A stretch of 64,000 nt of DNA from Sphingobacterium sp. CZ-2 (GTDB lineage Bacteria; Bacteroidota; Bacteroidia; Sphingobacteriales; Sphingobacteriaceae): NCBI RefSeq assembly GCF_004526235.1, contig NZ_CP038159.1, positions 3,782,001 through 3,846,000 on the forward strand, in the 5' to 3' direction. The translations under genes and the position numbers were made by a program. The stretch's first letter is position 1. Each line of letters begins with the position of its first letter. The notes below the pieces were generated by a model. That model searched no databases. It had not been told where the DNA came from and saw nothing but the letters and a program-made list of their open reading frames with translations. Below, in pieces: positions 1 to 64,000 of the stretch.

Positions 1-110
1 TGGGCTTAGCGATTGTGAAGCATATCATTGAAGCTCATCGTCAAAATGTGCATGTGCGTAGTACCGAGGGCATTGGGACCACCTTTTCTTTTACATTGAA
101 AAAGGCCTAA
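1..110 (+). CDS. Sensor histidine kinase, C-terminal end (partial)
   Basis: The open frame entering from the left edge, read from base 3, ends [12 protein letters not shown], then a short strand segment, then [15 protein letters not shown] and TAA at 108-110. GLAIVKHI followed by GxGTTFxFTLP is the G2 box and closing strand of a HATPase_c domain. Only about 35 residues are visible, so the sensor type cannot be read directly. A phosphate transport pair with a Pho-box-like promoter follows, which makes a PhoR-type kinase a reasonable inference and no more. Confidence 0.75.
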
Positions 111-130
111 TTGGGGGTATTTATAAAAAC

Positions 131-164
131 TTAACATTAACTTAACATTAAGTCCATATTTTTG
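131..164 (+). promoter_or_regulatory. Pho-box-like direct repeat plus Bacteroidota -7 box
   Basis: Two copies of TTAACA at 131-136 and 142-147 stand exactly 11 bp apart, the spacing of PhoB/PhoP binding repeats. A perfect TAnnTTTG box (TATTTTTG, 157-164) begins 9 bp after the second copy. No TTG -33 element is present, as expected where an activator replaces it. The DUF47/PiT phosphate genes start 19 bp beyond the box. PhoB-type control is inferred from repeat spacing and gene content. Confidence 0.6.
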
Positions 165-183
165 CGCTACTAAAATTCAAAAT

Positions 184-831
184 ATGTCGTTGAATAGCAT
201 TTTTCAATACTTCGTTCCGAAGGACAAAAAATTCTTCCCTTTATTTGAGCAAGCTGGCTCGAATTTGATCGAAATGGCTAAGTTATTAAAAGAGAGTGTT
301 CATACCTCTGATCTACAACTTAGAAAAAACAATTCCAAATTGTTGGAAGACCTAGAACACAAAGGGGATAACCTAACCCACCAGATCCATTTAGAACTTG
401 GAAAAAACTTTATTACTCCATTCGACCGTGAAGATATCCACGCTCTAGCGAGCTCATTGGATGATGTTGCTGACTTTATCCATGGTGCTTCAAACCGTAT
501 GGAACTATATAAGGTAGAAAACCCGAGTGATGCGATGAAAGAGATCTCTGATCTTATCGTAGAAGCTACTGAACATGTTGCCAAAGCATTATTTGAACTG
601 AAAGACCTGAAAAACATCAGAAATATTACGGATTCTTGCGTTCGTATCAACAGTGTAGAAAACAAAGCGGATTACATCTTTGATAAAGCTGTAGCTGATC
701 TTTTCGAATATGAAAAGGATGCGATCAACCTGATCAAGAACAAAGAGGTATTATCGGCTATGGAAGATGCTACCGATAAATGTGAGGACGTTGCCAACGT
801 ATTAGAAAGTATCCTAGTGAAAAACGCGTAA
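184..831 (+). CDS. DUF47 family protein (PhoU-like PiT accessory)
   Basis: This 215-residue, almost wholly helical, soluble protein fits the DUF47/TIGR00153 family, which is distantly related to PhoU and is usually encoded next to PiT phosphate permeases. Acidic and charged helices run throughout (for example DREDIHALASSLDDVADFI) and no signal peptide or membrane segment is seen. The family is thought to modulate the activity of the neighbouring low-affinity phosphate transporter. The transporter gene follows 37 bp downstream on the same strand, so the two are probably co-transcribed from the Pho-box promoter. The exact regulatory mechanism is not known from sequence. Confidence 0.85.
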   Translation: MSLNSIFQYFVPKDKKFFPLFEQAGSNLIEMAKLLKESVHTSDLQLRKNNSKLLEDLEHKGDNLTHQIHLELGKNFITPFDREDIHALASSLDDVADFIHGASNRMELYKVENPSDAMKEISDLIVEATEHVAKALFELKDLKNIRNITDSCVRINSVENKADYIFDKAVADLFEYEKDAINLIKNKEVLSAMEDATDKCEDVANVLESILVKNA

Positions 832-868
832 TCGTTTTTTAACCTTTATTTCATTACAAAATTTTATC

Positions 869-1882
869 ATGGGGATAACCACATTATTAGTTGTCGTGAT
901 TGTTTTGGCGATTGCCTTTGATTATATCAATGGTTTTCATGATGCAGCAAACTCCATCGCGACCATCGTATCGACCAAAGTGCTTACGCCATTTATGGCG
1001 GTTCTTTGGGCGGCAATTTTCAATTTCGTTGCTTATTTCGTATTTACTGACCATAAGGTTGCCAATACGATCGCCAAGACGGTAATTGAAGAGTACATCA
1101 CCCTCGAGGTGATATTCGCCGGCCTCGTCGCGGCCATTTCCTGGAACTTATTTACTTGGTATTATGGAATTCCATCCAGTTCGAGCCATACATTGATCGG
1201 GGGTTTTGCCGGTTCGGGGATGGCTTTCGCTGTTTTCCAAGGTGTAAATCCAATCGAGGCCATTAACTTGAGTGCTACATTAAAGATCTTATCTTTTATT
1301 ATCCTAGCGCCTCTAGTAGGTATGACGATTTCGGTCATCATTACTTTAATTATTATCAATATCTGTAAAAAAGCGCGTCCGGCAGTTGCTGAACGTTGGT
1401 TCAAGATCCTGCAGTTGATTTCATCAGCAGGTTTGAGTTTTGCGCATGGTGGTAATGATGCACAAAAGGTAATGGGTATCATTGCTACGGCATTAATTGC
1501 GCAAGGCGTAATAGGTACATTTGAAGAAATGCCTGAGTGGGTGCCATTGGCCTGTTATGCAGCCATTGCTGCTGGAACCATGAGTGGCGGTTGGAAAATC
1601 GTGAAGACCATGGGAACCAAGATTACAAAAGTAACGCCTTTGGAAGGGGTCAGTGCGGAAACTGCAGGTGCGATTACCTTAGGTATTACGGAACATTTTG
1701 GTATTCCGGTTTCCACGACGCATACGATTACCGGTGCGATCATTGGGGTTGGTGTGGTGAAAAGGGTATCAGCTGTGAGATGGGGAGTAACCATTAGTTT
1801 ATTATGGGCATGGATTCTAACCATACCTGTGAGTGCCTTATTAGGTGGGCTTACCTTGGCTGTTATCCATTACATCTTGTAG
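869..1882 (+). CDS. pit: Inorganic phosphate transporter, PiT family
   Basis: This 337-residue polytopic membrane protein carries the two inverted family signatures: GFHDAANS near residue 22 and FAHGGNDAQK near residue 190. These lie in the two halves of the transporter and form the ion and phosphate path. The family imports phosphate driven by sodium or protons across the inner membrane; the length is typical of short bacterial PiT proteins. It is the second gene of the DUF47-pit pair. The coupling ion cannot be told from sequence. Confidence 0.93.
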   Translation: MGITTLLVVVIVLAIAFDYINGFHDAANSIATIVSTKVLTPFMAVLWAAIFNFVAYFVFTDHKVANTIAKTVIEEYITLEVIFAGLVAAISWNLFTWYYGIPSSSSHTLIGGFAGSGMAFAVFQGVNPIEAINLSATLKILSFIILAPLVGMTISVIITLIIINICKKARPAVAERWFKILQLISSAGLSFAHGGNDAQKVMGIIATALIAQGVIGTFEEMPEWVPLACYAAIAAGTMSGGWKIVKTMGTKITKVTPLEGVSAETAGAITLGITEHFGIPVSTTHTITGAIIGVGVVKRVSAVRWGVTISLLWAWILTIPVSALLGGLTLAVIHYIL

Positions 1883-1896
1883 CAAAAAGGCTACAA
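1877..1896 (+). terminator. Short hairpin at the pit stop codon
   Basis: TTGTAGC (1877-1883) pairs with GCTACAA (1890-1896) around a 6-base loop and overlaps the pit stop codon. There is no T-tract after it, so termination would be weak or Rho-assisted. Confidence 0.3.
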
Positions 1897-2122
1897 GGGG
1901 ATTAACCTTGTGTCAATTTTATTGAATTGGAACAAAGTTTTATCAAAAAATTTGCGTTATAAAATGTTAATAACTATTTTTACGCAGAAAAAGCACCGTT
2001 TTTAGTATTGAAAATACGCTTTTTAAGTTTTAACATTTTTTGGCATCGTTATTGTTAAGTTATGTTAAATTGATTAACAACTAGAAACAATTAAAAATTT
2101 TAATAACCTTAAAAAAAAGAGT

Positions 2123-3502
2123 ATGAACTATTCTACAATTAAAAAAACAGCTGTTGCAGCTTCTTTAGTAGCCGCTTTAGGTTTCGCTGAGACTGCACAA
2201 GCACAAACCCCAACAGTATTTGGTGGTAGAGGTCAGTACAGAACTTGGTCTATCGGTGTTCAAGGTGGTATTACTACTCCTAACACTATCTTAGGTGGTC
2301 AGAACGGTTTTGGTCAAAAAGTAGGTTACTTCCAAAATAAAGTGGGTGAGTACTATGGTTTAACTATCCGTAAACAATTCTCACACCTATTCGGTTTAGA
2401 ATTAGAAGGTAACCGTGGTCGTATCAAAACATATAACCATGAAATGGTTACTACTCCAGAAACTGCTAATGGTGCAAGATCTGCTGAGACTGCAGTTAAC
2501 TGGGCTGCTAGCTTAAATGGTGTATTCCAATTAGGTACTATCGACTTCATGAGAAGAGAAAATGCTGTTAACTTCTACGCTAAAGTAGGTATGGGAGTTA
2601 TGGCTCATAACCCAGTACAATACTCAACTACTGATTTCTCTGGAACTCCTGTATTCAACAACGAAGGTAACTGGGGTGAAGAAGTATTCGGTGACCGTAC
2701 TGATGTTGGAGATCGTGACAACCGTTTAACAGGATTTATCCCTGTAGGTGTTGGTGTTAAATTCAAATTATCTGAAGTTGTTGCCTTGAACTTAGGTTAC
2801 ACAATGAACTTCACTGATGATAACTTGTTATACGGACCAGTTCGTTACGACGGAAAACAAAAATTCTCTAACCTATACGGTGGTTTAGAATTCACTTTAG
2901 GATCTCGTGATAAAGAGAACTTAACGTTCACTAACCCAGTTGCTACTTTATATGATGAGTTGAAAGACCCTTCATTACGTAACGAAGTTGAAGCTTTGAA
3001 ACAACGTGTATCCACTTTAGAAGGTACTGTTGATCAATTGAGCAAAGACTCTGATGGTGACGGTGTATCTGATAAGTTTGATAAATGTCCAGGAACTCCT
3101 GCAGGTACTGTAGTTGATGGTTCAGGATGTCCAATCAAATTCCCAGAGCAACAATTAACTGATGGTACTGTTTCTTCAGGATACTACGCTCCAATTCAAT
3201 TCGAATTTGATAGCTCTGTATTGAAAACTGAATCTTACGCTACCTTAGATAAATTAGCTCAAGAATTGAAAGCTAACAACTCTAACGTAACTTTAGATGG
3301 ATATGCATCTGCAGAAGGTACTGAAGCTTACAACATGAACCTTTCTAACGACCGTGCAAACGCAGTTAAACAATACTTAGTAAATGCTGGTGTTTCTGCA
3401 TCAAGCATCACTGCTACAGGTTACGGAGAAGCTAATCCAGTTGCATCTAACGCTACTGAAGAAGGAAGAATCCAAAACCGTCGTGTTGAAATCAAAAAAT
3501 AA
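2123..3502 (+). CDS. OmpA family outer-membrane protein with TSP3-type linker
   Basis: 459 residues. A Sec signal peptide ends near residue 28 (ETAQAQ). Residues about 30-280 are rich in alternating aromatic strands and glycine and should form an N-terminal beta-barrel. A calcium-binding thrombospondin type-3 stretch (DSDGDGVSDKFDKCPGTP) lies near residue 310. The C-terminal OmpA/MotB peptidoglycan-binding domain covers about 353-459 with IQFEFDSS and NLSNDRANAVKQYL. The protein should tie the outer membrane to peptidoglycan. Codon choice is more uniform than in neighbouring genes, with heavy use of GGT, GAA and TTA, consistent with high expression. A long 5' region and a strong terminator suggest a single-gene unit. 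Confidence 0.93.
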   Translation: MNYSTIKKTAVAASLVAALGFAETAQAQTPTVFGGRGQYRTWSIGVQGGITTPNTILGGQNGFGQKVGYFQNKVGEYYGLTIRKQFSHLFGLELEGNRGRIKTYNHEMVTTPETANGARSAETAVNWAASLNGVFQLGTIDFMRRENAVNFYAKVGMGVMAHNPVQYSTTDFSGTPVFNNEGNWGEEVFGDRTDVGDRDNRLTGFIPVGVGVKFKLSEVVALNLGYTMNFTDDNLLYGPVRYDGKQKFSNLYGGLEFTLGSRDKENLTFTNPVATLYDELKDPSLRNEVEALKQRVSTLEGTVDQLSKDSDGDGVSDKFDKCPGTPAGTVVDGSGCPIKFPEQQLTDGTVSSGYYAPIQFEFDSSVLKTESYATLDKLAQELKANNSNVTLDGYASAEGTEAYNMNLSNDRANAVKQYLVNAGVSASSITATGYGEANPVASNATEEGRIQNRRVEIKK

Positions 3503-3533
3503 TTATTAGCAATAATAATTAACACATAAAGAG

Positions 3534-3563
3534 GTGCCGGTTCTACAACCGGCACTTTTTTTT
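3534..3563 (+). terminator. Rho-independent terminator after the OmpA gene
   Basis: GTGCCGGTT and AACCGGCAC form a 9-bp GC-rich stem around CTAC (3534-3555), followed by eight T residues (3556-3563). This is a textbook intrinsic terminator. Confidence 0.93.
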
Positions 3564-3703
3564 ATGCATAAATTTTACTTTCCTACCCACTGACAGTCAT
3601 AGGATTGTGGATATGTTGAAAATAATATGATACGTTCCGTAATTTAATTTGCTATTTTCAACAAGGGAAAGAAGTTAATCGATAATTTTAAAGGAGGAGA
3701 ATA

Positions 3704-5113
3704 ATGGAAGAAGACTTTGAATTTGAATCACCTGAAGAGCAAAAATTCTCAGTTGATCGTTATGAAGAGATGCTGAGGAATGAAGATCAATACTTTTTCG
3801 ATGCCAAGGCTTTTGAAAGCATCATTGACTATTACATAACGAAAAATGACCCCGTAAAAGCTCTACAAGTTATTGAATTCGCCGCGGCTCAGCACCCATT
3901 TGAAACAACATTCTTAATAAAAAAAGCCCAACTATTAGCAAGTACCATGCAGTACGAGCAAGCATTGGATGCTTTGACCAAAGTAGAATTTTTAGAGCCT
4001 TCGGAAGCCGACATCTATCTAATCAGGGGAACAATTTTCTCCGCCATGCAGGATCATGAACTTGCGGAAGAAAACTTTTTCAAGGCATTATCATTAAGTG
4101 ATTCCAAAGACGAGATTTACTATCAGATAGCCGGTCTATACCAGATGCAGGGACATTATGCCAAAGCCATTCATTATTTAAAGAAATGTTTAAAAATTAA
4201 TAATGAAAACCAGGATGCCCTATACGAAATAGCTTTTTGCTATGATGTATTGGAGCAACAGGAAGAAAGTATCGCATTTTATAAGCAATATATAGATACC
4301 GATCCTTATTCTTATGCTGCATGGTATAACCTGGGCAATGCACATCATAAATTAGAACAATATGCGGCCGCCATAGATGCATACGATTATGCAATCCTTA
4401 TCAAGGATAATTTCTCATCGGCCTATTATAATAAAGGAAACGCATTGGTCAATCTAGATCGATATGCGGAAGCCATAGAAGTATATAAACATACTTTTGA
4501 ATACGAACCCCCAACCGCCGATACCTATTGCGCGATTGGTGAATGCTATGAAAAATTGGAACAGATGGATGAAGCCCGTTCCTATTACAAGAAGGCGGTA
4601 AAACTGGATAGCAATCAAAGCGATGCCTGGTTTGGAATCGGTGTAACACTTGATTTTGAGGAACGCTATTTCGAATCCCTGCATTTTTATAAAAAAGCAT
4701 TGGATATCGATGATGAGAATCCGGACTACTGGTTTGCCATTGCTGATGCTCGATACAAATTGAAACAATACGATGAGTCCATCGAGGCCTATACCAAGGT
4801 AGTGGAATTGAACAGTACCGATATCGAAGCCTGGTTAGACTTTTCATCGTTATTGTACGAATTGGGCAAATTGCAGGAAGCTACTGAAGTTATTGCTGAG
4901 GCCATCAAATGCAACCCGGATGAAGCGGTCCTTTATTACCGCATGGTCGCCTACCTTTTTGCTGCAGGAAAATATAACGACGCATTGAATTATCTGGAAA
5001 TCGCCTTGAACAGCGACCCTGAGAAACATTACATCTTATTCGAATACCTTCCGCAGTTACAGGGTAATCCGATAATTTTAGATATCATCAAAAAGTACTC
5101 CGAAGGAAAATGA
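3704..5113 (+). CDS. Tetratricopeptide repeat protein
   Basis: 469 residues built almost entirely of about 34-residue TPR units (recurring patterns such as WYNLGNAHHKLEQYAAAIDA and YYNKGNALVNLDRYAEAIEV). An acidic N-terminal tail (EEDFEFESPEEQ) precedes the repeats. No signal peptide is present, so it is expected in the cytoplasm as a protein-protein scaffold. The start is supported by an AAAGGAGGAG ribosome-binding sequence, unusually strong for this genome, 7 bp upstream. The stop overlaps the aroE start (ATGA), so the genes are translationally coupled. The partner protein is unknown. Confidence 0.85.
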   Translation: MEEDFEFESPEEQKFSVDRYEEMLRNEDQYFFDAKAFESIIDYYITKNDPVKALQVIEFAAAQHPFETTFLIKKAQLLASTMQYEQALDALTKVEFLEPSEADIYLIRGTIFSAMQDHELAEENFFKALSLSDSKDEIYYQIAGLYQMQGHYAKAIHYLKKCLKINNENQDALYEIAFCYDVLEQQEESIAFYKQYIDTDPYSYAAWYNLGNAHHKLEQYAAAIDAYDYAILIKDNFSSAYYNKGNALVNLDRYAEAIEVYKHTFEYEPPTADTYCAIGECYEKLEQMDEARSYYKKAVKLDSNQSDAWFGIGVTLDFEERYFESLHFYKKALDIDDENPDYWFAIADARYKLKQYDESIEAYTKVVELNSTDIEAWLDFSSLLYELGKLQEATEVIAEAIKCNPDEAVLYYRMVAYLFAAGKYNDALNYLEIALNSDPEKHYILFEYLPQLQGNPIILDIIKKYSEGK

Positions 5114-5856
5114 AATACTTAGGATTGATAGGTTATCCCCTGGGACATTCCTTTTCCAAAAAATACTATTTAGATAAATTTGATAAAGAAAACATACAGG
5201 GTATAGACTACGATCTATACCCTATTTCTGATATCGAAAAGTTCCCAGAACTTTACACCTCCAATCCTGATTTCTACGGTGTCAATGTAACTATTCCTTA
5301 TAAACAGGATGTCATTCCTTATTTGGATGAGCTATCGGAAGAAGCAAAGGTAATCGGGGCGGTCAATTGCATTCAGATCAAACGACAAGAGAATGGAAGG
5401 CCCTATTTAAAAGGTTTCAATACCGATGCCTATGGCTTCGAGCAATCGCTATTGCCCTTCCTCAAACTTGAGCACAAAAAAGCCCTGATACTAGGAAATG
5501 GTGGAGCGACCAAGGCCGTTAAGTATGTATTGGATAAACTTCGCATCCCCTACCAAGTCGTAAGCAGGACCAAAGACGCAGAAAACATCAGTTATGCTGA
5601 TCTTACCGACAGTATCATTGCACAACATCAGATCATTATCAACTGCTCGCCTGTGGGCACTTATCCCAACATCGATCAATGTCCGGACATCCCCTTTGAA
5701 GGCATTGGACCAGGTCATCTGCTTTATGACCTGATCTATAATCCCGAAGAAACCCTGTTCCTCCAAAAGGGAAAGGCGCGGGGGGCCGCCATCAAGAATG
5801 GATTCGAAATGCTGGTATTGCAGGCGGAGAAAAACTGGGAAGTCTGGAATCAATAA
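5110..5856 (+). CDS. aroE: Shikimate dehydrogenase
   Basis: 248 residues. The N-terminal substrate domain has GHSFSKKYY (shikimate-binding serine region) and GVNVTIPYK with the catalytic lysine, followed by GAVNCI and NTDAYGF. The C-terminal Rossmann domain carries the dinucleotide loop LGNGGATKAV. It reduces 3-dehydroshikimate to shikimate with NADPH in aromatic amino acid synthesis in the cytoplasm. It is slightly shorter than the roughly 270-residue E. coli enzyme, as is common in Bacteroidota. It overlaps the TPR gene by 4 bp. Confidence 0.95.
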   Translation: MKYLGLIGYPLGHSFSKKYYLDKFDKENIQGIDYDLYPISDIEKFPELYTSNPDFYGVNVTIPYKQDVIPYLDELSEEAKVIGAVNCIQIKRQENGRPYLKGFNTDAYGFEQSLLPFLKLEHKKALILGNGGATKAVKYVLDKLRIPYQVVSRTKDAENISYADLTDSIIAQHQIIINCSPVGTYPNIDQCPDIPFEGIGPGHLLYDLIYNPEETLFLQKGKARGAAIKNGFEMLVLQAEKNWEVWNQ

Positions 5857-5863
5857 TAATTCC

Positions 5864-5871
5864 TATTTTTG
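5864..5871 (+). promoter_or_regulatory. Possible -7 box just before the hydrolase start
   Basis: TATTTTTG matches TAnnTTTG and ends 3 bp before the ATG at 5875. No -33 TTG is seen. If used it would give a leaderless mRNA; it may equally be chance, because the gene is already served by the upstream operon. Confidence 0.25.
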
Positions 5872-5874
5872 GAT

Positions 5875-6516
5875 ATGCTACATATCAAAACGTTCACCTT
5901 TAACCCTTACCAGGAGAATACCTATATCATCTATAATGATGAGAAAGAATGCATCATTGTAGACCCTGGCATGCATAATTACCAGGAAGAAGAAGTCTTC
6001 AAATCCTATGTAGAACAGCAAAACCTCAAACCCATTGCCCTGATCAATACACATGGCCATATCGACCACGTTTTGGGCAACAGATTTATCTATGAAACCT
6101 ATGGCCTAATGCCACAATTCCATGAACTGGAGCTTCCATTGGTCGTTCAAGTGCAGAATTACGCGCCTCAGATGGGCATACGATATGAGCCATCGCCAAT
6201 CCCGGAAACCTTTTTAAAGGAAACCGATCAATTGAAAATTGGTGATGAAACCATTTCCTTGATCTTCGCTCCAGGGCATTCCCCTGGTCATTTATGTCTG
6301 TACAGTAAAGACCATGGCTTTCTGATCGGTGGAGATGTCCTATTTCATCGCAGTATCGGCCGCACAGACCTTCCAGGAGGCAATCATCAGCAGTTATTGA
6401 ACAGTATTGCCCAGAATATCTACAGCCTGCCTGAGGAGACGGTAGTCCATCCAGGCCATGGTCCCTCAACCACGGTTGCGGAAGAGAAACAGATGAACCC
6501 TTTTATCCGCGCATAA
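5875..6516 (+). CDS. MBL-fold metal-dependent hydrolase (glyoxalase II-like)
   Basis: 213 residues. The metal motif TxHxHxDH is present as INTHGHIDHVLGN (His60, His62, Asp64, His65), followed by HSPGH, GGDVLF and the late VHPGHGP histidine. This is the short glyoxalase II-like group without the extended C-terminal substrate domain, expected to hydrolyse thioesters or related substrates with a two-zinc centre. The ATG at 5875 was chosen over an in-frame TTG two codons earlier. It lies 18 bp after aroE and 3 bp before the permease gene. The true substrate is unknown. Confidence 0.85.
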   Translation: MLHIKTFTFNPYQENTYIIYNDEKECIIVDPGMHNYQEEEVFKSYVEQQNLKPIALINTHGHIDHVLGNRFIYETYGLMPQFHELELPLVVQVQNYAPQMGIRYEPSPIPETFLKETDQLKIGDETISLIFAPGHSPGHLCLYSKDHGFLIGGDVLFHRSIGRTDLPGGNHQQLLNSIAQNIYSLPEETVVHPGHGPSTTVAEEKQMNPFIRA

Positions 6517-6519
6517 ACC

Positions 6520-7746
6520 ATGAGGTTACCTGTATTCTTCGCCAAGCGCTATCTATTTTCCAAAAAATCAGTTAATGCCATCAACATTATCTCCGGAATC
6601 AGTGTGGTCGGTGTTCTGGTCAGTACAGCAGCCTTGGTCATCGTGCTATCATTCTACAACGGCTTGGAGAAGTTTATCCTGTCGCAATACAGCATATTCT
6701 CACCCGAGCTGCGAATAGAACCGTCCAAAGGGAAAGTCTTTTCCGGCCAGGGCGAAAAGTTCAAGCAACTTCGCGAAAACCCAAATATCTCCTCCTATAG
6801 TGAGGTTTTGGAAGATAAAGTACTTGCAGAATACAACCATCAACAATTCATTGGAAAGATCAAAGGGATTGAACCCGAAAGCATCAAAAGCCACGCAACA
6901 CAGGATATGTTGTTTGCGGGAAATCTTTCCATTCAGGGCGACAGTATAAATTTTGGGATACTGGGGGCTCAGGTACAGGCCAATCTGCAAGTGCCCTTAC
7001 GTGGGGCAGACGATCAGGTGCTTCTGCATATTCCTGACAAACATGCTTCTCCAAACAATATAAATCCCTTGGAGGATATCCGTTCCAGACCGATCACCCC
7101 GAATGCCATCCTCCGGTTCCAACCCGGTTTCGATGACCTCATCATCGTTCCTATAGATTTCGCGAAGGACCTATTGAACGAACATCAGCATATCTCAGCC
7201 ATTGAGCTGTTTGGGAAGAATGATAACGATCCGAAATTAAAATCCGAGATCCAGCATTTATTAGGTGATGATTTTCTGGTCAAAAACAGGGAACAACAAA
7301 ATCCGACGCTATACAAAACGGTGAGATCCGAGAAATGGATCGTCTTTTTTATCGTCACCATCATCGGCATCATCGCCATTTTCAATATCATTGGTTCCTT
7401 GACCATGCTGGTGATCGACAAGAAACAGGATGTAGTCGTGCTAAAAAGCCTAGGCGCGAATGATGGGCTGATCCAGAACGTCTTCTTCTACCAGGGGATC
7501 ATGATCGCTTTGATCGGAAGCCTTGTGGGTGCTGCAATCGGTCTCGTTTTTTGTTGGCTGCAGGAACGTTATGGCTTGGTTACCACCAATGAGGGATCCC
7601 TTTTTGATGCTTACCCTGTGGATGTCAGATACAGCGATATCTTCCTGATCCTATTGACGGTGATGTTGGTATCCACACTGGTGTCCTATCTTGCATCAAG
7701 ATTGAACATCAAAGGTTTCAACAAAAGAACCATGTTGGAATCCTAA
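6520..7746 (+). CDS. LolC/FtsX-type ABC transporter permease
   Basis: 408 residues. An N-terminal membrane segment (about 21-45, starting NAINIISGISVVG), a large periplasmic region, and three C-terminal segments around 270, 325 and 375 match the MacB/LolC permease topology. The N-terminal FAKRYLFSKKS motif is typical of LolC/E proteins. The family extracts lipoproteins from the inner membrane for transport to the outer membrane. No ATPase gene (lolD) lies beside it, so the partner must be encoded elsewhere. It closes the TPR-aroE-hydrolase-permease run. Confidence 0.85.
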   Translation: MRLPVFFAKRYLFSKKSVNAINIISGISVVGVLVSTAALVIVLSFYNGLEKFILSQYSIFSPELRIEPSKGKVFSGQGEKFKQLRENPNISSYSEVLEDKVLAEYNHQQFIGKIKGIEPESIKSHATQDMLFAGNLSIQGDSINFGILGAQVQANLQVPLRGADDQVLLHIPDKHASPNNINPLEDIRSRPITPNAILRFQPGFDDLIIVPIDFAKDLLNEHQHISAIELFGKNDNDPKLKSEIQHLLGDDFLVKNREQQNPTLYKTVRSEKWIVFFIVTIIGIIAIFNIIGSLTMLVIDKKQDVVVLKSLGANDGLIQNVFFYQGIMIALIGSLVGAAIGLVFCWLQERYGLVTTNEGSLFDAYPVDVRYSDIFLILLTVMLVSTLVSYLASRLNIKGFNKRTMLES

Positions 7747-7784
7747 TAACAGCATTCCCAATTCTAAAGAATTTAAAAAAAGAA

Positions 7785-8441
7785 TTAGTATTTCAATCGT
7801 TCGCGACTATAATCACCACGCTTGATCTGGTTGATCAATTGTCCCCAAGCAAATGGGTTCAACAAAGGATTGTTGAAATTCTGATTGATGTTTCTATTCG
7901 ACATGTTAAGATGTCTTTGCATGCTGTTAAAAGCCTGGATTTCTCCAGCGCTACGTGGCAAAATACGAGATAACGAAGCAATAGACTCTGCGGAGGTATT
8001 CCTTTTGGCCGACATCAGATCATCACTGTACACATTCATGGCCAGGAACTCCCTATTGAACTCCTCAATACTCGCCCAAGGCAAAGGTCTGCCAAGCGTG
8101 ATCACAGGAAGTTCTTCCACTAAAGGTTCCAATTCGATCTTTGCGGTATATTTATCCGAACTCACATTAGGGATCGTGAATTTAACGGGGGCATATCCAA
8201 TGGAGGAGAATTCGATCACATCGCCTACATGGGCAACAAAAGAGAAGTAACCCTCATGGTTTGCCGCATAGGTTTCATTCAGGTAGCTAGAATTTTTAAC
8301 GGTAACAAAAGGGACTGCGATTTCAGTGCCCTGAGCATAGGTAAACCCAGAAAGCTGCACTATTTTTCGCTGTTGTGCACTTGCCTGCAAACAAAAAACA
8401 AATAGGGTAGCCATTAAAATATATTTCATCCAGGTTTTCAT
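7785..8441 (-). CDS. Secreted carboxypeptidase-like regulatory domain protein
   Basis: 218 residues from the ATG at 8441; an in-frame GTG at 8450 overlaps a -7 box and was rejected, and a further ATG at 8429 is possible. The signal peptide ends FCLQASAQQ. A CarboxypepD_reg-like beta-sandwich (about 30-110: LSGFTYAQGTEIAVPFVTV, then EGYFSFVAHVGD and FSSIGYAPVKF) is followed by a helical region rich in Asn and Arg. Such stand-alone proteins are common in Bacteroidota and are usually periplasmic or outer-membrane associated. No enzymatic residues are evident and the role is unknown. Confidence 0.7.
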   Translation of the reverse strand: MKTWMKYILMATLFVFCLQASAQQRKIVQLSGFTYAQGTEIAVPFVTVKNSSYLNETYAANHEGYFSFVAHVGDVIEFSSIGYAPVKFTIPNVSSDKYTAKIELEPLVEELPVITLGRPLPWASIEEFNREFLAMNVYSDDLMSAKRNTSAESIASLSRILPRSAGEIQAFNSMQRHLNMSNRNINQNFNNPLLNPFAWGQLINQIKRGDYSRERLKY

Positions 8442-8449
8442 CTTTCCCA

Positions 8450-8457
8450 CAAAACTA
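8450..8457 (-). promoter_or_regulatory. -7 box close to the carboxypeptidase-like gene start
   Basis: On the minus strand TAGTTTTG matches TAnnTTTG and its last base is 8 bp from the ATG at 8441. No matching -33 TTG is seen. If used, the mRNA would be nearly leaderless, or translation would start at 8429. Confidence 0.35.
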
Positions 8458-8512
8458 ACACATTAATTCATAGACCGTTGTTAAATTGTGTTAACCGTAT
8501 CTAAAAATTTTA

Positions 8513-8788
8513 TTACAATTGGTTTGGGGTAATGGCATTAGGATCGTTCATGTCCGTTAAATTGATGGCTTCCACCGCTACAATCTCGGGAACGGCCTTT
8601 TTGATCGCTTGTTCCAAACCGGCTTTAAAAGTCATGATACTCATGGAGCAATTAGCACATGTGCCCAACAGCTTCAATTTAACAACATTGTCGGGGGTAA
8701 TCTCCTCTATAGATACATTTCCTCCATCTGTTTCCAGATAGGGCCTAATGGTATCTAATGCCTGCTCAACTCTCTCTAATAGATTCAT
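8513..8788 (-). CDS. NifU-like Fe-S scaffold or carrier protein
   Basis: 91 residues corresponding to the C-terminal NifU domain alone. The cluster-binding CxxC is present at Cys44 and Cys47 in LGTCANCSMS, following the family pattern IRPYLETDGGN. Single-domain NifU proteins hold or pass Fe-S clusters to apo-enzymes. The ATG at 8788 was chosen over a TTG two codons upstream. It is a single-gene unit; Fe-S clients elsewhere in the window include RlmN, NrdG and the DUF59 protein's targets, but a direct link is only inference. Confidence 0.9.
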   Translation of the reverse strand: MNLLERVEQALDTIRPYLETDGGNVSIEEITPDNVVKLKLLGTCANCSMSIMTFKAGLEQAIKKAVPEIVAVEAINLTDMNDPNAITPNQL

Positions 8789-8815
8789 GTTCAAAAAAAT
8801 AATCTTTTTATAGGG

Positions 8816-8847
8816 TAAATATAGCTAATTTTTAACAAATGTTCAAA
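8816..8847 (-). promoter_or_regulatory. Predicted promoter of the NifU-like gene
   Basis: On the minus strand TTTG (8847-8844), a 20-bp spacer and TATATTTA (8823-8816) approximate the TTTG-N19-TAnnTTTG promoter, with one mismatch in the last base. It lies 28 bp upstream of the ATG. Confidence 0.4.
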
Positions 8848-8938
8848 GCGGCCTATATTGCTATAGAACCGCTCTCAAACAATTAATAATTGATTTGGTT
8901 GAATATTATATCCGCTGATAATAACCAAAATCTATATT

Positions 8939-11362
8939 TTAAAACCTATAGCTTAAAGTCGTGGTAAAACTGCGCGGAGGTATAGGGTTCACACTATAGT
9001 TTTCATGCACGTAATAGTTGAAGGTATTTCCGATATTGCTCACTTTAGCCAAGATATTCCATTTACCATATTGATATCCCGCAGAAAAATCAAAGGTGGT
9101 AAAAGCCCCGATCGGAATAATCCTGTCCAGACCCTCGCGTTGATTAGCTTTTGTGGTATTCCAACCTGCGTTTCGTTTTCCGGTGTAGAATACGGAAGCT
9201 CCCAGTTTCAACCCTTTGGCCGCTCCATCCTGAAAGGTATAAAATACCGTTCCGTTGGCCGTATGGGCAGTGGTTCCGACCAATCGCATATCCTCCAGGA
9301 TACCATTTTCATTGGTCTCCAAGTAGCGCATATAGTTGTAGGCATATCCAGCAAGTACATCAAGTCCTTTGGCCAATTCCCCTGCCACATCCAGTTCCAC
9401 ACCATCAGAAGCTGATCTTCCTGTAAACTCTTTCATATTACTATCGGCCACTTTACCATCATCTCCGATGATGGTCTGTGCATACCGATTATTGATGATC
9501 TTATACCAGGTCACGTTCGTCGATAAGCGTCCTTGGAAAAAATCATTCTTGATCCCAGCCTCGTATTGATCCAATAGCGATGGTCCCATCGGTTGATAGT
9601 TCACATCATAGCCCGAATTCGAGATGAAATTATTGGCGTAACTTACATACAGACTTGTTGCCTTCAACGGTTGATAAATCAAGGCAAATTTAGGTGACCA
9701 GGCTTTATCCACCTTATCGCCCATATCCACTTTATCTTTACCAGGGTTCTCCGTTACGCTGGTCGTATTGGTTTTATAATCATAAACCTCACTTCTACCT
9801 GTTTTCTGATAGGTATATCGGATACCCGCCAAAACCTTAAACTGATCCGTAATCGATAGCAAATCCTGCACAAAAACCCCGTATCTGCTGATATTGGTAT
9901 TCGTTCGAGTCTTCAGGTCTGCCGTAGGCATATCCGAGCGCATGCCACTTGCATAAGGATCAAAAACATTGATGTTATCATAGGCCGTACTTGGCGCCAC
10001 ATTCTCGCCGGTTCCATTGGCGAAGATGTTGAAAGCATAATTCTTGACCTTGGATTGATCCGCATCTGCACCCACCAAGACCTGATGTTGGAAGGTACCT
10101 GTCTGCAGTTTCCCGGTCAGGTTCAGTTGTTGGTTGAAGGTCAGTTCGTCCTGTTCCGAACGGTTCAGTGCCCGGGGAGCAATCCCTTGCGCATTCGCCT
10201 GAATACGTTCAGAACCATAATAATCCCGAAGGTATTTCTGATAGCTGGCCAACACATTCAATTTCCAATCGTCGGAAAATTGATGGCCAAAATCCACCTG
10301 TGCATTGGAAGAATTGGTTTTATTGTATGCCCAAGGCACATTGATAAAACTATTTCTACCCACTTTTTCATTTATTTTTCCCTCTACGGAACCTATTCCA
10401 AAATCGGGTGTAAAATCACTCTTGAGATAATCAAACATAACATTGATGTCCGATTTATCCGATATTTTGTATAATAAAGAAGGGTTTACATACAACCTTT
10501 TGGATTCTACCTGATCGCGGTAACTCTCTGCGTAGCCACCTGTACCCACAATCCGGAAAGCCAATCTTTGGGATAATGGGCCATAAACATCCACCATGGG
10601 CTTGTATTGGTTATAACTACCGATTCGCATGGCCACCTCTCCACCATGTTCAAACTTTGGTTTCTTGCTGATCAGGTTCACCACTGCCCCGCCGGTCACT
10701 CCGCCATACAGCAAGGCCGCACTCCCTTTTAAGATCTGAACAGACTCCAGGGTACTCGCCTCGATGGATCCTCCATTATTGGTCCTCGCCCCATTCTTAA
10801 ATATATTATTCGTTCCTAAGCTATACCCTCTCGCATAGAAATTCTCATTCACACCACCTCTATTGGCACCCAAGGCTACTCCATTGGCATTCTTCAAGGC
10901 ATCGCTCAACACATTGATCTGTTGATCCGAAATCACTTGGCTATTGATGACCTGTACCGCTTGCGGAAGGTCTAGATCTTTCACCCCCGATTTACTGACC
11001 TCCAAGGAACGATGGTTCACCGAATTGTACCCCTTTACATCGATCTGCTCGATCTGTTGATTATTTTGTTGCAAGATCAGCGCCGATAATTCCGTGATTG
11101 TTCCCTGTGGAACAACAGCAAGTTCTTGTTTTTGAAATCCAATGCCCGTAAATTGCAATTGAAATGTTCCTGCAGTTGGGATATAGAGTTCATACTCGCC
11201 CTGATCATTGGTTTTTGTATGCTTGTTCGATCCATGAACACTGATTCCCGCCAAGGATTCGCCTTTTTGGTTAAGAATCTTTCCCTTTACGGTTGTTTGG
11301 GCATCCACTTCCTGTGCAATTGCCATTGCCGCTAAGAGGATAAATAGTTTCGTGAGCTTCAT
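8939..11362 (-). CDS. TonB-dependent siderophore receptor
   Basis: 807 residues from the ATG at 11362; the upstream TTG extension has no signal peptide at its start. A signal peptide (MKLTKLFILLAAM to VDAQ) is followed by a CarboxypepD_reg-like domain (GKILNQKGESLAGISVHG), then a plug domain with the TonB-box region and KSGVKDLDLPQAVQVINSQ, typical of FhuE/FpvA-type siderophore receptors. The rest is a 22-strand barrel ending in SYRF. It should import a ferric siderophore across the outer membrane. An operator-like inverted repeat at the predicted transcription start suggests iron control. The siderophore is not identifiable. Confidence 0.9.
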   Translation of the reverse strand: MKLTKLFILLAAMAIAQEVDAQTTVKGKILNQKGESLAGISVHGSNKHTKTNDQGEYELYIPTAGTFQLQFTGIGFQKQELAVVPQGTITELSALILQQNNQQIEQIDVKGYNSVNHRSLEVSKSGVKDLDLPQAVQVINSQVISDQQINVLSDALKNANGVALGANRGGVNENFYARGYSLGTNNIFKNGARTNNGGSIEASTLESVQILKGSAALLYGGVTGGAVVNLISKKPKFEHGGEVAMRIGSYNQYKPMVDVYGPLSQRLAFRIVGTGGYAESYRDQVESKRLYVNPSLLYKISDKSDINVMFDYLKSDFTPDFGIGSVEGKINEKVGRNSFINVPWAYNKTNSSNAQVDFGHQFSDDWKLNVLASYQKYLRDYYGSERIQANAQGIAPRALNRSEQDELTFNQQLNLTGKLQTGTFQHQVLVGADADQSKVKNYAFNIFANGTGENVAPSTAYDNINVFDPYASGMRSDMPTADLKTRTNTNISRYGVFVQDLLSITDQFKVLAGIRYTYQKTGRSEVYDYKTNTTSVTENPGKDKVDMGDKVDKAWSPKFALIYQPLKATSLYVSYANNFISNSGYDVNYQPMGPSLLDQYEAGIKNDFFQGRLSTNVTWYKIINNRYAQTIIGDDGKVADSNMKEFTGRSASDGVELDVAGELAKGLDVLAGYAYNYMRYLETNENGILEDMRLVGTTAHTANGTVFYTFQDGAAKGLKLGASVFYTGKRNAGWNTTKANQREGLDRIIPIGAFTTFDFSAGYQYGKWNILAKVSNIGNTFNYYVHENYSVNPIPPRSFTTTLSYRF

Positions 11363-11371
11363 CTTTATTTG

Positions 11372-11389
11372 TACTAAATCTAAATAGTA
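11372..11389 (-). promoter_or_regulatory. Operator-like inverted repeat at the receptor start site
   Basis: TACTA (11372-11376) and TAGTA (11385-11389) flank an AT-rich core containing TCTAAA. The repeat covers the transcription start predicted from the -7 box at 11399-11392, where a repressor would block initiation. A Fur-type repressor is inferred from the gene it precedes, not from a firm consensus match. Confidence 0.35.
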
Positions 11390-11391
11390 GG

Positions 11392-11418
11392 CAAAAATAA
11401 GCTCCAGCGCGCTACCAA
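11392..11418 (-). promoter_or_regulatory. Predicted promoter of the siderophore receptor
   Basis: On the minus strand TTG (11418-11416), a 16-bp spacer and TATTTTTG (11399-11392), a perfect TAnnTTTG box. The ATG is 29 bp downstream of the box. Confidence 0.5.
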
Positions 11419-11629
11419 AAAATAAAGAATCCGACAAAAAGCTTCAAAATCCGAAATTTTTTAGTCCGCGAGAGTGTTTAGGTTCGTATTGAAAGCATAC
11501 TGAAAAGTAATGTAAAAGTATGCTTTTAGTAAATCAGCATATTAAAAACGTGCTTTAAGAATGCTTTAACCTTGTTTTTACCTCGAAAACATCCCATTTA
11601 CATAGGAAAAACATAGACTACATCGCAAG

Positions 11630-11667
11630 AAAAAAGCCGGATCAAACATTGCTATCTGATCCGGCTT
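11630..11667 (-). terminator. Rho-independent terminator of nagB
   Basis: AAGCCGGATCA (11634-11644) and TGATCCGGCTT (11657-11667) form an 11-bp stem with a 12-base loop. Read on the minus strand it runs into a T-run (A residues at 11630-11635 on the plus strand). Confidence 0.9.
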
Positions 11668-11704
11668 CGATATGTATGCTTACTTCTAAAGTAATTCTTA
11701 ATGC

Positions 11705-13630
11705 CTACTCATCGAAGTTCCAGCGAACAAAAGCTTCGATGGCTTCGTAGTTTGCCAATCCCAATTGATGGTAAAGGCCAGCGGTTTCACTAGTACGGTC
11801 TTCTGCACGCACCCAGAATTCTCTTGGATCATCTCCGGGGAAAACTGGAAGATCCTTTTGTGATTGATGCTTGAAGATCGCCAAACGCTTGCGTTTAACC
11901 TCTTGCGGCGACAGAGGAACCGCCATTTCAATCTCGTGGATTGGGTATTCATGCCATGCACCGCGGTATAACCACAACCAACAGTCTTTCGTCCATTCGT
12001 CCGTTTCGCGAAGGCGTTTCAAGGCTTCTAAAATAATATCGAAACAAACCTTATGCGTTCCATGCGGATCAGCGAAATCACCGGCCGCAAATACCTGTTG
12101 AGGTTTTACTTGGCGCAATAATTCCATGGTCTGCTGGATATCGTCCTCAAAGTCGATCTCTTTGGAGAATTTTCCACGGTCATAGAACGGAAGGTCCATG
12201 AAGTGGATATTTTCATCCGGAAGGCCTACGAAACGTGCACCGGCAATTGCTTCCCCTTTGCGGATCAATCCTTTAATGGTACGTACGATTTCAGGATCTA
12301 CCTGATTTGGTTTCTTAACTTTGAAAAACTCGCGGGAGTCATCGTAGATTTTACGGGTAACCCCATTATCATCTTCCACTGCAACAGCGAAATCCTGTAC
12401 AAATTCTAAATAACGCAATACATCATCGTCCCAAACGGCGGTATTACCGGAGGTTTGATAAGCTACATGGACATTATGTCCTTGATCGGCCAAACGGATG
12501 AACGTACCTCCCATCGAGATCACGTCATCATCCGGGTGTGGCGAAAAAAGGATCACATTCTTACGGGCAGGTTCCGCGCGTTCTGGGCGGCTGGTATCAT
12601 CGACACCTGGTTTTCCTCCTGGCCAACCCGTAATGGTACGTTGAAGCTCGTTGAAGATACGGATGTTGATACTGTAGGCAGTACCCTGTTCCGTAATCAA
12701 CTGCGCCATGCCATTATTGTTATAATCGTCGTCGGTCAATTTAAGGATGGCCTTGTCCAAATGAAGGGACAACCAAACCACCGCTTTCTTCACCAAAGTA
12801 TCATCCCATTCCACGTCGTGCGCCAACCATGGAAGGTTGAAACGCGTAAGTGCGGAAGCAGCATCTTGATCAAGAACAAATTCTACATTGTCCGACATCT
12901 GTAGGTAGGTAGCCGGGATATCGGAAGAGATTTCGCCTTCCACTGCTTTTTTAACGATTTCGGCTTTTTTCTCGTTCCAAGCCATCAACACAATTTCCTT
13001 TGCTTTGAAAATTGTTCCAACCCCCATGGTAATCGCTTTCGTTGGTACATTTTCCTTACCACCGAAATCGCGTGAAGCATCTCTACGGGTAAGGTCATCT
13101 AAGGTTACCAAGCGCGTACCAGAGTTAGGTGCAGAACCTGGTTCGTTGAAACCGATGTGGCCTGTACGTCCAATACCTAAAATCTGGATGTCCAATCCTC
13201 CTAAGCTGGAAATCTTTTGCTCATAGGCCATACAGAACGCCTGAACGTCTTCTGGAGCCAAAGTGCCATCAGGAATGTTAATGTTTACTTTTGGGATGTC
13301 GATGTGATCGAACAGGTTTCTGTTCATGAACACCACATAACTTTGCTCTGCTGTAGGTTGCATTGGATAGTATTCATCCAAATTGAAGGTAACGACGTTA
13401 CTGAAACTTAAACCTTCTTCTTTGTGTAACCTCACCAATTCCTTGTAAACCTTTACTGGAGTAGCACCTGTTGCTAGTCCAAGTACAGCCTGCTCCCCTT
13501 TTGCCTGCTTGCCTCTGATGAGGTTTGCGATGCGTTGAGCGACTTGAATAGAAGCTTCCTCTTGAGTGGGGTATACCGTAACTGGTACTTTCTCAAATCG
13601 GGTTTCTTCTAATAAATTTAATCTTGCCAT
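11705..13630 (-). CDS. nagB: Glucosamine-6-phosphate deaminase fused to a PIG-L domain
   Basis: 641 residues. The N-terminal NagB domain (about 1-270) has GLATGATPVKVYKEL, FNLDEYYP and GIGRTGHIGFNEPGS with the active-site residues; it converts glucosamine-6-phosphate to fructose-6-phosphate and ammonia. A linker of about 80 residues leads to a PIG-L/LmbE-type domain from about 355, with the metal motif FSPHPDDDVISMGGT and a late DPHGTHK histidine. PIG-L domains are usually zinc de-N-acetylases, so the fusion might deacetylate an amino sugar before deamination. That coupling is inference. This long form is usual in Bacteroidota. Confidence 0.92.
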   Translation of the reverse strand: MARLNLLEETRFEKVPVTVYPTQEEASIQVAQRIANLIRGKQAKGEQAVLGLATGATPVKVYKELVRLHKEEGLSFSNVVTFNLDEYYPMQPTAEQSYVVFMNRNLFDHIDIPKVNINIPDGTLAPEDVQAFCMAYEQKISSLGGLDIQILGIGRTGHIGFNEPGSAPNSGTRLVTLDDLTRRDASRDFGGKENVPTKAITMGVGTIFKAKEIVLMAWNEKKAEIVKKAVEGEISSDIPATYLQMSDNVEFVLDQDAASALTRFNLPWLAHDVEWDDTLVKKAVVWLSLHLDKAILKLTDDDYNNNGMAQLITEQGTAYSINIRIFNELQRTITGWPGGKPGVDDTSRPERAEPARKNVILFSPHPDDDVISMGGTFIRLADQGHNVHVAYQTSGNTAVWDDDVLRYLEFVQDFAVAVEDDNGVTRKIYDDSREFFKVKKPNQVDPEIVRTIKGLIRKGEAIAGARFVGLPDENIHFMDLPFYDRGKFSKEIDFEDDIQQTMELLRQVKPQQVFAAGDFADPHGTHKVCFDIILEALKRLRETDEWTKDCWLWLYRGAWHEYPIHEIEMAVPLSPQEVKRKRLAIFKHQSQKDLPVFPGDDPREFWVRAEDRTSETAGLYHQLGLANYEAIEAFVRWNFDE

Positions 13631-13658
13631 TTAAATTAAAAAATACCTTAGTGAGTTT

Positions 13659-13692
13659 CAAATTTAACAATTTAAAATCCCTCAAACGCAAA
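13659..13692 (-). promoter_or_regulatory. Predicted nagB promoter
   Basis: On the minus strand TTTG (13692-13689), a 22-bp spacer and TAAATTTG (13666-13659), a perfect TAnnTTTG box. A 28-bp leader follows before the ATG at 13630. Confidence 0.45.
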
Positions 13693-13773
13693 AAATGCAA
13701 TTTCTTTTTCAGATTTATTGAAAATATGTTATAATTTTTACATGTTAATGCGTTTAAATGAAAGGCTTATCTT

Positions 13774-13781
13774 TATTTTTG
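13774..13781 (+). promoter_or_regulatory. -7 box upstream of the TlpA-like gene
   Basis: TATTTTTG matches TAnnTTTG, 21 bp before the ATG at 13803. No clear -33 TTG is visible. Confidence 0.35.
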
Positions 13782-13802
13782 ATAGATAAAATTTGTAGAA
13801 CT

Positions 13803-14468
13803 ATGAAAAGTATATGGTTTTTGCTGATGTTGGTGCCGTGTTTGGTATTTGGGCAGAGCAAGGAGGAGATGATCGCGCAGGTAAAGGCAAATCCGAAAGA
13901 TGCGAATTCGTTACGGTTGATCCAACGGATTGGTGGGTATGACCCGGAATATGTAGAATTGAACAATCTGTTTAAGAAATTGGATAAGAAGGTAAGGAAA
14001 TCGAATGATGGATTGTTGTTTGAAAGATACTTAAAGGCGTTGAAAAGTACGCAGATCGGGAAAAAGGCACCGAGTATTACGCAGTTGAACTTGGAGGGAG
14101 ACCCTTATTCTTTGTCGGATCTGAAGGGGAAATATGTATTGATCGATTTCTGGGCGTCCTGGTGTCCGGATTGTAGGAAACAGGTTCCTGCTTTGTTGGA
14201 GACTTATGGGAGGTTTAAAGACAAGAATTTTGAGATCTTAGGGGTTTCTTTTGATCGGGAGTATGAGCCTTGGGCAAAATATGTGAAGGAGCAGAATTTG
14301 GCCTGGAAACATGTTTCGGATTTGCAGAACATGAATAATTCTGCAGGACAGACTTATGGGGTTCGGGCGATTCCGCAGAATGTGCTGGTGGATCCGAATG
14401 GGATTATTATCGGAAGGAATTTGCACGGCGAGGATTTGAATGCTTTATTGGCGGAGGTGTTGAAGTAA
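13803..14468 (+). CDS. TlpA/ResA-like thiol-disulfide oxidoreductase
   Basis: 221 residues from the ATG at 13803; an in-frame ATG 15 codons earlier would bury the signal peptide. The signal peptide is MKSIWFLLMLVPCLVFGQ. A helical spacer leads to a thioredoxin-like domain from about 85 with the redox motif WCPDC (Cys121, Cys124) and the cis-proline segment AIPQNVLVDP. Such periplasmic proteins reduce disulfides, for example for cytochrome c maturation or as antioxidants. No maturation genes lie alongside, so its client is unknown. Confidence 0.88.
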   Translation: MKSIWFLLMLVPCLVFGQSKEEMIAQVKANPKDANSLRLIQRIGGYDPEYVELNNLFKKLDKKVRKSNDGLLFERYLKALKSTQIGKKAPSITQLNLEGDPYSLSDLKGKYVLIDFWASWCPDCRKQVPALLETYGRFKDKNFEILGVSFDREYEPWAKYVKEQNLAWKHVSDLQNMNNSAGQTYGVRAIPQNVLVDPNGIIIGRNLHGEDLNALLAEVLK

Positions 14469-14477
14469 GGAAGGCCA

Positions 14478-14550
14478 CGTCATTACGAGGAACGAAGCAA
14501 TCTTTTATACGAATAGAAAGATTGCTTCGTCGTGCCTCCTCGCAATGACG
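14478..14550. repeat. REP-like long inverted repeat between convergent genes
   Basis: Outer arms CGTCATTACGAGGA (14478-14491) and TCCTCGCAATGACG (14537-14550) differ at one position. Inner arms GAAGCAATCTTT (14494-14505) and AAAGATTGCTTC (14517-14528) pair perfectly, with an 11-base loop. Elements reading GTCATTGCGAG...GAAGCAATCTTT recur in many bacterial genomes as intergenic palindromes. Here it sits between the stops of the TlpA-like gene and the beta-propeller gene and could also act as a bidirectional terminator. Confidence 0.8.
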
Positions 14551-14556
14551 CGGTAC

Positions 14557-15393
14557 CTACAAGCTCAACTGATAAGCGATCACTGAGTTATTCAAAAAAG
14601 TAGGCACATATAAAATCTTTTCCTTTGCATTATACCCCAAATCTGCGGTATTCATTTTCCCTTGCACATCCAACAACTCCTTCACTTCCCCATTTGCAGA
14701 GATATGATATATCAACCCACCCCAAAAAGTCACCAAGAAACTCCCATCACCCACAGGTTCCAAACCATCACCACCAAGTTTCAATCCCTTCGCAATAACC
14801 GTTTTCTTTTTATTATCAATTTTCCATAATTCTGGACCTGCCATCGCGTATAAACTTCCATTGATCACTTTCAGCCCATTCACACTTGGCACATCGCTCA
14901 TATAAAGACTTGGTCTATTATTCTGGAGCATATATATTTTTCCTTCCCTAGTATCCGACACAAATACCTTTCCTGACGCATCCACGGTAACATCATTTAA
15001 AAATACTGCCCCTTCTATTTTTATCTGGTTGATCACATTCCCGGTAATAATATCTATCACCACGACCTCATTGATGTCCGCCACATATAATTGATCCTTA
15101 TACAAAGCCATTCCCTTTGGTGCGTTCAACCCTTCCACCCAAGTTGCATTTTTCAGGCTGCCATCCATGTTCAAAATCGCTACCCCACCTTTTCCATCAG
15201 CAGCAGACCCATCACCATCAATCAAGGAAACAAAAAGTTCATTACGTTCTGGAACATATAGAACAGACTCTGGAACAGGTAACTGTTCTTTAGACTCCCA
15301 TAAGGGCGCCAATTTAGCCTGCCCATGAGATTGCATGGATGATCCTAATAAAGAAGAACTTAATAAAGCAGCGGAAAGAAATAAAGATCTCAT
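14557..15393 (-). CDS. Secreted SMP-30/gluconolactonase-like beta-propeller protein
   Basis: 278 residues from the ATG at 15393; a GTG seven codons upstream was rejected because the signal peptide (MRSLFLSAALLSSSLLGSS to HGQA) fits the ATG. The rest consists of propeller blades with repeats such as NAPKGMALYKDQLYVAD and VFLNDVTVDASGKVFVSDT, resembling SMP-30/LRE and NHL proteins. The metal-binding acidic residues of true lactonases could not be placed securely, so it may be a binding protein and not an enzyme. Convergent with the TlpA-like gene across the repeat at 14478-14550. Confidence 0.7.
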   Translation of the reverse strand: MRSLFLSAALLSSSLLGSSMQSHGQAKLAPLWESKEQLPVPESVLYVPERNELFVSLIDGDGSAADGKGGVAILNMDGSLKNATWVEGLNAPKGMALYKDQLYVADINEVVVIDIITGNVINQIKIEGAVFLNDVTVDASGKVFVSDTREGKIYMLQNNRPSLYMSDVPSVNGLKVINGSLYAMAGPELWKIDNKKKTVIAKGLKLGGDGLEPVGDGSFLVTFWGGLIYHISANGEVKELLDVQGKMNTADLGYNAKEKILYVPTFLNNSVIAYQLSL

Positions 15394-15562
15394 AGTTAAA
15401 ATGTTTGTTTTCACTAAATTAACAAATTAATGCAAGAAAAGTTCAACCCCCCTATTTCACATTAACCCAATCGAAAATTAATATTCTATTAACGCAAGAA
15501 AATTCAGGTAAACCTCTGTATTTACAGCTACTAACTAATTATTAAACTCTAATTATTATAAT

Positions 15563-15970
15563 ATGCTTGAAGCACTTTGGATCCTCATCAACTTGGCCTT
15601 AGTCTTTTATGGATTTTACCTTACGATAAAATCAATTGGCTATCTCTATAAAGCAAAAGGTGTTTTTCCTGCTGTAGTTCTAGGGATATACATATTGTCT
15701 CTCTTTGCTCACCAAATCGAAAGTGAAGATCAAAAATACGAAATCAACAATCTTACGTTCATCATTAAAAACCACGAACAACTATTAGAAAACAATTTGG
15801 TAACAAAAGTTATTCTGCGTGTCAGGAGTGCAGATGGCCAAACTAAACTCCTGCTTTCTAAGAATGGACTAGTACCCGGATTAGATTATGAAATCGAAAA
15901 TGCTACATTATACCCAGACCACATTCAATTGAACGTATTTAAAAGCTGGAAAATTTTGGCCTCACTTTGA
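15563..15970 (+). CDS. Hypothetical membrane protein
   Basis: 135 residues, not recognised. Two hydrophobic segments (about 3-22, IKSIGYLYKAKG loop, then about 34-50 ending LSLFAHQIE) are followed by a roughly 80-residue soluble domain with predicted beta strands (KVILRVRSADGQTKLLLS). The composition suggests a small inner-membrane protein with a folded tail. It stands alone, divergent from the beta-propeller gene and 92 bp before uxaC. No function can be proposed. Confidence 0.6.
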   Translation: MLEALWILINLALVFYGFYLTIKSIGYLYKAKGVFPAVVLGIYILSLFAHQIESEDQKYEINNLTFIIKNHEQLLENNLVTKVILRVRSADGQTKLLLSKNGLVPGLDYEIENATLYPDHIQLNVFKSWKILASL

Positions 15971-16062
15971 TAACCATTATAAAAATTATAAGGTAAACAT
16001 CAATAAATAAAGATTATTTCTTAATTTCATTCCTTATAATTTAACCATTCACCCTAAATTTA

Positions 16063-17478
16063 ATGGAGAGCATAAAACCTTTCTTAGACGAGCATTTTCT
16101 ATTACAGAGCAGCATTGCAGAAGAACTATATCATCAGTATGCCAAGGATCTACCAATCATAGATTACCATAACCACCTACCACCCGATCAGGTTTCGGGG
16201 GGCCATCAGTTTGAAAACATCACCCAGGCTTGGCTATATGGCGATCATTATAAATGGCGGGCAATGCGTGCGAATGGGGTCAATGAGCATTATATTACCG
16301 GTGAAGCTTCGGATATAGAAAAATTCCAGAAATGGGCCGATACGGTTCCCTATACCATGCGGAACCCTTTATACCATTGGACCCATCTGGAACTACAGCG
16401 CTATTTTGATGTGCGGGAAACTTTACACTCCAACAATGCGGAAAGTATCTTCCATGATTGCAATGAAAAATTAAGAGATCCCGCCTATAATGTGCACGGC
16501 CTGTTGAATAAGATGAATGTGGAGATAATCTGTACCACGGATGATCCGATCGATAGCCTGGAATTCCATCAATCATATGCTCAGCATCCATCTTGCTTCA
16601 AGATGTTTCCTGCTTTCCGACCGGACAAGGCGATGAGCCCGGAGCATCCGGAGAACTTTAACCAATATGTCGACCGCTTGGGCGAGGTTTGCAACCTGGA
16701 GATACAGAATTTCCAGAAATTCCTGGATGCCCTAAAGGCTAGGCATGATTATTTTGCAGCCAATGGCTGTTGCCTTTCCGACCATGGCTTGAGCCACCTC
16801 TATGCGGAGGATTATACGGATGAGGAAATCGCCAAGATATTCCAAAAGGTCAGGGGCGGATCTCACTTGATGCACGACGAGATCAACAAGTTCAAATCGG
16901 CCATGTTGGTGCATTTTGCGGCTTGGGACTACGAAAAAGGTTGGGTACAGCAGTTCCATGTGGGTGCTTTCCGGAATACCAATACTTGGGCATTGAAGAA
17001 TTTAGGTCCAGATACGGGGTTCGATAGTATTGGAGATTACAAACAGGGAGAAGCCATGGTGCGCTTTTTCGGAAATATGGCTGCCCGGGAGCAGCTCGGA
17101 AAAACCATCATCTATAACCTGAATCCATCCGATAATGAGCTGTTCGCGGCGATGGCCGGGAATTTCAATGATGGCGAGATCATCGGAAAAATGCAGTTCG
17201 GATCCGGTTGGTGGTACAACGACCAAAAAGAAGGGATGACCAGACAGATCAATGCCCTTTCCAATATTGGCCTATTGAGCCGCTTTGTGGGTATGCTGAC
17301 AGATTCCAGGAGTTTCCTTTCCTTCCCTCGACATGAATATTTCAGACGTTTGCTCTGCAATATCTTCGCGGAGGACATCAAAAATGGCGAATTACCGCAT
17401 GATATGCCATGGATCGGAAAAATGATCCAGGATATCTGTTATTATAATGCCAAATCCTATTTCCCGTTCCAGGGTTAG
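16063..17478 (+). CDS. uxaC: Glucuronate isomerase
   Basis: 471 residues, the normal length of the family. Signatures are IDYHNHLPPDQV (metal-binding His pair of the amidohydrolase-type barrel), CTTDDPIDSLEFH, AWDYEKGWVQQFHVGAFRN and the C-terminal FVGMLTDSRSFLSFPRHEYFRR (quoted in parts). It isomerises D-glucuronate to D-fructuronate, or galacturonate to tagaturonate, the first step of uronic acid breakdown in the cytoplasm. No other uronate genes are adjacent. Its stop overlaps that of the convergent LOG gene by 4 bp. Confidence 0.96.
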   Translation: MESIKPFLDEHFLLQSSIAEELYHQYAKDLPIIDYHNHLPPDQVSGGHQFENITQAWLYGDHYKWRAMRANGVNEHYITGEASDIEKFQKWADTVPYTMRNPLYHWTHLELQRYFDVRETLHSNNAESIFHDCNEKLRDPAYNVHGLLNKMNVEIICTTDDPIDSLEFHQSYAQHPSCFKMFPAFRPDKAMSPEHPENFNQYVDRLGEVCNLEIQNFQKFLDALKARHDYFAANGCCLSDHGLSHLYAEDYTDEEIAKIFQKVRGGSHLMHDEINKFKSAMLVHFAAWDYEKGWVQQFHVGAFRNTNTWALKNLGPDTGFDSIGDYKQGEAMVRFFGNMAAREQLGKTIIYNLNPSDNELFAAMAGNFNDGEIIGKMQFGSGWWYNDQKEGMTRQINALSNIGLLSRFVGMLTDSRSFLSFPRHEYFRRLLCNIFAEDIKNGELPHDMPWIGKMIQDICYYNAKSYFPFQG

Positions 17479-18062
17479 GATCTTTCCAGGTTGAGCCATT
17501 TAGGCACTTCAGGGGCAACATAAGCATCCATTTTATCCAAAAGATCATGGATATTGTTGGCATAGAGCAACATGTCCTGGTTTTCCTTTTTCAAGAGCCC
17601 TGCATCCACCATATGTTTGATGAACTGGATAAGATGATCGTAGAATCCATCCACATTCAATAGCCCGACGGGTTTTTGATGCAGTCCCAATTGCCCCCAG
17701 GTCAGCATTTCGAAGAGTTCTTCCATGGTACCGAATCCTCCGGGCAGCGCAATAACCGCATCGCACAGGTTATTCATCTTTGCTTTACGTTCGTGCATGG
17801 TATCCACTTCGATCAGTTGGCTGATTCCGGTATGACCTATCTCCTTGCTGTTCAGAAATTTTGGGATCACACCGACCACCTGACCGCCATTCTCCATCAC
17901 GCTATCCGCAATTCCGCCCATCAAACCTACTCTTCCACCGCCGTAAACCAATTGAATGCCCTTTTCGGCAAATACCTTCCCCACCATGCGCGCAGATTCC
18001 ATATATACTTTTTCATGGCCTGGACTTGAGGCACAGAACACCACAATCTGTTTTAATTTCAT
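17475..18062 (-). CDS. LOG family protein (TIGR00730)
   Basis: 195 residues from the ATG at 18062; the upstream extension lacks a family-like N-terminus. VFCASSPGHEKVY opens the Rossmann-like fold, ERKAKM holds the conserved Arg-Lys pair near 92-93, and PGGFGTMEE lies at 107-115. These are the nucleotide-binding and catalytic motifs of the LOG family, which releases a base from nucleoside 5'-monophosphates (cytokinin riboside phosphoribohydrolase activity in characterised members). The physiological substrate in Bacteroidota is unclear. Confidence 0.88.
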   Translation of the reverse strand: MKLKQIVVFCASSPGHEKVYMESARMVGKVFAEKGIQLVYGGGRVGLMGGIADSVMENGGQVVGVIPKFLNSKEIGHTGISQLIEVDTMHERKAKMNNLCDAVIALPGGFGTMEELFEMLTWGQLGLHQKPVGLLNVDGFYDHLIQFIKHMVDAGLLKKENQDMLLYANNIHDLLDKMDAYVAPEVPKWLNLERS

Positions 18063-18146
18063 GCTGCAATCTAGCAATTTTATCAAAATAAAAGGCCGGA
18101 GGCGGGGAGCCAACGACCTTTATTAACTAAACATTGAAACAAAATC

Positions 18147-20567
18147 TTAATTTGCCCTATTGGTTTCCTCGTTGTTCGATTCCTTCTTGCGGAATTGTTG
18201 TTTCAGGTTACCAAATTTATAGGTATATGTCAATCGCACTGTCTGGTTATCATTATATTGTCTAAAAGTGGATTGGAATTCATTGAAATCTGTACTAACC
18301 GTATTTTTGTTCGTACGGAAAATATCGGTCACTGCCAATTTCAGGGAACTGCGTTGGTCCTTGAAATTATAGTTCATCCCAGCATCGATGTTCCATCTAC
18401 CGTGAATCTTGTACACATTGTATAGGAAAGGTGTGCTGCCGTTAAAGCTCAATTCTGCCGATAGGGCGCTGTTGATCTTAAAGGTATGCATACTGTTTGC
18501 TTGGATAAAAAAGGAACCAAGGTCTGCATAATGCCCCGCGATAGGCCCTTTAAAGTGCATGTAAATACCGGTAAAGTTATTGTTCATCGTCCAGAACTTA
18601 CCAACCCGATATGGGGCATTGATGTTGATATAAGAGGTGCTTGTTTTCGCCAAGTTATCCCTGGTGATCCATGTTTCGTTGGTAATTGAATCCTGGCCTA
18701 GACTTTCCACCATCGCATCGTTCGTGATATCGGTACCTAAGGTAAAGTTGAACATCTGCATCAGGGTATAGGTCAAGGTCAACCCATGCGTATACTGTGG
18801 TTTTACATAAGGGTTACCTTCCTGGTAAGTCAACTTATCAATATAATAACGGAAAGGATTCAAGAACCTATAATTCGGTCTGGTGATCTTTTTCGCATAG
18901 CCAAAGTTAAGGATATGGTTCTGACTGATGTTATACCCTACATTTGCAGAAGGGAACAGGTCAAAATAATCCCGTTTTACGCGGTTGTTCTTGGTTACGG
19001 AATTACCATCCGAAATGGTATATTCTCCGCGTAAACCTGCTTTCAACGACCATTTTCCGATGGCTCTGCTATAATCCGCATAGGCGGCTGCAATCTGTTC
19101 GGTATAGATGAACAGGTTCGAGCGATTGGCGATGTCTACCCAGTCCCCAGCCTGCGTTAAGGAATCAAACTGCAGGTTATTATCGGATTTTACATTACTG
19201 TATTTCAGTCCGGTTTCTATTTTACCCTTTCCAACGATTTTCTCTAAATCTAATTTGGCCACATAGATATCGATGGCCGATGGCATGGCTGAACGTTCTT
19301 TTTGAACAGGATAATAAAGACTGCCATCCGGTCTTTCGGTTCTATAGATATAATCATTGTCGTTGCTGTTCTTGAACATGCTCCAATCAAAATCGAATAC
19401 CAACCTGCTACCTAATGTATCCAATTTATACTCGTTGTTAAAGTTGGTCGAGTATCTGTTGAAACGATTATCACTGATGGCGGTGGTCCTTAGGATAGAA
19501 TCTACGACCGAAGGGTTTTTGGAAATATCGGTATTGGAAATATTCTCACTGATCTCCTCGTTATTGTTTCCGGTGAACTGGAGCATCATGGTATTCCTGT
19601 TGGAAGTCTTCTGCTCCACGCCGAATCTATAATTGTGGTTCTTTTCGGTTTCCACCAAGAAAGCCTCCTGATTAAAATCGGTGGAAACATTGCCATTGGC
19701 GATGGTGCGTTCCAGATCAAGATCAAATTGACGTTTGTTCTGGGTATAGGCATAAGAACCGAACAAAGTGTTATTGTTCTTTTTATAGTTGAGGTTTAAG
19801 CTGGAGTTCCCACGGTAGTGTTCGCCTTTGGCGCCACTCACCAAGAATGTTCCATTAAATCCTTCTAAATTGTTCTTTTTCATCACGATATTGATAGAGC
19901 CTACCGCACCTTCCGCATCATCTTTTGCGGAACGTGTGGTACTTACTTCCACACTTTTGATCATACTACCATCGGTAGATTTCAGGAAAGTAGCCAATTG
20001 CTCTCCCGTCATAAAGGTTTGTCGCCCATCGATGGTAATTGTTACACCTTGCTGTCCCATTAATTGCAGATTATCGTCCTTATCGACGCTTACCCCTGGC
20101 GCTCTTTTCAAGACCTCCAAGGCATTGTTACCTGCAGCAACGGTGGAATTCTCCACGTTAAGGACCAGTTTTCCATTTTTGCTCTGAACCATGGGAACTT
20201 GTCCCTGAACCGTTACGGCTTCAATAGCTTGGCTCTGTGGACTCAATTGGATAGTAGGCACCTGGATATTTTTATCGCCCAATTCAAAAACGGACGATTT
20301 TGTCACGGCAAAACCTACCGATGTCACTTGGATGTAATAGCTTCCTTTAGGGGCTTTTAATATACTGTAATCGCCATTCTCATCGGTTACTGCCGTTTTG
20401 ATCAGCACGTTTGCTGATGACGACATCAGGTAAACCGAAGCGGAGGCTACTGGTTGATTGCTTGCATTGATGACTTTGCCCTTTACATCCGCATCCTGCA
20501 TGCCCGCAAATGATTGGCCTATCATCCCGACAAGCATCAAAATAAAGAGGGTAATTGTTCTTCCCAT
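18147..20567 (-). CDS. Outer-membrane beta-barrel protein, TonB-receptor-like
   Basis: 806 residues. A signal peptide (MGRTITLFILMLVGMIGQSFA) precedes a CarboxypepD_reg domain (GKVINASNQPVASASVYL), a plug-like domain with VLKRAPGVSVDKDDNLQLMG, and a barrel of the outer-membrane beta-barrel family 3 type (Pfam OMP_b-brl_3). Proteins of this group resemble TonB receptors but usually lack a SusD partner. It follows the pspC gene in the same direction, separated by a hairpin-containing 90-bp gap, so it may belong to the PadR-PspC envelope-stress unit. The substrate is unknown. Confidence 0.85.
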   Translation of the reverse strand: MGRTITLFILMLVGMIGQSFAGMQDADVKGKVINASNQPVASASVYLMSSSANVLIKTAVTDENGDYSILKAPKGSYYIQVTSVGFAVTKSSVFELGDKNIQVPTIQLSPQSQAIEAVTVQGQVPMVQSKNGKLVLNVENSTVAAGNNALEVLKRAPGVSVDKDDNLQLMGQQGVTITIDGRQTFMTGEQLATFLKSTDGSMIKSVEVSTTRSAKDDAEGAVGSINIVMKKNNLEGFNGTFLVSGAKGEHYRGNSSLNLNYKKNNNTLFGSYAYTQNKRQFDLDLERTIANGNVSTDFNQEAFLVETEKNHNYRFGVEQKTSNRNTMMLQFTGNNNEEISENISNTDISKNPSVVDSILRTTAISDNRFNRYSTNFNNEYKLDTLGSRLVFDFDWSMFKNSNDNDYIYRTERPDGSLYYPVQKERSAMPSAIDIYVAKLDLEKIVGKGKIETGLKYSNVKSDNNLQFDSLTQAGDWVDIANRSNLFIYTEQIAAAYADYSRAIGKWSLKAGLRGEYTISDGNSVTKNNRVKRDYFDLFPSANVGYNISQNHILNFGYAKKITRPNYRFLNPFRYYIDKLTYQEGNPYVKPQYTHGLTLTYTLMQMFNFTLGTDITNDAMVESLGQDSITNETWITRDNLAKTSTSYININAPYRVGKFWTMNNNFTGIYMHFKGPIAGHYADLGSFFIQANSMHTFKINSALSAELSFNGSTPFLYNVYKIHGRWNIDAGMNYNFKDQRSSLKLAVTDIFRTNKNTVSTDFNEFQSTFRQYNDNQTVRLTYTYKFGNLKQQFRKKESNNEETNRAN

Positions 20568-20606
20568 GGTTAGTTTTTATATGTTTTCAAAGTTTGGTTT
20601 TATTTA

Positions 20607-20644
20607 ATAGACGAAGCTTCCTTTCTATAGGTTGCTTCGTCTAT
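20607..20644. repeat. 11-bp inverted repeat in the pspC to beta-barrel gap
   Basis: ATAGACGAAGC (20607-20617) and GCTTCGTCTAT (20634-20644) pair perfectly around a 16-base loop. On the minus strand it follows pspC but has no T-tract, so it could be a processing or stability hairpin or a weak terminator. Confidence 0.55.
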
Positions 20645-20657
20645 GTTATTTTTTTGT

Positions 20658-22532
20658 TTAGCTATTACGCTGAGCGTCCCGGATCTGTTTCTTAACCTCA
20701 TCCTGCGCTTCTTTGATCTGCTTGAAGGCCTCTCTCTGCGCTTCTTTTGCTTCTTTCTGCGCTTCCTTCAAGGCTTCCTTCGCTTCTCGCTGTGCCTCTT
20801 TAACGGCATCTTCTGCTTCTTCTTTGGCATCTTTCTCCGCTTCTTCCGCCTCTTCTTTAGCGTCTTCCAAAGCTTTTAAACGCTCTTCTTCCATTTTCTT
20901 CACACAACGCAATCCCGCTTTGGTCATGATCCATTCTGAAAGTTTCTCGCCTTCATTGTTCGGACAGTCATAAGCCCAAATATCCTGCACCTTGTTTTCT
21001 ACATTGTCGTTGATCATCACTTTTGTACCGATTGGTAGGAACATTTTGATGCTCACGTGCTGATCCCTAATGATTGGTTGTTTAAGGATCGAGAAATGGC
21101 TGTCGAAAAGGATATTTTCTCCGTTCTGCTGTACCTGGTATTTGATCTGGGAAGCACGTGCTGATGCATCACCATAACTGTTTCCTCTCGAAAAATAATT
21201 GTACTGCATATAAGGCGCCTTCAAGGAATCAATGGCTTCGAAACGGATTCCGATATTGTCCCTTAATACCCCGGATATGGTTTTTCCATTCCTGGTCACC
21301 TCAAATTTATTGGATCTGAAATCCTCATCCGAAGCTTTGATCACTCGAACATCATTTAAGGAAATGGTATACTGGGCTTTTTTCTCCAATGGTTTTTCCA
21401 CACTGATCGTACTTTCCTCTTTAAATTCCTGATTCGTAACGATCACCATATATAGGATCACGATGATGGAACCTACCCAAGCGGCAAACATGGAAACACT
21501 TGCATAATTATTCAATGGACTTCCTTTGAACAATACCCTCAACATCAGGAAGAAAAAAGCCAAGAAAGGAATACCGATAGCTAAAAATCCTGCTGTTATC
21601 GCGATGAATGCAGAGGTTGGCTCCAATATTTCCAACGGTGGAAAGTAGATGTCATTATCATATCCCATGATGTTCAGTACATTGAACACCCAGAAGATGA
21701 ACAGACCAACAACGGTCGCTCCAGACACAAACAAACCAATGGATGCAAATATCTTACCTATAATCGAGAAGGATCTACCTATCACATCACCTGCCGAACG
21801 TGCTCCTCGATTAAACTGCTCGCCGGCGCCCGAAAAATTTTCCCGTACATTCTTCATCTCTTCATCGAACGATTTCTTGAAGTTATGCAGGTTTGCCTGC
21901 TCCCCACGCATCGCCAATTTATCTGCCCGTGTTAATGCTTTCGGCATGACCGCCCAAAGTACAAAGTATAATAACACCCCTGATCCTCCGAAAAGGAAAA
22001 ACAGAATGAAGATGATCCTTACCCATTTCGATTCGATGTTGAAATATTGCGCCAAACCGCTACATACCCCACCGAAAACCTTATCGTCCATGTCGCGCAT
22101 CAATCTTTTCGACATGGTATAATTCGCAAAGCTCGATTCGTTATCAACGGGCTCTTCTTGTATAGCATTCGGCTCTTCTGCAAAAGTAGGCTCTCCCTCC
22201 GCTTGGAATGTGTTCGCTTCAGTACGTGCTTCCGAACGGTTTTCGTTCTGGATTTCATCCTCTAATTCCGAATCGAAATCACTTACGCGTCCCATTTGGG
22301 CGATGACTTCATTGACATCTTCCATATTGATGACTTCCTTACGCCCGCTATGGATGCGCTCGGAAAACATTTCAGCAATACGGTTTTCGATATCTTCCAG
22401 GATTTCTCGGCTATCCTCTGATTTTCCAAAGTGCCTCTTGATCTCGATCATGTAGGCCCTTAGGGTCTCGTATGCATCCTCCTCTATGTGGAAAACGATA
22501 CTATTTATATTAATGATGATGGTCTTGTTCAT
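20658..22532 (-). CDS. PspC domain membrane protein with long coiled-coil tail
   Basis: 624 residues. The N-terminus (about 1-80) is a helical region with the DSREILEDIENRIAEMF pattern seen in Bacteroidota PspC proteins. The PspC domain (about 140-205: KVFGGVCSGLAQYF and IIFILFFLFGGSGVLLYFVLW) anchors the membrane, followed by three further membrane segments around 250-350 and a periplasmic or cytosolic beta-rich domain. The last 85 residues are an Ala/Glu/Lys heptad repeat, a long single helix or coiled coil. PspC proteins respond to envelope stress. It lies 25 bp after padR, which probably represses it. Confidence 0.88.
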   Translation of the reverse strand: MNKTIIININSIVFHIEEDAYETLRAYMIEIKRHFGKSEDSREILEDIENRIAEMFSERIHSGRKEVINMEDVNEVIAQMGRVSDFDSELEDEIQNENRSEARTEANTFQAEGEPTFAEEPNAIQEEPVDNESSFANYTMSKRLMRDMDDKVFGGVCSGLAQYFNIESKWVRIIFILFFLFGGSGVLLYFVLWAVMPKALTRADKLAMRGEQANLHNFKKSFDEEMKNVRENFSGAGEQFNRGARSAGDVIGRSFSIIGKIFASIGLFVSGATVVGLFIFWVFNVLNIMGYDNDIYFPPLEILEPTSAFIAITAGFLAIGIPFLAFFFLMLRVLFKGSPLNNYASVSMFAAWVGSIIVILYMVIVTNQEFKEESTISVEKPLEKKAQYTISLNDVRVIKASDEDFRSNKFEVTRNGKTISGVLRDNIGIRFEAIDSLKAPYMQYNYFSRGNSYGDASARASQIKYQVQQNGENILFDSHFSILKQPIIRDQHVSIKMFLPIGTKVMINDNVENKVQDIWAYDCPNNEGEKLSEWIMTKAGLRCVKKMEEERLKALEDAKEEAEEAEKDAKEEAEDAVKEAQREAKEALKEAQKEAKEAQREAFKQIKEAQDEVKKQIRDAQRNS

Positions 22533-22557
22533 GACAGTATTTAGTTAATAGTTTAGA

Positions 22558-22893
22558 TTATATTTCACGGTTAGCAATCGATATCTCCACGGCAAACAGT
22601 AATTCCTTCCAGGTGATATCCAGTTTCTTCAACACTTCCAATCCTTCGGAAGTAATCTGGTAGTACTTTCTTGGTGGACCTGATGTAGACTCCTGCCAAC
22701 TATAACTCAACAAGCCATTGTTCTTCAACCTCGTCAATAGTGGATAGAGCGTCCCTTCAACCACCAACAACTCTGCCTTCTTCAATTCGGCAATGATGTC
22801 TGAGGCATATATTTCTCCCCGAGAAATTATGGATAGAATACAGTACTCCAGTATTCCTTTCCTCATTTGGGTTTGTGTATTTTCTGCTATCAT
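22558..22893 (-). CDS. PadR family transcriptional regulator
   Basis: 111 residues from the ATG at 22893. ENTQTQMRKGILEYCIL and EGTLYPLLTRLKNNGLL form the PadR winged helix; a short C-terminal helix serves for dimerisation. The protein is a dimeric DNA-binding repressor. Gene order padR-pspC is a conserved Bacteroidota pair. A palindrome over the -33 element of its own promoter (22923-22941) indicates autoregulation. The inducing signal is unknown. Translation from the thirteen-residue upstream extension is unlikely because the promoter lies inside it. Confidence 0.92.
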   Translation of the reverse strand: MIAENTQTQMRKGILEYCILSIISRGEIYASDIIAELKKAELLVVEGTLYPLLTRLKNNGLLSYSWQESTSGPPRKYYQITSEGLEVLKKLDITWKELLFAVEISIANREI

Positions 22894-22900
22894 AACAATA

Positions 22901-22932
22901 CAAAGATATATCCTTTGGATGGTACTTTGCAA
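22901..22932 (-). promoter_or_regulatory. padR-pspC promoter, probably leaderless
   Basis: On the minus strand TTG (22932-22930), a 21-bp spacer and TATCTTTG (22908-22901). The ATG begins 7 bp after the box, so the transcript would start at or within a few bases of the start codon. Confidence 0.6.
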
Positions 22933-22941
22933 TACATAGTA
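22923..22941. promoter_or_regulatory. PadR operator candidate
   Basis: TACTTTG (22923-22929), CAATA, CATAGTA (22935-22941): an imperfect palindrome with one mismatched pair. Its centre at 22932 coincides with the -33 TTG of the padR promoter, a position suited to autorepression. Confidence 0.55.
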
Positions 22942-23083
22942 CTATAAAAATTTAAAATACGTATGTAATTAGCTGATTTACAGCGTAATAATTTTTAAAT
23001 AAAAAGATTAAGAAAATGTAATCATTATAAAAAATACCTGAAAAGACTTTTTATTACGAGATATTAATCCGACTTTAGGCATA

Positions 23084-23470
23084 ATGAACTGGCTTATAAA
23101 TTACGCATGGGCAATTCTTTGGGCAATAATCATGATGACGTTGCTCTTATTGCCACCCGACAACCTACCATCAGGCAATTACTTCCCCGGTTTTGACAAA
23201 TTGGTACACACTGGCTGTTTTTATTTATTGACAACCTTAATATTATTTGGAAGAGTCATAGACACGAAACGAAGAGCTGGAAAATGGAAAACCTTTTTCA
23301 TCGCCTTGATATCCGCTTCTTTCTTTGCGTTCTTAACGGAAGGTGCGCAGATGTATTTCACCAATAGCAGACATGCAGAGTGGTGGGATGTTTTTGCGGA
23401 TTATGTAGGTATTGGGATGGCTCTATTCAGCTATCTACTGTTGTACAACCGTCGGGCACAGTACGATTAA
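23084..23470 (+). CDS. VanZ-like membrane protein
   Basis: 128 residues with four hydrophobic segments. The family patterns are GFDKLVHTGCFYLLTTLILFG (quoted in part: DKLVHTGCFY), LTEGAQMYF and HAEWWDVFADYVG, in which acidic and histidine residues lie in or near the membrane. VanZ-like proteins are widespread inner-membrane proteins with a poorly known role; VanZ itself gives low-level teicoplanin resistance. No resistance genes are adjacent, so resistance should not be inferred. Confidence 0.82.
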   Translation: MNWLINYAWAILWAIIMMTLLLLPPDNLPSGNYFPGFDKLVHTGCFYLLTTLILFGRVIDTKRRAGKWKTFFIALISASFFAFLTEGAQMYFTNSRHAEWWDVFADYVGIGMALFSYLLLYNRRAQYD

Positions 23471-24180
23471 GCCTTAGCGATACAAAATATGGAGAATTTA
23501 GTGCTTGGATAGGTGGCCTGAAGAGTTTCTCAAGCCGAACTAAGCGTAGCTCCTGTGGTCAATACATCATCCAATAGGATATACTCCTTACCGGAAAGCA
23601 GCTTATTGGGCAGTACTTCGAATACCCCCTCTACATTTTTCATGCGTTCGTATCTAGAAAGCAAGGTCTGTGTTTTGGTATGGACTTTCCTTTTCAGGAT
23701 GTTGGTATGAATTGGAATCCCGCTTATTTGATGCAAACCCTTGGCAAATTCTTCGGTTTGATTATACCCCCGCCATTTTCTTTTTTGGGGTGGAAAGGTA
23801 TGGGGATAAAGGCCTCCATATCCTTCAAGAAACCATCTTCCATCAGTATTTCAGCATAACGCTTTCCCAAGAATAATCCTACTTTGGGTTTATTTCCGTA
23901 CTTCAGGTGATAGAGCAATACTTCTACACGGCTAGAGGCATTCAAATGCAGCATGGCAGCTGCCTTGACTAAAGGCACTCTGTCCTTTAACTGTTGTATA
24001 CATGGATTGTTAGGATCTTTGTGGAATTGTGTAAAAGGGAGGTGGAATAGGCATTTTGTACAAATAAACTCTTCCTGAACGACCAATAAGGCTGAACAGG
24101 CATGACACTGTTCAGGAAAGAATTAATGGAAAAATGCTTGGAAATAATTTGTTAACACCTGCAAGCGATATCTTTTCAGA
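23467..24180 (-). pseudogene. comF: Decayed comF (competence-type phosphoribosyltransferase)
   Basis: Three lesions interrupt one ComF reading. Near the start the frame reads NYFQAFFH, TAA (24125-24123), FFPEQCHAC, the expected zinc-finger entry. After IPIPFHPKK a missing base in the A6 run at 23786-23781 breaks the frame; adding one A restores KKRKWRGYNQTEEFAKG. After the PRPP-binding motif ILLDDVLTTGATLSSA a TGA interrupts ETLQATYPSTKFSIFCIAKA, which ends at 23467. No ATG is available upstream. ComF proteins act in DNA uptake. Two nonsense codons plus a frameshift argue for real decay and not one sequencing error. Confidence 0.8.
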
Positions 24181-24230
24181 AAGCTTGGTATCTGTTAAGA
24201 AATCCCTATTGAACAGGTATTAACTTATTT

Positions 24231-25307
24231 TTAAGCTTGATCAACAGCTTCGGTGTTATCCTTTTCCTTGATCGCCAATTGACCACAGGCGGCATCTATA
24301 TCCTTTCCACGACTACGGCGTACATTGGTGATGATTCCCTGCTTTCTAAGGTATTCAGCGAATTGATCGATCTTATCAGCTTCGGCATTTAAGAAGTCTG
24401 CCAAGGCGATGGGGTTGTATTCAATGATATTCACCTTACAAGGAACATGTTTACAGAATTTCGCTAACTCTTTGGCATCTTCCAGTTCATCGTTAAAATT
24501 GTTGAAAACGATATATTCAAAAGTGATAGGGTTTTTGGTCTTCGCATAGAAGTACTTGAGTGCATCTGCCAACGCTGCCAAACTGTTCTGCTCGTTGATC
24601 GGCATGATCTCGTTGCGTTTCTTATCGTTGGCCGCATGTAGGGAGAGCGCCAAATTGAAGCGTACTTCATCATCGCCCAACTTCTTGATCATCTTGGCTA
24701 TTCCCGCTGTGGATACGGTAATGCGTTTAGCTGCCATGTTCAGCCCATCGGGAGCTGTAATACGCTCTACCGACTTCATCATATTGCTGTAATTCAACAA
24801 TGGTTCGCCCATTCCCATATACACGATGTTCGTCAATGGGTGGTTATATTTCTCCTGCGCTTGTTTAGCAATCAATACCACCTGATCGTAAATTTCATCT
24901 GCATTGAGGTTTCTTTTGCGATCCATATACCCCGTAGCGCAGAATTTGCAGGTTAAGCTACAGCCTACTTGGGAGCTCACACAGGCGGTCATCCGATCGT
25001 CTGCAGGAATAAGGACCCCTTCGATAACATTGTTATCATACAAAGTAAAGCTGCTTTTAATGGTTTTATCAGAACTGATTTGTGATTGGCGTACTTTTAC
25101 GGCATTGATGGCGAATCGTTCCTTCAATTTATCCCGCAAAGGCTTGCTCAAATTGCTCATGTCATCAAAATCGGTACAGGATTTTTGCCAAAGCCATTCA
25201 TAAATCTGCTTTGCACGAAAGCCCTGCTCGCCCATTTCTACCAGTGCATCTTTGAGTTGTGCCAAACTCAAACTTCTAATATCTACCAATTTAATTGCTT
25301 TTTCCAC
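24231..25307 (-). CDS. rlmN: 23S rRNA/tRNA adenine-C2 methyltransferase
   Basis: 358 residues counted from the GTG at 25307, chosen because a promoter lies immediately upstream and MEKAIKLVDIRSLSL fits the family; a TTG six codons earlier falls inside the -7 box. The radical SAM cluster motif is CSLTCKFC (Cys116, Cys120, Cys123). GMGEPLLNY and the C-terminal RSRGKDIDAACGQL with the methyl-carrying cysteine follow. It methylates A2503 of 23S rRNA and A37 of some tRNAs using SAM. Confidence 0.96.
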   Translation of the reverse strand: MEKAIKLVDIRSLSLAQLKDALVEMGEQGFRAKQIYEWLWQKSCTDFDDMSNLSKPLRDKLKERFAINAVKVRQSQISSDKTIKSSFTLYDNNVIEGVLIPADDRMTACVSSQVGCSLTCKFCATGYMDRKRNLNADEIYDQVVLIAKQAQEKYNHPLTNIVYMGMGEPLLNYSNMMKSVERITAPDGLNMAAKRITVSTAGIAKMIKKLGDDEVRFNLALSLHAANDKKRNEIMPINEQNSLAALADALKYFYAKTKNPITFEYIVFNNFNDELEDAKELAKFCKHVPCKVNIIEYNPIALADFLNAEADKIDQFAEYLRKQGIITNVRRSRGKDIDAACGQLAIKEKDNTEAVDQA

Positions 25308-25311
25308 GCTA

Positions 25312-25344
25312 CAAAGATACGTCAAAAATTATTCCTTATTCAAA
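25312..25344 (-). promoter_or_regulatory. rlmN promoter, probably leaderless
   Basis: On the minus strand TTTG (25344-25341), a 21-bp spacer and TATCTTTG (25319-25312). The GTG start begins 4 bp after the box. The promoter overlaps the end of the upstream DUF4349 gene. Confidence 0.55.
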
Positions 25345-26216
25345 AACTTGTTTTTTCTGTTCTTGCGGAACTTTTTTATCAAGGCAACGGCTAAACCAAC
25401 AACGATTAAGACCGGCCATAATCCTACGATACCCAAAGCCAAGGTTTCGATCAGATTCCATCCAAAAACAAAGGAATCCTTCAATCTCGACCAGAAAGAG
25501 TTGCTACCCATTGGCAGATTGGCATTATATTCAAATAGATTGATGTTGATGCTGGAATAATCCACCTGACCACTCAGATTCCTTAATAAACCTTCCGAGC
25601 TATCGATCTCTTCTTGTAACAAACGGATCTGCTCCTGTATTTCTAACAGGTCCTTCACGGACTTTGCCGATGCTACCATTCCTTGGTACCGCGCTAGGTA
25701 TGCCCTTTTGCTTTTCAAGCGGGATTCCACATCATAATACTGGATAGAAACATCCTCAGAGGTCATGCTCTTGGAGGTGATTTTGTCCTTCCCATTTTCC
25801 AGGTTGCCCATAAAGGCATCCAATTGTTTGGAAGGAACGCGGATCACCAGGTTATATGTGGTCAATTCATCCCGGTTGGATGTGGAGGATTCCTGCTCAT
25901 AATAGCCACCCATCTTCTTCAACAAAACATCCAGGTTCTTTTTACTTGCTTGAATATCTTTGGATTCTATGGATAGATCACCTCTACGGATGATTTTAAG
26001 CTGTTGGTTCACGGGGTTTACAGGGTTTGCTGCAGCATCTACCGCTGCTCCTGCAGCAACATCAGCGGCAGCAACTTCTGGAGCTTCTGCATAATCAGCC
26101 TGTTTACTGGTCGATACCTCCGAAACGAGCGCCTCTTCCGAATGCTCCATGCTTCTATTACAGCCTACTGCAAACAGCAACATGCTCAAGGGTAAGATTA
26201 AAAATATTTTTTTCAT
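25329..26216 (-). CDS. DUF4349 domain lipoprotein
   Basis: 295 residues. A lipoprotein signal (MKKIFLILPLSMLLFAVGC) gives an acylated Cys near 19. A low-complexity Ala/Asp/Asn linker precedes DUF4349 (about 75-240), with IRRGDLSIESKDI, YNLVIRVPSKQLDAFM and a coiled-coil segment SVKDLLEIQEQIRLLQEEI. A single membrane helix lies near 260-280, ending in a basic tail. The domain has no assigned activity. It is upstream of rlmN in the same direction but rlmN appears to have its own promoter. Confidence 0.82.
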   Translation of the reverse strand: MKKIFLILPLSMLLFAVGCNRSMEHSEEALVSEVSTSKQADYAEAPEVAAADVAAGAAVDAAANPVNPVNQQLKIIRRGDLSIESKDIQASKKNLDVLLKKMGGYYEQESSTSNRDELTTYNLVIRVPSKQLDAFMGNLENGKDKITSKSMTSEDVSIQYYDVESRLKSKRAYLARYQGMVASAKSVKDLLEIQEQIRLLQEEIDSSEGLLRNLSGQVDYSSININLFEYNANLPMGSNSFWSRLKDSFVFGWNLIETLALGIVGLWPVLIVVGLAVALIKKFRKNRKNKFLNKE

Positions 26217-26275
26217 GGCTATGAGTTTAGGCTAGGATGCGTTTCTTCCAACAATTCCATAAAGAATTCTAAAAT

Positions 26276-26310
26276 AAAAAAGCCCTCTAGTCATTTTCAT
26301 CCTAGAGGGC
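26276..26310 (-). terminator. Rho-independent terminator of the LLM oxidoreductase gene
   Basis: GCCCTCTAG (26282-26290) and CTAGAGGGC (26302-26310) form a 9-bp stem; on the minus strand it is followed by a T6 run and ATTTT. Confidence 0.9.
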
Positions 26311-26333
26311 ATTGTTATAACAATGTGATTTGT

Positions 26334-27371
26334 TTATTTATTTACCGCAGCTCTAACCTTTGGTGCAATCTGATTGCCATAGAATTCGATGGCTTTCATC
26401 ATTTTGCTATGGTCAGGGCTACCCACATCCATATGGGCAGAAAACCTGGTCAAACCGAAGGTTTCCTGCATCTGAAGGATTTTCTCCACCGATTCATTCA
26501 CATCGCCTACGATCAGGTGGCCATGTCTTGAACGACCATAATCATACTGCGATTTTTGGTAAGCAGGCCATCCCCTAGAAGCTCCGATCCTATTCATCTG
26601 AGCGGAATAGAATGGGTAATACCAATCGGCAATCTCCTTGCTGTCTTCTCCAAAGAAAGAATGCATATGCACACCTACTTGGAAATTCGCCATATCGTGG
26701 CCATTATCCTGATAAGCTTGTTCATACACTTCAAACAAAGGTTTGAAATTGATCGGCGAACCACCGATGATGGCAAACATAACAGGTAGACCTAAGCGTC
26801 CGGCACGAATAACAGATTCAGTTGTGCCACCTACAGCCACCCAGATTGGCATGCTGTTGTTCACTGGTCTTGGGTATATGGTCTGGTTCACCAGGCTTGC
26901 GCGATGTTTTCCGGTCCAATTAACCGTTTCCGATTTATTCAGACGGAGCAAAAGCTCCAATTTTTCTTCAAACAGGGAACTGTAATCTTTCAGATCATAG
27001 CCGTAAAGCGGAAAAGATTCGATAAAAGATCCGCGTCCTGCCATGATTTCAGCACGTCCATTGGAGATCAGATCCACTGTTGCGAAATCCTGGAATAATT
27101 TCACCGGATCCGCTGAGCTCAATACCGAAACAGCACTTCCCAATTTGATTTTTTTGGTCACGGAAGCTGCCGCTGCCAAAATGATTTCGGGAGATGCCAC
27201 CGCATAATCGGCACGGTGATGCTCGCCCATTCCAAAGAAATCCAAACCAACCTCATCCATCAATTTGATCTCTTCGATTATTTCCTGCATGCGATCTTGC
27301 GCAGCTTGTATTTTTCCTGTCTGTGGATCTATTTGCAAATCCCCAAACATTCCTATTCCTAATTCTAACAT
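26334..27371 (-). CDS. LLM class flavin-dependent oxidoreductase
   Basis: 345 residues of the bacterial luciferase-like TIM barrel. GMGEHHRADYAVASPEI near residue 48 is a hallmark of the group, followed by GRAEIMAGRG (flavin phosphate region) and PIWVAVGGTTESV. The enzymes use reduced FMN or F420; FMN is expected here because the phylum lacks F420. The substrate is unknown. A GGAG ribosome-binding sequence lies before the ATG. The promoter is overlapped by a perfect palindrome at 27398-27421. Confidence 0.9.
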   Translation of the reverse strand: MLELGIGMFGDLQIDPQTGKIQAAQDRMQEIIEEIKLMDEVGLDFFGMGEHHRADYAVASPEIILAAAASVTKKIKLGSAVSVLSSADPVKLFQDFATVDLISNGRAEIMAGRGSFIESFPLYGYDLKDYSSLFEEKLELLLRLNKSETVNWTGKHRASLVNQTIYPRPVNNSMPIWVAVGGTTESVIRAGRLGLPVMFAIIGGSPINFKPLFEVYEQAYQDNGHDMANFQVGVHMHSFFGEDSKEIADWYYPFYSAQMNRIGASRGWPAYQKSQYDYGRSRHGHLIVGDVNESVEKILQMQETFGLTRFSAHMDVGSPDHSKMMKAIEFYGNQIAPKVRAAVNK

Positions 27372-27393
27372 AATTTGCTCCTATTTTATACTA

Positions 27394-27401
27394 CAAAAAT
27401 A
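27394..27401 (-). promoter_or_regulatory. -7 box of the LLM oxidoreductase gene
   Basis: TATTTTTG on the minus strand is a perfect TAnnTTTG box, 22 bp before the ATG at 27371. Confidence 0.5.
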
Positions 27402-27421
27402 GGGAGTATAAACTCCCTATT
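27398..27421. repeat. Perfect 10-bp inverted repeat overlapping the LLM -7 box
   Basis: AATAGGGAGT (27398-27407), ATAA, ACTCCCTATT (27412-27421). On the minus strand it ends inside the -7 box and is followed by TTTTTG, so it may be an operator or a terminator hairpin. Confidence 0.7.
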
Positions 27422-27431
27422 CCTTGATGTA

Positions 27432-27477
27432 TGATAAGAAAGAATATCCATGGGTAATAAAGATTACCCGTGGATAT
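27432..27477 (-). terminator. Terminator hairpin of miaE
   Basis: ATATCCATGGGTAA (27444-27457) and TTACCCGTGGATAT (27464-27477) form a 14-bp stem with one G-T type mismatch and a 6-base loop, overlapping the miaE stop. On the minus strand a T-rich stretch (TTCTTTCTTAT) follows. Confidence 0.7.
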
Positions 27478-28045
27478 ATTCTTTGGTTCCATAAGATTGG
27501 ATCAGCTCCCCTTCGAAATCCAACCATTCCTTCCAACGTTTGTCCACATCAACATCCGTGCTGTATTTACGGGCAAAGTTGAGGAAGGTGGTGTAATGAT
27601 TGGCTTCGGATACCATCAGGTCATGGTAGAAGGTTGCCAATTCCTGGTCTTCAATATTTTTGGACAACACCCGGAACCTTTCGCAGCTGCGCGCTTCGAT
27701 CATGGCGGCAAACAATAACCGATCGATAAAAGCCATGTTTCTGGATCCATCCTTTTTAGCAAATTTCATCAGTTGACCTACATAATCGTCCTTGCGCTCG
27801 CGGCCCAAGGTATAGCCCCTGGCTTTGATGATTTCGATCACCATTTTGAAATGTTCCATTTCTTCGATGGCAATCGCGGTCAGTTCATGCACCAGATCTT
27901 CAAATTCAGGGTTCTGGGTGATCAGGGTGATGGCATTTGAGGCCGCCTTTTGTTCACACCAAGCATGATCTGTCAATATTTCGCATAGATTGGATTCTGC
28001 AATATTTGCCCAACGGGGATCTGTTAATAGTTTAAGTCCTAACAT
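27464..28045 (-). CDS. miaE: tRNA-(ms2io6A)-hydroxylase
   Basis: 193 residues, ferritin-like four-helix bundle. Di-iron ligands are visible in the paired motifs EEMEHFKMV and MVSEANHY, with EARSCERF between them. MiaE hydroxylates the isopentenyl group of 2-methylthio-N6-isopentenyladenosine-37 of tRNA using O2. It is therefore an oxygen-dependent enzyme in a genome that also has anaerobic functions. Single-gene unit, divergent from the glycosyltransferase gene. Confidence 0.93.
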   Translation of the reverse strand: MLGLKLLTDPRWANIAESNLCEILTDHAWCEQKAASNAITLITQNPEFEDLVHELTAIAIEEMEHFKMVIEIIKARGYTLGRERKDDYVGQLMKFAKKDGSRNMAFIDRLLFAAMIEARSCERFRVLSKNIEDQELATFYHDLMVSEANHYTTFLNFARKYSTDVDVDKRWKEWLDFEGELIQSYGTKEYIHG

Positions 28046-28065
28046 AGCCTGTTCAATATAAATTA

Positions 28066-28073
28066 CAAAGGTA
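28066..28073 (-). promoter_or_regulatory. -7 box of miaE
   Basis: TACCTTTG on the minus strand matches TAnnTTTG, 20 bp before the ATG at 28045. No clear -33 TTG. Confidence 0.35.
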
Positions 28074-28115
28074 GTAAATTAAGCTTTATAGAATTAATTT
28101 ACTCATTTTTGTAGA

Positions 28116-29345
28116 ATGGAAAATCGTTTGCTCGTTATTGGTCTGGTATGGCCAGAACCAGAATCTTCCGCCGCTGGTTGGAGGATCCTCCAATTGATCG
28201 AAATATTCCGGGAGCAGGGATTTGAGATCCATTTTGCCTCGGCGGCCAGTAAAAGCGAACATTCCTATCCATTGGAAAAACTGGGAATACAAAAACAGGC
28301 GATCCTCTTGAACGACGACTCCTTTGATGCGTATGTACGAGATTTGAAACCTGATTACGTGATGTTCGATCGATTTATGGTGGAAGAACAGTACAGCTGG
28401 CGAGTTCGGGAAAATTGTCCGCAAGCGATCCATATCCTGGATACGGAAGATCTCCACTTTTTGAGGCAGGCGAGGCAGGATGCCTTCAAAAAGGAGATGG
28501 AATTGAATGAGCTTTCCTTATATTCCGATCTTGCCAAGCGAGAGATCGCAAGCATCTATCGTTCGGATCTTACCATTATCATTTCAGCATACGAAATGAA
28601 CTTGTTGATTAAGCAGTTTCATATTCAGGAATCCCTATTGGTCTATCTTCCATTATTAAACCGGGATTACATCCCTGACAATGAACTCCCATCTTTCGAG
28701 GAAAGGAAGGATTTTATGTTTATTGGGAATTTCATTCATGAGCCGAATTGGCGGACGATTTTGGAATTAAAGCGGATCTGGCCATCGATCAGGAAAAGAC
28801 TTCCTCAGGCAGAATTGCATATCTATGGGGCGTATCCCAGCCAAAAGGTTTGGGAACTAAATAAACCTTCTTCCGGTTTTATTATTAAGGGAAGGGCAGA
28901 ATCTGCTTTGGAAACCATGAAAGGTTATCGGGTCTTGTTAGCTCCGATTCCCTTTGGGGCCGGGCAAAAAGGTAAGTTCATGGATGCACTGGCTACCCAG
29001 ACGCCCATTGTTACGAGTGCGGTTGGTGCGGAAGGCATGCTTATCGAGGGAAATTGGCCAGGGTTTATCTGTGAGGAAGATGATGAATTTGTAGAACGAT
29101 CCATTGAATTGTATAATCAGGAAGATATTTGGAGAAGTTCGCAGGATCGAGGACAGCATTTAAGTGAGCTATGGAAAGCAAAGCAAGAGAAAAAACAATT
29201 GCTAAATGTTTTGCTTCCTATCAAGGATAATCTAGAAATACATCGCGCAAGGAATTTTGTAGGGCAGATACTATGGAGCAATCAATTTGCTGCCAGCAAA
29301 TACATGTCTCTTTGGATCGAAGCCAAAAATGGGAAGAAAAAATGA
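28116..29345 (+). CDS. Glycosyltransferase, GT-B fold
   Basis: 409 residues. The N-terminal half reads VWPEPESSAAGWRIL, a glycine-rich opening of a GT-B fold; the C-terminal half has FMFIGNFIHEPNW, ELHIYGAYPS and the acceptor-sugar-nucleotide segment LLAPIPFGAGQKGKFMDAL, characteristic of family 4-like enzymes (GAGxKxK variant). No signal peptide or membrane segment is present. It should transfer a sugar from a nucleotide donor, but donor and acceptor are unknown and no polysaccharide genes adjoin. Confidence 0.85.
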   Translation: MENRLLVIGLVWPEPESSAAGWRILQLIEIFREQGFEIHFASAASKSEHSYPLEKLGIQKQAILLNDDSFDAYVRDLKPDYVMFDRFMVEEQYSWRVRENCPQAIHILDTEDLHFLRQARQDAFKKEMELNELSLYSDLAKREIASIYRSDLTIIISAYEMNLLIKQFHIQESLLVYLPLLNRDYIPDNELPSFEERKDFMFIGNFIHEPNWRTILELKRIWPSIRKRLPQAELHIYGAYPSQKVWELNKPSSGFIIKGRAESALETMKGYRVLLAPIPFGAGQKGKFMDALATQTPIVTSAVGAEGMLIEGNWPGFICEEDDEFVERSIELYNQEDIWRSSQDRGQHLSELWKAKQEKKQLLNVLLPIKDNLEIHRARNFVGQILWSNQFAASKYMSLWIEAKNGKKK

Positions 29346-29374
29346 AGCCGTATCATTTTAAAATGATACGGCTT
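29345..29374. terminator. 30-bp perfect palindrome between convergent genes
   Basis: AAGCCGTATCATTTT (29345-29359) is followed directly by its reverse complement (29360-29374). It begins on the last base of the glycosyltransferase stop codon. No T-tract outside the stem, but the symmetric hairpin probably ends transcription from both sides. Confidence 0.7.
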
Positions 29375-29397
29375 ACGTTCTCATATTAAGTTTAATC

Positions 29398-29799
29398 TTA
29401 ACGTCTTTTAAATTCGTATCTCGTGGTTTTACCATTCGTTACGTTTTCCATGCTGAATTTCACAATGGTAGTGATAATATTTTCCTTGATGGTATAAGTA
29501 ACGCCATCAAAAATCATAGTTTTCGAGTTTGGCATTTCATATGGATAAGATTTCGCTCCATCTTGACCCATCATGATGTAGGTATACCCATCCTTATTGA
29601 AATTCATATACTGTGGATCTTTTACCAAGGTATCTCTAAAGACCTCTTTACCGTCCACAAATTCTGTTCTTACCACATCCTCCCATTGGTTGGAACGGAT
29701 GATGTTCTGAGCGGTATCTCGGCCGATATTATCAATAGTATCTTCACTACAAGAAGCTAAACCGAAAGCCACTAAACCCAATATCATTAACTTTTTCAT
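29398..29799 (-). CDS. Hypothetical lipoprotein
   Basis: 133 residues from the ATG at 29799. The lipoprotein signal MKKLMILGLVAFGLASC gives an acylated Cys17. The mature part alternates short beta strands (DGYTYIMMGQDG, TMIFDGVTYTIKEN), resembling small lipocalin-like lipoproteins frequent in Bacteroidota, but I cannot assign a family. Convergent with the glycosyltransferase gene across a palindrome. Confidence 0.65.
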   Translation of the reverse strand: MKKLMILGLVAFGLASCSEDTIDNIGRDTAQNIIRSNQWEDVVRTEFVDGKEVFRDTLVKDPQYMNFNKDGYTYIMMGQDGAKSYPYEMPNSKTMIFDGVTYTIKENIITTIVKFSMENVTNGKTTRYEFKRR

Positions 29800-29975
29800 A
29801 ATTATGCTGCTATTTTCTAACATTTATCTATTACTCCAAGCCATACTTTCCAATCATTATGCCAATAAATGTTAAAACGGGAAAATAATCTCTTAATGGA
29901 GCTTGCCGAAGGTTACCCGCATTTTTATTATATTTAAACTAATGAAGCCAATAAGATGGCATTAATCACCTTTCT

Positions 29976-30365
29976 ATGGAAAAACTCCTGCATTATTTCA
30001 TTGTTCTGGTTTGGTTAATCAATGGTCTATATTGTAAAATATTTAACCAGGTGCCACGACATCAGGAGATCGTTGGAGAGATCCTATCAAAGGAACATGC
30101 AAGGACTTTAACCATTATTATTGGCTTTATGGAAATCCTATTGGGTATTTGGATTTTTTTCAGAAGATATCCTAAACCTACAGCCATCTTTCAGATCATT
30201 TTAGTTCTCGGTATGAATGTAATTGAATTTTTCCTAGCGCCGAATTTGTTGCTATGGGGTAGGTTCAATTTAGTTTTTGCCATACTTTTTGCATGTTTGA
30301 TATTTTTGGAAGCGTTTGTACTATCGTCTTCCCCACATCAGAAAGGCTATGGGAAACTTCAATAA
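29976..30365 (+). CDS. DoxX-like membrane protein
   Basis: 129 residues with four membrane helices. HYFIVLVWLINGLYCKIF and GFMEILLGIWIF match the DoxX-like pattern of a short quinol-oxidase-associated family of unclear function. It is the first gene of a four-gene run with overlaps throughout (30365/30349, 31083/31074, 31826/31810), which indicates translational coupling. A weak promoter (TTG at 29903-29905, 23-bp spacer, TATATTTA at 29929-29936) lies upstream. Confidence 0.7.
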   Translation: MEKLLHYFIVLVWLINGLYCKIFNQVPRHQEIVGEILSKEHARTLTIIIGFMEILLGIWIFFRRYPKPTAIFQIILVLGMNVIEFFLAPNLLLWGRFNLVFAILFACLIFLEAFVLSSSPHQKGYGKLQ

Positions 30366-31083
30366 TCAGCAAATTGCCATGCAGGCCAATTTGGAACAGA
30401 CCCTTGTGCTCACCTTTTCCGTTCCGGCCGAAGAGCTACTTAACTATGTTCCAGAACCGCTGACTTTGGAGATTTACGATAATAAATGGGCTTTTTTGGC
30501 GGTTGCTTTAGTAAGGACCAAGCACTTAAGACCAAAGGGATTTCCAAAATTCCTTGGAAGGAATTTTATCTTAGTAGGGTATCGAATTTTTGTCCGGTAT
30601 ACCACGCAAAAGAGGAAAAATCTTAGAGGGCTTTATATCCTTGGATCAGCGACAGATAGCCGCTTAATGGAAATCATGGGAAACGTATTGACCAATTACC
30701 ATTATAAGCACATGGACATACAATGGGAAGAACAAGCGCATCAAACGCTTGTACAATCCTCAAAACATCGTCTACAGATCGAATTTCCAACGCATATCCA
30801 TGATCCGAAGCTACCTGTGGATTCTCCCTTCCCAGATTGGAAAACAGCAAGACGCTATGCCGGGCCCCTACCCTTTACTTTTTATATAAACAAAGAAAAT
30901 AAGGAGATCCATATCGTAGAAGGAAAAAGAACAGATTGGATTCCGAACCCCATCCACATCCAGCATTATCAAATTGGATTTCTAGATGATTACATTTCCG
31001 GAAAAAAGATATTGGCCAGTGCGTTCAGCATTACCAATATCCCCTATTATTGGAAGAAAGGAAGGGTTGAAAAATGGGGCTAG
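30349..31083 (+). CDS. DUF2071 family protein
   Basis: 244 residues from the ATG at 30349, which overlaps the DoxX-like gene by 17 bp and is preceded by AAAGG; a TTG 11 codons earlier was rejected. The pattern VPAEELLNYVPEPLTLEIYD, followed by a beta-rich core and LGSATDSRLM, fits DUF2071/YqjF-like proteins related to the acetoacetate-decarboxylase fold. No catalytic lysine could be placed confidently. It is soluble and cytoplasmic. The function is unknown. Confidence 0.7.
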   Translation: MGNFNNQQIAMQANLEQTLVLTFSVPAEELLNYVPEPLTLEIYDNKWAFLAVALVRTKHLRPKGFPKFLGRNFILVGYRIFVRYTTQKRKNLRGLYILGSATDSRLMEIMGNVLTNYHYKHMDIQWEEQAHQTLVQSSKHRLQIEFPTHIHDPKLPVDSPFPDWKTARRYAGPLPFTFYINKENKEIHIVEGKRTDWIPNPIHIQHYQIGFLDDYISGKKILASAFSITNIPYYWKKGRVEKWG

Positions 31084-31826
31084 AAAGAGGACGATTTCAA
31101 GGGATCAAAAACATCATTTATTTCAATTGGCACTTTTATATTATTTTCCTGCTGATAGTATTAGGTGGAATAAATATCCTGCTCATCATACCATTTCCTT
31201 ACGCGGTCTATTTAAAGGTTTTTTTATGGATATCCACCTTATCCACTTTGGTATCATTGATTGTTTCTTGGTTGCTGTATGACCAATCTGATCTCTATCG
31301 ATTCCATTTTGTAAAAGATCTGACGGGTCTCCAAGTTTTAAATATCCATGCAGGTTTTGATGAAAGCAGTGCTATCATAAAAGAAAAATCTCCCTCATTA
31401 TTAGCCATTGCTGATTTTTATGACCCCCAAAAACATACCGAAATCTCTATTAAAAGAGCTCGAAAAATGTATCCAAACAGGGAAGATTGTATTCCAATAA
31501 AAAGCAACCACCTTCCCTTCGAAAACAATTATTTTGATCGGGTATTTTTAATATTTTCAGCGCATGAAATCCGGAATCGGGAAGAAAGGAAAACATTTTT
31601 AAAAGAACTCCTACGCATTCTACATCCTGATGGCGAAGTTCTCCTCGTGGAACATCGTAGAGATTGGAAGAACTTTTTGGTTTATAACATAGGTTTCTTT
31701 CATTTCTATTCGGAAAAAGAATGGCTAAACAACTTTAAGCAAGCAGGATTTAAGGTCGAAGAGAAGCAAGGAATCCATCAATTGATTACTGCTTATAAAT
31801 TTAAAAAAAATGGAAGTACAGCTTAA
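31074..31826 (+). CDS. Membrane-anchored class I SAM-dependent methyltransferase
   Basis: 250 residues. Two N-terminal membrane helices (about 18-38 and 44-66) precede a methyltransferase type 11 domain. Motif I is replaced by VLNIHAGFDESS, in which the usual glycine-rich loop is degenerate; PIKSNHLPFENNYFDRVFL is motif II/III and LLRILHPDGEVLLVEH is motif IV. The weak motif I leaves SAM binding open to doubt. The anchor and operon partners suggest a membrane lipid or quinone-like substrate, which is inference. Confidence 0.7.
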   Translation: MGLERGRFQGIKNIIYFNWHFYIIFLLIVLGGINILLIIPFPYAVYLKVFLWISTLSTLVSLIVSWLLYDQSDLYRFHFVKDLTGLQVLNIHAGFDESSAIIKEKSPSLLAIADFYDPQKHTEISIKRARKMYPNREDCIPIKSNHLPFENNYFDRVFLIFSAHEIRNREERKTFLKELLRILHPDGEVLLVEHRRDWKNFLVYNIGFFHFYSEKEWLNNFKQAGFKVEEKQGIHQLITAYKFKKNGSTA

Positions 31827-32211
31827 AATAGTTGGGATAGTTCAAATCCTATTGGCCATTATCCATCTTTTTTTTCCTAGGAAATTCGATTGGAAAAATG
31901 AGCTACATAAATTAAGTCTTTTGAACCAACAGATGATGCAGGTGCATACTTTTTTTATCGCATTGACTGTTTTTTTGATGGGCATACTCAATCTTAGTTC
32001 TGCCGAACTGCTGATCAACACAGAGCTTGGAAAACGGATCTGTTTAGGTATGGGCATCTTTTGGTTATTCAGACTAGGGATACAATTTTTTGGTTATTCT
32101 TCCTTGTTATGGCGAGGAAAACGAGTAGAAACCGGTATTCATATCCTATTTATTTTCACCTGGATATATTTTACGTATGTGAATTTTAACGTCTTTTTTA
32201 AGGCTCTTTAA
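31810..32211 (+). CDS. Hypothetical four-helix membrane protein
   Basis: 133 residues with about four membrane helices (for example IVGIVQILLAIIHLFFP and IHILFIFTWIYFTYVNF). Conserved-looking polar residues inside the membrane include QMMQVHTFFIAL and a WxxRLGIQFFGYSSLLWRG segment (quoted in part: RLGIQFFGYSS). I do not recognise a family. It overlaps the methyltransferase gene by 17 bp and closes the operon. Confidence 0.6.
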   Translation: MEVQLKIVGIVQILLAIIHLFFPRKFDWKNELHKLSLLNQQMMQVHTFFIALTVFLMGILNLSSAELLINTELGKRICLGMGIFWLFRLGIQFFGYSSLLWRGKRVETGIHILFIFTWIYFTYVNFNVFFKAL

Positions 32212-32363
32212 TTGCATTAGCTGTTTGACCATATGCCCTTAATTAAATTTTAAAAAATTAGGTTGAAATATTTCTAAAAATATTCTTATGTTAGCATTAT
32301 ATTGTAGCTAAGTAGCCACAAGTTCGACAAGCTTCAATAGCCAAACCATTATCGGCAACATCC

Positions 32364-32621
32364 ATGAAACAGCTAAGTTTAAGAGCAAACTCTCTAGGGG
32401 AGTTAATTAAAAAGCGGAAATTCTTACAAATGATCTTATTGATCGGTGCCTTGGTATTGACCTTGATGTTGACCATTCTTCACCTTTACTTTTTCAAAAG
32501 TGACATGATCGGTTTTCCGGTCATGTTAGCAGCAGCTCTTTTTACGCTTCTGCCAGCATATATGCGCTTGGGCGAGATCAATACGGAAATTAAATCACGC
32601 ACGGACGCGCGTAGAATCTAG
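32364..32621 (+). CDS. Small two-helix membrane protein
   Basis: 85 residues. A basic N-terminus (LGELIKKRKF) is followed by two membrane helices and a polar tail (EINTEIKSRTDARR). The layout resembles short Bacteroidota membrane proteins sometimes labelled redox-active disulfide protein 2, but it has no cysteine, so that name would be misleading. Separate transcription unit, 152 bp after the four-gene operon; no clear promoter box was seen. Confidence 0.55.
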   Translation: MKQLSLRANSLGELIKKRKFLQMILLIGALVLTLMLTILHLYFFKSDMIGFPVMLAAALFTLLPAYMRLGEINTEIKSRTDARRI

Positions 32622-32641
32622 AACTAGGGCTATTAAAATCG

Positions 32642-33526
32642 TTACTCGATACCTTTAAAATAAAGGACCATATCTTTTTTATTGAGGCCTTTTGGATCGT
32701 CAAGTTGATTCAAAGTCAATACCCGATGTGCACAATCAAAGCTATATCGGTATAATTTTCCAGATATACCCCAAATCAGGAAATTTGGAATATCTTTCGA
32801 CAATTTAATACGCAGGATATTATTGTCCTTAAAATCAAACTCCGCTTCAACATCTCCGTTGACCAATGCTTTATTACCGACCCTATTCACTGAAAAAGAT
32901 GGCCCTGCATCCATGGTTTCGAAAACCTCATTGATAATTTCTGCACGTTGAAAAGTCTGCTCACGGATTTCGTTGGATTTCTTTCCGAAAAGCGGGAAAC
33001 CCCTTAAATTTTCTTTCAGTCGCAGATCCGCACCATTCCCTTCAAAAATTTCCATCCCTTTGGGATCCATATTCACCTCAAATGAAAAAGGTTCATTGAC
33101 CTCAAAATGTAAATGATCGCCTTCTTGTTTCGACTTCCCCTTTAACACCTTCATGTTCTGGTCCGTGATAATGGAAAACTTATTTTCTTCATAAAAAATC
33201 CCCATGGCCCAGAGATCATGCTCATCCGTATAATTCATTCGGATACTCGAGGATAGTTTATTACCCTCTACGGACCAGGACACCTCCTTATTGCTAAAGG
33301 CATCCGTTTCTGCCACCCACTTCACCTCCTTATCCTTGATCTTTAAATAATCAGGATTTTTCAGAACGTCAGATTCCATATCCGTGGAAATCATTCCAAT
33401 CTGGTCAATCTGTACGGTCTTTTTTATCGGATCAACGGTTACCACCGCTTTAGGTGCAAAAAGGCTTGGTTGCTCCAACATAAAGAAGCTCCCAATCAAC
33501 AAGAATATCAGTTTAATCTCAATCAT
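32642..33526 (-). CDS. Hypothetical secreted protein
   Basis: 294 residues with an N-terminal hydrophobic segment (KLIFLLIGSFFM) and a beta-rich mature part with repeated charged hairpins (VEAEFDFKDNNILRIKLSK). I do not recognise a family. Its start overlaps the end of the upstream gene by 8 bp, so the two are translationally coupled and likely act together. Confidence 0.55.
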   Translation of the reverse strand: MIEIKLIFLLIGSFFMLEQPSLFAPKAVVTVDPIKKTVQIDQIGMISTDMESDVLKNPDYLKIKDKEVKWVAETDAFSNKEVSWSVEGNKLSSSIRMNYTDEHDLWAMGIFYEENKFSIITDQNMKVLKGKSKQEGDHLHFEVNEPFSFEVNMDPKGMEIFEGNGADLRLKENLRGFPLFGKKSNEIREQTFQRAEIINEVFETMDAGPSFSVNRVGNKALVNGDVEAEFDFKDNNILRIKLSKDIPNFLIWGISGKLYRYSFDCAHRVLTLNQLDDPKGLNKKDMVLYFKGIE

Positions 33527-34064
33527 ATTGCGATGCCAGGAACTGTTGCCAGCTTTCCATTAATCGATTCGCTTCCTCCATCTCCTGAGCGTCCACTTCC
33601 CCGATTCGATGGGCAGTAGTTAACTTTGCTTCTTTATCCTGATAATTCACCTCGAACATAAGTTCCAGCCTATCCCACATAAAATCATATAAAATGGCCA
33701 ATCCCTTTGCATTTGGCTCGAGGTAATTGGCCAGATCTTTCAACATGGATATCATCGGAATAATTTCATGATAGTTCTCACTGAACTGCAAAACCATGAA
33801 ATACCAGGTCTTGGTTTGTTCATCATATGTTTCCTGTGCGCCTGTAAACCTTTCATCAATGATTTCTTCAATCACTTGACCATAGCTCTCTGCATGGTAA
33901 GATTGAACCACCTGTAAGGGCTGTTTATTGTACATTTCACGGGAATCCCACCAATTTGTCCAATTGCTGTTCAGGGCAGGTGCTACTGGGCGACTTTTCT
34001 TGAACTTCTGCAATTGTTCTTTACTGATGGGAACTTTGACATATAAGGAACTTAATTCTGACAT
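33519..34064 (-). CDS. Hypothetical cytoplasmic protein
   Basis: 181 residues, no signal peptide. The sequence mixes acidic helices and aromatic residues (NSNWTNWWDSREMY, LAILYDFMWDRLELMFEV) and looks globular. No known domain recognised. It lies between a DUF4870-like membrane protein gene and a secreted-protein gene, all minus strand, so the three may form one envelope-related unit. Function unknown. Confidence 0.55.
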   Translation of the reverse strand: MSELSSLYVKVPISKEQLQKFKKSRPVAPALNSNWTNWWDSREMYNKQPLQVVQSYHAESYGQVIEEIIDERFTGAQETYDEQTKTWYFMVLQFSENYHEIIPMISMLKDLANYLEPNAKGLAILYDFMWDRLELMFEVNYQDKEAKLTTAHRIGEVDAQEMEEANRLMESWQQFLASQYD

Positions 34065-34096
34065 AACCTGTTGTTTATTAAGATTGATCTTAGCTT

Positions 34097-34426
34097 TTAA
34101 TCACGATCCAAAAAGCTAAACGAGCTGTTAAAATAATTTCCGATTACCGGTAGTACCGCCATCTTGTTATTTGCTGCATTGATAATCCCTATGATCATCA
34201 GCACCAAAAATAATAGACCAACAATGTTTCCAACAAAGGCCAAAGAAGGAATTATACTTACAATAATCCCGATGGCGATAGAAAAGATGATCGATGTGAC
34301 GATCAATCCCAACCCTTGTTTAAGGTGGAAGCGACTGAACTGATCTCTATTATCCTTTCCTACGAAATAAGCAACTAGCCATAAAATCCCTAAATAGCTT
34401 AAGATTGATTGAACTTTTGAATCCAT
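34097..34426 (-). CDS. DUF4870-like membrane protein
   Basis: 109 residues with three to four membrane helices. Patterns LSYLGILWLVAYFVGKDN, FHLKQGLGLIVTSIIFS and LLFLVLMIIGIINAANNK match the DUF4870/Tic20-like group of small membrane proteins. The conserved FHxxQGL is present. Role unknown. First gene of the three-gene minus-strand unit; 32 bp separate it from the next gene. Confidence 0.72.
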   Translation of the reverse strand: MDSKVQSILSYLGILWLVAYFVGKDNRDQFSRFHLKQGLGLIVTSIIFSIAIGIIVSIIPSLAFVGNIVGLLFLVLMIIGIINAANNKMAVLPVIGNYFNSSFSFLDRD

Positions 34427-34551
34427 AATATGTTTTTTATTAGTTTATGATTTGTTTAATATCTTGATTCTAATCATCACACATCTTATACCATAATTAT
34501 TTTTAGGCATTCTATGTTACATATACAGAATGTCTACATTTTTCGTATATG

Positions 34552-34564
34552 ACTGATAATCAGT
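34552..34564. repeat. 13-bp palindrome in the divergent intergenic region
   Basis: ACTGATAATCAGT is perfectly symmetric about its central base. It lies between the divergent DUF4870-like and TPR-HTH genes and could be an operator. A second pair, CATTCT (34508-34513) and AGAATG (34527-34532), lies nearby. No -7 box was found beside either. Confidence 0.35.
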
Positions 34565-34666
34565 ATTTAGCAATCTTGTAGGTTAACAGAATTATATACA
34601 TAAATTAACATAGGATTAGCATAAAATAAGAATTGCTCATAAATTAGGATTCGAACGCAGTATACT

Positions 34667-36415
34667 ATGAAGAACGCAATTGTATTGATCTTATTATTAT
34701 TTAGCCTATTTCGCGCCCAAGGTAATTCGAAGGAAATAGACCCTTCTATCAAAAGTATTCTCTTAAAGATAGAGAAAATGGTCTTAAATTCCCAAAATGA
34801 GGAGGCGATTGATCTATTGATGGGCGAGGTCAATAAAACGAAGTCGGCAGATGCGCTTGCTATTTATTATGGTCAGTTGAGTTCCATATATTTAAGCAAG
34901 GATAGTCTACAACAAGGCAAAAAATTCAATGATCTCAGTGTTGCCCAAAGGAGTTCAGCTTTGAATCCCGAAGCCTTGGCTGCTACCTATCGTTCTTCGG
35001 CCTACCTGAAAAGTTTTCTGAACCTATCTGATGAGGTCGTAAAAGAAGCGAATGAAGGGTTAAACATACTCCAACAAGTTCCAGAAGCCTATTCCCTGAA
35101 ATATGCCCTTTATTATCTGTTGTATTCCACCTATAGTGGCTGGAACGATAGTGAAAAAATGGAGGAGAACATTAGGAAATGTGAGTTGAATGCCAATTTG
35201 GGAAAGAATTATAACCAGCAATCCAATGTACAGATCGGTTATTCCAGTCTTTACCTTGCCCGATATAGGAAACACAAAAAGAGGGCTGATCTGGATAGTA
35301 GCTATCATCATCTCCTACAATCCTATAGCATACATGAAATACATCCCGAGCAGATCAGTGGAAATACGAAGGTGGTCACCGCGGTCAATCTGGCAAATTA
35401 TTATTTGGAATTTGCGGAAGGTCCAGTCTTAGAAAGAAAAAAGAAGGCTTATGGTTATCTGGAAAAGGCGGAGGAAGAGCTAAAGAATAACAAAGGCCAA
35501 TTTGGAAGGTGGGTCAATATTTATGGTATCAAGAGCTCTTTTGCGCAATTGGAAGGGAATATTCCGCTCGCTGAACAATATCTTATCGCTGCCAGCAACC
35601 TATTGAATGACCGAAAAGATAATAGTCTGTTAAAATTGGAATATAAACTGTATCAGGAATTATCTTCGCTGTCTGAAAAAAAGAACGATCTAGCTTCCGC
35701 CCTGGCCTATCACAAAAAAGCGGAAATGGTACTGAAACAGAATTTCGATCAGGTACAGCTGTTCAATACCCAAAAATTGGATATCCAATATGAAACGGAA
35801 AGAAAGGATCAACAACTGAAACTTTTGGAGGAGACCGCAGCGCTGCAGAAGAAGTTGAATTACGTGTATGGTGGAGCGGCCATTCTTGTGGTACTGGTAT
35901 TGATTTTTATGTTAAGATCATACAAGTTCAAGCTGCAATACGCTAAATCACGAGAAATTCAATTGGCCAAACAGAAAGAGGCGGAACAGGAAATCATGGA
36001 ACTAAAACATCAACAGCTGCAGAAGGAGGCTTTGGTAAATAACCTGATCATTGAGCATAAAAACGACATGCTCAAACAGATCAAATCCAAAATTCAAGAA
36101 GGCGATTCTTCACAACTGAAAAAACTGTTGAAGGAGGAAAATCTATTGAGTGCAGATTTTGAAGATATTAAATGGCAGATCCAGCAGTTACATCCTAATT
36201 TCTTTCAGCAATTAATGGATAAATCCACCCAGAAACTGACCCAATTGGATCTTAAATACTGTGCATATATCTATCTGCAGCTTTCGACAAAACAGATAGC
36301 GCAGGTCTTGCATGTGGAACCCCAATCGGTACGTATGTTCAAATATCGACTGAAACAGAAGTTTGGTCTGCCGAAAGAATCCGACATGGAAAACTTCCTT
36401 CAGGAGCTTGTTTGA
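34667..36415 (+). CDS. TPR membrane protein with C-terminal LuxR-like HTH
   Basis: 582 residues. A signal peptide (MKNAIVLILLLFSLFRAQG) leads to a periplasmic TPR-like region (about 25-380), a single membrane helix (about 400-420, GGAAILVVLVLIFMLRS), a coiled coil with repeated KQKEAEQEIMELKHQQLQ, and a C-terminal winged or LuxR-like HTH: QLDLKYCAYIYLQLSTKQIA then VEPQSVRMFKYRLKQKFGL. The layout is that of Bacteroidota membrane-tethered one-component regulators, which sense in the periplasm and bind DNA in the cytoplasm. Targets and signal are unknown. Confidence 0.82.
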   Translation: MKNAIVLILLLFSLFRAQGNSKEIDPSIKSILLKIEKMVLNSQNEEAIDLLMGEVNKTKSADALAIYYGQLSSIYLSKDSLQQGKKFNDLSVAQRSSALNPEALAATYRSSAYLKSFLNLSDEVVKEANEGLNILQQVPEAYSLKYALYYLLYSTYSGWNDSEKMEENIRKCELNANLGKNYNQQSNVQIGYSSLYLARYRKHKKRADLDSSYHHLLQSYSIHEIHPEQISGNTKVVTAVNLANYYLEFAEGPVLERKKKAYGYLEKAEEELKNNKGQFGRWVNIYGIKSSFAQLEGNIPLAEQYLIAASNLLNDRKDNSLLKLEYKLYQELSSLSEKKNDLASALAYHKKAEMVLKQNFDQVQLFNTQKLDIQYETERKDQQLKLLEETAALQKKLNYVYGGAAILVVLVLIFMLRSYKFKLQYAKSREIQLAKQKEAEQEIMELKHQQLQKEALVNNLIIEHKNDMLKQIKSKIQEGDSSQLKKLLKEENLLSADFEDIKWQIQQLHPNFFQQLMDKSTQKLTQLDLKYCAYIYLQLSTKQIAQVLHVEPQSVRMFKYRLKQKFGLPKESDMENFLQELV

Positions 36416-36422
36416 TTCGAGG

Positions 36423-36490
36423 TTTAAGTGGGGTTTAAGTGACATGTAAGTGAGGTGTAAGTGCCTTTTCACACTTACACCACACTTAAA
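36423..36490. repeat. Phased iteron array: four direct and two inverted units
   Basis: TTTAAGTG or TGTAAGTG occurs at 36423, 36434, 36445 and 36456, exactly 11 bp apart; the inverted unit CACTTACA/CACTTAAA occurs at 36472 and 36483, also 11 bp apart. The last direct and the inverted units form a 16-bp hairpin with one mismatch (36448-36463 with 36472-36487). It lies between the stops of convergent genes, so it can terminate both, but plain termination does not explain the phased direct copies. Confidence 0.85.
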
Positions 36491-36512
36491 ATCCGGCTTC
36501 ACTTTGGTCCCA

Positions 36513-37187
36513 TCACCTACACAATATGTTGAAATTATGGGACACTAATCTTTCGAGTTGCAATGGGTAACTAGATCTAGGCAAATCGACCAATGTTATC
36601 ACATCATTTAAAGCCGACTGCAGATAGTAAGTACCAACGTATTTCTTATTCTCCAGATACGAAATCATTTCCTGTAGATCCTCCAAGCTCAATAATTCCG
36701 AATGTACAGTCGTTCGAACCTCAAAAGGAATTTTATTCGCCTGTAAGAGCGCATATGTTTCTTCAAATCCGCCAAACAAATTGCTTACCGTAATATGTTT
36801 AAATCGTTCGCCCAATCCTTTGAAATCCAAGGCGACATAATCCAATAAATTTCGTCGAATTAATTCCATCATAATAGCTGGTCGACTGCCGTTGGTGTCG
36901 ACCTTTACCAGATACCCCATCGCCTTAGCTTCCTGTGCCAATGGCAACAACGCGGGGTGCATTGTGCATTCACCGCCACTGAAAACCACTGCCTGCAATA
37001 GGTTCTTCCTTTTCCGAAGAAAATGCAGCGCATCTTCTATACTCATCTTACCTTTTCCCAGTACGATATCGGGATTATAGCAGTACAAACAACGCATGTT
37101 ACAGCCTGTAAACCAAAGGATACAGGCTGATTTATTCGGATAATCTAATAAAGTAAATGGGCTGATATCATAGATCGGTTTTGTCAT
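36513..37187 (-). CDS. nrdG: Anaerobic ribonucleotide reductase activase
   Basis: 224 residues from the ATG at 37187; the upstream extension overlaps the glycyl-radical gene and lacks family similarity. The radical SAM motif is CNMRCLYC (Cys29, Cys33, Cys36), preceded by SPFTLLDYPNKSACILWFTG (quoted at its limit) and followed by FSGGECTMHP. It generates the glycyl radical of class III ribonucleotide reductase with SAM and a reduced 4Fe-4S cluster. It is oxygen-sensitive. The start overlaps the preceding gene by 20 bp. Confidence 0.93.
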   Translation of the reverse strand: MTKPIYDISPFTLLDYPNKSACILWFTGCNMRCLYCYNPDIVLGKGKMSIEDALHFLRKRKNLLQAVVFSGGECTMHPALLPLAQEAKAMGYLVKVDTNGSRPAIMMELIRRNLLDYVALDFKGLGERFKHITVSNLFGGFEETYALLQANKIPFEVRTTVHSELLSLEDLQEMISYLENKKYVGTYYLQSALNDVITLVDLPRSSYPLQLERLVSHNFNILCR

Positions 37188-37359
37188 TTCTTTCCTTAAA
37201 AAGCGTTCGCTGCTTATGTTCTCCCTGCTTTCCAATATTGAAACTCTCAATTGGCCGATGATACCCCATCACACGGGTATACACCAAACATTTACTTCTA
37301 TCCTGCTGATGTTGCTCCAACACCTGCAAGGTTTCATTTTTACATGTTTCCATCTGCAT
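37168..37359 (-). CDS. Separate glycyl-radical subunit of class III ribonucleotide reductase
   Basis: 63 residues. TRVMGYHRPIESFNIGKQ (about 28-45) is the C-terminal glycyl-radical loop of NrdD, with the radical glycine at residue 32, and two cysteines (Cys6, Cys24) upstream. The large NrdD subunit ends just before this domain. The gene overlaps nrdD by 20 bp and nrdG by 20 bp, so all three are translationally coupled in order nrdD, radical peptide, nrdG. A second ATG at 37353 is possible. Stand-alone NRDD peptides of this kind occur in Bacteroidota annotations. Confidence 0.85.
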   Translation of the reverse strand: MQMETCKNETLQVLEQHQQDRSKCLVYTRVMGYHRPIESFNIGKQGEHKQRTLFKERNDKTDL

Positions 37360-39451
37360 TTGTTAATTTATGATTCATAAGGATTTCTTCGTCACATTTT
37401 GGGCAATATTCATGCTCGCCATTCAAATAGCCATGTTTCGGACAGATACTGAAAACGGGGGTTACGGTAATATAGGGCAACCTGAAATTGGAGATCACCG
37501 TTTTCACAAATTCCTTGCAGGCTTCGGCAGTGCTGATCTTTTCGCGCATATATAAGTGCAGGACCGTTCCGCCGGTATATTTACACTGCAATTTATCCTG
37601 CAAGAGCAGGGCCTCAAAAGGGTCTTCCGTGTGGTCCACCGGAATCTGGGAACTATTGGTATAATAGATCTTATCGTCTATACCGGCCTGTAAAATATCA
37701 GGGAACCTTTTTTTATCCTCTTTCGCAAATCGATAGGTGGTCCCTTCTGCCGGAGTCGCTTCCAGGTTATAAAGATTTCCGGTTTCCTCCTGAAATGTTC
37801 TTAACCGTGTCCGGATAAAATCCAGGATTTCACTCGCAAAAGAAATCCCCCAATCGCTGATGATGGTTTCCTCATCCGCGGTATAATTCCGGATCATTTC
37901 GTTCATGCCATTTACGCCAATCGTAGAAAAATGGTTTCTGAAATGCGGTAAATACCGTTTTGTATAAGGATAAAGCCCATTATCATACATGGTCTGGATG
38001 AATTTTCTTTTCTTTTCCAAGGTGGATTTTGCCAAAAGCAGCAATTCATCGATCCGTTCGAAAAGACCGGCCTTATTTCCTCGGAACAGATAGCCCAGAC
38101 GCGCCATATTCAAAGTCACCACACCAATACTTCCAGTCATTTCTGCGCTGCCGAACAAGCCATTGCCTCTTTTGAGCAATTCCCTTAGATCGAGCTGAAG
38201 CCGACAGCACATACTCCGAACCGCATTCGGTTTGTAAGCATCCGGATTTTCCACCCTATTTCCCTCCGCATCGATCAGGTATTGGCTGCCCACAAAATTC
38301 TGAAAGTAGGATGACCCTATCTTGGCGGTATTCTCAAAAAGCACTTCTACATTTTCGCCATCCCAATCAAAATCCTCGGTAATATTCACCGTCGGAATGG
38401 GAAAGGTAAAAGGTTGCCCGTTCGCATCCGCTTCTGTCATCACCTCATAATAGGCCTTATTGATCATGTTCATCTCCTTTTGGAAATGCTTATAACACAG
38501 ATCCAACAAGGACGCTACGCCTCTTTCCTTAGCAAGGTCTTCGAGAATCGGACTGGAAAGCCCCTTGAAAAGATGTTGACTGGCTTTGGTAGGGATCTGG
38601 TCCTGAAGATCCTGGGGAACATTCCAGTCCAAGGTGATATTGGTGAATGGCGACTGCCCCCATCGAGCCGGTACATTCAAATTATAAACAAAACTTCGAA
38701 TGGCTTTTTTAACTTCTACAGCAGATAGTTGGTCTTTGAACACATAGGGCGCCAGGTAGGTATCAAAGGAACTGAATGCTTGTGCACCGGCCCATTCACT
38801 CTGCAAAATGCCCAAGAAATTGGCCATCTGCCCAAGTGCTTCCCTGAAATGCGATGGAGGTCGGCTATCAACCCTTCCTCGGACCCCATTGAACCCTTCA
38901 TCCAATAAAACACGTAGGCTCCAACCGGCACAATAACCGGTCAGGCAGTCAAGGTCATGGATATGGATATCGGCATTTCGGTGGGCATGTCCCTCCAAGC
39001 GGTTATATACTTTGTCCAGCCAATAATTGGCAATGATCTTTCCGGCGGTATTATTCACCAATCCGGCATTTGAAAAGGAATTGTTCGCATTGGCTTGGAT
39101 CCGCCAATCGTTCTGGTAGATGTATTCTTCAACCGCGTGGCTACTGTCTACATAAGTACCGGAATCTATGAACCGATCAATGTGTTCCCGTTGGAGTTTT
39201 CGGGTATGCCTAAATAACATGAAAGATCGCATCACCTGGAAATGTCCTCGGGAATAGAGTTTTGTTTCGATCAGATCTTGGATATCCTCCACATCGATTA
39301 GACTGCTCGAATCGATTTCTGCAAGGACTGATTCCAGGATACTTTCATCATAAGGGAGACTGACACTTTGAAAAGCTTTCCGGATCGCATCTTCAATTTT
39401 GAAGGCTTGAAAGGCCGTAACCAGCCCATCACGTTTAATCACATTTATCAT
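37340..39451 (-). CDS. nrdD: Anaerobic ribonucleoside-triphosphate reductase, large subunit without the radical loop
   Basis: 703 residues. An N-terminal ATP-cone (MINVIKRDGLVTAFQAFKIE) allows allosteric control. The catalytic ten-stranded barrel carries HDLDCLTGYCAGW and FGSAEMTGSIGVV with thiyl-site cysteines, and SRPPSHFREALGQM. The C-terminus has a zinc site (CPKHGY and CPKCDEE) and stops at NADGNM, before the glycyl-radical motif found in standard NrdD. The missing motif is supplied by the overlapping 63-residue gene. It makes dNTPs without oxygen. The promoter carries an operator shared with the nos operon. Confidence 0.93.
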   Translation of the reverse strand: MINVIKRDGLVTAFQAFKIEDAIRKAFQSVSLPYDESILESVLAEIDSSSLIDVEDIQDLIETKLYSRGHFQVMRSFMLFRHTRKLQREHIDRFIDSGTYVDSSHAVEEYIYQNDWRIQANANNSFSNAGLVNNTAGKIIANYWLDKVYNRLEGHAHRNADIHIHDLDCLTGYCAGWSLRVLLDEGFNGVRGRVDSRPPSHFREALGQMANFLGILQSEWAGAQAFSSFDTYLAPYVFKDQLSAVEVKKAIRSFVYNLNVPARWGQSPFTNITLDWNVPQDLQDQIPTKASQHLFKGLSSPILEDLAKERGVASLLDLCYKHFQKEMNMINKAYYEVMTEADANGQPFTFPIPTVNITEDFDWDGENVEVLFENTAKIGSSYFQNFVGSQYLIDAEGNRVENPDAYKPNAVRSMCCRLQLDLRELLKRGNGLFGSAEMTGSIGVVTLNMARLGYLFRGNKAGLFERIDELLLLAKSTLEKKRKFIQTMYDNGLYPYTKRYLPHFRNHFSTIGVNGMNEMIRNYTADEETIISDWGISFASEILDFIRTRLRTFQEETGNLYNLEATPAEGTTYRFAKEDKKRFPDILQAGIDDKIYYTNSSQIPVDHTEDPFEALLLQDKLQCKYTGGTVLHLYMREKISTAEACKEFVKTVISNFRLPYITVTPVFSICPKHGYLNGEHEYCPKCDEEILMNHKLTNADGNM

Positions 39452-39504
39452 AGCTTTAGAAATTACTTATTATTTGATTTTTAAGGAATTACCTAAAGCT
39501 ATGA
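39448..39504. repeat. 12-bp inverted repeat spanning the nrdD -7 box and start codon
   Basis: TCATAGCTTTAG (39448-39459) and CTAAAGCTATGA (39493-39504) are perfect complements separated by 33 bp. One arm covers the nrdD ATG, the other the predicted -7 box. In RNA it could sequester the start codon if a transcript begins further upstream; in DNA it could bind a repressor twice. Confidence 0.65.
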
Positions 39505-39541
39505 ACTAAAAAACGAATATTTTATGAGGCTAAACATAAGC
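39494..39541 (-). promoter_or_regulatory. nrdD promoter with Crp/Fnr-type operator
   Basis: TTTTATG-AGGCTAAA-CATAAGC (39520-39541) is a 22-bp imperfect palindrome. On the minus strand TAGCTTTA (39501-39494), a one-mismatch -7 box, follows 18 bp downstream. The predicted start places the operator centre close to -41. The same half-sites and geometry occur at the nos promoter. Confidence 0.55.
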
Positions 39542-39560
39542 CTAAATAAATTAAAAAATA

Positions 39561-41582
39561 TTAAAAAGAAATGTTCAGTTGCGCTATAAAATTCCGTCCA
39601 GGGCGTGCAATTTTCATGATGTCCTGATGCCTGTAATAATAGCTGTCGAGCATATTCTCAACACGCATATTAGCTGTGATGCGATTCTTTTTGAAAAGAA
39701 AGCTTTTTCGGATGCCAGCATGGAGCAGGGTAGCAGATCCCGTCTTCGTATCTCCATAAACCTCCGGACTTACATGCTGCTGCTCGGCATAATAAGCGAC
39801 TTCCATTTGTGCAACCCAATCCTTTATTTTCCAAAGGAAAGTGTTGTTATTCGTAAATGGTGCGATCAATGGCAGCGCATTTCCCCATTTGTCCTGACCA
39901 TAGGTATAGGAACTTGTACTGATCCATTCGAGGTTTTTCAAAGCTTGGATCCTGAAGGACAGTTCTGCTCCCGAAAGCTGTGCATCCGGAATGTTCTGGT
40001 ATTGCTTGACACCAGTTGCTCCGATGGTCATCACTTGGTAATCGGGGAGAATGGAGCCTACAATATAGTCTTTGAAGGCATAATGATAGGCTGTGGCCTC
40101 CAATCGCAGCCATTCTTTCTGGAAACTCAAACCTAAACTGGCCTGTAGGGATTTTTCGGTTTGAAGATCCATATTACCCAGATAGTCGTAATTATCCATT
40201 CTATTGAACAGGTAAAAACCATAATATTCCTGCAGACTAGCGGCTCGGTTTGCATACCCTATTTTGGCCATAACATGCCAATTGCTACTTGGGTGATAAT
40301 GTCCTGTCAGGTTCACATTCCCCAAATGATTATTCCTGTTGAAGTGAGCTCTTTGAAAACTGGAAAGCTGTTCCTTTCCTTCGGTACTAAATACATTAGA
40401 TTGGGAAAGACTATACGTCCCCATCACATCCAAGCCCCATCTTTCGTTGAATACGTAGCGATCGGAAATATCCAAGCTGTAAAAATGGCGCTGTACATCG
40501 GGCAGGGTATACATGAACATGGGATTTGCATCCTTTGGATACATGGTCATATTGGCTGTTAATCGGTTCAGATAAGCACTGACCCTGGCCTGAAAGAAAT
40601 GATTCCCTTTGGATAATCCTGTTTCAGAATAGAGACCCGCTGTCCATGACAACCCGGGCATATCCATATGCATAGGCACGGTTTCTATGGGTCTTTTGGT
40701 ATCATCCATGGCATGGTCGATATGGTTGAAATAGACCTTCGAGCGGATGGGGGACATCTCGGGAATAGCAGAAGTATAGGTATGTGTAAGGGAAGCAATA
40801 TTGGCATTCGCGAATGCCACATCCATGGTCAAAGCCGGATAACCAATATCCTGCCCATAATCGGCCAGGTATTGGGCAAGCAAGGTGTTTTTGTCATTCA
40901 GCTTGTAATGGAAAGCCGCGGATGCATTCCATTTCTGGAATTGGGAATTGGAAATGATAGCCTGGTTTCCTGCCCTATAATTTCCTGATTTTCGGAAGAT
41001 CCCGTTGATCAACAAACCATATCTATCGGTCGTGTATTGTAAGGATCCTAAAGTCTGTAGCGCCTTTGCATTGGTTTCATATCCAGTTCCAAGCATACCC
41101 TTAAAGCTTGATTGATCGGTAAAATCCGGAACAGCCAGTTTGAAGTCTATTCCTCCGGCCATTCCACCACCATAGTTTTGGAAGGAGGACCCCAAATTCA
41201 CATTGATCTGTTGCAGGTTGCTCGGTTCGATATACGAACTGATGGGATCCATCCGATCGGTGCAAGCACCGAAAATGGCCATTCCGTCTATACTCAGGTT
41301 GATCTGGGCGGCATTTAAACTACGGATACTGGGTTCCCAGGCGTAGTTACCGCGACGGATCATTTGCACGCCTGCTACCCGATCCAGAATCTGGTCGATA
41401 TTGGCCTGCTTGGAAGCACGTTGTTCCTTTTCTACCTGTTTATTGATCCCAACTTGGCTGACCACGACAACCTCTTCGATTTCTACATTCCGAAGGGTAT
41501 CGTGGTTTTCATGATGTTGTGCAAAACCGGAATGCCCAAGAAAGATGGCAGCCAGTCCCAAACCTATTGCTACAGCTTTCAT
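39561..41582 (-). CDS. TonB-dependent receptor, OprC/NosA-like, predicted for copper
   Basis: 673 residues. A signal peptide (to GFAQ, near 22) and a His-rich mature start (HHENHD) precede a plug domain with IDGMAIFGACTDRMDPISSY. Cys107-x3-Met111 here and His290-x-Met292 (HAM) in the barrel match the CxxxM/HxM copper site of P. aeruginosa OprC, with nearly the same separation; MHMDM at 304-308 adds further ligands. It is shorter than siderophore receptors and has no CarboxypepD domain. It lies 12 bp after a Met/His-rich lipoprotein gene at the end of the nos run, so it probably supplies copper for NosZ. Confidence 0.82.
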   Translation of the reverse strand: MKAVAIGLGLAAIFLGHSGFAQHHENHDTLRNVEIEEVVVVSQVGINKQVEKEQRASKQANIDQILDRVAGVQMIRRGNYAWEPSIRSLNAAQINLSIDGMAIFGACTDRMDPISSYIEPSNLQQINVNLGSSFQNYGGGMAGGIDFKLAVPDFTDQSSFKGMLGTGYETNAKALQTLGSLQYTTDRYGLLINGIFRKSGNYRAGNQAIISNSQFQKWNASAAFHYKLNDKNTLLAQYLADYGQDIGYPALTMDVAFANANIASLTHTYTSAIPEMSPIRSKVYFNHIDHAMDDTKRPIETVPMHMDMPGLSWTAGLYSETGLSKGNHFFQARVSAYLNRLTANMTMYPKDANPMFMYTLPDVQRHFYSLDISDRYVFNERWGLDVMGTYSLSQSNVFSTEGKEQLSSFQRAHFNRNNHLGNVNLTGHYHPSSNWHVMAKIGYANRAASLQEYYGFYLFNRMDNYDYLGNMDLQTEKSLQASLGLSFQKEWLRLEATAYHYAFKDYIVGSILPDYQVMTIGATGVKQYQNIPDAQLSGAELSFRIQALKNLEWISTSSYTYGQDKWGNALPLIAPFTNNNTFLWKIKDWVAQMEVAYYAEQQHVSPEVYGDTKTGSATLLHAGIRKSFLFKKNRITANMRVENMLDSYYYRHQDIMKIARPGRNFIAQLNISF

Positions 41583-41594
41583 ATGCTACCTATA

Positions 41595-42380
41595 TTAAAA
41601 AAGTAAATCCAAATAGATGTCTTTCGCTATTTCATTTTCTCCCAATTTCAAATCAAAGAACAAGCGCCAATCGCCCGTCATGGTAAAATTCACCTTGCCT
41701 TGATATTGGCCCTTGCCGATGGAAACAGGAACTACATTATTTGGGGAACCATGGTTCATCGAAGTCATCTCCGGGTGGAAACCTAAGGCTAATCCTTCTA
41801 CCGGTGAAAAAGAGAACATGTTTTCCCGCAAAAAGACCATCAGCACTAAATCATTCATGCCCATCTTTGGTTTGGAAGGTTCTACTAAAGCCAACACATA
41901 TTTCTTACCATCATTTCCAGAAATGGTTTTTACTGGGGTATTTCCAGTAGCCGCTGCTGTTACGTCTACAGGGATTTCCACCTCTTTTCCTTGGTAGGTT
42001 ACTTTTAAGCTCCAAGTTCCAGATTCTCCTGAAGGCATGGTAAATACGACAAAACCTTGGTAGGCTTCTAAATTGGATTGATAGGTCAGGTTTCCTGATG
42101 GCGCCCCGTGGGCCATGCTGCCCATATCCATGATTGGCGCAAAAGTTAATGGCTGATCTTTCACCGCTAACCCATTCTTTTTGACCTGAAAATATAGGTT
42201 CTGATAGCCTACTTGTAAAGCTTTATCAGCAAAAACACTAAGCTGTTCTCCAGTAGGCAAACTTGTTTCTGCCAATTTAATCTTTCCATCCATCGGCAAA
42301 TCCAATACTTCATCTTTTTGACATGATCCCATGAACAGCATTCCGATGCTCATCATGAGGAGGTATAACATCTTTTTCAT
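41595..42380 (-). CDS. Met/His-rich lipoprotein, predicted copper-binding
   Basis: 261 residues. Lipoprotein signal MKKMLYLLMMSIGMLFMGSC gives Cys20. Two similar beta-sandwich halves, YtkA/FixH-like, carry the potential copper ligands: FAPIMDMGSMAHGAP in the first, KPKMGMND and HPEMTSMNHGSP in the second. Such Met and His clusters bind Cu(I) or Cu(II) in periplasmic copper chaperones. It is placed immediately before the OprC-like receptor gene. A hand-over of copper from the receptor to NosL or NosZ is inference. Confidence 0.72.
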   Translation of the reverse strand: MKKMLYLLMMSIGMLFMGSCQKDEVLDLPMDGKIKLAETSLPTGEQLSVFADKALQVGYQNLYFQVKKNGLAVKDQPLTFAPIMDMGSMAHGAPSGNLTYQSNLEAYQGFVVFTMPSGESGTWSLKVTYQGKEVEIPVDVTAAATGNTPVKTISGNDGKKYVLALVEPSKPKMGMNDLVLMVFLRENMFSFSPVEGLALGFHPEMTSMNHGSPNNVVPVSIGKGQYQGKVNFTMTGDWRLFFDLKLGENEIAKDIYLDLLF

Positions 42381-42399
42381 GATTTTTTTGATTTGATTT

Positions 42400-42726
42400 T
42401 CACATATTCAATTGTGCTCTTCCTTCATCGCTCATTTTGTCTATCGACCAAAAAGGTTCCCAAACCAAGTTTATTTCGATTTTCAGCGCTGGAAAAGCGG
42501 TTAACAGTCTATTTTCAACTCCCTGTATAATAGCATCGCCCATCGGGCAATTTGGGGTTGAAAGCGTCATTTCTACCTTTATTTTGGTCGGTTCGGAAAA
42601 ATCCAGGTCGTAGACCAAACCCATATCTATAATATTGATCCCTAATTCAGGATCGATAACCTGCGATAAAGCCTGTAGCGCTTTGATCTTTTCAGCCGCA
42701 TATGGATCGCTTAGGTTAATCTGCAT
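42400..42726 (-). CDS. DUF59/MIP18 family Fe-S assembly factor
   Basis: 108 residues from the ATG at 42726 (a GTG one codon earlier was rejected). ALSQVIDPELGINIIDMGLVYD is the family opening (quoted in part: VIDPELGINIIDMGL), followed by TLSTPNCPMGDAI with the conserved Cys. Members (SufT, PaaD, MIP18) mature Fe-S proteins. The gene overlaps the end of the upstream membrane-protein gene by 11 bp. In the nos context it may serve an Fe-S protein needed for N2O respiration or the class III reductase, which is inference. Confidence 0.85.
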   Translation of the reverse strand: MQINLSDPYAAEKIKALQALSQVIDPELGINIIDMGLVYDLDFSEPTKIKVEMTLSTPNCPMGDAIIQGVENRLLTAFPALKIEINLVWEPFWSIDKMSDEGRAQLNM

Positions 42727-43987
42727 CACTCCTCCTTCTTTTATAGAAGACCACCATCAAGACATTCCATAGGTAAAGGATGGACAATAAGGTCCATAGG
42801 TAGGTAGCTCCTTCCAGTAACCAAGAAATCTTCAAGCTGATACCCAATAAGGATAATAGGAGATTGCCAATGAAAAGGAAGAATTGACCTTTTAGTAATT
42901 GCTGGCTATACATACCCTTGGGCATGGGAATCTTTTCTTTCCCATTCAGATCCTTGAATTTTAAGTTCCAAATGATAAATGGCAAGGTTTTAAAGGTCAT
43001 CCCAAGCACAATTCCAGTGATCCAACCCATAAAAATGAGGAAGGCATATAGGCTGATCACATTTCCAGCGGGAGTTTGTACGACGATTGGCAGCATAGCA
43101 AAGGCCATGAGCGAGCAGATAAAAGATAATAGCGCATGCTTCATGGGTATGTCTATTTTTTTCCTTGCCCTGTTCTTTATACAATCTAGGATATAGATTG
43201 CCCAAGAAATAAACCCTAAGAAAATTAAACTAGCGCTCCAAAGGGAGTTCAACCCTACACTATTCAGATAGCCATCTGCTAAGAATACACAAAGACCCAG
43301 ATTAATTAAAACAACCGCGGCATACAGGAATCTGGTTTTATTGCTCTTTCCCAACAGGAACATAGGCAGCATCTTAGCGCCAGCACCTAGGATCAATTGC
43401 AGAAACCAACCTACAATTCCGGCATGTGCATGAAGTTTTAGGATATCCAAATGGTTTTTAGATAAGAAACCATGGTAAAGATTGATCGCCAAGAGCAAGC
43501 CAATGGTCGTGGTGAAACAGAACCAGAAAGCAGAAAACGAAAAGAACAGATTCAGTTCAAAACCATGCGAAACATCTTTAATGGTCATCCAAAGGTTGAG
43601 GAAGTACAAGTAGGAGCTCAGACAGACCAGTGACCCAGCGATGATCATCCAATGATCGGTTTTGAAATGCCAAAAACAATAGATCAATAGCAAAGAGCCC
43701 ATCATCAACAGCAGGTAACTCCCGAAAGCCATCGGAGGCGAAAAGAGTTTCTTTCCAAAGATGACGGGAACCAACTGGTAGGCCGCGCCTAAAATAATCA
43801 TGCTTCCCCAACCTAAGGCAAGTGTATGCACGATGGCCAACACCTTGGGTTGGAAATAATGTCCCAGGATCTCTTTACCGGTAATCCCCAACAAAATAGA
43901 AGCAAGCACAAAGAACAGTGCAGCAGTTACATAACATGGAACGACCACATAGGCTTCTGGCGCTTTATTTATTTCTATTCTGGACAT
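42716..43987 (-). CDS. Heme-copper-oxidase-subunit-I-like membrane protein
   Basis: 423 residues with about twelve membrane helices. Histidines that could bind heme are in IVHTLALGWGSMI and LKLHAHAGIVGWFLQLI. The pattern resembles cytochrome oxidase subunit I or NorB-like folds but is shorter and lacks a clear CuB histidine triad or the Tyr crosslink region, so oxidase activity is doubtful. Related to the protein at 52054-53289, which has the same HAH-GW motif. Probably involved in electron delivery or NO handling for the nos system; the exact role is unknown. Confidence 0.7.
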   Translation of the reverse strand: MSRIEINKAPEAYVVVPCYVTAALFFVLASILLGITGKEILGHYFQPKVLAIVHTLALGWGSMIILGAAYQLVPVIFGKKLFSPPMAFGSYLLLMMGSLLLIYCFWHFKTDHWMIIAGSLVCLSSYLYFLNLWMTIKDVSHGFELNLFFSFSAFWFCFTTTIGLLLAINLYHGFLSKNHLDILKLHAHAGIVGWFLQLILGAGAKMLPMFLLGKSNKTRFLYAAVVLINLGLCVFLADGYLNSVGLNSLWSASLIFLGFISWAIYILDCIKNRARKKIDIPMKHALLSFICSLMAFAMLPIVVQTPAGNVISLYAFLIFMGWITGIVLGMTFKTLPFIIWNLKFKDLNGKEKIPMPKGMYSQQLLKGQFFLFIGNLLLSLLGISLKISWLLEGATYLWTLLSILYLWNVLMVVFYKRRRSDAD

Positions 43988-43994
43988 TTTCGCT

Positions 43995-44819
43995 TTATTT
44001 TAGATAAAATAATATCCTTACATCTCCTTCTCCGACTTCTGCAATCCGCATGGTATATCTTTCCTTTTCCAATTCCTCCATCAGATACAGGGGCACCTTA
44101 TGGTGTTGTACATACAATATTTCAGCTTTTTGGAGATCATTCAGTTTCATCAGGATCTGTTCCATGGGTTGAGGCATGGGTAACCCACGTACATCAAGAA
44201 AAAGGATCTTTTCCGAGGGATAATTTTCTAATATTTCCTCCAATTCATGGATAGCGATAAAAGAAATGGGTTCAGCCAACTCTTGCACGGGCTCCTCTTT
44301 CAAAAAAAAACAATGGTAGACAGGATTCTCTCTCGTTTCCATTTCTTCCACAAAACATTGAGCCCCTTTCTTTTCCAGTATAGGTATCAATGGATAGGGT
44401 ATAAAGGAATTGATAAGCAAGAAAACCGAGCCTGATGGCACTTGATGATAGGCCTGAAGGATTTCTTTCAATGGATCCTGCCCACCCAATAAAATAGGAC
44501 GGACATCCAATTCTTTACCAATGATTGCATGCTCTAACCAAGCTGGTTTTTCGGGTTTATTGACTTCCTGTTGTGTATTTTCAGCAAACTCATCCTCTTC
44601 CCAAATAAAACCAAGAGGCACCAACACACGTTTGAAATCCTGCACTTCACAACCCGCGATACTGGCTGCTTCGACTATAGATACCCTTGGGGTTAAGAAT
44701 TTACGCAATAACGGGATTTTTATTTTACGCAAAGGCTTGGCTATAGATGCGATAGCATCAATGCTAGATTCGTTGGCTTTTATTAGCGCGGATATCTTTG
44801 TATGTTGGTTTATCCTCAT
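43995..44819 (-). CDS. DUF1858 plus two DUF2249 domains
   Basis: 274 residues from the ATG at 44819 (a GTG seven codons upstream was rejected). An N-terminal DUF1858-like helical domain (about 1-75: HTKISALIKAN and TPRVSIVEAASIAGCEV) is followed by two DUF2249 (TusA-like) domains, beginning LDVRPILLGGQDPLKEI and FLDVRGLPMPQPMEQI. The second ends RYTMRIAEVGEGDVRILFYLK. DUF2249 proteins are often near anaerobic respiration or Fe-S and nitric-oxide genes. The usual TusA Cys is replaced (PQPM). Role unknown, but gene order puts it in the nos run. Confidence 0.75.
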   Translation of the reverse strand: MRINQHTKISALIKANESSIDAIASIAKPLRKIKIPLLRKFLTPRVSIVEAASIAGCEVQDFKRVLVPLGFIWEEDEFAENTQQEVNKPEKPAWLEHAIIGKELDVRPILLGGQDPLKEILQAYHQVPSGSVFLLINSFIPYPLIPILEKKGAQCFVEEMETRENPVYHCFFLKEEPVQELAEPISFIAIHELEEILENYPSEKILFLDVRGLPMPQPMEQILMKLNDLQKAEILYVQHHKVPLYLMEELEKERYTMRIAEVGEGDVRILFYLK

Positions 44820-44868
44820 GGCCACATTTAAAAACAGCACTCGATATGCTCATTTGAAAAATATCTCT

Positions 44869-45636
44869 TTATAAATCTTTTTTCCGGAAATGCCTTACGG
44901 ATAACCAAAGGGGGATCAGACACCACAGCAACATCACACCCAAGGTAATCCCCATTCCTAATCCTGTTCCGAAAAAATCCCTGAAAATTGCTCCGGTATA
45001 ACCCATCATGGCGGAGAGATCCAGCTGCAAGAGGATCAATATCCTACTGATATCAATGGGATTGAACATGGATAAGGCCACCATCATGTTCTCGATCGGA
45101 TAATCGGAGAACTGGAACAAGAGGAACAAGACCAATGCATCGAACAATAAGCCGAAATACAGCCATAATAAGATGGCAAGCCCAATTCCTTTGGACTTAT
45201 CCCGGATCAATACCGAGGTCCACATGGCGATGGAAACAAAGATCAGGGACAGCAATAGACCGCATCCGATCAAGATCAGGCCCGAATTACTGAACGCATA
45301 CATCAATGTAGGCACACCTACACCGATAAAAAATGAAAGACTCAAGGGACCGGCCAGCCCAGCAAAAAGGCTTAACCAGATATTGGTCCTTTTGAGTGGT
45401 TGGCTCACCAATAGGTTGATGAATTCCGAACTGTTATACAGGTATATGCTTGAAAACACGATACTCATCAAAGGCACCACAAAAAGGACGATATTTAATA
45501 AGCTGATCAAGCCCTTTTCATAGTTATCTTCCATGCTATAAACACTAATGGAAAGTGCAAATAGGAGAATGGTATAGCATATGATGGTTTTGTTCCTTAA
45601 CAAATCTGCCAGGACATATCTTATTACTTTATTCAT
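44869..45636 (-). CDS. nosY: ABC transporter permease for NosZ maturation
   Basis: 255 residues with six membrane helices. SSEFINLLVSQPLKR and AMWTSVLIRDKSKGIGLAI are typical of NosY/ABC-2 permeases. NosY forms with NosF and NosD the NosDFY complex, which takes part in copper-site assembly of NosZ in the periplasm. It sits 7 bp after nosF. No unusual feature. Confidence 0.9.
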   Translation of the reverse strand: MNKVIRYVLADLLRNKTIICYTILLFALSISVYSMEDNYEKGLISLLNIVLFVVPLMSIVFSSIYLYNSSEFINLLVSQPLKRTNIWLSLFAGLAGPLSLSFFIGVGVPTLMYAFSNSGLILIGCGLLLSLIFVSIAMWTSVLIRDKSKGIGLAILLWLYFGLLFDALVLFLLFQFSDYPIENMMVALSMFNPIDISRILILLQLDLSAMMGYTGAIFRDFFGTGLGMGITLGVMLLWCLIPLWLSVRHFRKKDL

Positions 45637-45643
45637 GGGAACC

Positions 45644-46363
45644 TTATTTAGAAGGACTGGAAACAGACATGATATGGGCTATCGCTTTCGAGAGCTTATC
45701 TGTTCCGGTATCCATTTTTAATTGATGAAGTGATTTATGAAAGATCAGATTTCCATCTTGTAGATAAATGATCTGGGAAACCATGTCGTCCAAATCACTG
45801 AGTACATGGGAGCTGATGATGATCAATTTATTGTTCCCCATTTCTTTCTTGATCTTATCTTTTAAGATCTCGGTGGACAAGGGATCAAGCCCGGCTGTTG
45901 GTTCATCCAATATAAGAGCTTTAGGATTGAACATGAATGCCAAACAGGCACTCACCTTTTGTCTGGTCCCACCCGATAGGGTTCCCATTCTTTTTTCCAA
46001 TAAAGCGGGTAGATTAAATGAATGGAAAAGATCGAGGTCCAGCGTATCCTCCGGCATCTTACGGATGTCCTTCATCATATCCAACACCTGACCGATGGTC
46101 ATGTTTTCAGGATATTGCCCAATCTGTGGCATATATCCGATCTCGTTCCTGTAGGTCCATTTCTGTTGGATGTTTTTTCCATCGAACAGGATATCACCAG
46201 CTGTTGGAACGACCATGCCTAAGATCGATTTGATCAAGGTGGTTTTACCGCTTCCATTTGGCCCGATCAAGGCAATACATTCCCCGCCCTGCAAATCTAG
46301 ATTGATATCTTTTAGCACTTTGAACTTGCCAAAGTCTTTGGAAATATGTTGAATCTGGATCAT
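45644..46363 (-). CDS. nosF: ABC transporter ATPase for NosZ maturation
   Basis: 239 residues. Walker A GPNGSGKTTL, Q-loop region IGYMPQIGQYPENMT, signature LSGGTRQKV and Walker B ALILDEPTAGLDP are intact. NosF powers the NosDFY complex. The start overlaps the nosD stop by 4 bp (ATGA), so translation is coupled. Confidence 0.94.
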   Translation of the reverse strand: MIQIQHISKDFGKFKVLKDINLDLQGGECIALIGPNGSGKTTLIKSILGMVVPTAGDILFDGKNIQQKWTYRNEIGYMPQIGQYPENMTIGQVLDMMKDIRKMPEDTLDLDLFHSFNLPALLEKRMGTLSGGTRQKVSACLAFMFNPKALILDEPTAGLDPLSTEILKDKIKKEMGNNKLIIISSHVLSDLDDMVSQIIYLQDGNLIFHKSLHQLKMDTGTDKLSKAIAHIMSVSSPSK

Positions 46364-47610
46364 ACCTTCACTGATTTCATGCGAGGTTGCTCATCTTTGA
46401 GCCCCTCTGGTGTTAAACTTGGTAATAACTTCTCCGAACGGTCAAATAAGGTGACCATAAAACTCCTGAACAGTAACATCACGGAAGGATATCGTTCTAC
46501 CAACATGGAAAACAAGCTGACCGGTCTGAACGGCACATCGCCAATTCCATCCCTGTCCAGATCATACCCTTCATATTTATCCCAATAATTCTGGGTGAAA
46601 TTGTTCAGGGTCAAGGTTCCATTAGTGGCTACATCAAAGGTATTCTGCATAAAATTATTGTCCCTGAATGTATTGTCCATACAACTTGCCTGGATTTTGA
46701 TCCCCCAACCATTTCCTATGAAATTGTTGTTGTCTATATGTATCCTATTGGATCCTTCCATAAAGATCCCCGTGGTGTTTCGATCAAATTTATTGTTGAT
46801 GATCTGGCTATCTGAAATGTCCTTCAAAAGAATTCCGTAGGAGGCATCGCCCCAGTTTTCTTCGAACAGGTTGTTTTCCATATGTACATTTTTGGTGTAC
46901 ATGACGGCCACCCCTGCTCCATTTGCACGGAAGGTATTGCCTACATAACTGTTATCATGTGAGAACATAAAATGTAGACCATAGCGAAGGTTTTTTTCAG
47001 AGATGGTATTCAACACATGGGTATGGGTTACAAACTCCAGGTAGATGCCATCCCGATGGCCAGTGACCGTATTTCTCTCAATATGCAGACTATCTGATTT
47101 CCAACCATGTATTCCATTGCCGATCAATTGTTCCGCCGTTCCATAAGCCTCGATTTTATTATCCAGGATTTCCAGGTGCTTGGAGTTCTGCGAATAGATC
47201 CCAAAGAAATTATCAATCAGTATATTATCGATCACTTTGACATGATGGGTATTGTAGATTTTTATACCCGCAATATCGTTAATGGAAGAATGACCGGAAT
47301 TCTTGATCTCAAAACCTTTAATGGTTACGTGTGGGGATTTTACAGATAGGGGTTCATGCTTTTTCTCGGCTTCTAACGTTGGTCTGCCTTCGCCCAACAG
47401 GGTTATGGCTTTATCCACGATGATGTTACCTTCTTTGTACAATCCTGCTTTGACCAAAACGGTATCTCCGGCCTTTGCCATCTCGATACCTTGTTTGATG
47501 GTTTTTACAGCTTGGTCTTTGCCTATTTTAATGGTAGTGGCATGTAGCATGTCCACTACCATAAATAAACAAATCATTGTACCAACTATATTCAAAGCTG
47601 AGCTTCTCAT
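46360..47610 (-). CDS. nosD: Periplasmic copper-processing protein NosD
   Basis: 416 residues from the ATG at 47610; an ATG nine codons earlier overlaps nosL and gives a worse signal peptide. The signal peptide is followed by right-handed beta-helix repeats (CASH domain) with N/D-G-I units such as NSSGHSSINDIAGIKIYN-like turns and KDISDSQIINNKFDRN. NosD is the periplasmic partner of NosFY and receives copper from NosL. It ends with a short positively charged tail. Confidence 0.9.
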   Translation of the reverse strand: MRSSALNIVGTMICLFMVVDMLHATTIKIGKDQAVKTIKQGIEMAKAGDTVLVKAGLYKEGNIIVDKAITLLGEGRPTLEAEKKHEPLSVKSPHVTIKGFEIKNSGHSSINDIAGIKIYNTHHVKVIDNILIDNFFGIYSQNSKHLEILDNKIEAYGTAEQLIGNGIHGWKSDSLHIERNTVTGHRDGIYLEFVTHTHVLNTISEKNLRYGLHFMFSHDNSYVGNTFRANGAGVAVMYTKNVHMENNLFEENWGDASYGILLKDISDSQIINNKFDRNTTGIFMEGSNRIHIDNNNFIGNGWGIKIQASCMDNTFRDNNFMQNTFDVATNGTLTLNNFTQNYWDKYEGYDLDRDGIGDVPFRPVSLFSMLVERYPSVMLLFRSFMVTLFDRSEKLLPSLTPEGLKDEQPRMKSVKV

Positions 47611-47620
47611 AATGTTCAGA

Positions 47621-48070
47621 TTATTTCCACAAATCATCCCATGTAAGGATCTTTCCTCCCAAGGATGCTTTCGTTTTCTCTAAATCTGCTTTGTTGCCAA
47701 ATGCAGCGACATTACCACGCATTGGACTTTTCAATTCCTCGCTTTTGAGGTAGAACATTTTTTCTGCAGGCATCAATTTATTATTGGTATAATCCGGCAG
47801 GTAATAACTGGCCACCTCTTCCTTCTTCACCTTACTCTCTTTCACATAGGCTACCATACAGGATACATCATCAAAATTATATACCCTTCCTTTTTTGGTT
47901 TGCAATTGGGTTCCAAACCGTTGATCGCTGACGGTCATCTTACAATATGCACATTGATCAGTCCCGTATTTGATCGGTTTTGGTCCATTGTTTCCTTGAC
48001 AAGCTTGCAATCCTAACATCATGAGCATCAAACTGCTCAGGCAAATACATATTATTCTAAAATTTTTCAT
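47621..48070 (-). CDS. nosL: Copper chaperone lipoprotein NosL
   Basis: 149 residues from the ATG at 48070; the longer frame upstream overlaps the next gene. Lipobox LQAC gives Cys24. DQCAYCKMTVSD (Cys40, Cys43, Met45) is the NosL Cu(I)-binding motif, followed by VYNFDDVSCMVAYV and the C-terminal FGNKADLEKTKASLGG region. It delivers Cu(I) to the NosZ maturation machinery. Confidence 0.93.
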   Translation of the reverse strand: MKNFRIICICLSSLMLMMLGLQACQGNNGPKPIKYGTDQCAYCKMTVSDQRFGTQLQTKKGRVYNFDDVSCMVAYVKESKVKKEEVASYYLPDYTNNKLMPAEKMFYLKSEELKSPMRGNVAAFGNKADLEKTKASLGGKILTWDDLWK

Positions 48071-48093
48071 GATTATCGAGTTTGTTTTTTTGA

Positions 48094-48678
48094 TTATTGT
48101 TTGGCTTTCCGCCATTCTTGAACAGCGCAGTAGGCTAACAGGATCCCGCATCCTATAAAAATCCAACCGCCAATATCAGGAATGGAATATGCCCCGAAAT
48201 TTAAAAGTTGTTTGTAACCAATCAATGGTGGCTGATAGGCCATTCCCGGCACTTTGATCGGAGCGTTGGGGTCAAGGTTGTGACCATAATCGTATTCCCA
48301 AATGTAGAAATCGACCATCGCTACGATTCCAAAAAGCAGGAAAGCTCCGAACAGTACATACACCCATTTTGGCTTATTGGCCAATCCTACGGCTAAAAAG
48401 GCCAAGGCAAAAAAACCAATGATATAGGGCAGCACGGTAAATTCAACGAAATCGTCTGCATGCAAGGTTTTCATACCGATATAGTGGTTAAGACCGTTGA
48501 TGATCTCCACTTGACCGGCCAGTTTATGGCTGTATATCTGCAATTCCAACCCTTCGGGGTATTGAGCTGCATCCAGCTCAATACGCCAAATAGGAAGGAA
48601 GATGACGGCTACTAAAGCCAGGCTACAAAGAACCAATAAAACTCTGTGTAAGGCTGACATTTTGTTTGTAGTTTCCAT
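48094..48678 (-). CDS. Four-helix membrane protein, NosB-like
   Basis: 194 residues with four membrane helices; the outer loop between helices 1 and 2 carries INGLNHYIGMKTLHADDFVEF, and the loop between 3 and 4 carries FYIWEYDYGHNLDP (each given in part). The conserved His, Asp and Tyr residues suggest metal or heme contacts on the periplasmic side. Clade II nos clusters, for example in Wolinella, have a membrane protein gene (nosB) next to nosZ; position and topology fit, but I could not verify homology. Confidence 0.65.
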   Translation of the reverse strand: METTNKMSALHRVLLVLCSLALVAVIFLPIWRIELDAAQYPEGLELQIYSHKLAGQVEIINGLNHYIGMKTLHADDFVEFTVLPYIIGFFALAFLAVGLANKPKWVYVLFGAFLLFGIVAMVDFYIWEYDYGHNLDPNAPIKVPGMAYQPPLIGYKQLLNFGAYSIPDIGGWIFIGCGILLAYCAVQEWRKAKQ

Positions 48679-48689
48679 CTTTATGGTGT

Positions 48690-50678
48690 TTAGTTAGTAC
48701 CTTCTTTAGGTAAGTTTGTTCCAACACTGTAAGAAATAGGCACATTGCTTCCTTTCTTAGAGATGCGGATATATCCCTGCATTTCTTGGTGCAACGCACT
48801 ACAGAAGTCTGTACAATAGAATGGGAACACGCCTATACGATCCGGCACCCATTTCAATGTTTGGGTTTCACCTGGCATGATCAACAGCTCACCATTTCTG
48901 GCACCTTTCACTGCAAAACCATGCGGCATATCCCAATCCTGTTCGATGTTGGTAACGTGGAAGTAAACCTCATCGCCCAATTGTACACCTTCGATATTGT
49001 CTGGAGCAAAGTGAGAACGGATGGATGTTAAATACACATGTACCTGATTTCCTTTACGTTCTACGCGTGCATCTTTTTCACCTTTGGTAGCATAAGGGTT
49101 GGTGTTTTCTTCGATCTTGAAGATTTTCACACTCTTATCCTTCACCTTTTCTGCGCGGATCGCTTGTGCATAGTGCGGCTCACCAATGGTTGGGAAGTCA
49201 AGGATCAGTTGCATCTTATCACCAGAGATGTCGAAGATCTGCGCACTTTGAGATAGTTCTGGTCCAGTTGGCAAGAAACGGTCTTTTGTAATCTTGTTAT
49301 ATGCCACTACGTATTTTCCGTCTGGGCTCTTGGTATCACCACCTGGGATCATTAAGTGTCCAGTAGAGTAATAGGTAGGAACGCGGTCAAGTACTTTTAA
49401 GTCTTTGATGTTCCATTTCACCAATTCAGAAGAAACGAAGAAGGAAGTAATCGCATTTCCTTTACCGTCAAACTCGGTGTGCAATGGTCCTAAACCTGGT
49501 TTTTCAACTTCACCATACAAGGCAGCATCGTATTTAATGATTGGAATACCACCAAATTTTCCTTCAAATTGTTTCCCTTCGATCGCTTTTTGAATTTTGC
49601 TGAAAGAGAATACCGGAATCAATGCGGCCAGTTTTCCTGAACCTACGATGTATTCACCTGAAGGGTCGACATCCACGCCGTGTGGAGATTTAGGACATGG
49701 GATGTAATAACATAATCCTTCTAACTCTTCGGCATTCAACACAATGGTTTCTGTTTTGAATTCGGTTTTTGAGGTATGCGATTTCTCGTCGTATTTATTG
49801 TGGGCATACTTCAATCCGGTTACTTTCTTACCCTTTCCAGCTTTCAGGTATTCTTCTGCTTTTTTCCAGTTTACCGCCAAGACAAAGTCTTTGTCGTTTT
49901 TGGAAGCATTTACCTCTAATAAAGTATTTGCCTGTTCGGTATTGTAGGTAGAGAAGAAGAACCAACCGTGGGAAACCCCTTTACCAGCGCGACTTAAGTC
50001 GTAATTGACACCTGGTGTTTCAATTTGGAAGGCTAAATCCATATTTCCATTCTCCTTATTCACACTCACAAAACTCAATGTACCACGGAAGTTTTGTTTG
50101 TAGGTATTGATCGGCACATCACCAGACTCTCCGTCTACAGGCACGGAGAAGCGGGTTCCAGCCACCACATATTCGGTGTTCTCTGTAATGAAAGGTGAGG
50201 AGTGGTTACCACCGCTGTTTGGAAGTTCTAAGATCTCCGCTGTACGGAAGGTGGTCAGATCCACACGCGCTAAACGCGGGGTGTTGTTTGCATTGACAAA
50301 TACCCATTTACCATCGTATTCACCATCTGTTTTAGATAATTGCACGTGGTGCAAATCATCCCATGGCACATTACCATGTGAAGTTTCCAACATCGGTTTT
50401 GTTTCTTCACTGAAACCCCATCCTTTTTCAGGGTCAAGGGAGAAAACCGGAATTACCCGAAGCAATCTACCTGAAGGCAATCCGTAGACAGATAACTGAC
50501 CACTAAATCCTCCAGAAACGAAATTGTAGAATTCGTCGTATTTTCCAGGAGCAACGTATGCCTTCTCGGCAGCACCACCGCTCACGGCTTCACCTGCGCC
50601 TTTTGGCTTACAGGCTTGGAAAGTTGATAACAGCGTTGCGGCTGCTAAACCTGTTAATAAATATTTTTTTAATTCCAT
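48690..50678 (-). CDS. nosZ: Nitrous oxide reductase, clade II, predicted lipoprotein
   Basis: 662 residues. The signal MELKKYLLTGLAAATLLSTFQAC lacks twin arginines and ends in a lipobox-like FQAC, so export is Sec-dependent and the mature protein may be lipid-anchored. The seven-bladed propeller holds the CuZ histidines, including WDDLHHVQ and SPHGVDVDPSG. The cupredoxin domain has the CuA motif CTDFCSALHQEM (Cys622, Cys626, His630, Met633). It reduces N2O to N2 with electrons from cytochrome c. DxHH in place of DxHHxH and the Sec signal place it in clade II (atypical). Confidence 0.95.
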   Translation of the reverse strand: MELKKYLLTGLAAATLLSTFQACKPKGAGEAVSGGAAEKAYVAPGKYDEFYNFVSGGFSGQLSVYGLPSGRLLRVIPVFSLDPEKGWGFSEETKPMLETSHGNVPWDDLHHVQLSKTDGEYDGKWVFVNANNTPRLARVDLTTFRTAEILELPNSGGNHSSPFITENTEYVVAGTRFSVPVDGESGDVPINTYKQNFRGTLSFVSVNKENGNMDLAFQIETPGVNYDLSRAGKGVSHGWFFFSTYNTEQANTLLEVNASKNDKDFVLAVNWKKAEEYLKAGKGKKVTGLKYAHNKYDEKSHTSKTEFKTETIVLNAEELEGLCYYIPCPKSPHGVDVDPSGEYIVGSGKLAALIPVFSFSKIQKAIEGKQFEGKFGGIPIIKYDAALYGEVEKPGLGPLHTEFDGKGNAITSFFVSSELVKWNIKDLKVLDRVPTYYSTGHLMIPGGDTKSPDGKYVVAYNKITKDRFLPTGPELSQSAQIFDISGDKMQLILDFPTIGEPHYAQAIRAEKVKDKSVKIFKIEENTNPYATKGEKDARVERKGNQVHVYLTSIRSHFAPDNIEGVQLGDEVYFHVTNIEQDWDMPHGFAVKGARNGELLIMPGETQTLKWVPDRIGVFPFYCTDFCSALHQEMQGYIRISKKGSNVPISYSVGTNLPKEGTN

Positions 50679-50719
50679 TGTTTTATGATTTTTGAGGTTA
50701 ATAAAACACTCGTTTGATA

Positions 50720-51196
50720 TTATTTTACACCATCATTCTGGCGCATGTATTCATAGATTTTGCGAGCATCGTCATCGGTCAGGTTTTGATTAGGCATACG
50801 CACAAGACATATTTCCAATTGTGCCTGCAATTCCGGATCCTTATCGATCATGGCGTCTGGATTCGTGATGAAATTCATGATCCATTCTGGTTTTCTACGC
50901 TCTGACACGCCTTTCCAGCCTGGACCTACCAATTTCTCATCGGTCATCTTATGGCAGGAAGCACATTTCAGATCGGCAATCACTTTTCCGTCATTGGCCA
51001 TAGACACGTCCAGTTTTTCGCCCACTTCTACTTTATCAAACTTTCCTTCACCTCGGTGTGGATCATATGTACTGGCATCACTTGCTGCTGGAGCACTCTC
51101 TTCGGCGTAAGTACGCTCTTCTTTTTTCTCGTTGTTGTTTGATGAACATGCATACATGAACAAGCTCATCAAACAGAATACAATTAGTTTTTTCAT
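50720..51196 (-). CDS. Cytochrome c lipoprotein, probable electron donor to NosZ
   Basis: 158 residues from the ATG at 51196; the longer frame upstream contains the promoter. Lipobox MYAC gives Cys17. One heme c site CASCH (Cys78, Cys81, His82) and a distal Met in VRMPNQNL indicate a class I monoheme cytochrome. An acidic linker precedes the heme domain. As first gene of the nos run, 41 bp before nosZ, it likely passes electrons to the CuA centre. Confidence 0.88.
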   Translation of the reverse strand: MKKLIVFCLMSLFMYACSSNNNEKKEERTYAEESAPAASDASTYDPHRGEGKFDKVEVGEKLDVSMANDGKVIADLKCASCHKMTDEKLVGPGWKGVSERRKPEWIMNFITNPDAMIDKDPELQAQLEICLVRMPNQNLTDDDARKIYEYMRQNDGVK

Positions 51197-51244
51197 AGCT
51201 TCGTTAGTTTTTGTTTTTACAATGTTTGTGTATTTTGTTTTCCA

Positions 51245-51293
51245 CAAAGTTATCCTCAAGTTCCGCCAGGATTTTATGCGTGGAATCATAAAA
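51245..51293 (-). promoter_or_regulatory. nos operon promoter with Crp/Fnr-type operator
   Basis: TAACTTTG (51252-51245 on the minus strand) is a perfect TAnnTTTG box. Upstream, TTTTATG-CGTGGAAT-CATAAAA (51272-51293) is a perfect 7-bp inverted repeat separated by 8 bp. Its centre lies about 42 bp upstream of the predicted start, the classical class II activator position. No -33 TTG is present. A 50-bp leader precedes the cytochrome start. Confidence 0.65.
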
Positions 51294-51365
51294 CGGATTT
51301 GGCTTCTTTCAAAATCTCGTTTTTTATATCGCAATCGTCTTTATTTCAATATCTTATGAATTAAA

Positions 51366-51379
51366 TTGATTTTAATCAC
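51366..51379 (+). promoter_or_regulatory. FNR-like box upstream of the Crp/Fnr gene
   Basis: TTGAT-TTTA-ATCAC differs from the FNR/DNR consensus TTGAT-N4-ATCAA in one base. It is centred about 64 bp before the start predicted from the -7 box at 51424-51431, close to a class I position. Confidence 0.5.
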
Positions 51380-51423
51380 TATTTGGGGTGACCAATGTCA
51401 GTAGGGGAACGACATATTGTGGA

Positions 51424-51431
51424 TAAATTTG
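51424..51431 (+). promoter_or_regulatory. -7 box of the Crp/Fnr gene
   Basis: TAAATTTG matches TAnnTTTG and lies 32 bp before the ATG at 51464. No -33 TTG; the FNR-like box upstream may substitute. Confidence 0.45.
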
Positions 51432-51463
51432 TCTTAATATGAATTTTACCTAATAAGATATTT

Positions 51464-52060
51464 ATGATCCCAGTGGAACTATTAATCGAAAAAGGAGCCA
51501 GCAGCAAAAAATGGAACGCTGGGGAGATTATTTATCGGGAGAACAGTCCTTCCAATTATTACTACCAATTGGAGAGTGGTCGAGTTCGGATCAGTAACTT
51601 TTTGGAGGATGGAAAAGAAGTCCTACACAAAATCGTTTGTGCCAATGAGGGTTTTGGGGAGGTGGCCATTCTGGACGAAGGAGTGCATGTGGTTACCGCC
51701 ATTGCAGATAGCAGCTGCACTATTTTAAAGATCAGTACCGCGGCATTTTTAGAGATATTAAATGAGTATGGAAGTATTCAGCTTATGATTACCAAACAGA
51801 TTGCTAAGGATCTTCGATTTAAACATTTTATTACCAAACTGATCTGTAACCATAGCCCAGAAGAAATCATCTCGGGATTATTAGAGAAGTTGAACGAGGA
51901 GAGGAGATTGATCTGCCCAGAATGTAACCGCTTAATGTTGACCCGACAGCAATTGGCCAACATGACCGGCTTAAGGGTGGAAACCATCATAAGAACCATG
52001 AAAATCATGGAAAAGGAAGAAAAGTTGAATATCGTGCGGGGGAAAGTCTTTGTATGTTAA
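51464..52060 (+). CDS. Crp/Fnr family transcriptional regulator
   Basis: 198 residues. A cyclic-nucleotide-type beta-roll (about 15-105, with WNAGEIIYRENSPSN and GFGEVAIL), a dimerisation helix (105-130), and a winged HTH at about 158-185 with LTRQQLANMTGLRVETIIRTM; Glu173 and Arg177 match the DNA-reading positions of FNR. There is no N-terminal Cys cluster, so it is not an FNR-type Fe-S oxygen sensor; a CPEC pair (151-154) sits just before the HTH. It probably activates the divergent nos run. Confidence 0.92.
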   Translation: MIPVELLIEKGASSKKWNAGEIIYRENSPSNYYYQLESGRVRISNFLEDGKEVLHKIVCANEGFGEVAILDEGVHVVTAIADSSCTILKISTAAFLEILNEYGSIQLMITKQIAKDLRFKHFITKLICNHSPEEIISGLLEKLNEERRLICPECNRLMLTRQQLANMTGLRVETIIRTMKIMEKEEKLNIVRGKVFVC

Positions 52061-53289
52061 AAGCTTTGGGTAATATGAGTTTTAGAAATTGGATACAATG
52101 GAGTGTATTCAATTTTTTGATCGTAGGATTATGGGGTTTTATGATGCGCATGAAATTTCTTTTTCCCTTGCCTTGGATCGATCAGAAAAACATCATGCAT
52201 GCGCATTCCCATTTTGCTTTTGCGGGTTGGGTTTCTCAAGCATTGATGGTTTTTTTGGTTCTAGCTGTACTTGGCTTAGGATCCACCGATAAGGTTCCTA
52301 AAAAATACCAGTCTGTTTTATGGCTTAACCTGTTAAGTTCCTTCTGTATGTTGATTGCTTTTTCAATCACAGGATATGCCTTCTTTTCAATTGCCTTTTC
52401 CTTTTTGGTAGTCTTAGCTTCTTATGGATTTTGTTACATGCTCTGGAAGGATCTTCGATCAAGTAGCCTAACAAAACCGATCATTATCCTTGTAAAAGCC
52501 GCCCTGCTGTTTCATGTACTCAGTTCGATAGGCACCTATGCTTTAGTCTATCTGAAGGTGACCGATCAACTGGATCCCTTGAAACAATTGGCCTCTGTGT
52601 ATTTCTATTTACATTTTCAGTATAATGGCTGGTTTTTCTTTGGCTGTTTTGCCTTGATCAATCAGTGGCTTTCTGAAAGGGTAGGAAAAAACATCATCTC
52701 TGAACGATTTGCCTTAATATATAGTATAACGGTGGTTCCGGCCTATTTTCTTTCCGTTTTATGGTGGAAAGGTTTTCCGGCTTGGTTATACGGGCTATTG
52801 ATTGTAACTGTTATTGTACAACTGTTCTTATGGCTTTCCTTTATAATTCGGGCCATAAAAGTAAAAGCTAAGCCGGGAGAGGCAGGTATCGGAAAAGAAG
52901 TACGGGTAATTTGGACTTGTGTGGCCTTAGCGGTTTGTATGAAATTGGTCTTGCAGGCCGTTTCCATCATCCCATCCTTAAGCCAATTGGTTTATGGTTT
53001 TAGGCCTATTGTTATTGCCTATCTTCACCTCGTCCTTTTGGTGATCATTTCGCTATTTATTTTGGCCTATGCCTTTCAAAAAGGTCTGTTGCTGATCAGA
53101 AAACATATTCAACTCGGCATTTATGGACTGCTTTTGGGTATCTTTTTGAATGAATTCCTATTAATGTTGCAGGGAATAGGCGGCCTGATTCGACATGCCT
53201 ATCCCTACACACATGAAGGACTGTTTTTAGCATCGGGCATTATGGTGCTCAGCCTGCTGCAGATACTTAGAAAGCAACTGAGTAATTAA
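52054..53289 (+). CDS. Heme-copper-oxidase-like multi-pass membrane protein
   Basis: 411 residues with about twelve membrane helices; the start overlaps the regulator stop (ATG at 52054), and an ATG at 52075 is an alternative. The motif MHAHSHFAFAGWVSQALM resembles the heme-ligand helix of cytochrome oxidase subunit I-like proteins and matches the HAH-GW motif of the protein at 42716-43987. A second His cluster is VYFYLHFQYNGWFFFG. No CuB site is evident. Co-transcribed with the regulator; role in N-oxide respiration is inferred. Confidence 0.7.
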   Translation: MLKALGNMSFRNWIQWSVFNFLIVGLWGFMMRMKFLFPLPWIDQKNIMHAHSHFAFAGWVSQALMVFLVLAVLGLGSTDKVPKKYQSVLWLNLLSSFCMLIAFSITGYAFFSIAFSFLVVLASYGFCYMLWKDLRSSSLTKPIIILVKAALLFHVLSSIGTYALVYLKVTDQLDPLKQLASVYFYLHFQYNGWFFFGCFALINQWLSERVGKNIISERFALIYSITVVPAYFLSVLWWKGFPAWLYGLLIVTVIVQLFLWLSFIIRAIKVKAKPGEAGIGKEVRVIWTCVALAVCMKLVLQAVSIIPSLSQLVYGFRPIVIAYLHLVLLVIISLFILAYAFQKGLLLIRKHIQLGIYGLLLGIFLNEFLLMLQGIGGLIRHAYPYTHEGLFLASGIMVLSLLQILRKQLSN

Positions 53290-53813
53290 AGCTTATAGGC
53301 CTTCCTTCTGGCCTTTTCCAGTTCAAGCTCTAATTTTTTGATCTTCAGCATTTCTTTCGAAATTTTATTCATCGCTTTTTCCTGTTCCGTATCAGGCACT
53401 TCCCCTTTACGGTCTAATTTTTCCAATTTCTCTCCGATCTTCTCGATGTTTTTGTGGGTTTTGCTTAATTTCTCCTCCAGATCGGCCACATTTTTCAAAG
53501 CCTTTTCTTTCTCTCTCTTAGCTTTGGCTATTTTCTTCTCTTCCTTCTTTATCTTTTCTAAACGCTTCAACGCATCCTTTTCCGCCTTGATTCTTTTCTT
53601 TTCCGCTTTTTCAGCAGCTTTAATCATCTTAGCTTCTTCTTTTGCCTTTGCAGCAGCCGCTTTTAATTCCGCAGCATTTTCTGTAGTTATTCCGGCATTG
53701 TTGGTTGATTTTACTGTTTGATTGGAGGCAGGTTTTTGCATTTGGGCATGAACCTGTAAGGTGCAGATAGCAAAAAACAGCATAGCTACTGCAGATTTCA
53801 TTCCTTTTTTCAT
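53286..53813 (-). CDS. Secreted Lys/Glu-rich coiled-coil protein
   Basis: 175 residues. A signal peptide (MKKGMKSAVAMLFFAICTLQVHAQ) precedes an almost entirely charged helical part (KAEKKRIKAEKDALKRLEKI and similar), forming long coiled coils. No domain or cysteine gives a clue to function; it may be a structural or chaperone-like periplasmic protein. The stop overlaps that of the convergent membrane-protein gene by 4 bp. Confidence 0.65.
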   Translation of the reverse strand: MKKGMKSAVAMLFFAICTLQVHAQMQKPASNQTVKSTNNAGITTENAAELKAAAAKAKEEAKMIKAAEKAEKKRIKAEKDALKRLEKIKKEEKKIAKAKREKEKALKNVADLEEKLSKTHKNIEKIGEKLEKLDRKGEVPDTEQEKAMNKISKEMLKIKKLELELEKARRKAYKL

Positions 53814-53953
53814 TGTTTGAGTTAATAAATGATCTGTTAAATAATGATCAATATTAACATTTTGCCGAAACTCAATAAAGTTAATTGGTAAGAATTTTAG
53901 CTATTTGTAGATGGAATACGATGCCTCCAAGGCAACCCTATGCTTATAAACCC

Positions 53954-53988
53954 AAAAAAGGCGCCTTTCCCAGAAGGAAAAAACGCCT
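53954..53988 (-). terminator. Rho-independent terminator of the susD-like gene
   Basis: Read on the minus strand, AGGCG (53988-53984) pairs with CGCCT (53963-53959), with further inner pairing of TTCC and GGGAA, and a T6 run (plus-strand A residues 53954-53959) follows. Confidence 0.75.
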
Positions 53989-54014
53989 AATTCACCTATA
54001 CTATTAAACTTATT

Positions 54015-55601
54015 CTATTGTTTATCCCACCAGACCCTACCGGTCAGGTTATCCCCTCCTGGAATGGCGGCTCCAGCGGCTTTGTAATATTCTGCATTGG
54101 AGTTTGCAGCTTCAGAAACGGGATATGGGAAGCGTCTAGGGATCTGACCCTGTGTATCGCTTGTGGAGTATACGATCGGAACCAGTTCTGGAAATCCAGT
54201 CCTGCGCCAATTTGCCCATGATTCATAAAAATTTAAGGCTGTATTTTGATGCACCCAATACTGTATGCCGATCTGTTTTAGTCCTTCGGTTAAAGGATGT
54301 GCATTGGCATACGCTTCTGCCGCTGCATCGGTAATCGCCAAGGCAGGATCATATTGTCCGAGAAAGGTAATTCCCGATTTTATGCCGTTTTTATAGTAGG
54401 TGCTCGCCGCGGCACCTATTCCCCAACGTTGGGAAGCTTCGGCAGACAAGAGCTCCGATTCACTATAGGTTAGGATAAACGTTATTCCATTTCTTTTGAT
54501 CATACCCGGATGCGGGGAAGAGTAATCTGGCATGGTTGTATAAGAAGGGTGTGAACCAATTCGATAGGCTGGATTATTCCCCAAATCCTTACCATTGGGC
54601 ATTCCTTTTTGTTGGGCCGGATCGCTTACATAATTCGGGTTCATCTCTTTCACCCCATCGCTCATCCATAACTTGCTCACAGCAACATTGATACGCGGGT
54701 CGTTTTTGCTTTTGAGTGCATTGATAAAGGTATCGGACCATTTTACGTAATAATGCTCTTGCCCACCATCACCCAATAATACCTGACTATTTCTATTCTG
54801 GGTAACACGGGCACCGGATTCATCATGCTTTAAAAAAGCATTTTCACCATTGCCCTGTAAGGTTTTTCCGATGACCTTGGTTGCATATGCCTTGGCAGTC
54901 GCCTCATCCACTTTGGTCAATCGCATGGCCAATCGTAGGATCAGCGAGTTTCCAAAACGCTTCCATTTGTCTAGATTGCCATCATAGATTACATCGCCAC
55001 TTACCTGATCAGCTGCTGCATCCAATTTAGAAACCGCATCTTCCAGTTCCTTGAGCATATCCATATAGATATCCTGTTGCTTATCATACTTTGTGGACAA
55101 GTTTTTCATGTAGTAGCCTTGTCCAGCCTCTGAATAGGGAATATCTCCATATAGATCTGTCAAACGGGCAAAGACCAACGCCTTCCAGATACGCGCAACC
55201 TGATGTAGGTTTTTATATTTTGGATTGGTCTTGGTGACTTCCACCACATCGACTATGGGCTTGACCTGTTCGGCATAAGCTCTTTCCCAATAAGCGGAAG
55301 TATACCAAGGGGTATTGAGGTATTTATCGCCTGCCCAATAACTCACCACCGAAGATAGTCCCTGCATCATCGTCCCGGCATAGATTAGGTTTGCCCGCCA
55401 GGTTTCGTATGCAAAATCTATACTCCCGGTATAGGTCAATTGCGCGGTGCTAAAGGTAAAATTAGGATCGAAATTGGTTGGACCATAAGCCACTGGATCC
55501 GTATTTATCTGTTCAAAATCCTTCGTACAGCTCTGGAATATCGCAGCACCTGCAAACAGGATTAGGCCCATTATTTTTAGTGATTTCGTTTTCATTTTCA
55601 T
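54015..55601 (-). CDS. SusD/RagB-like outer-membrane lipoprotein
   Basis: 528 residues. Lipoprotein signal ending IFQSC (Cys near 25) followed by KDFEQINTDP, a typical SusD-like_2 opening. The helical TPR scaffold has the repeats KYKNLHQVARIWKALVFARL (start) and WKRFGNSLILRLAMRL; the C-terminal region ends RRTGFPELVPIVY. It caps the SusC-like barrel and binds the incoming nutrient. It lies 7 bp after the SusC-like gene. No glycosidase or sulfatase nearby identifies the substrate; peptides or sugars are both possible. Confidence 0.92.
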   Translation of the reverse strand: MKMKTKSLKIMGLILFAGAAIFQSCTKDFEQINTDPVAYGPTNFDPNFTFSTAQLTYTGSIDFAYETWRANLIYAGTMMQGLSSVVSYWAGDKYLNTPWYTSAYWERAYAEQVKPIVDVVEVTKTNPKYKNLHQVARIWKALVFARLTDLYGDIPYSEAGQGYYMKNLSTKYDKQQDIYMDMLKELEDAVSKLDAAADQVSGDVIYDGNLDKWKRFGNSLILRLAMRLTKVDEATAKAYATKVIGKTLQGNGENAFLKHDESGARVTQNRNSQVLLGDGGQEHYYVKWSDTFINALKSKNDPRINVAVSKLWMSDGVKEMNPNYVSDPAQQKGMPNGKDLGNNPAYRIGSHPSYTTMPDYSSPHPGMIKRNGITFILTYSESELLSAEASQRWGIGAAASTYYKNGIKSGITFLGQYDPALAITDAAAEAYANAHPLTEGLKQIGIQYWVHQNTALNFYESWANWRRTGFPELVPIVYSTSDTQGQIPRRFPYPVSEAANSNAEYYKAAGAAIPGGDNLTGRVWWDKQ

Positions 55602-55608
55602 TCAGGAA

Positions 55609-58600
55609 TTAAAATTTAACATTGAGGTTAAGGCCGAAGGTTCTTGCCGGAGGCATCCCTCCGAGCTCAAGACCAGGGAAAGTAGCATTGTAACTCGATT
55701 CAGGGTCGATATTATCTGTTTTCTTCATCAGAATAAACAGGTTCCTCCCCACGAAACTAACATTCAATGCTTTGATCCGGTCATTGAACAACTTTCCAGG
55801 AAAACTATATCCTAAGGTCAATTGCCTAAATTTGATGAAACTAGCATCATTGACAAATAAATGGGAAGCATTATTGGCGGTATTCTCATAGAATTTTGGT
55901 GCAAGGTTGCCCAATTCTTCCCTGTTTTCCAGGGTTGCTTTGTGCAATCCCTTGATATAACCCAAGTAATCTGTTCCGGAGAATAATTTACCTCCGAATT
56001 TACCATCGATCAAAAATCCAAGGTTTATATTTTTATAACTGAATTCATTGTTCCATCCGGCAAACCACTTGTTATAGGCAGACCCAAAAGCCTTCAAATC
56101 GCCCTGTTTTGGCGTTCCATCAGCATTTTTTACGATCTGTCCTTGATCATCATAAGCATAATCAAAGGCGACGATCTGTCCCATGGCCATTCCTGGAATA
56201 TTCTTTAGGAACCCAACCCCTGAACGGGAGGTGGCTACCAATTGTTCATCCAAACCATCTGCCAAAGAGATCACTTTATTATCATTGAAGGTCATGTTCA
56301 AGGAACTGGTCCACGAAAATTGGTCGTTCTTAATAGGAGTCCCCGTAATCAATGCTTCAACACCTTTGTTTTCGATGGATCCGGAATTCAAAACGGATTG
56401 GGCATAGCCCACAGAAGTAGGGATCGTGACCCGGATAATCTCATCTTCAGAGCGTTTTTTATACCAGGTCAAGTCCAGACTTAAACGATCATTAAAGAAA
56501 CGAATATCCGTTCCGATTTCCAGCTCTGATGCTTTGGAAGGTTTTAAACTGGAATTTGGGATGTAATCATAAGAGATCTGACCAAGAGGCGCTCCGTTTA
56601 AAGATTCGCTTTTGAAATTATAGGTCAACGCGGTTTGATAGGGATCTGTAGCTTGACCTACAACCGCATATCCCGCACGAAGTTTCCCAAAACTGATCGA
56701 GTTGGACTCCAATAATTCGGAGAATACAAATGATCCACTTAAAGATGGGTAAACCACGTTCAGTTTATTGTTCAACCCAGGGGCAGCCAAGGTAGAGAAC
56801 CAATCAGACCGGACACTTCCTGTTAAATACAGGTAATCTTTATAGGCCAATTCCATCGTCCCATAAACGGATTGCATTTCCTGCTCGGATTCTGCATAGG
56901 CAACCGATTTATTCTTTAAGCCTACAATGGTATGTACACCTGGAACCAAGAAACGCGTACCTTGGTTGGTGGTGATGTCTGATTTGGTATTGCGGTAACT
57001 CGCACCTATATTAGGTGTTAAGCCAAAATCTTCTGCCAAGGAGAAGGATTTACCGATCAACATATCCGCATTGACATCGGAGAAACGCATCTTTTGTGAC
57101 ACAAGATTGTTCGGCGCCGAATAGGCCAATCCTTCCGGGAACACACTAAAATAACTGTTGGTATAGTAGTCCTGTCCTGCACGTCCTTGGATGAACAGTC
57201 CATTAGCCAGGGTATAACGGGCAGAAAGGGAACTGATCAGACGGTTTCTGTCGGTATTATTCACGATCTCATAGGCCGCGAAATAGGGATTGGTATCCCA
57301 AGGGTTTCCTTTATTATAAGGTATTTCTTGTCCTGCATCAGTTTTCCAAGGTTTCAGATCGCGGATATCCACGCTGGTTGGTAAAAATACCGCATTATAA
57401 TTGGCACTACCTGCCCCATCGGAAAGCATCGGGCGGTTTTTGGCATCTTCGATGATATAGTTGGCCCGAGCATCTATCTTCAATCGGTTGATGGGTTCAA
57501 AAGTGCCGGTCAAACTATAGGATTGTCTATCCAAGCCTGAATTTGGCATGATGGACTTATTCCTCAGGTCACTAATGGACAAGCGCAAGGCTCCTCCTTC
57601 AAAGGATTTATTCAGGGCCAATGAATTGGTCCAGGTATGCCCATTGTCATAGAAATTTTCAATATTGTCTTTTTGGGCGATGTAGGGTCTGGAAATACCA
57701 TCAAACTGCGGGACACTGGAACCATCCAGTCTGGCTCCCCAACTTGATCCGCCAACTTGGGCTGCTGCTGCGCCATCCGCCGGTTTTTCTCCATTGGTTC
57801 CCTGGCCATACACATATTGCCAATCCGTGCGGTCCATCACTTGCTCCAGAACGAAGTTACTGCTGAACTCGATGCCAGATCCTTTGCCAGACTTGGTGGT
57901 GATCAAAATTACCCCCGCTTTTGCGCGTGAGCCATATAATGCGGATGCCGCTGCGCCTTTCAGTACAGAAATGCTTTCAATATCATCGGGGTTGATATTC
58001 CCGATGGCATCTCCCATATCCGGTGCATTATCCCATTGGCTACCTTTATTGCCATTCGGATTGGTATTGATGATGCCGGATGGAGAGTTCTCCATAGGCA
58101 CTCCATTGATTACATATAAGGGTTGATTGGTTTGGCTTAAACTGGATGCGCCCCGGATGATCACACTGGTCGCCGAGCCCACTCCACCAGCGGTAGAGGT
58201 AACATCCAATCCCGCAACTTTACCAACCAAGGCGTTTGCCACGTTGTTTTCACGAGCCTGGGTCAGGCTTTCCCCGTTTACCTGGGTTACAGAATAACCC
58301 AATGTTCTTTTCTCGCGGGTGATACCCAATGCCGTCACCACCACTTCGTTCAACATCATCTGATCTGGAACCAATTCAATTTTTAAGTTGGTCTCAGCAC
58401 CCAGAGTAATCTCTTTAGAGGTAAATCCGGTATAGGAAATCACCAAAACAGCTCCTGAAGTAGCCTCCATTTCAAACTGTCCGTTCAGGTCCGTTGCTTT
58501 TGCAATGGAAGATCCTTTCAAGCGGATGGTTGCTCCAGCCAATGGATGACCTTCCAGATCTGTTACCAAACCCTTTACCGTCTGCAGTTTTTGCTGATTG

Positions 58601-58953
58601 ACAACGACCAAACCCGATTCGGAGACACTGAAAGCCAATCCATTCTTTTTGAACAGTTGAGGCAGCAGGTCCAACACCAGTTCATTTTCCACGGAAAGGC
58701 TCATTTCTTTGGAGAAATTCTTAATTCCCGGGTTGAAAACGAAGTAATAGTCGCTCTGATCCTCAATTAATTTGAGGATTCGGCTCAGTTTTGTTTTCTG
58801 TACATCGAGGGTTACTTTCTGCTGGGAATATACATTCCCTTTCACATTGAGCAGAAACAATAAAATCATAATCAAGGTTAGTTTCATTCGGATAATGAAT
58901 CTAAAGTACAAGCGCCGGTTAGAATGCACTTGCAACAAGTCATTTTTAATCAT
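55609..58953 (-). CDS. SusC-like TonB-dependent receptor with STN domain
   Basis: 1114 residues. The N-terminal leader (NRRLYFRFIIRMKLTLIMIL) carries a hydrophobic signal; an STN domain (about 55-120: KLSRILKLIEDQSDYYFVF) allows signalling to a FecR protein; a CarboxypepD_reg domain (GLVTDLEGHPLAGATIRLKG) and a plug (INPDDIESISVLKGAAASAL) follow, then the barrel ending LNLNVKF. The STN domain and the neighbouring FecR and ECF genes indicate substrate-triggered transcription. Forms a nutrient importer with the SusD-like protein. Confidence 0.93.
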   Translation of the reverse strand: MIKNDLLQVHSNRRLYFRFIIRMKLTLIMILLFLLNVKGNVYSQQKVTLDVQKTKLSRILKLIEDQSDYYFVFNPGIKNFSKEMSLSVENELVLDLLPQLFKKNGLAFSVSESGLVVVNQQKLQTVKGLVTDLEGHPLAGATIRLKGSSIAKATDLNGQFEMEATSGAVLVISYTGFTSKEITLGAETNLKIELVPDQMMLNEVVVTALGITREKRTLGYSVTQVNGESLTQARENNVANALVGKVAGLDVTSTAGGVGSATSVIIRGASSLSQTNQPLYVINGVPMENSPSGIINTNPNGNKGSQWDNAPDMGDAIGNINPDDIESISVLKGAAASALYGSRAKAGVILITTKSGKGSGIEFSSNFVLEQVMDRTDWQYVYGQGTNGEKPADGAAAAQVGGSSWGARLDGSSVPQFDGISRPYIAQKDNIENFYDNGHTWTNSLALNKSFEGGALRLSISDLRNKSIMPNSGLDRQSYSLTGTFEPINRLKIDARANYIIEDAKNRPMLSDGAGSANYNAVFLPTSVDIRDLKPWKTDAGQEIPYNKGNPWDTNPYFAAYEIVNNTDRNRLISSLSARYTLANGLFIQGRAGQDYYTNSYFSVFPEGLAYSAPNNLVSQKMRFSDVNADMLIGKSFSLAEDFGLTPNIGASYRNTKSDITTNQGTRFLVPGVHTIVGLKNKSVAYAESEQEMQSVYGTMELAYKDYLYLTGSVRSDWFSTLAAPGLNNKLNVVYPSLSGSFVFSELLESNSISFGKLRAGYAVVGQATDPYQTALTYNFKSESLNGAPLGQISYDYIPNSSLKPSKASELEIGTDIRFFNDRLSLDLTWYKKRSEDEIIRVTIPTSVGYAQSVLNSGSIENKGVEALITGTPIKNDQFSWTSSLNMTFNDNKVISLADGLDEQLVATSRSGVGFLKNIPGMAMGQIVAFDYAYDDQGQIVKNADGTPKQGDLKAFGSAYNKWFAGWNNEFSYKNINLGFLIDGKFGGKLFSGTDYLGYIKGLHKATLENREELGNLAPKFYENTANNASHLFVNDASFIKFRQLTLGYSFPGKLFNDRIKALNVSFVGRNLFILMKKTDNIDPESSYNATFPGLELGGMPPARTFGLNLNVKF

Positions 58954-58981
58954 ATTTTAGTACTTGGTTAATTTTATACTT

Positions 58982-59009
58982 GGCAGACACATGGTCAGAT
59001 GTGGCTGCC
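58982..59009. other. Hairpin between the FecR and SusC-like genes
   Basis: GGCAGACACAT (58982-58992) pairs with ATGTGGCTGCC (58999-59009) with one mismatch around GGTCAG. It lies next to the stem at 59025-59052. No T-tract, so it might be a leader structure of the SusC-like mRNA. Confidence 0.5.
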
Positions 59010-59024
59010 TACTTTAATCGATTC

Positions 59025-59052
59025 AAAGGATAGTGTTAGCGCACTATCCTTT
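59025..59052 (-). terminator. Hairpin after the FecR gene
   Basis: AAAGGATAGTG (59025-59035) and CACTATCCTTT (59042-59052) form an 11-bp perfect stem around TTAGCG, directly after the fecR stop. The T-tract is only three bases, so termination may be partial and allow read-through into the SusC-like gene. Confidence 0.5.
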
Positions 59053-59053
59053 C

Positions 59054-60148
59054 TTAGTTTTCTGAAATAGTTATTTTCTTACCATAAATCTTGAAATTAA
59101 AAGGTTGAACATCTTGCAATGCTTTTAAAGCTTCCTGAATACTTTCGTTGCTGAAGGTGGCGGTGAAACGATAGTCTTTGATTTTCTCACCAGCCAATTC
59201 AATTTCCACATCATACCATCTTTCCAACATATATTTTACCTCTTCAAAATCTTGATCGGCCATCACCAATCGCCCGTTCTTCCAGGCAATGTCGTTGATC
59301 TCCTCCGCAGCAAGATCTTCCACCAGTTCATGGATGACGATCTCTTTTGCACCTTGCTGTTTTGGGGAAGATAACTTTTGCTCTTCCATCGGAATTAATT
59401 TGGAGGACCGTTGGATGGATACCCTTTGATTCGGTCTGATCAAAATGGCATTGCCATTTTTACCTTTACTGTGCATCTCAATCAACCCTTCCAACAGAAA
59501 AGCTTCGGATTCACTGGCTTCTGGATAGGTTTTCACATTGAATACGGTACCTAATACCTTAATATCAAAATCTTCCGTTTCCACCAGGAATGGTTTTTCG
59601 GCATCCTTCTGCACCTCAAAAAAACCTTCACCAATTAATTTTACCCGACGTTCATGTTGATTGAAATCTTCGGAAAGCTGCAATTGGCTCGCTGCATTTA
59701 ATTTAACAACCGTTCCATCGGGCAATGTAAATTCCTTTTTCTCGCCTTTCTTAGTGCTGAGGTTTTGCTGACTAAATACGACTGCAGTAGAAACTGTCCC
59801 ATCTTTTTCCAGATTTAGAAAATAATAACCAACACTTAATACCGCCAGGAGAACAGCAGCTATGGATGCCCATTTCCAATAGTTAATGATTGGTGTCGGT
59901 TTTTGATATGTGGTTTTATCTGTTACTGTTTGCTTAAATTGATGAAGCTGTTTTTGGATTGGTCTACGGTTGGCACTTAATATCTGATAAAGGCGTTTGG
60001 CCCTATCTATGGTTTCCGCTTGGTGGGGATTGTTTTTCAGGTAATTTTCCCAATATTGAATGCTAAGATCATTCTCTTCTCCACAATACTGCTGGAAAAT
60101 AGGATCTATCAAGAAATCTTCGATCTCCACAAATTTATGTTCTTTCAT
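59054..60148 (-). CDS. FecR family anti-sigma factor
   Basis: 364 residues. A cytoplasmic N-terminal part (about 1-85) with PHQAETIDRAKRLYQIL, one membrane helix (about 88-107: WKWASIAAVLLAVLSVGYYF), then the periplasmic FecR domain (SQQNLSTKKGEKKEFTLPDG, FEVQKDAEKPFLV) and a C-terminal STN-like region. It inhibits the ECF sigma factor encoded upstream until the SusC-like receptor signals through its STN domain. Confidence 0.93.
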   Translation of the reverse strand: MKEHKFVEIEDFLIDPIFQQYCGEENDLSIQYWENYLKNNPHQAETIDRAKRLYQILSANRRPIQKQLHQFKQTVTDKTTYQKPTPIINYWKWASIAAVLLAVLSVGYYFLNLEKDGTVSTAVVFSQQNLSTKKGEKKEFTLPDGTVVKLNAASQLQLSEDFNQHERRVKLIGEGFFEVQKDAEKPFLVETEDFDIKVLGTVFNVKTYPEASESEAFLLEGLIEMHSKGKNGNAILIRPNQRVSIQRSSKLIPMEEQKLSSPKQQGAKEIVIHELVEDLAAEEINDIAWKNGRLVMADQDFEEVKYMLERWYDVEIELAGEKIKDYRFTATFSNESIQEALKALQDVQPFNFKIYGKKITISEN

Positions 60149-60269
60149 TCTTTAGGCGTTTACTATATAGTACCGGAAAAGCATCGTATTGCCTAAGAGA
60201 AATTTAAAGTTTTTTTATCATGGCTGAATATCAGACACTTAACTTATTAAAAAACTGGATTTTAGAACA

Positions 60270-60827
60270 TCAATAGTCATAGAATTCCTGTCGCATGATC
60301 TTTAGGGCATCATACAAGGTATTATAACAGGTCTTGACGGACATATTCGTTATTTCAGCAATCTTTTCATAGCCCAGATTCTCAAAAAACTTTAATTGAA
60401 CAACCTGCTTTTGTCGAAAGGTGAGCTTAGCGAGGGCAGCTTTCAATTTTAATTGTACGATTTCATCCGATTGTACCCGAATAATAAATTCATCGTAGGG
60501 CATTTCTGTCCACTCATCCTGCTCGACCAATAATTTTACGGCATTGGAAAGTTTCTCCTGGCGTTCCAAGAGGCGGATAATCTTTCTTTTCAGGATGGTA
60601 ATCAGGTAGGACGGAACGTTCTCCACTCGATCTAGGTGATCTCTTCGTTCCCAGATAGAGAGAAAAACATCATCTGTGGCATCGTTGGCCAGTTCCGAAT
60701 CACCAAAAGTTTTAATGGCAAATCGAACCAATTCGGGGTACAGTTTTGCATAGAGATCAAAATACGCTTCCTCTTCTCCAGAACGTATTCTTTCCCACAT
60801 AAGCTTATACTGCATATTTTCCCTCAT
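60270..60827 (-). CDS. ECF RNA polymerase sigma factor
   Basis: 185 residues, SigmaW/RpoE-like family of Bacteroidetes type. Region 2: EAYFDLYAKLYPELVRFAIK, ANDATDDVFLSIWERRDHL. Region 4: LTFRQKQVVQLKFFENLGYEKIAEITNMSVKTCYNTLYDALKI (quoted as LTFRQKQVVQLKFF and SVKTCYNTLYDALK). It should direct transcription of the SusC/SusD genes when released from FecR. 121 bp separate it from fecR. Confidence 0.94.
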   Translation of the reverse strand: MRENMQYKLMWERIRSGEEEAYFDLYAKLYPELVRFAIKTFGDSELANDATDDVFLSIWERRDHLDRVENVPSYLITILKRKIIRLLERQEKLSNAVKLLVEQDEWTEMPYDEFIIRVQSDEIVQLKLKAALAKLTFRQKQVVQLKFFENLGYEKIAEITNMSVKTCYNTLYDALKIMRQEFYDY

Positions 60828-61112
60828 TATTGGTTTATATATGATTTGGTCCTCTATATTATGTTGTGCAACCGCCTAAGTTGGTTAATTTTTACGAATT
60901 TCCATAAGCTTCTGGCATTTTTTATCTTGAAATGACCTCCTTCGATTTATTCTTATCCTAAGCCTTTATTTTTCTTTCTTTTTGTTACTTATTTCCGTGT
61001 TTATACCAAAAAATCGATAAATATTAAAATTAAATTAACGTTTTTTAAAATATTTAATATAACTTTAATATAAACATAATAAAACCTAAATACCCTTTAG
61101 AGGGGGATTCAA

Positions 61113-61120
61113 TAGCTTTG
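61113..61120 (+). promoter_or_regulatory. -7 box for the IPT-NHL gene
   Basis: TAGCTTTG is a perfect TAnnTTTG match. No -33 TTG at the proper spacing. It would give a leader of about 140 bases, including the hairpin at 61141-61163. Confidence 0.35.
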
Positions 61121-61140
61121 CGAAGTATTTTAAGAAACTA

Positions 61141-61163
61141 AAAACGGCTTTCTGACCCGTTTT
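61141..61163 (+). other. Leader hairpin upstream of the IPT-NHL gene
   Basis: AAAACGG (61141-61147) and CCGTTTT (61157-61163) form a perfect 7-bp stem with a 9-base loop, about 105 bp before the start codon. Confidence 0.4.
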
Positions 61164-61267
61164 CGATGTTAACATACCTTACATTGTGTTTCTTTTTTTA
61201 CAGAAATATGAATAACATAAACTATAAGCGAAATGAATTGTTTACTTACTTATTAACTGACCAAATT

Positions 61268-62605
61268 ATGAAACTTCTACCTGTATTAACAGTCTCCCTG
61301 TGCTCCTTATTGCTTTTCACAGGCTGTAAAGACGAGGAGACACTCAAAAAGAGTGATCATGATCCCAGCAAACCAATCTTGCTAAAATCATTCTTCCCTT
61401 TAGAAGGGGGGGCAAGGACCAAGATTCTCTTAGATGGGGAAAACTTCGGTTCTGATCCATCAAAAATCAAAGTTTATTTCAATAATGCCTTGGCATCGGT
61501 AGTTTCCAGTAGCGGCGAACGAATCTATGCTATTGTTCCGCGTTTACCTGGAGAGGACCCGAAAATATCTGTGGTCATTGGCCAAGATTCCATGGTGTAT
61601 GAGAACAGTTTTGTCTACCATACGCAAGCCCAAGTCAGTACAGTAACGGGAAATGGAAAGAAAAACTTCAAACCAGGAGTGCTTTCTGAGGCAGAAGTTT
61701 ATGGAAAGTACCTGGAACTGGATGCTGAAGGGAACATTTTCATGTCCTGGCGTGATGGTGGTTCACCAGCAACATTCGGTGTGGCACGTATCAATGAAAA
61801 GGAGAACATCGTAACGCCATTGATCGAAGCAGAATCGTCTACCCGGATCCTTTATGCAAATGGATTGACAGTAGACCGTGCGACAGGTATGCTTACAGCT
61901 GCCCATGAGTCCACTAAAGAGGTAATCTTTACTTTCGATCCGCGGGAGGCTTGGTACCCTCGACAACGTAACGTGAAATATTCAACTGCAGATCTTAACT
62001 CCATTGTGGATGCAGATCGTTATAAGAACTTCGTGACCTTCTGCCCTTATGATGGTCACTTATACACCCGGTACCGCGATGGGAAGATCGCAAAAATCAA
62101 TCCGGAAACAATGGAAGCAAAAATCGTTCATCAAGGTCCATATGGATCTCAGTATGGACAGGCGATCAACCCTAAAAAACCATGGTTATTATACATCACT
62201 TTACACTCCAATGCCTCTCCAACGGAATTTAGACAGGGGATATCGGTATTAGACCTACGCGACCCGAATGGTTCAGGAGGTTTTAAAAGAATGAATGCGC
62301 CTGGAGGAAGCGGTTTCCGTGATGGCCCAATTGCTGATGCCCTATTCAATTTTCCAAAGGACATCAAATTTGATAACGATGGGAACATGTTTGTTGCCGA
62401 TTATGGAAACCATTGTATTCGTATGGTATCTGCGGACAACATCGTAACTACAGTTGCCGGGCAACCTGGAACTGCTGGCTACAAAGATGGTGGACCCGTA
62501 GAATCCATGTTCAATCAACCTTGGGGCGTTGCAGTAAACGAACAGGGCGATATTTATATCGCAGACTGGAGTAATGCGCGCATCCGAAAACTGGTGATCG
62601 AATAA
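61268..62605 (+). CDS. IPT/TIG and NHL-repeat lipoprotein
   Basis: 445 residues from the ATG at 61268, where a lipoprotein signal (MKLLPVLTVSLCSLLLFTGC) begins. An IPT/TIG domain (about 35-125: KSFFPLEGGARTKILLDG, AIVPRLPG) is followed by an NHL beta-propeller with blades such as FPKDIKFDNDGNMFVADYGN and PWGVAVNEQGDIYIADWSN. Such surface lipoproteins bind glycans and usually follow SusC/SusD genes; here it precedes a SusC-like gene by 47 bp on the same strand. Confidence 0.88.
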   Translation: MKLLPVLTVSLCSLLLFTGCKDEETLKKSDHDPSKPILLKSFFPLEGGARTKILLDGENFGSDPSKIKVYFNNALASVVSSSGERIYAIVPRLPGEDPKISVVIGQDSMVYENSFVYHTQAQVSTVTGNGKKNFKPGVLSEAEVYGKYLELDAEGNIFMSWRDGGSPATFGVARINEKENIVTPLIEAESSTRILYANGLTVDRATGMLTAAHESTKEVIFTFDPREAWYPRQRNVKYSTADLNSIVDADRYKNFVTFCPYDGHLYTRYRDGKIAKINPETMEAKIVHQGPYGSQYGQAINPKKPWLLYITLHSNASPTEFRQGISVLDLRDPNGSGGFKRMNAPGGSGFRDGPIADALFNFPKDIKFDNDGNMFVADYGNHCIRMVSADNIVTTVAGQPGTAGYKDGGPVESMFNQPWGVAVNEQGDIYIADWSNARIRKLVIE

Positions 62606-62652
62606 TTAGGCAAATCAACCTTTCCAACAAATTTATACTAGCTTAAATTAAA

Positions 62653-64000
62653 ATGAAGATATTTCAAACGATCTGTTTGCTGTTTCTATGCCTTACTTTT
62701 CCTTCGGCATACGCACAGGAAACAAAAGAATTGACCATTGCCGGAACAGTGGTTAATGAACAGGGCAACCCCATGCCAAGTGTAACAATTTTTATCAAAG
62801 ACCGCCCATCTGCAGGTACATCTACCGATGCTGATGGTAAGTTCAACATCCAAGCGATATATGGGGATAAGATTGTATTCAGTCATACGGGATATGAGAA
62901 TGTAGAACATGTTGCTGTGGAATCTACGACAGCCCTACGCATTCAAATCGCTGAGAAAAGTGCCGACATCGATGAAGTCATAGTGGTTGGACTTGGAAAT
63001 ACCCAGCGTAAGATTAGCTCTGTAGGAGCTATCACCACCGTTGATGTGAAATCGCTACAGACACCGGCACCTTCCATGGCCAATCTATTGGGTGGTCGTG
63101 CTGCTGGGGTTATCTCTTTGCAGTCAAGCGGTGAACCGGGGAAAAACATTTCCGAATTCTGGGTTCGTGGTATCGGTACATTCGGTGCTAATAGTAGCGC
63201 CCTGGTATTGATCGACGGTCTAGAAGGTGACCTGAACACCATTGACCCTGCCGATGTGGAAAGCTTTTCCATCCTAAAAGATGCTTCAGCCACTGCAGTT
63301 TACGGGGTAAGGGGTGCAAATGGTGTGGTATTGGTAACCACGAAAAGGGGGTTGGTAGACCGGATCCAGATCACGGCCAGAGCCAACTCTACCTTATCGG
63401 TCCTGAATAAATTACCTAACTACTTAGGTGCTTATGAATATGCGCAATTAGCGAATGAAGCAACTGCCGTTCGCGGACAAAGCCCATTGTACGATCAAAC
63501 AGAAATGGGGATCATCCGGGATGGATTAGACCCAGATATGTATCCGGATGTGAATTGGCAAAATGAAATCCTGAACAAAAACTATTGGAGGCAGAGTTAT
63601 TATGTTTCCGGTAGAGGTGGTTCAGAGGTAGCTCGCTACTTCTTAAGTTTGGGAGGTAAGAGTGAAACTGCTGCTTATAAGGTAGACAAGAATAGTGTAT
63701 ATAGTTCGAATGTGGGATTTGACACGTATAACTACCGCATCAACCTGGATCTGAACCTGACCAAGACCACGAAAGTCTTCTTGGGATCCGATGGTTTCCT
63801 TTCTAAATTAGACCAACCTGGTGTGGCCAATACGGAATACATCTGGAGAACACAATCCAGATTGACGCCATTGTCCATTCCTACACAATATTCGAACGGC
63901 ATGCTTCCGGGAATCGGAGGCGACGACCGTTCATCGCCGTATGTGATGATCAACCGCACGGGTAGAGCATCCGATCAAGCCTTTAAAGGAAAGGTTACAT
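62653..64000 (+). CDS. SusC-like TonB-dependent receptor (partial, runs off the window)
   Basis: At least 449 residues with no stop before the right edge. Signal peptide MKIFQTICLLFLCLTFPSAYAQ, a CarboxypepD_reg domain (AGTVVNEQGNPMPSVTIFIK), a TonB-box region (DIDEVIVVGLGNTQRK), then the plug with VRGIGTFGANSSALVLIDG, DVESFSILKDASATAVYGVRG (in part) and VLVTTKRG. No STN domain is present, so it should be regulated differently from the SusC-like protein at 55609-58953. A SusD-like partner is expected beyond the window. Confidence 0.9.
   Translation, partial: MKIFQTICLLFLCLTFPSAYAQETKELTIAGTVVNEQGNPMPSVTIFIKDRPSAGTSTDADGKFNIQAIYGDKIVFSHTGYENVEHVAVESTTALRIQIAEKSADIDEVIVVGLGNTQRKISSVGAITTVDVKSLQTPAPSMANLLGGRAAGVISLQSSGEPGKNISEFWVRGIGTFGANSSALVLIDGLEGDLNTIDPADVESFSILKDASATAVYGVRGANGVVLVTTKRGLVDRIQITARANSTLSVLNKLPNYLGAYEYAQLANEATAVRGQSPLYDQTEMGIIRDGLDPDMYPDVNWQNEILNKNYWRQSYYVSGRGGSEVARYFLSLGGKSETAAYKVDKNSVYSSNVGFDTYNYRINLDLNLTKTTKVFLGSDGFLSKLDQPGVANTEYIWRTQSRLTPLSIPTQYSNGMLPGIGGDDRSSPYVMINRTGRASDQAFKGKVT

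Follow-up and report, generated by a model that had tools for sequence, protein, structure and literature searches.

Introduction

The closest described systems are the TonB-dependent receptors OprC of Pseudomonas aeruginosa and NosA of P. stutzeri. The receptor considered here shares with them the TonB-dependent architecture, a CxxxM-HxM site and the fold (TM about 0.8), it may share a methionine track, and it is linked to N2O reductase by its position among the nos genes, much as NosA has been tied to that enzyme. One difference from OprC is that no lipoprotein partner is described for the latter in the main text of its paper (PMC8610252). The results obtained with NosA mutants are conflicting, as recounted in the same paper: in a second strain of P. 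stutzeri NosZ was normal after nosA had been knocked out. The need for a NosA-type receptor is therefore unproven.

An OprC-like receptor with the CxxxM-HxM residues is already known from one species of Bacteroidota (PMC11213822). This is G2EC70 of Bizionia argentinensis, listed as an uptake candidate; its locus tag and that of nosL are close to each other, and it very likely belongs to the same family as the receptor discussed below. It differs from the present case in that a lipoprotein partner, a surface signal and integration into a nos run are not described for it in the passages found. A link to respiratory enzymes is also known for CrtA/BfrG, a TonB receptor for copper, but it falls in a sequence cluster separate from OprC and imports chelated copper (PMC12914433).

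Two further systems provide useful comparisons. In BtuB-BtuG and SusC-SusD of Bacteroidota a TonB receptor is encoded together with a lipoprotein of the cell surface, an arrangement that is predicted here; they differ in ligand and in the fold of the lipoprotein, which is YtkA/Ig-like in our case, where a complex of the two proteins is a prediction. CtaK/YtkA and YcnJ of Bacillus subtilis place a YtkA domain in a copper pathway for a respiratory enzyme, but they are single-domain proteins of a Gram-positive organism and are thought to act in CuA assembly. In our search of the open-access literature neither the lipoprotein partner nor its surface signal nor the capture of such a pair by nos genes was found described.

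The nos run and its last two genes

The window, a stretch of 64,000 nucleotides from Sphingobacterium sp. CZ-2, contains an N2O reductase (nos) operon of which a receptor gene (39561-41582, reverse strand) and a lipoprotein gene (41595-42380, reverse strand) are the last two members, separated by 12 bp. The position, strand, residues and spacing given for this pair in a preliminary description were all correct. The run lies entirely on the reverse strand and begins with a lipoprotein cytochrome c (50720-51334, the start codon of which is probably further in). This is followed by nosZ (48690-50678), encoding a clade II Sec-dependent N2O reductase (TIGR04246, 950 bits), by a membrane protein at the NosB position between nosZ and nosL (48094-48678, assigned by position and conserved in relatives), and by nosL (47621-48166, PF05573), nosD (46360-47637, TIGR04247), nosF (45644-46363, an ABC ATPase matching PF00005, assigned also by position) and nosY (44869-45636, PF12679 and position). 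Then come a DUF2249 protein (43995-44840, PF10006), a polytopic membrane protein that is NnrS/heme-copper-like and matches no Pfam family (42716-43987) and a SufT-like FeS-assembly protein (42400-42729, PF01883), which ends 19 bp before the lipoprotein gene. The intergenic distances across the whole run are only -73 to 41 bp, so that a single transcript is likely, with the pair probably transcribed together with the nos genes.

The DUF2249, polytopic and SufT-like genes (42400-44840) occur in some Sphingobacterium nos loci (L034-L037 of our set) and are missing in others (L031-L033). The receptor gene ends 109 bp from an anaerobic ribonucleotide reductase gene; nrdD and its activase (36513-39451) come next after the nos run, in the same orientation, in every Sphingobacterium nos locus examined. 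At the other end, beside the nos head, are a divergent Crp/FNR-type regulator and a 411-residue membrane protein (51464-53289), and these are found near nos in many Bacteroidota loci.

An OprC-like receptor

The receptor, of 673 residues, has the Pfam Plug and TonB barrel domains. In a single-sequence search its best PDB match is OprC (6fok, E = 9e-20), and a profile of 32 receptor sequences aligns with OprC over nearly the full length with E = 5.7e-42, the runners-up being ZnuD (2.4e-16) and PhuR (2.4e-15). An AlphaFold2 model (pLDDT 86) was compared with known structures using Foldseek, and OprC is again the nearest fold (TM 0.81/0.83), ahead of PhuR and ZnuD. The identity to OprC is about 19%. 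The score against TIGR01778, the TonB-copper equivalog model, is 126.5 bits and falls below the cut-off of 472; we therefore name the protein OprC-like and do not file it as a member of that family.

The predicted copper site has two halves. The plug contributes Cys107 and Met111 in C107-TDR-M111 (41250-41264, reverse strand), aligned with Cys143 and Met147 of OprC, and the barrel contributes His290 and Met292 in H290-A-M292 (40707-40715, reverse strand), aligned with His323 and Met325. The separation of the cysteine and the histidine is 183 residues, compared with 180 in OprC (Cys143/His323; PMC8610252), close to the OprC spacing as had been proposed. All four ligands are unchanged in 33 of 33 relatives at about 29-69% identity, and in 138 of 138 sequences reaching down to 22% identity to the window receptor; the motif is thus not a product of chance. 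In 80 named loci, which were found with patterns including ACTD[KR]MDP, the cysteine and methionine of the plug were partly preselected and the histidine and methionine of the barrel were not; loci that came from the lipoprotein or from a profile search of genomes carry no preselection for the receptor motif, and their ligands agree.

Six additional methionines (Met253, Met306, Met308, Met345, Met347 and Met355) are likewise invariant in the 138 receptors. OprC has a silver-binding methionine track formed by Met286, 339, 341, 343 and 348 (PMC8610252), and in the sequence alignment the MHMDMP segment that carries Met306 and Met308 is placed on the Met339-343 stretch. By profile, predicted fold and invariant ligands the protein is a distant full-length homologue of OprC and, as the preliminary description had it, a predicted copper receptor of the OprC type. 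The comparison with NosA made there is a fair one for the receptor.

A lipoprotein with two YtkA domains

The partner is a lipoprotein of 261 residues with two tandem Ig-like domains and belongs to the YtkA family (PF13115, E = 1.5e-11; 45.2 bits against a gathering cut-off of 25.9). Pfam recognizes one domain. The two halves match each other (BLASTP 6e-7; hhalign probability 96.5%) and the predicted structure (pLDDT 92.8) has two runs of β-strands, one per domain; the internal repeat and the model together rule out a single-domain protein. Foldseek comparison with the PDB returned generic Ig-like matches only, at low TM. The C-terminal domain is weakly related to the entry 9ll2, annotated as a `copper resistance protein' (profile E = 3.4e-6), which is a useful indication but no proof of copper binding.

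Each domain carries a set of methionine and histidine residues. In the C-terminal domain the set lies in HPEMTSMNHG (residues 202-211; 41748-41777, reverse strand), and Met205, Met208, His210 and Met234 are present in every one of 108 paired relatives. The corresponding N-terminal set lies in MDMGSMAHG (42105-42131, reverse strand; GSMAHG being residues 87-92), where the same relatives keep Met84 in 94%, Met86 and His91 in 92%, Met115 in 92-94% and Met89 in 78%. Three clusters had been singled out beforehand in this Met/His-bearing partner and two of them, HPEMTSMNHG and GSMAHG, are conserved. The third, KPKMGMND (residues 170-177), is present but not conserved, with Met173 kept in 1% and Met175 in 15% of the relatives, and we reject it as a copper site.

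Distribution and probable recruitment to N2O reduction

The association of the two genes extends well beyond Sphingobacterium. A YtkA lipoprotein adjoins the receptor in 80 of the 80 named loci and in 28 of 29 further loci fetched with the receptor, from Sphingobacteriaceae, Chitinophagaceae, Flavobacteriaceae, Cyclobacteriaceae and others. Most of these loci are not beside nos: nosZ or nosD lies within 26 of the 80 named loci, with a few Arenibacter loci that have nosF/nosY at the edge scored as unlinked. Since the two-gene unit is found across the phylum and mostly away from nos, dedication to NosZ, which had been proposed for it, cannot be its general role. The pair appears rather to be a general copper importer of the phylum that has often been recruited to N2O reduction.

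One could go further and suppose that NosZ is simply one client among others and that the nos position has no meaning. We regard this as an unlikely reading, albeit one with several observations in its favour: nos linkage is absent in most loci, 25 of the 72 receptor-bearing genomes in a sample of the phylum lack nosZ, and OprC itself is present in non-denitrifiers (PMC8610252). Against it is the manner in which the linkage recurs. The pair may stand behind nosY, before the cytochrome c gene or inverted inside the nos cluster (L052, L053), and on the receptor tree, a FastTree reconstruction in which long branches are present, nos linkage changes at least 13 times. Co-occurrence with nosZ is also strong. 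In the family to which the window belongs, 24 genomes have the window-type receptor and 177 do not, and nosZ is found in 20 of the former and 37 of the latter (Fisher 3e-9); for the paralogous receptor the count is 11 of 24 genomes (p = 0.04); across the phylum sample the figures are 47 of 72 receptor genomes and 81 of 323 others (Fisher 2e-10), none of these tests taking account of shared ancestry. Repeated linkage and co-occurrence together support the functional link to N2O reduction that had been proposed.

The paralogous pair occurs in Sphingobacterium relatives (L058-L069), with MbnP and MbnH directly downstream; in its lipoprotein CPH replaces MxMxxMxH in the first YtkA domain. Other neighbours of copies away from nos, namely SecDF, ribonucleotide reductase, UDP-GlcNAc acyltransferase and alanine dehydrogenase, were dismissed as lineage-bound.

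A missing leader and a proposed change of control

A further argument against a meaningless nos position comes from what precedes the pair. Elsewhere the genes are headed by a small ORF, in most cases about 122-135 residues long. It has a hydrophobic stretch towards the N-terminus, PP at the C-terminus and a CxGxC motif with one more cysteine ahead of it (for example L141:8510-8878, L045:6454-6819 and L142:8499-8894, among loci L031-L184). After the removal of four duplicates, leaving 108 loci, such a leader stands before 71 of 72 copies without nos linkage and 29 of 36 that are nos-linked (73 of 74 and 30 of 38 with duplicates included). CxGxC and PP are present in all 103 leaders found, with 63-72 residues between them, and in an alignment of 32 the only invariant columns are three cysteines, one glycine and two prolines. 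Pfam gave no meaningful match for the leaders tested.

The layout recalls CruR (CXXC, RAPP) and CutF (CxxxC and a proline-rich end), which are copper-sensing leaders (PMC9426467, PMC9973294); CutF-like proteins of the Bacteroidota are tallied in bulk in PMC9973294. The leaders of the pair resemble these in being exported, in the cysteine motif, in the C-terminal PP and in the short gap to the next gene, but they lack a match to DUF2946. To judge by their sequences, they look like copper-sensing arrest-peptide leaders of the CutF/CruR layout. Members of the family occur in 174 of 201 genomes of the family of the window. They also head, by eye, a protein of ~730-800 residues followed by a PepSY-like membrane protein of ~370-500 residues (L219, L221, L222, L224-L226) as well as MbnP/MbnH-like pairs (L220, L223, L228, L230), and two leaders stand in tandem in L224 and L229.

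The window copy of the pair is leaderless. A leader search found no such ORF upstream of it, and the gap of just 19 bp between the SufT-like and lipoprotein genes leaves no room for one. The seven leaderless nos-linked copies are all of the same nos-integrated Sphingobacterium type. One leader is retained elsewhere in the genome, before genes that by appearance resemble an MbnP/MbnH-type pair.

The nos run is headed instead by an FNR/Crp-type palindrome, TTGATTTTAATCAC (51366-51379); the same 14-mer heads the operon of L035 (on the reverse strand), and near variants are found in most of the Sphingobacteriaceae nos loci checked. With at most one mismatch allowed, seven of eight distinct nos loci of Sphingobacterium and Parapedobacter (L031-L037, L106) have the box within the 350 bp that precede the cytochrome gene, compared with 4.5% of random stretches. 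Before the leaders elsewhere it was found in 3 of 103 cases, not above background. The pattern as such is no rarity, with 11 occurrences in the entire window and 6.9 expected, so that the information lies only in its position before the nos genes of several relatives, and a promoter scan was no richer than shuffled sequences. The simplest reading of these sequences is that the pair has moved from copper-leader control to nos control. Dedication to NosZ, rejected above as a general role, is plausible in Sphingobacterium, where the pair lies inside the nos run without the usual copper leader. The pair may nevertheless also feed oxidases, being the only such system of its genome, where neither a further YtkA protein nor another close OprC-like receptor was found.

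The lipoprotein and the outer-membrane surface

The cysteine predicted to be lipidated, Cys20, opens the sequence C20-QKDE (42309-42323, reverse strand). In Capnocytophaga canimorsus the optimal surface-export signal is C-X-K-(D/E)2-X, and Flavobacterium and Bacteroides use S/D-rich signals (PMC5080379). C20QKDE fits this rule, bearing in mind that the rules were derived from Capnocytophaga, B. fragilis and F. johnsoniae and not from Sphingobacterium. The paired lipoproteins show dialects by lineage, with CxKD in Sphingobacteriaceae and Chitinophagaceae and CSSDDD or CSTDDD in Flavobacteriaceae. A single LES-like pattern, C-X-K-(D/E)2 or S(D/E)n after the lipobox cysteine, was applied to all sequences and matched 75 of 106 paired lipoproteins. 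It matched none of 34 NosL and none of 31 NosZ sequences, and a single one each among 39 cytochromes c and among 8 unpaired YtkA proteins. About 30% of the paired lipoproteins missed the pattern, some of them through parsing errors, and the pattern was drawn up after examples had been seen, so that the contrast carries more weight than the percentage.

An N-terminus of this type makes the capture of copper outside the outer membrane likelier than the action of a periplasmic chaperone, and by analogy with BtuG and SusD the lipoprotein is probably a surface copper-capture partner that sits beside the receptor. The alternative is a lipoprotein facing the periplasm that carries copper from the receptor to NosL or NosZ. 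We have kept it under consideration because CtaK/YtkA supports CuA assembly in Bacillus: both CtaK and the YtkA-domain C-terminus of YcnJ do so in B. subtilis (PMC13344008). Unpaired YtkA lipoproteins of the same family (L054-L057, L059, L060, L062, L070), mostly near a cytochrome c-like ORF, lack the surface signal, which indicates that periplasmic YtkA proteins exist in the Bacteroidota; these are possibly oxidase-assembly proteins. It is the paired copies that have surface-type N-termini, unlike NosL, NosZ and the unpaired proteins, and their gene pair resembles the known Bacteroidota pairs of surface lipoprotein and transporter. We consequently think it quite improbable that the window protein works in this way, and the `added chaperone' of the preliminary description is probably wrong.

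Proposed mechanism

We consider it likely that the two genes specify a two-part outer-membrane copper uptake system that the nos operon has captured. Anchored at the surface, the lipoprotein would bind copper, with one Met/His site per domain, and hand it to the OprC-like receptor, whose methionine track would guide the metal to the site formed by Cys107/Met111 and His290/Met292 between plug and barrel. TonB would drive its passage into the periplasm, where NosL, NosD and NosFY would load it into NosZ, and N2O reduction would depend on the pair when copper is scarce. It is highly improbable that the receptor instead imports heme or some metal in chelated form and that the motif has a structural role. 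In favour of this is that the receptor scores equally against the heme-receptor model TIGR01785 and the copper model TIGR01778; against it, all four of the OprC ligands are invariant, as are six further methionines, OprC is the best match by fold, and the context of copper-type leader and MbnPH points the same way.

On a broader view, about which our own opinion is evenly divided, a copper uptake complex of surface double-YtkA lipoprotein and OprC-like receptor, normally under the control of a copper-sensing CutF/CruR-like nascent leader, would be widespread in Bacteroidota and would have been recruited several times to N2O respiration, Sphingobacterium having lost the leader and placed the pair under a nos promoter of the FNR type.

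Implications

N2O reductase, which is limited by the supply of copper, is the chief enzymatic sink of a major greenhouse gas. Bacteroidota of clade II are abundant among the organisms that reduce N2O, and their copper import is uncharacterised. The organism considered here has its sole close OprC-like receptor and its sole YtkA protein together inside the nos run, and the disputed role of a NosA-type receptor in NosZ maturation is therefore testable in it. The pair would, in addition, extend the principle of a surface lipoprotein working with a TonB transporter to a bare metal ion.
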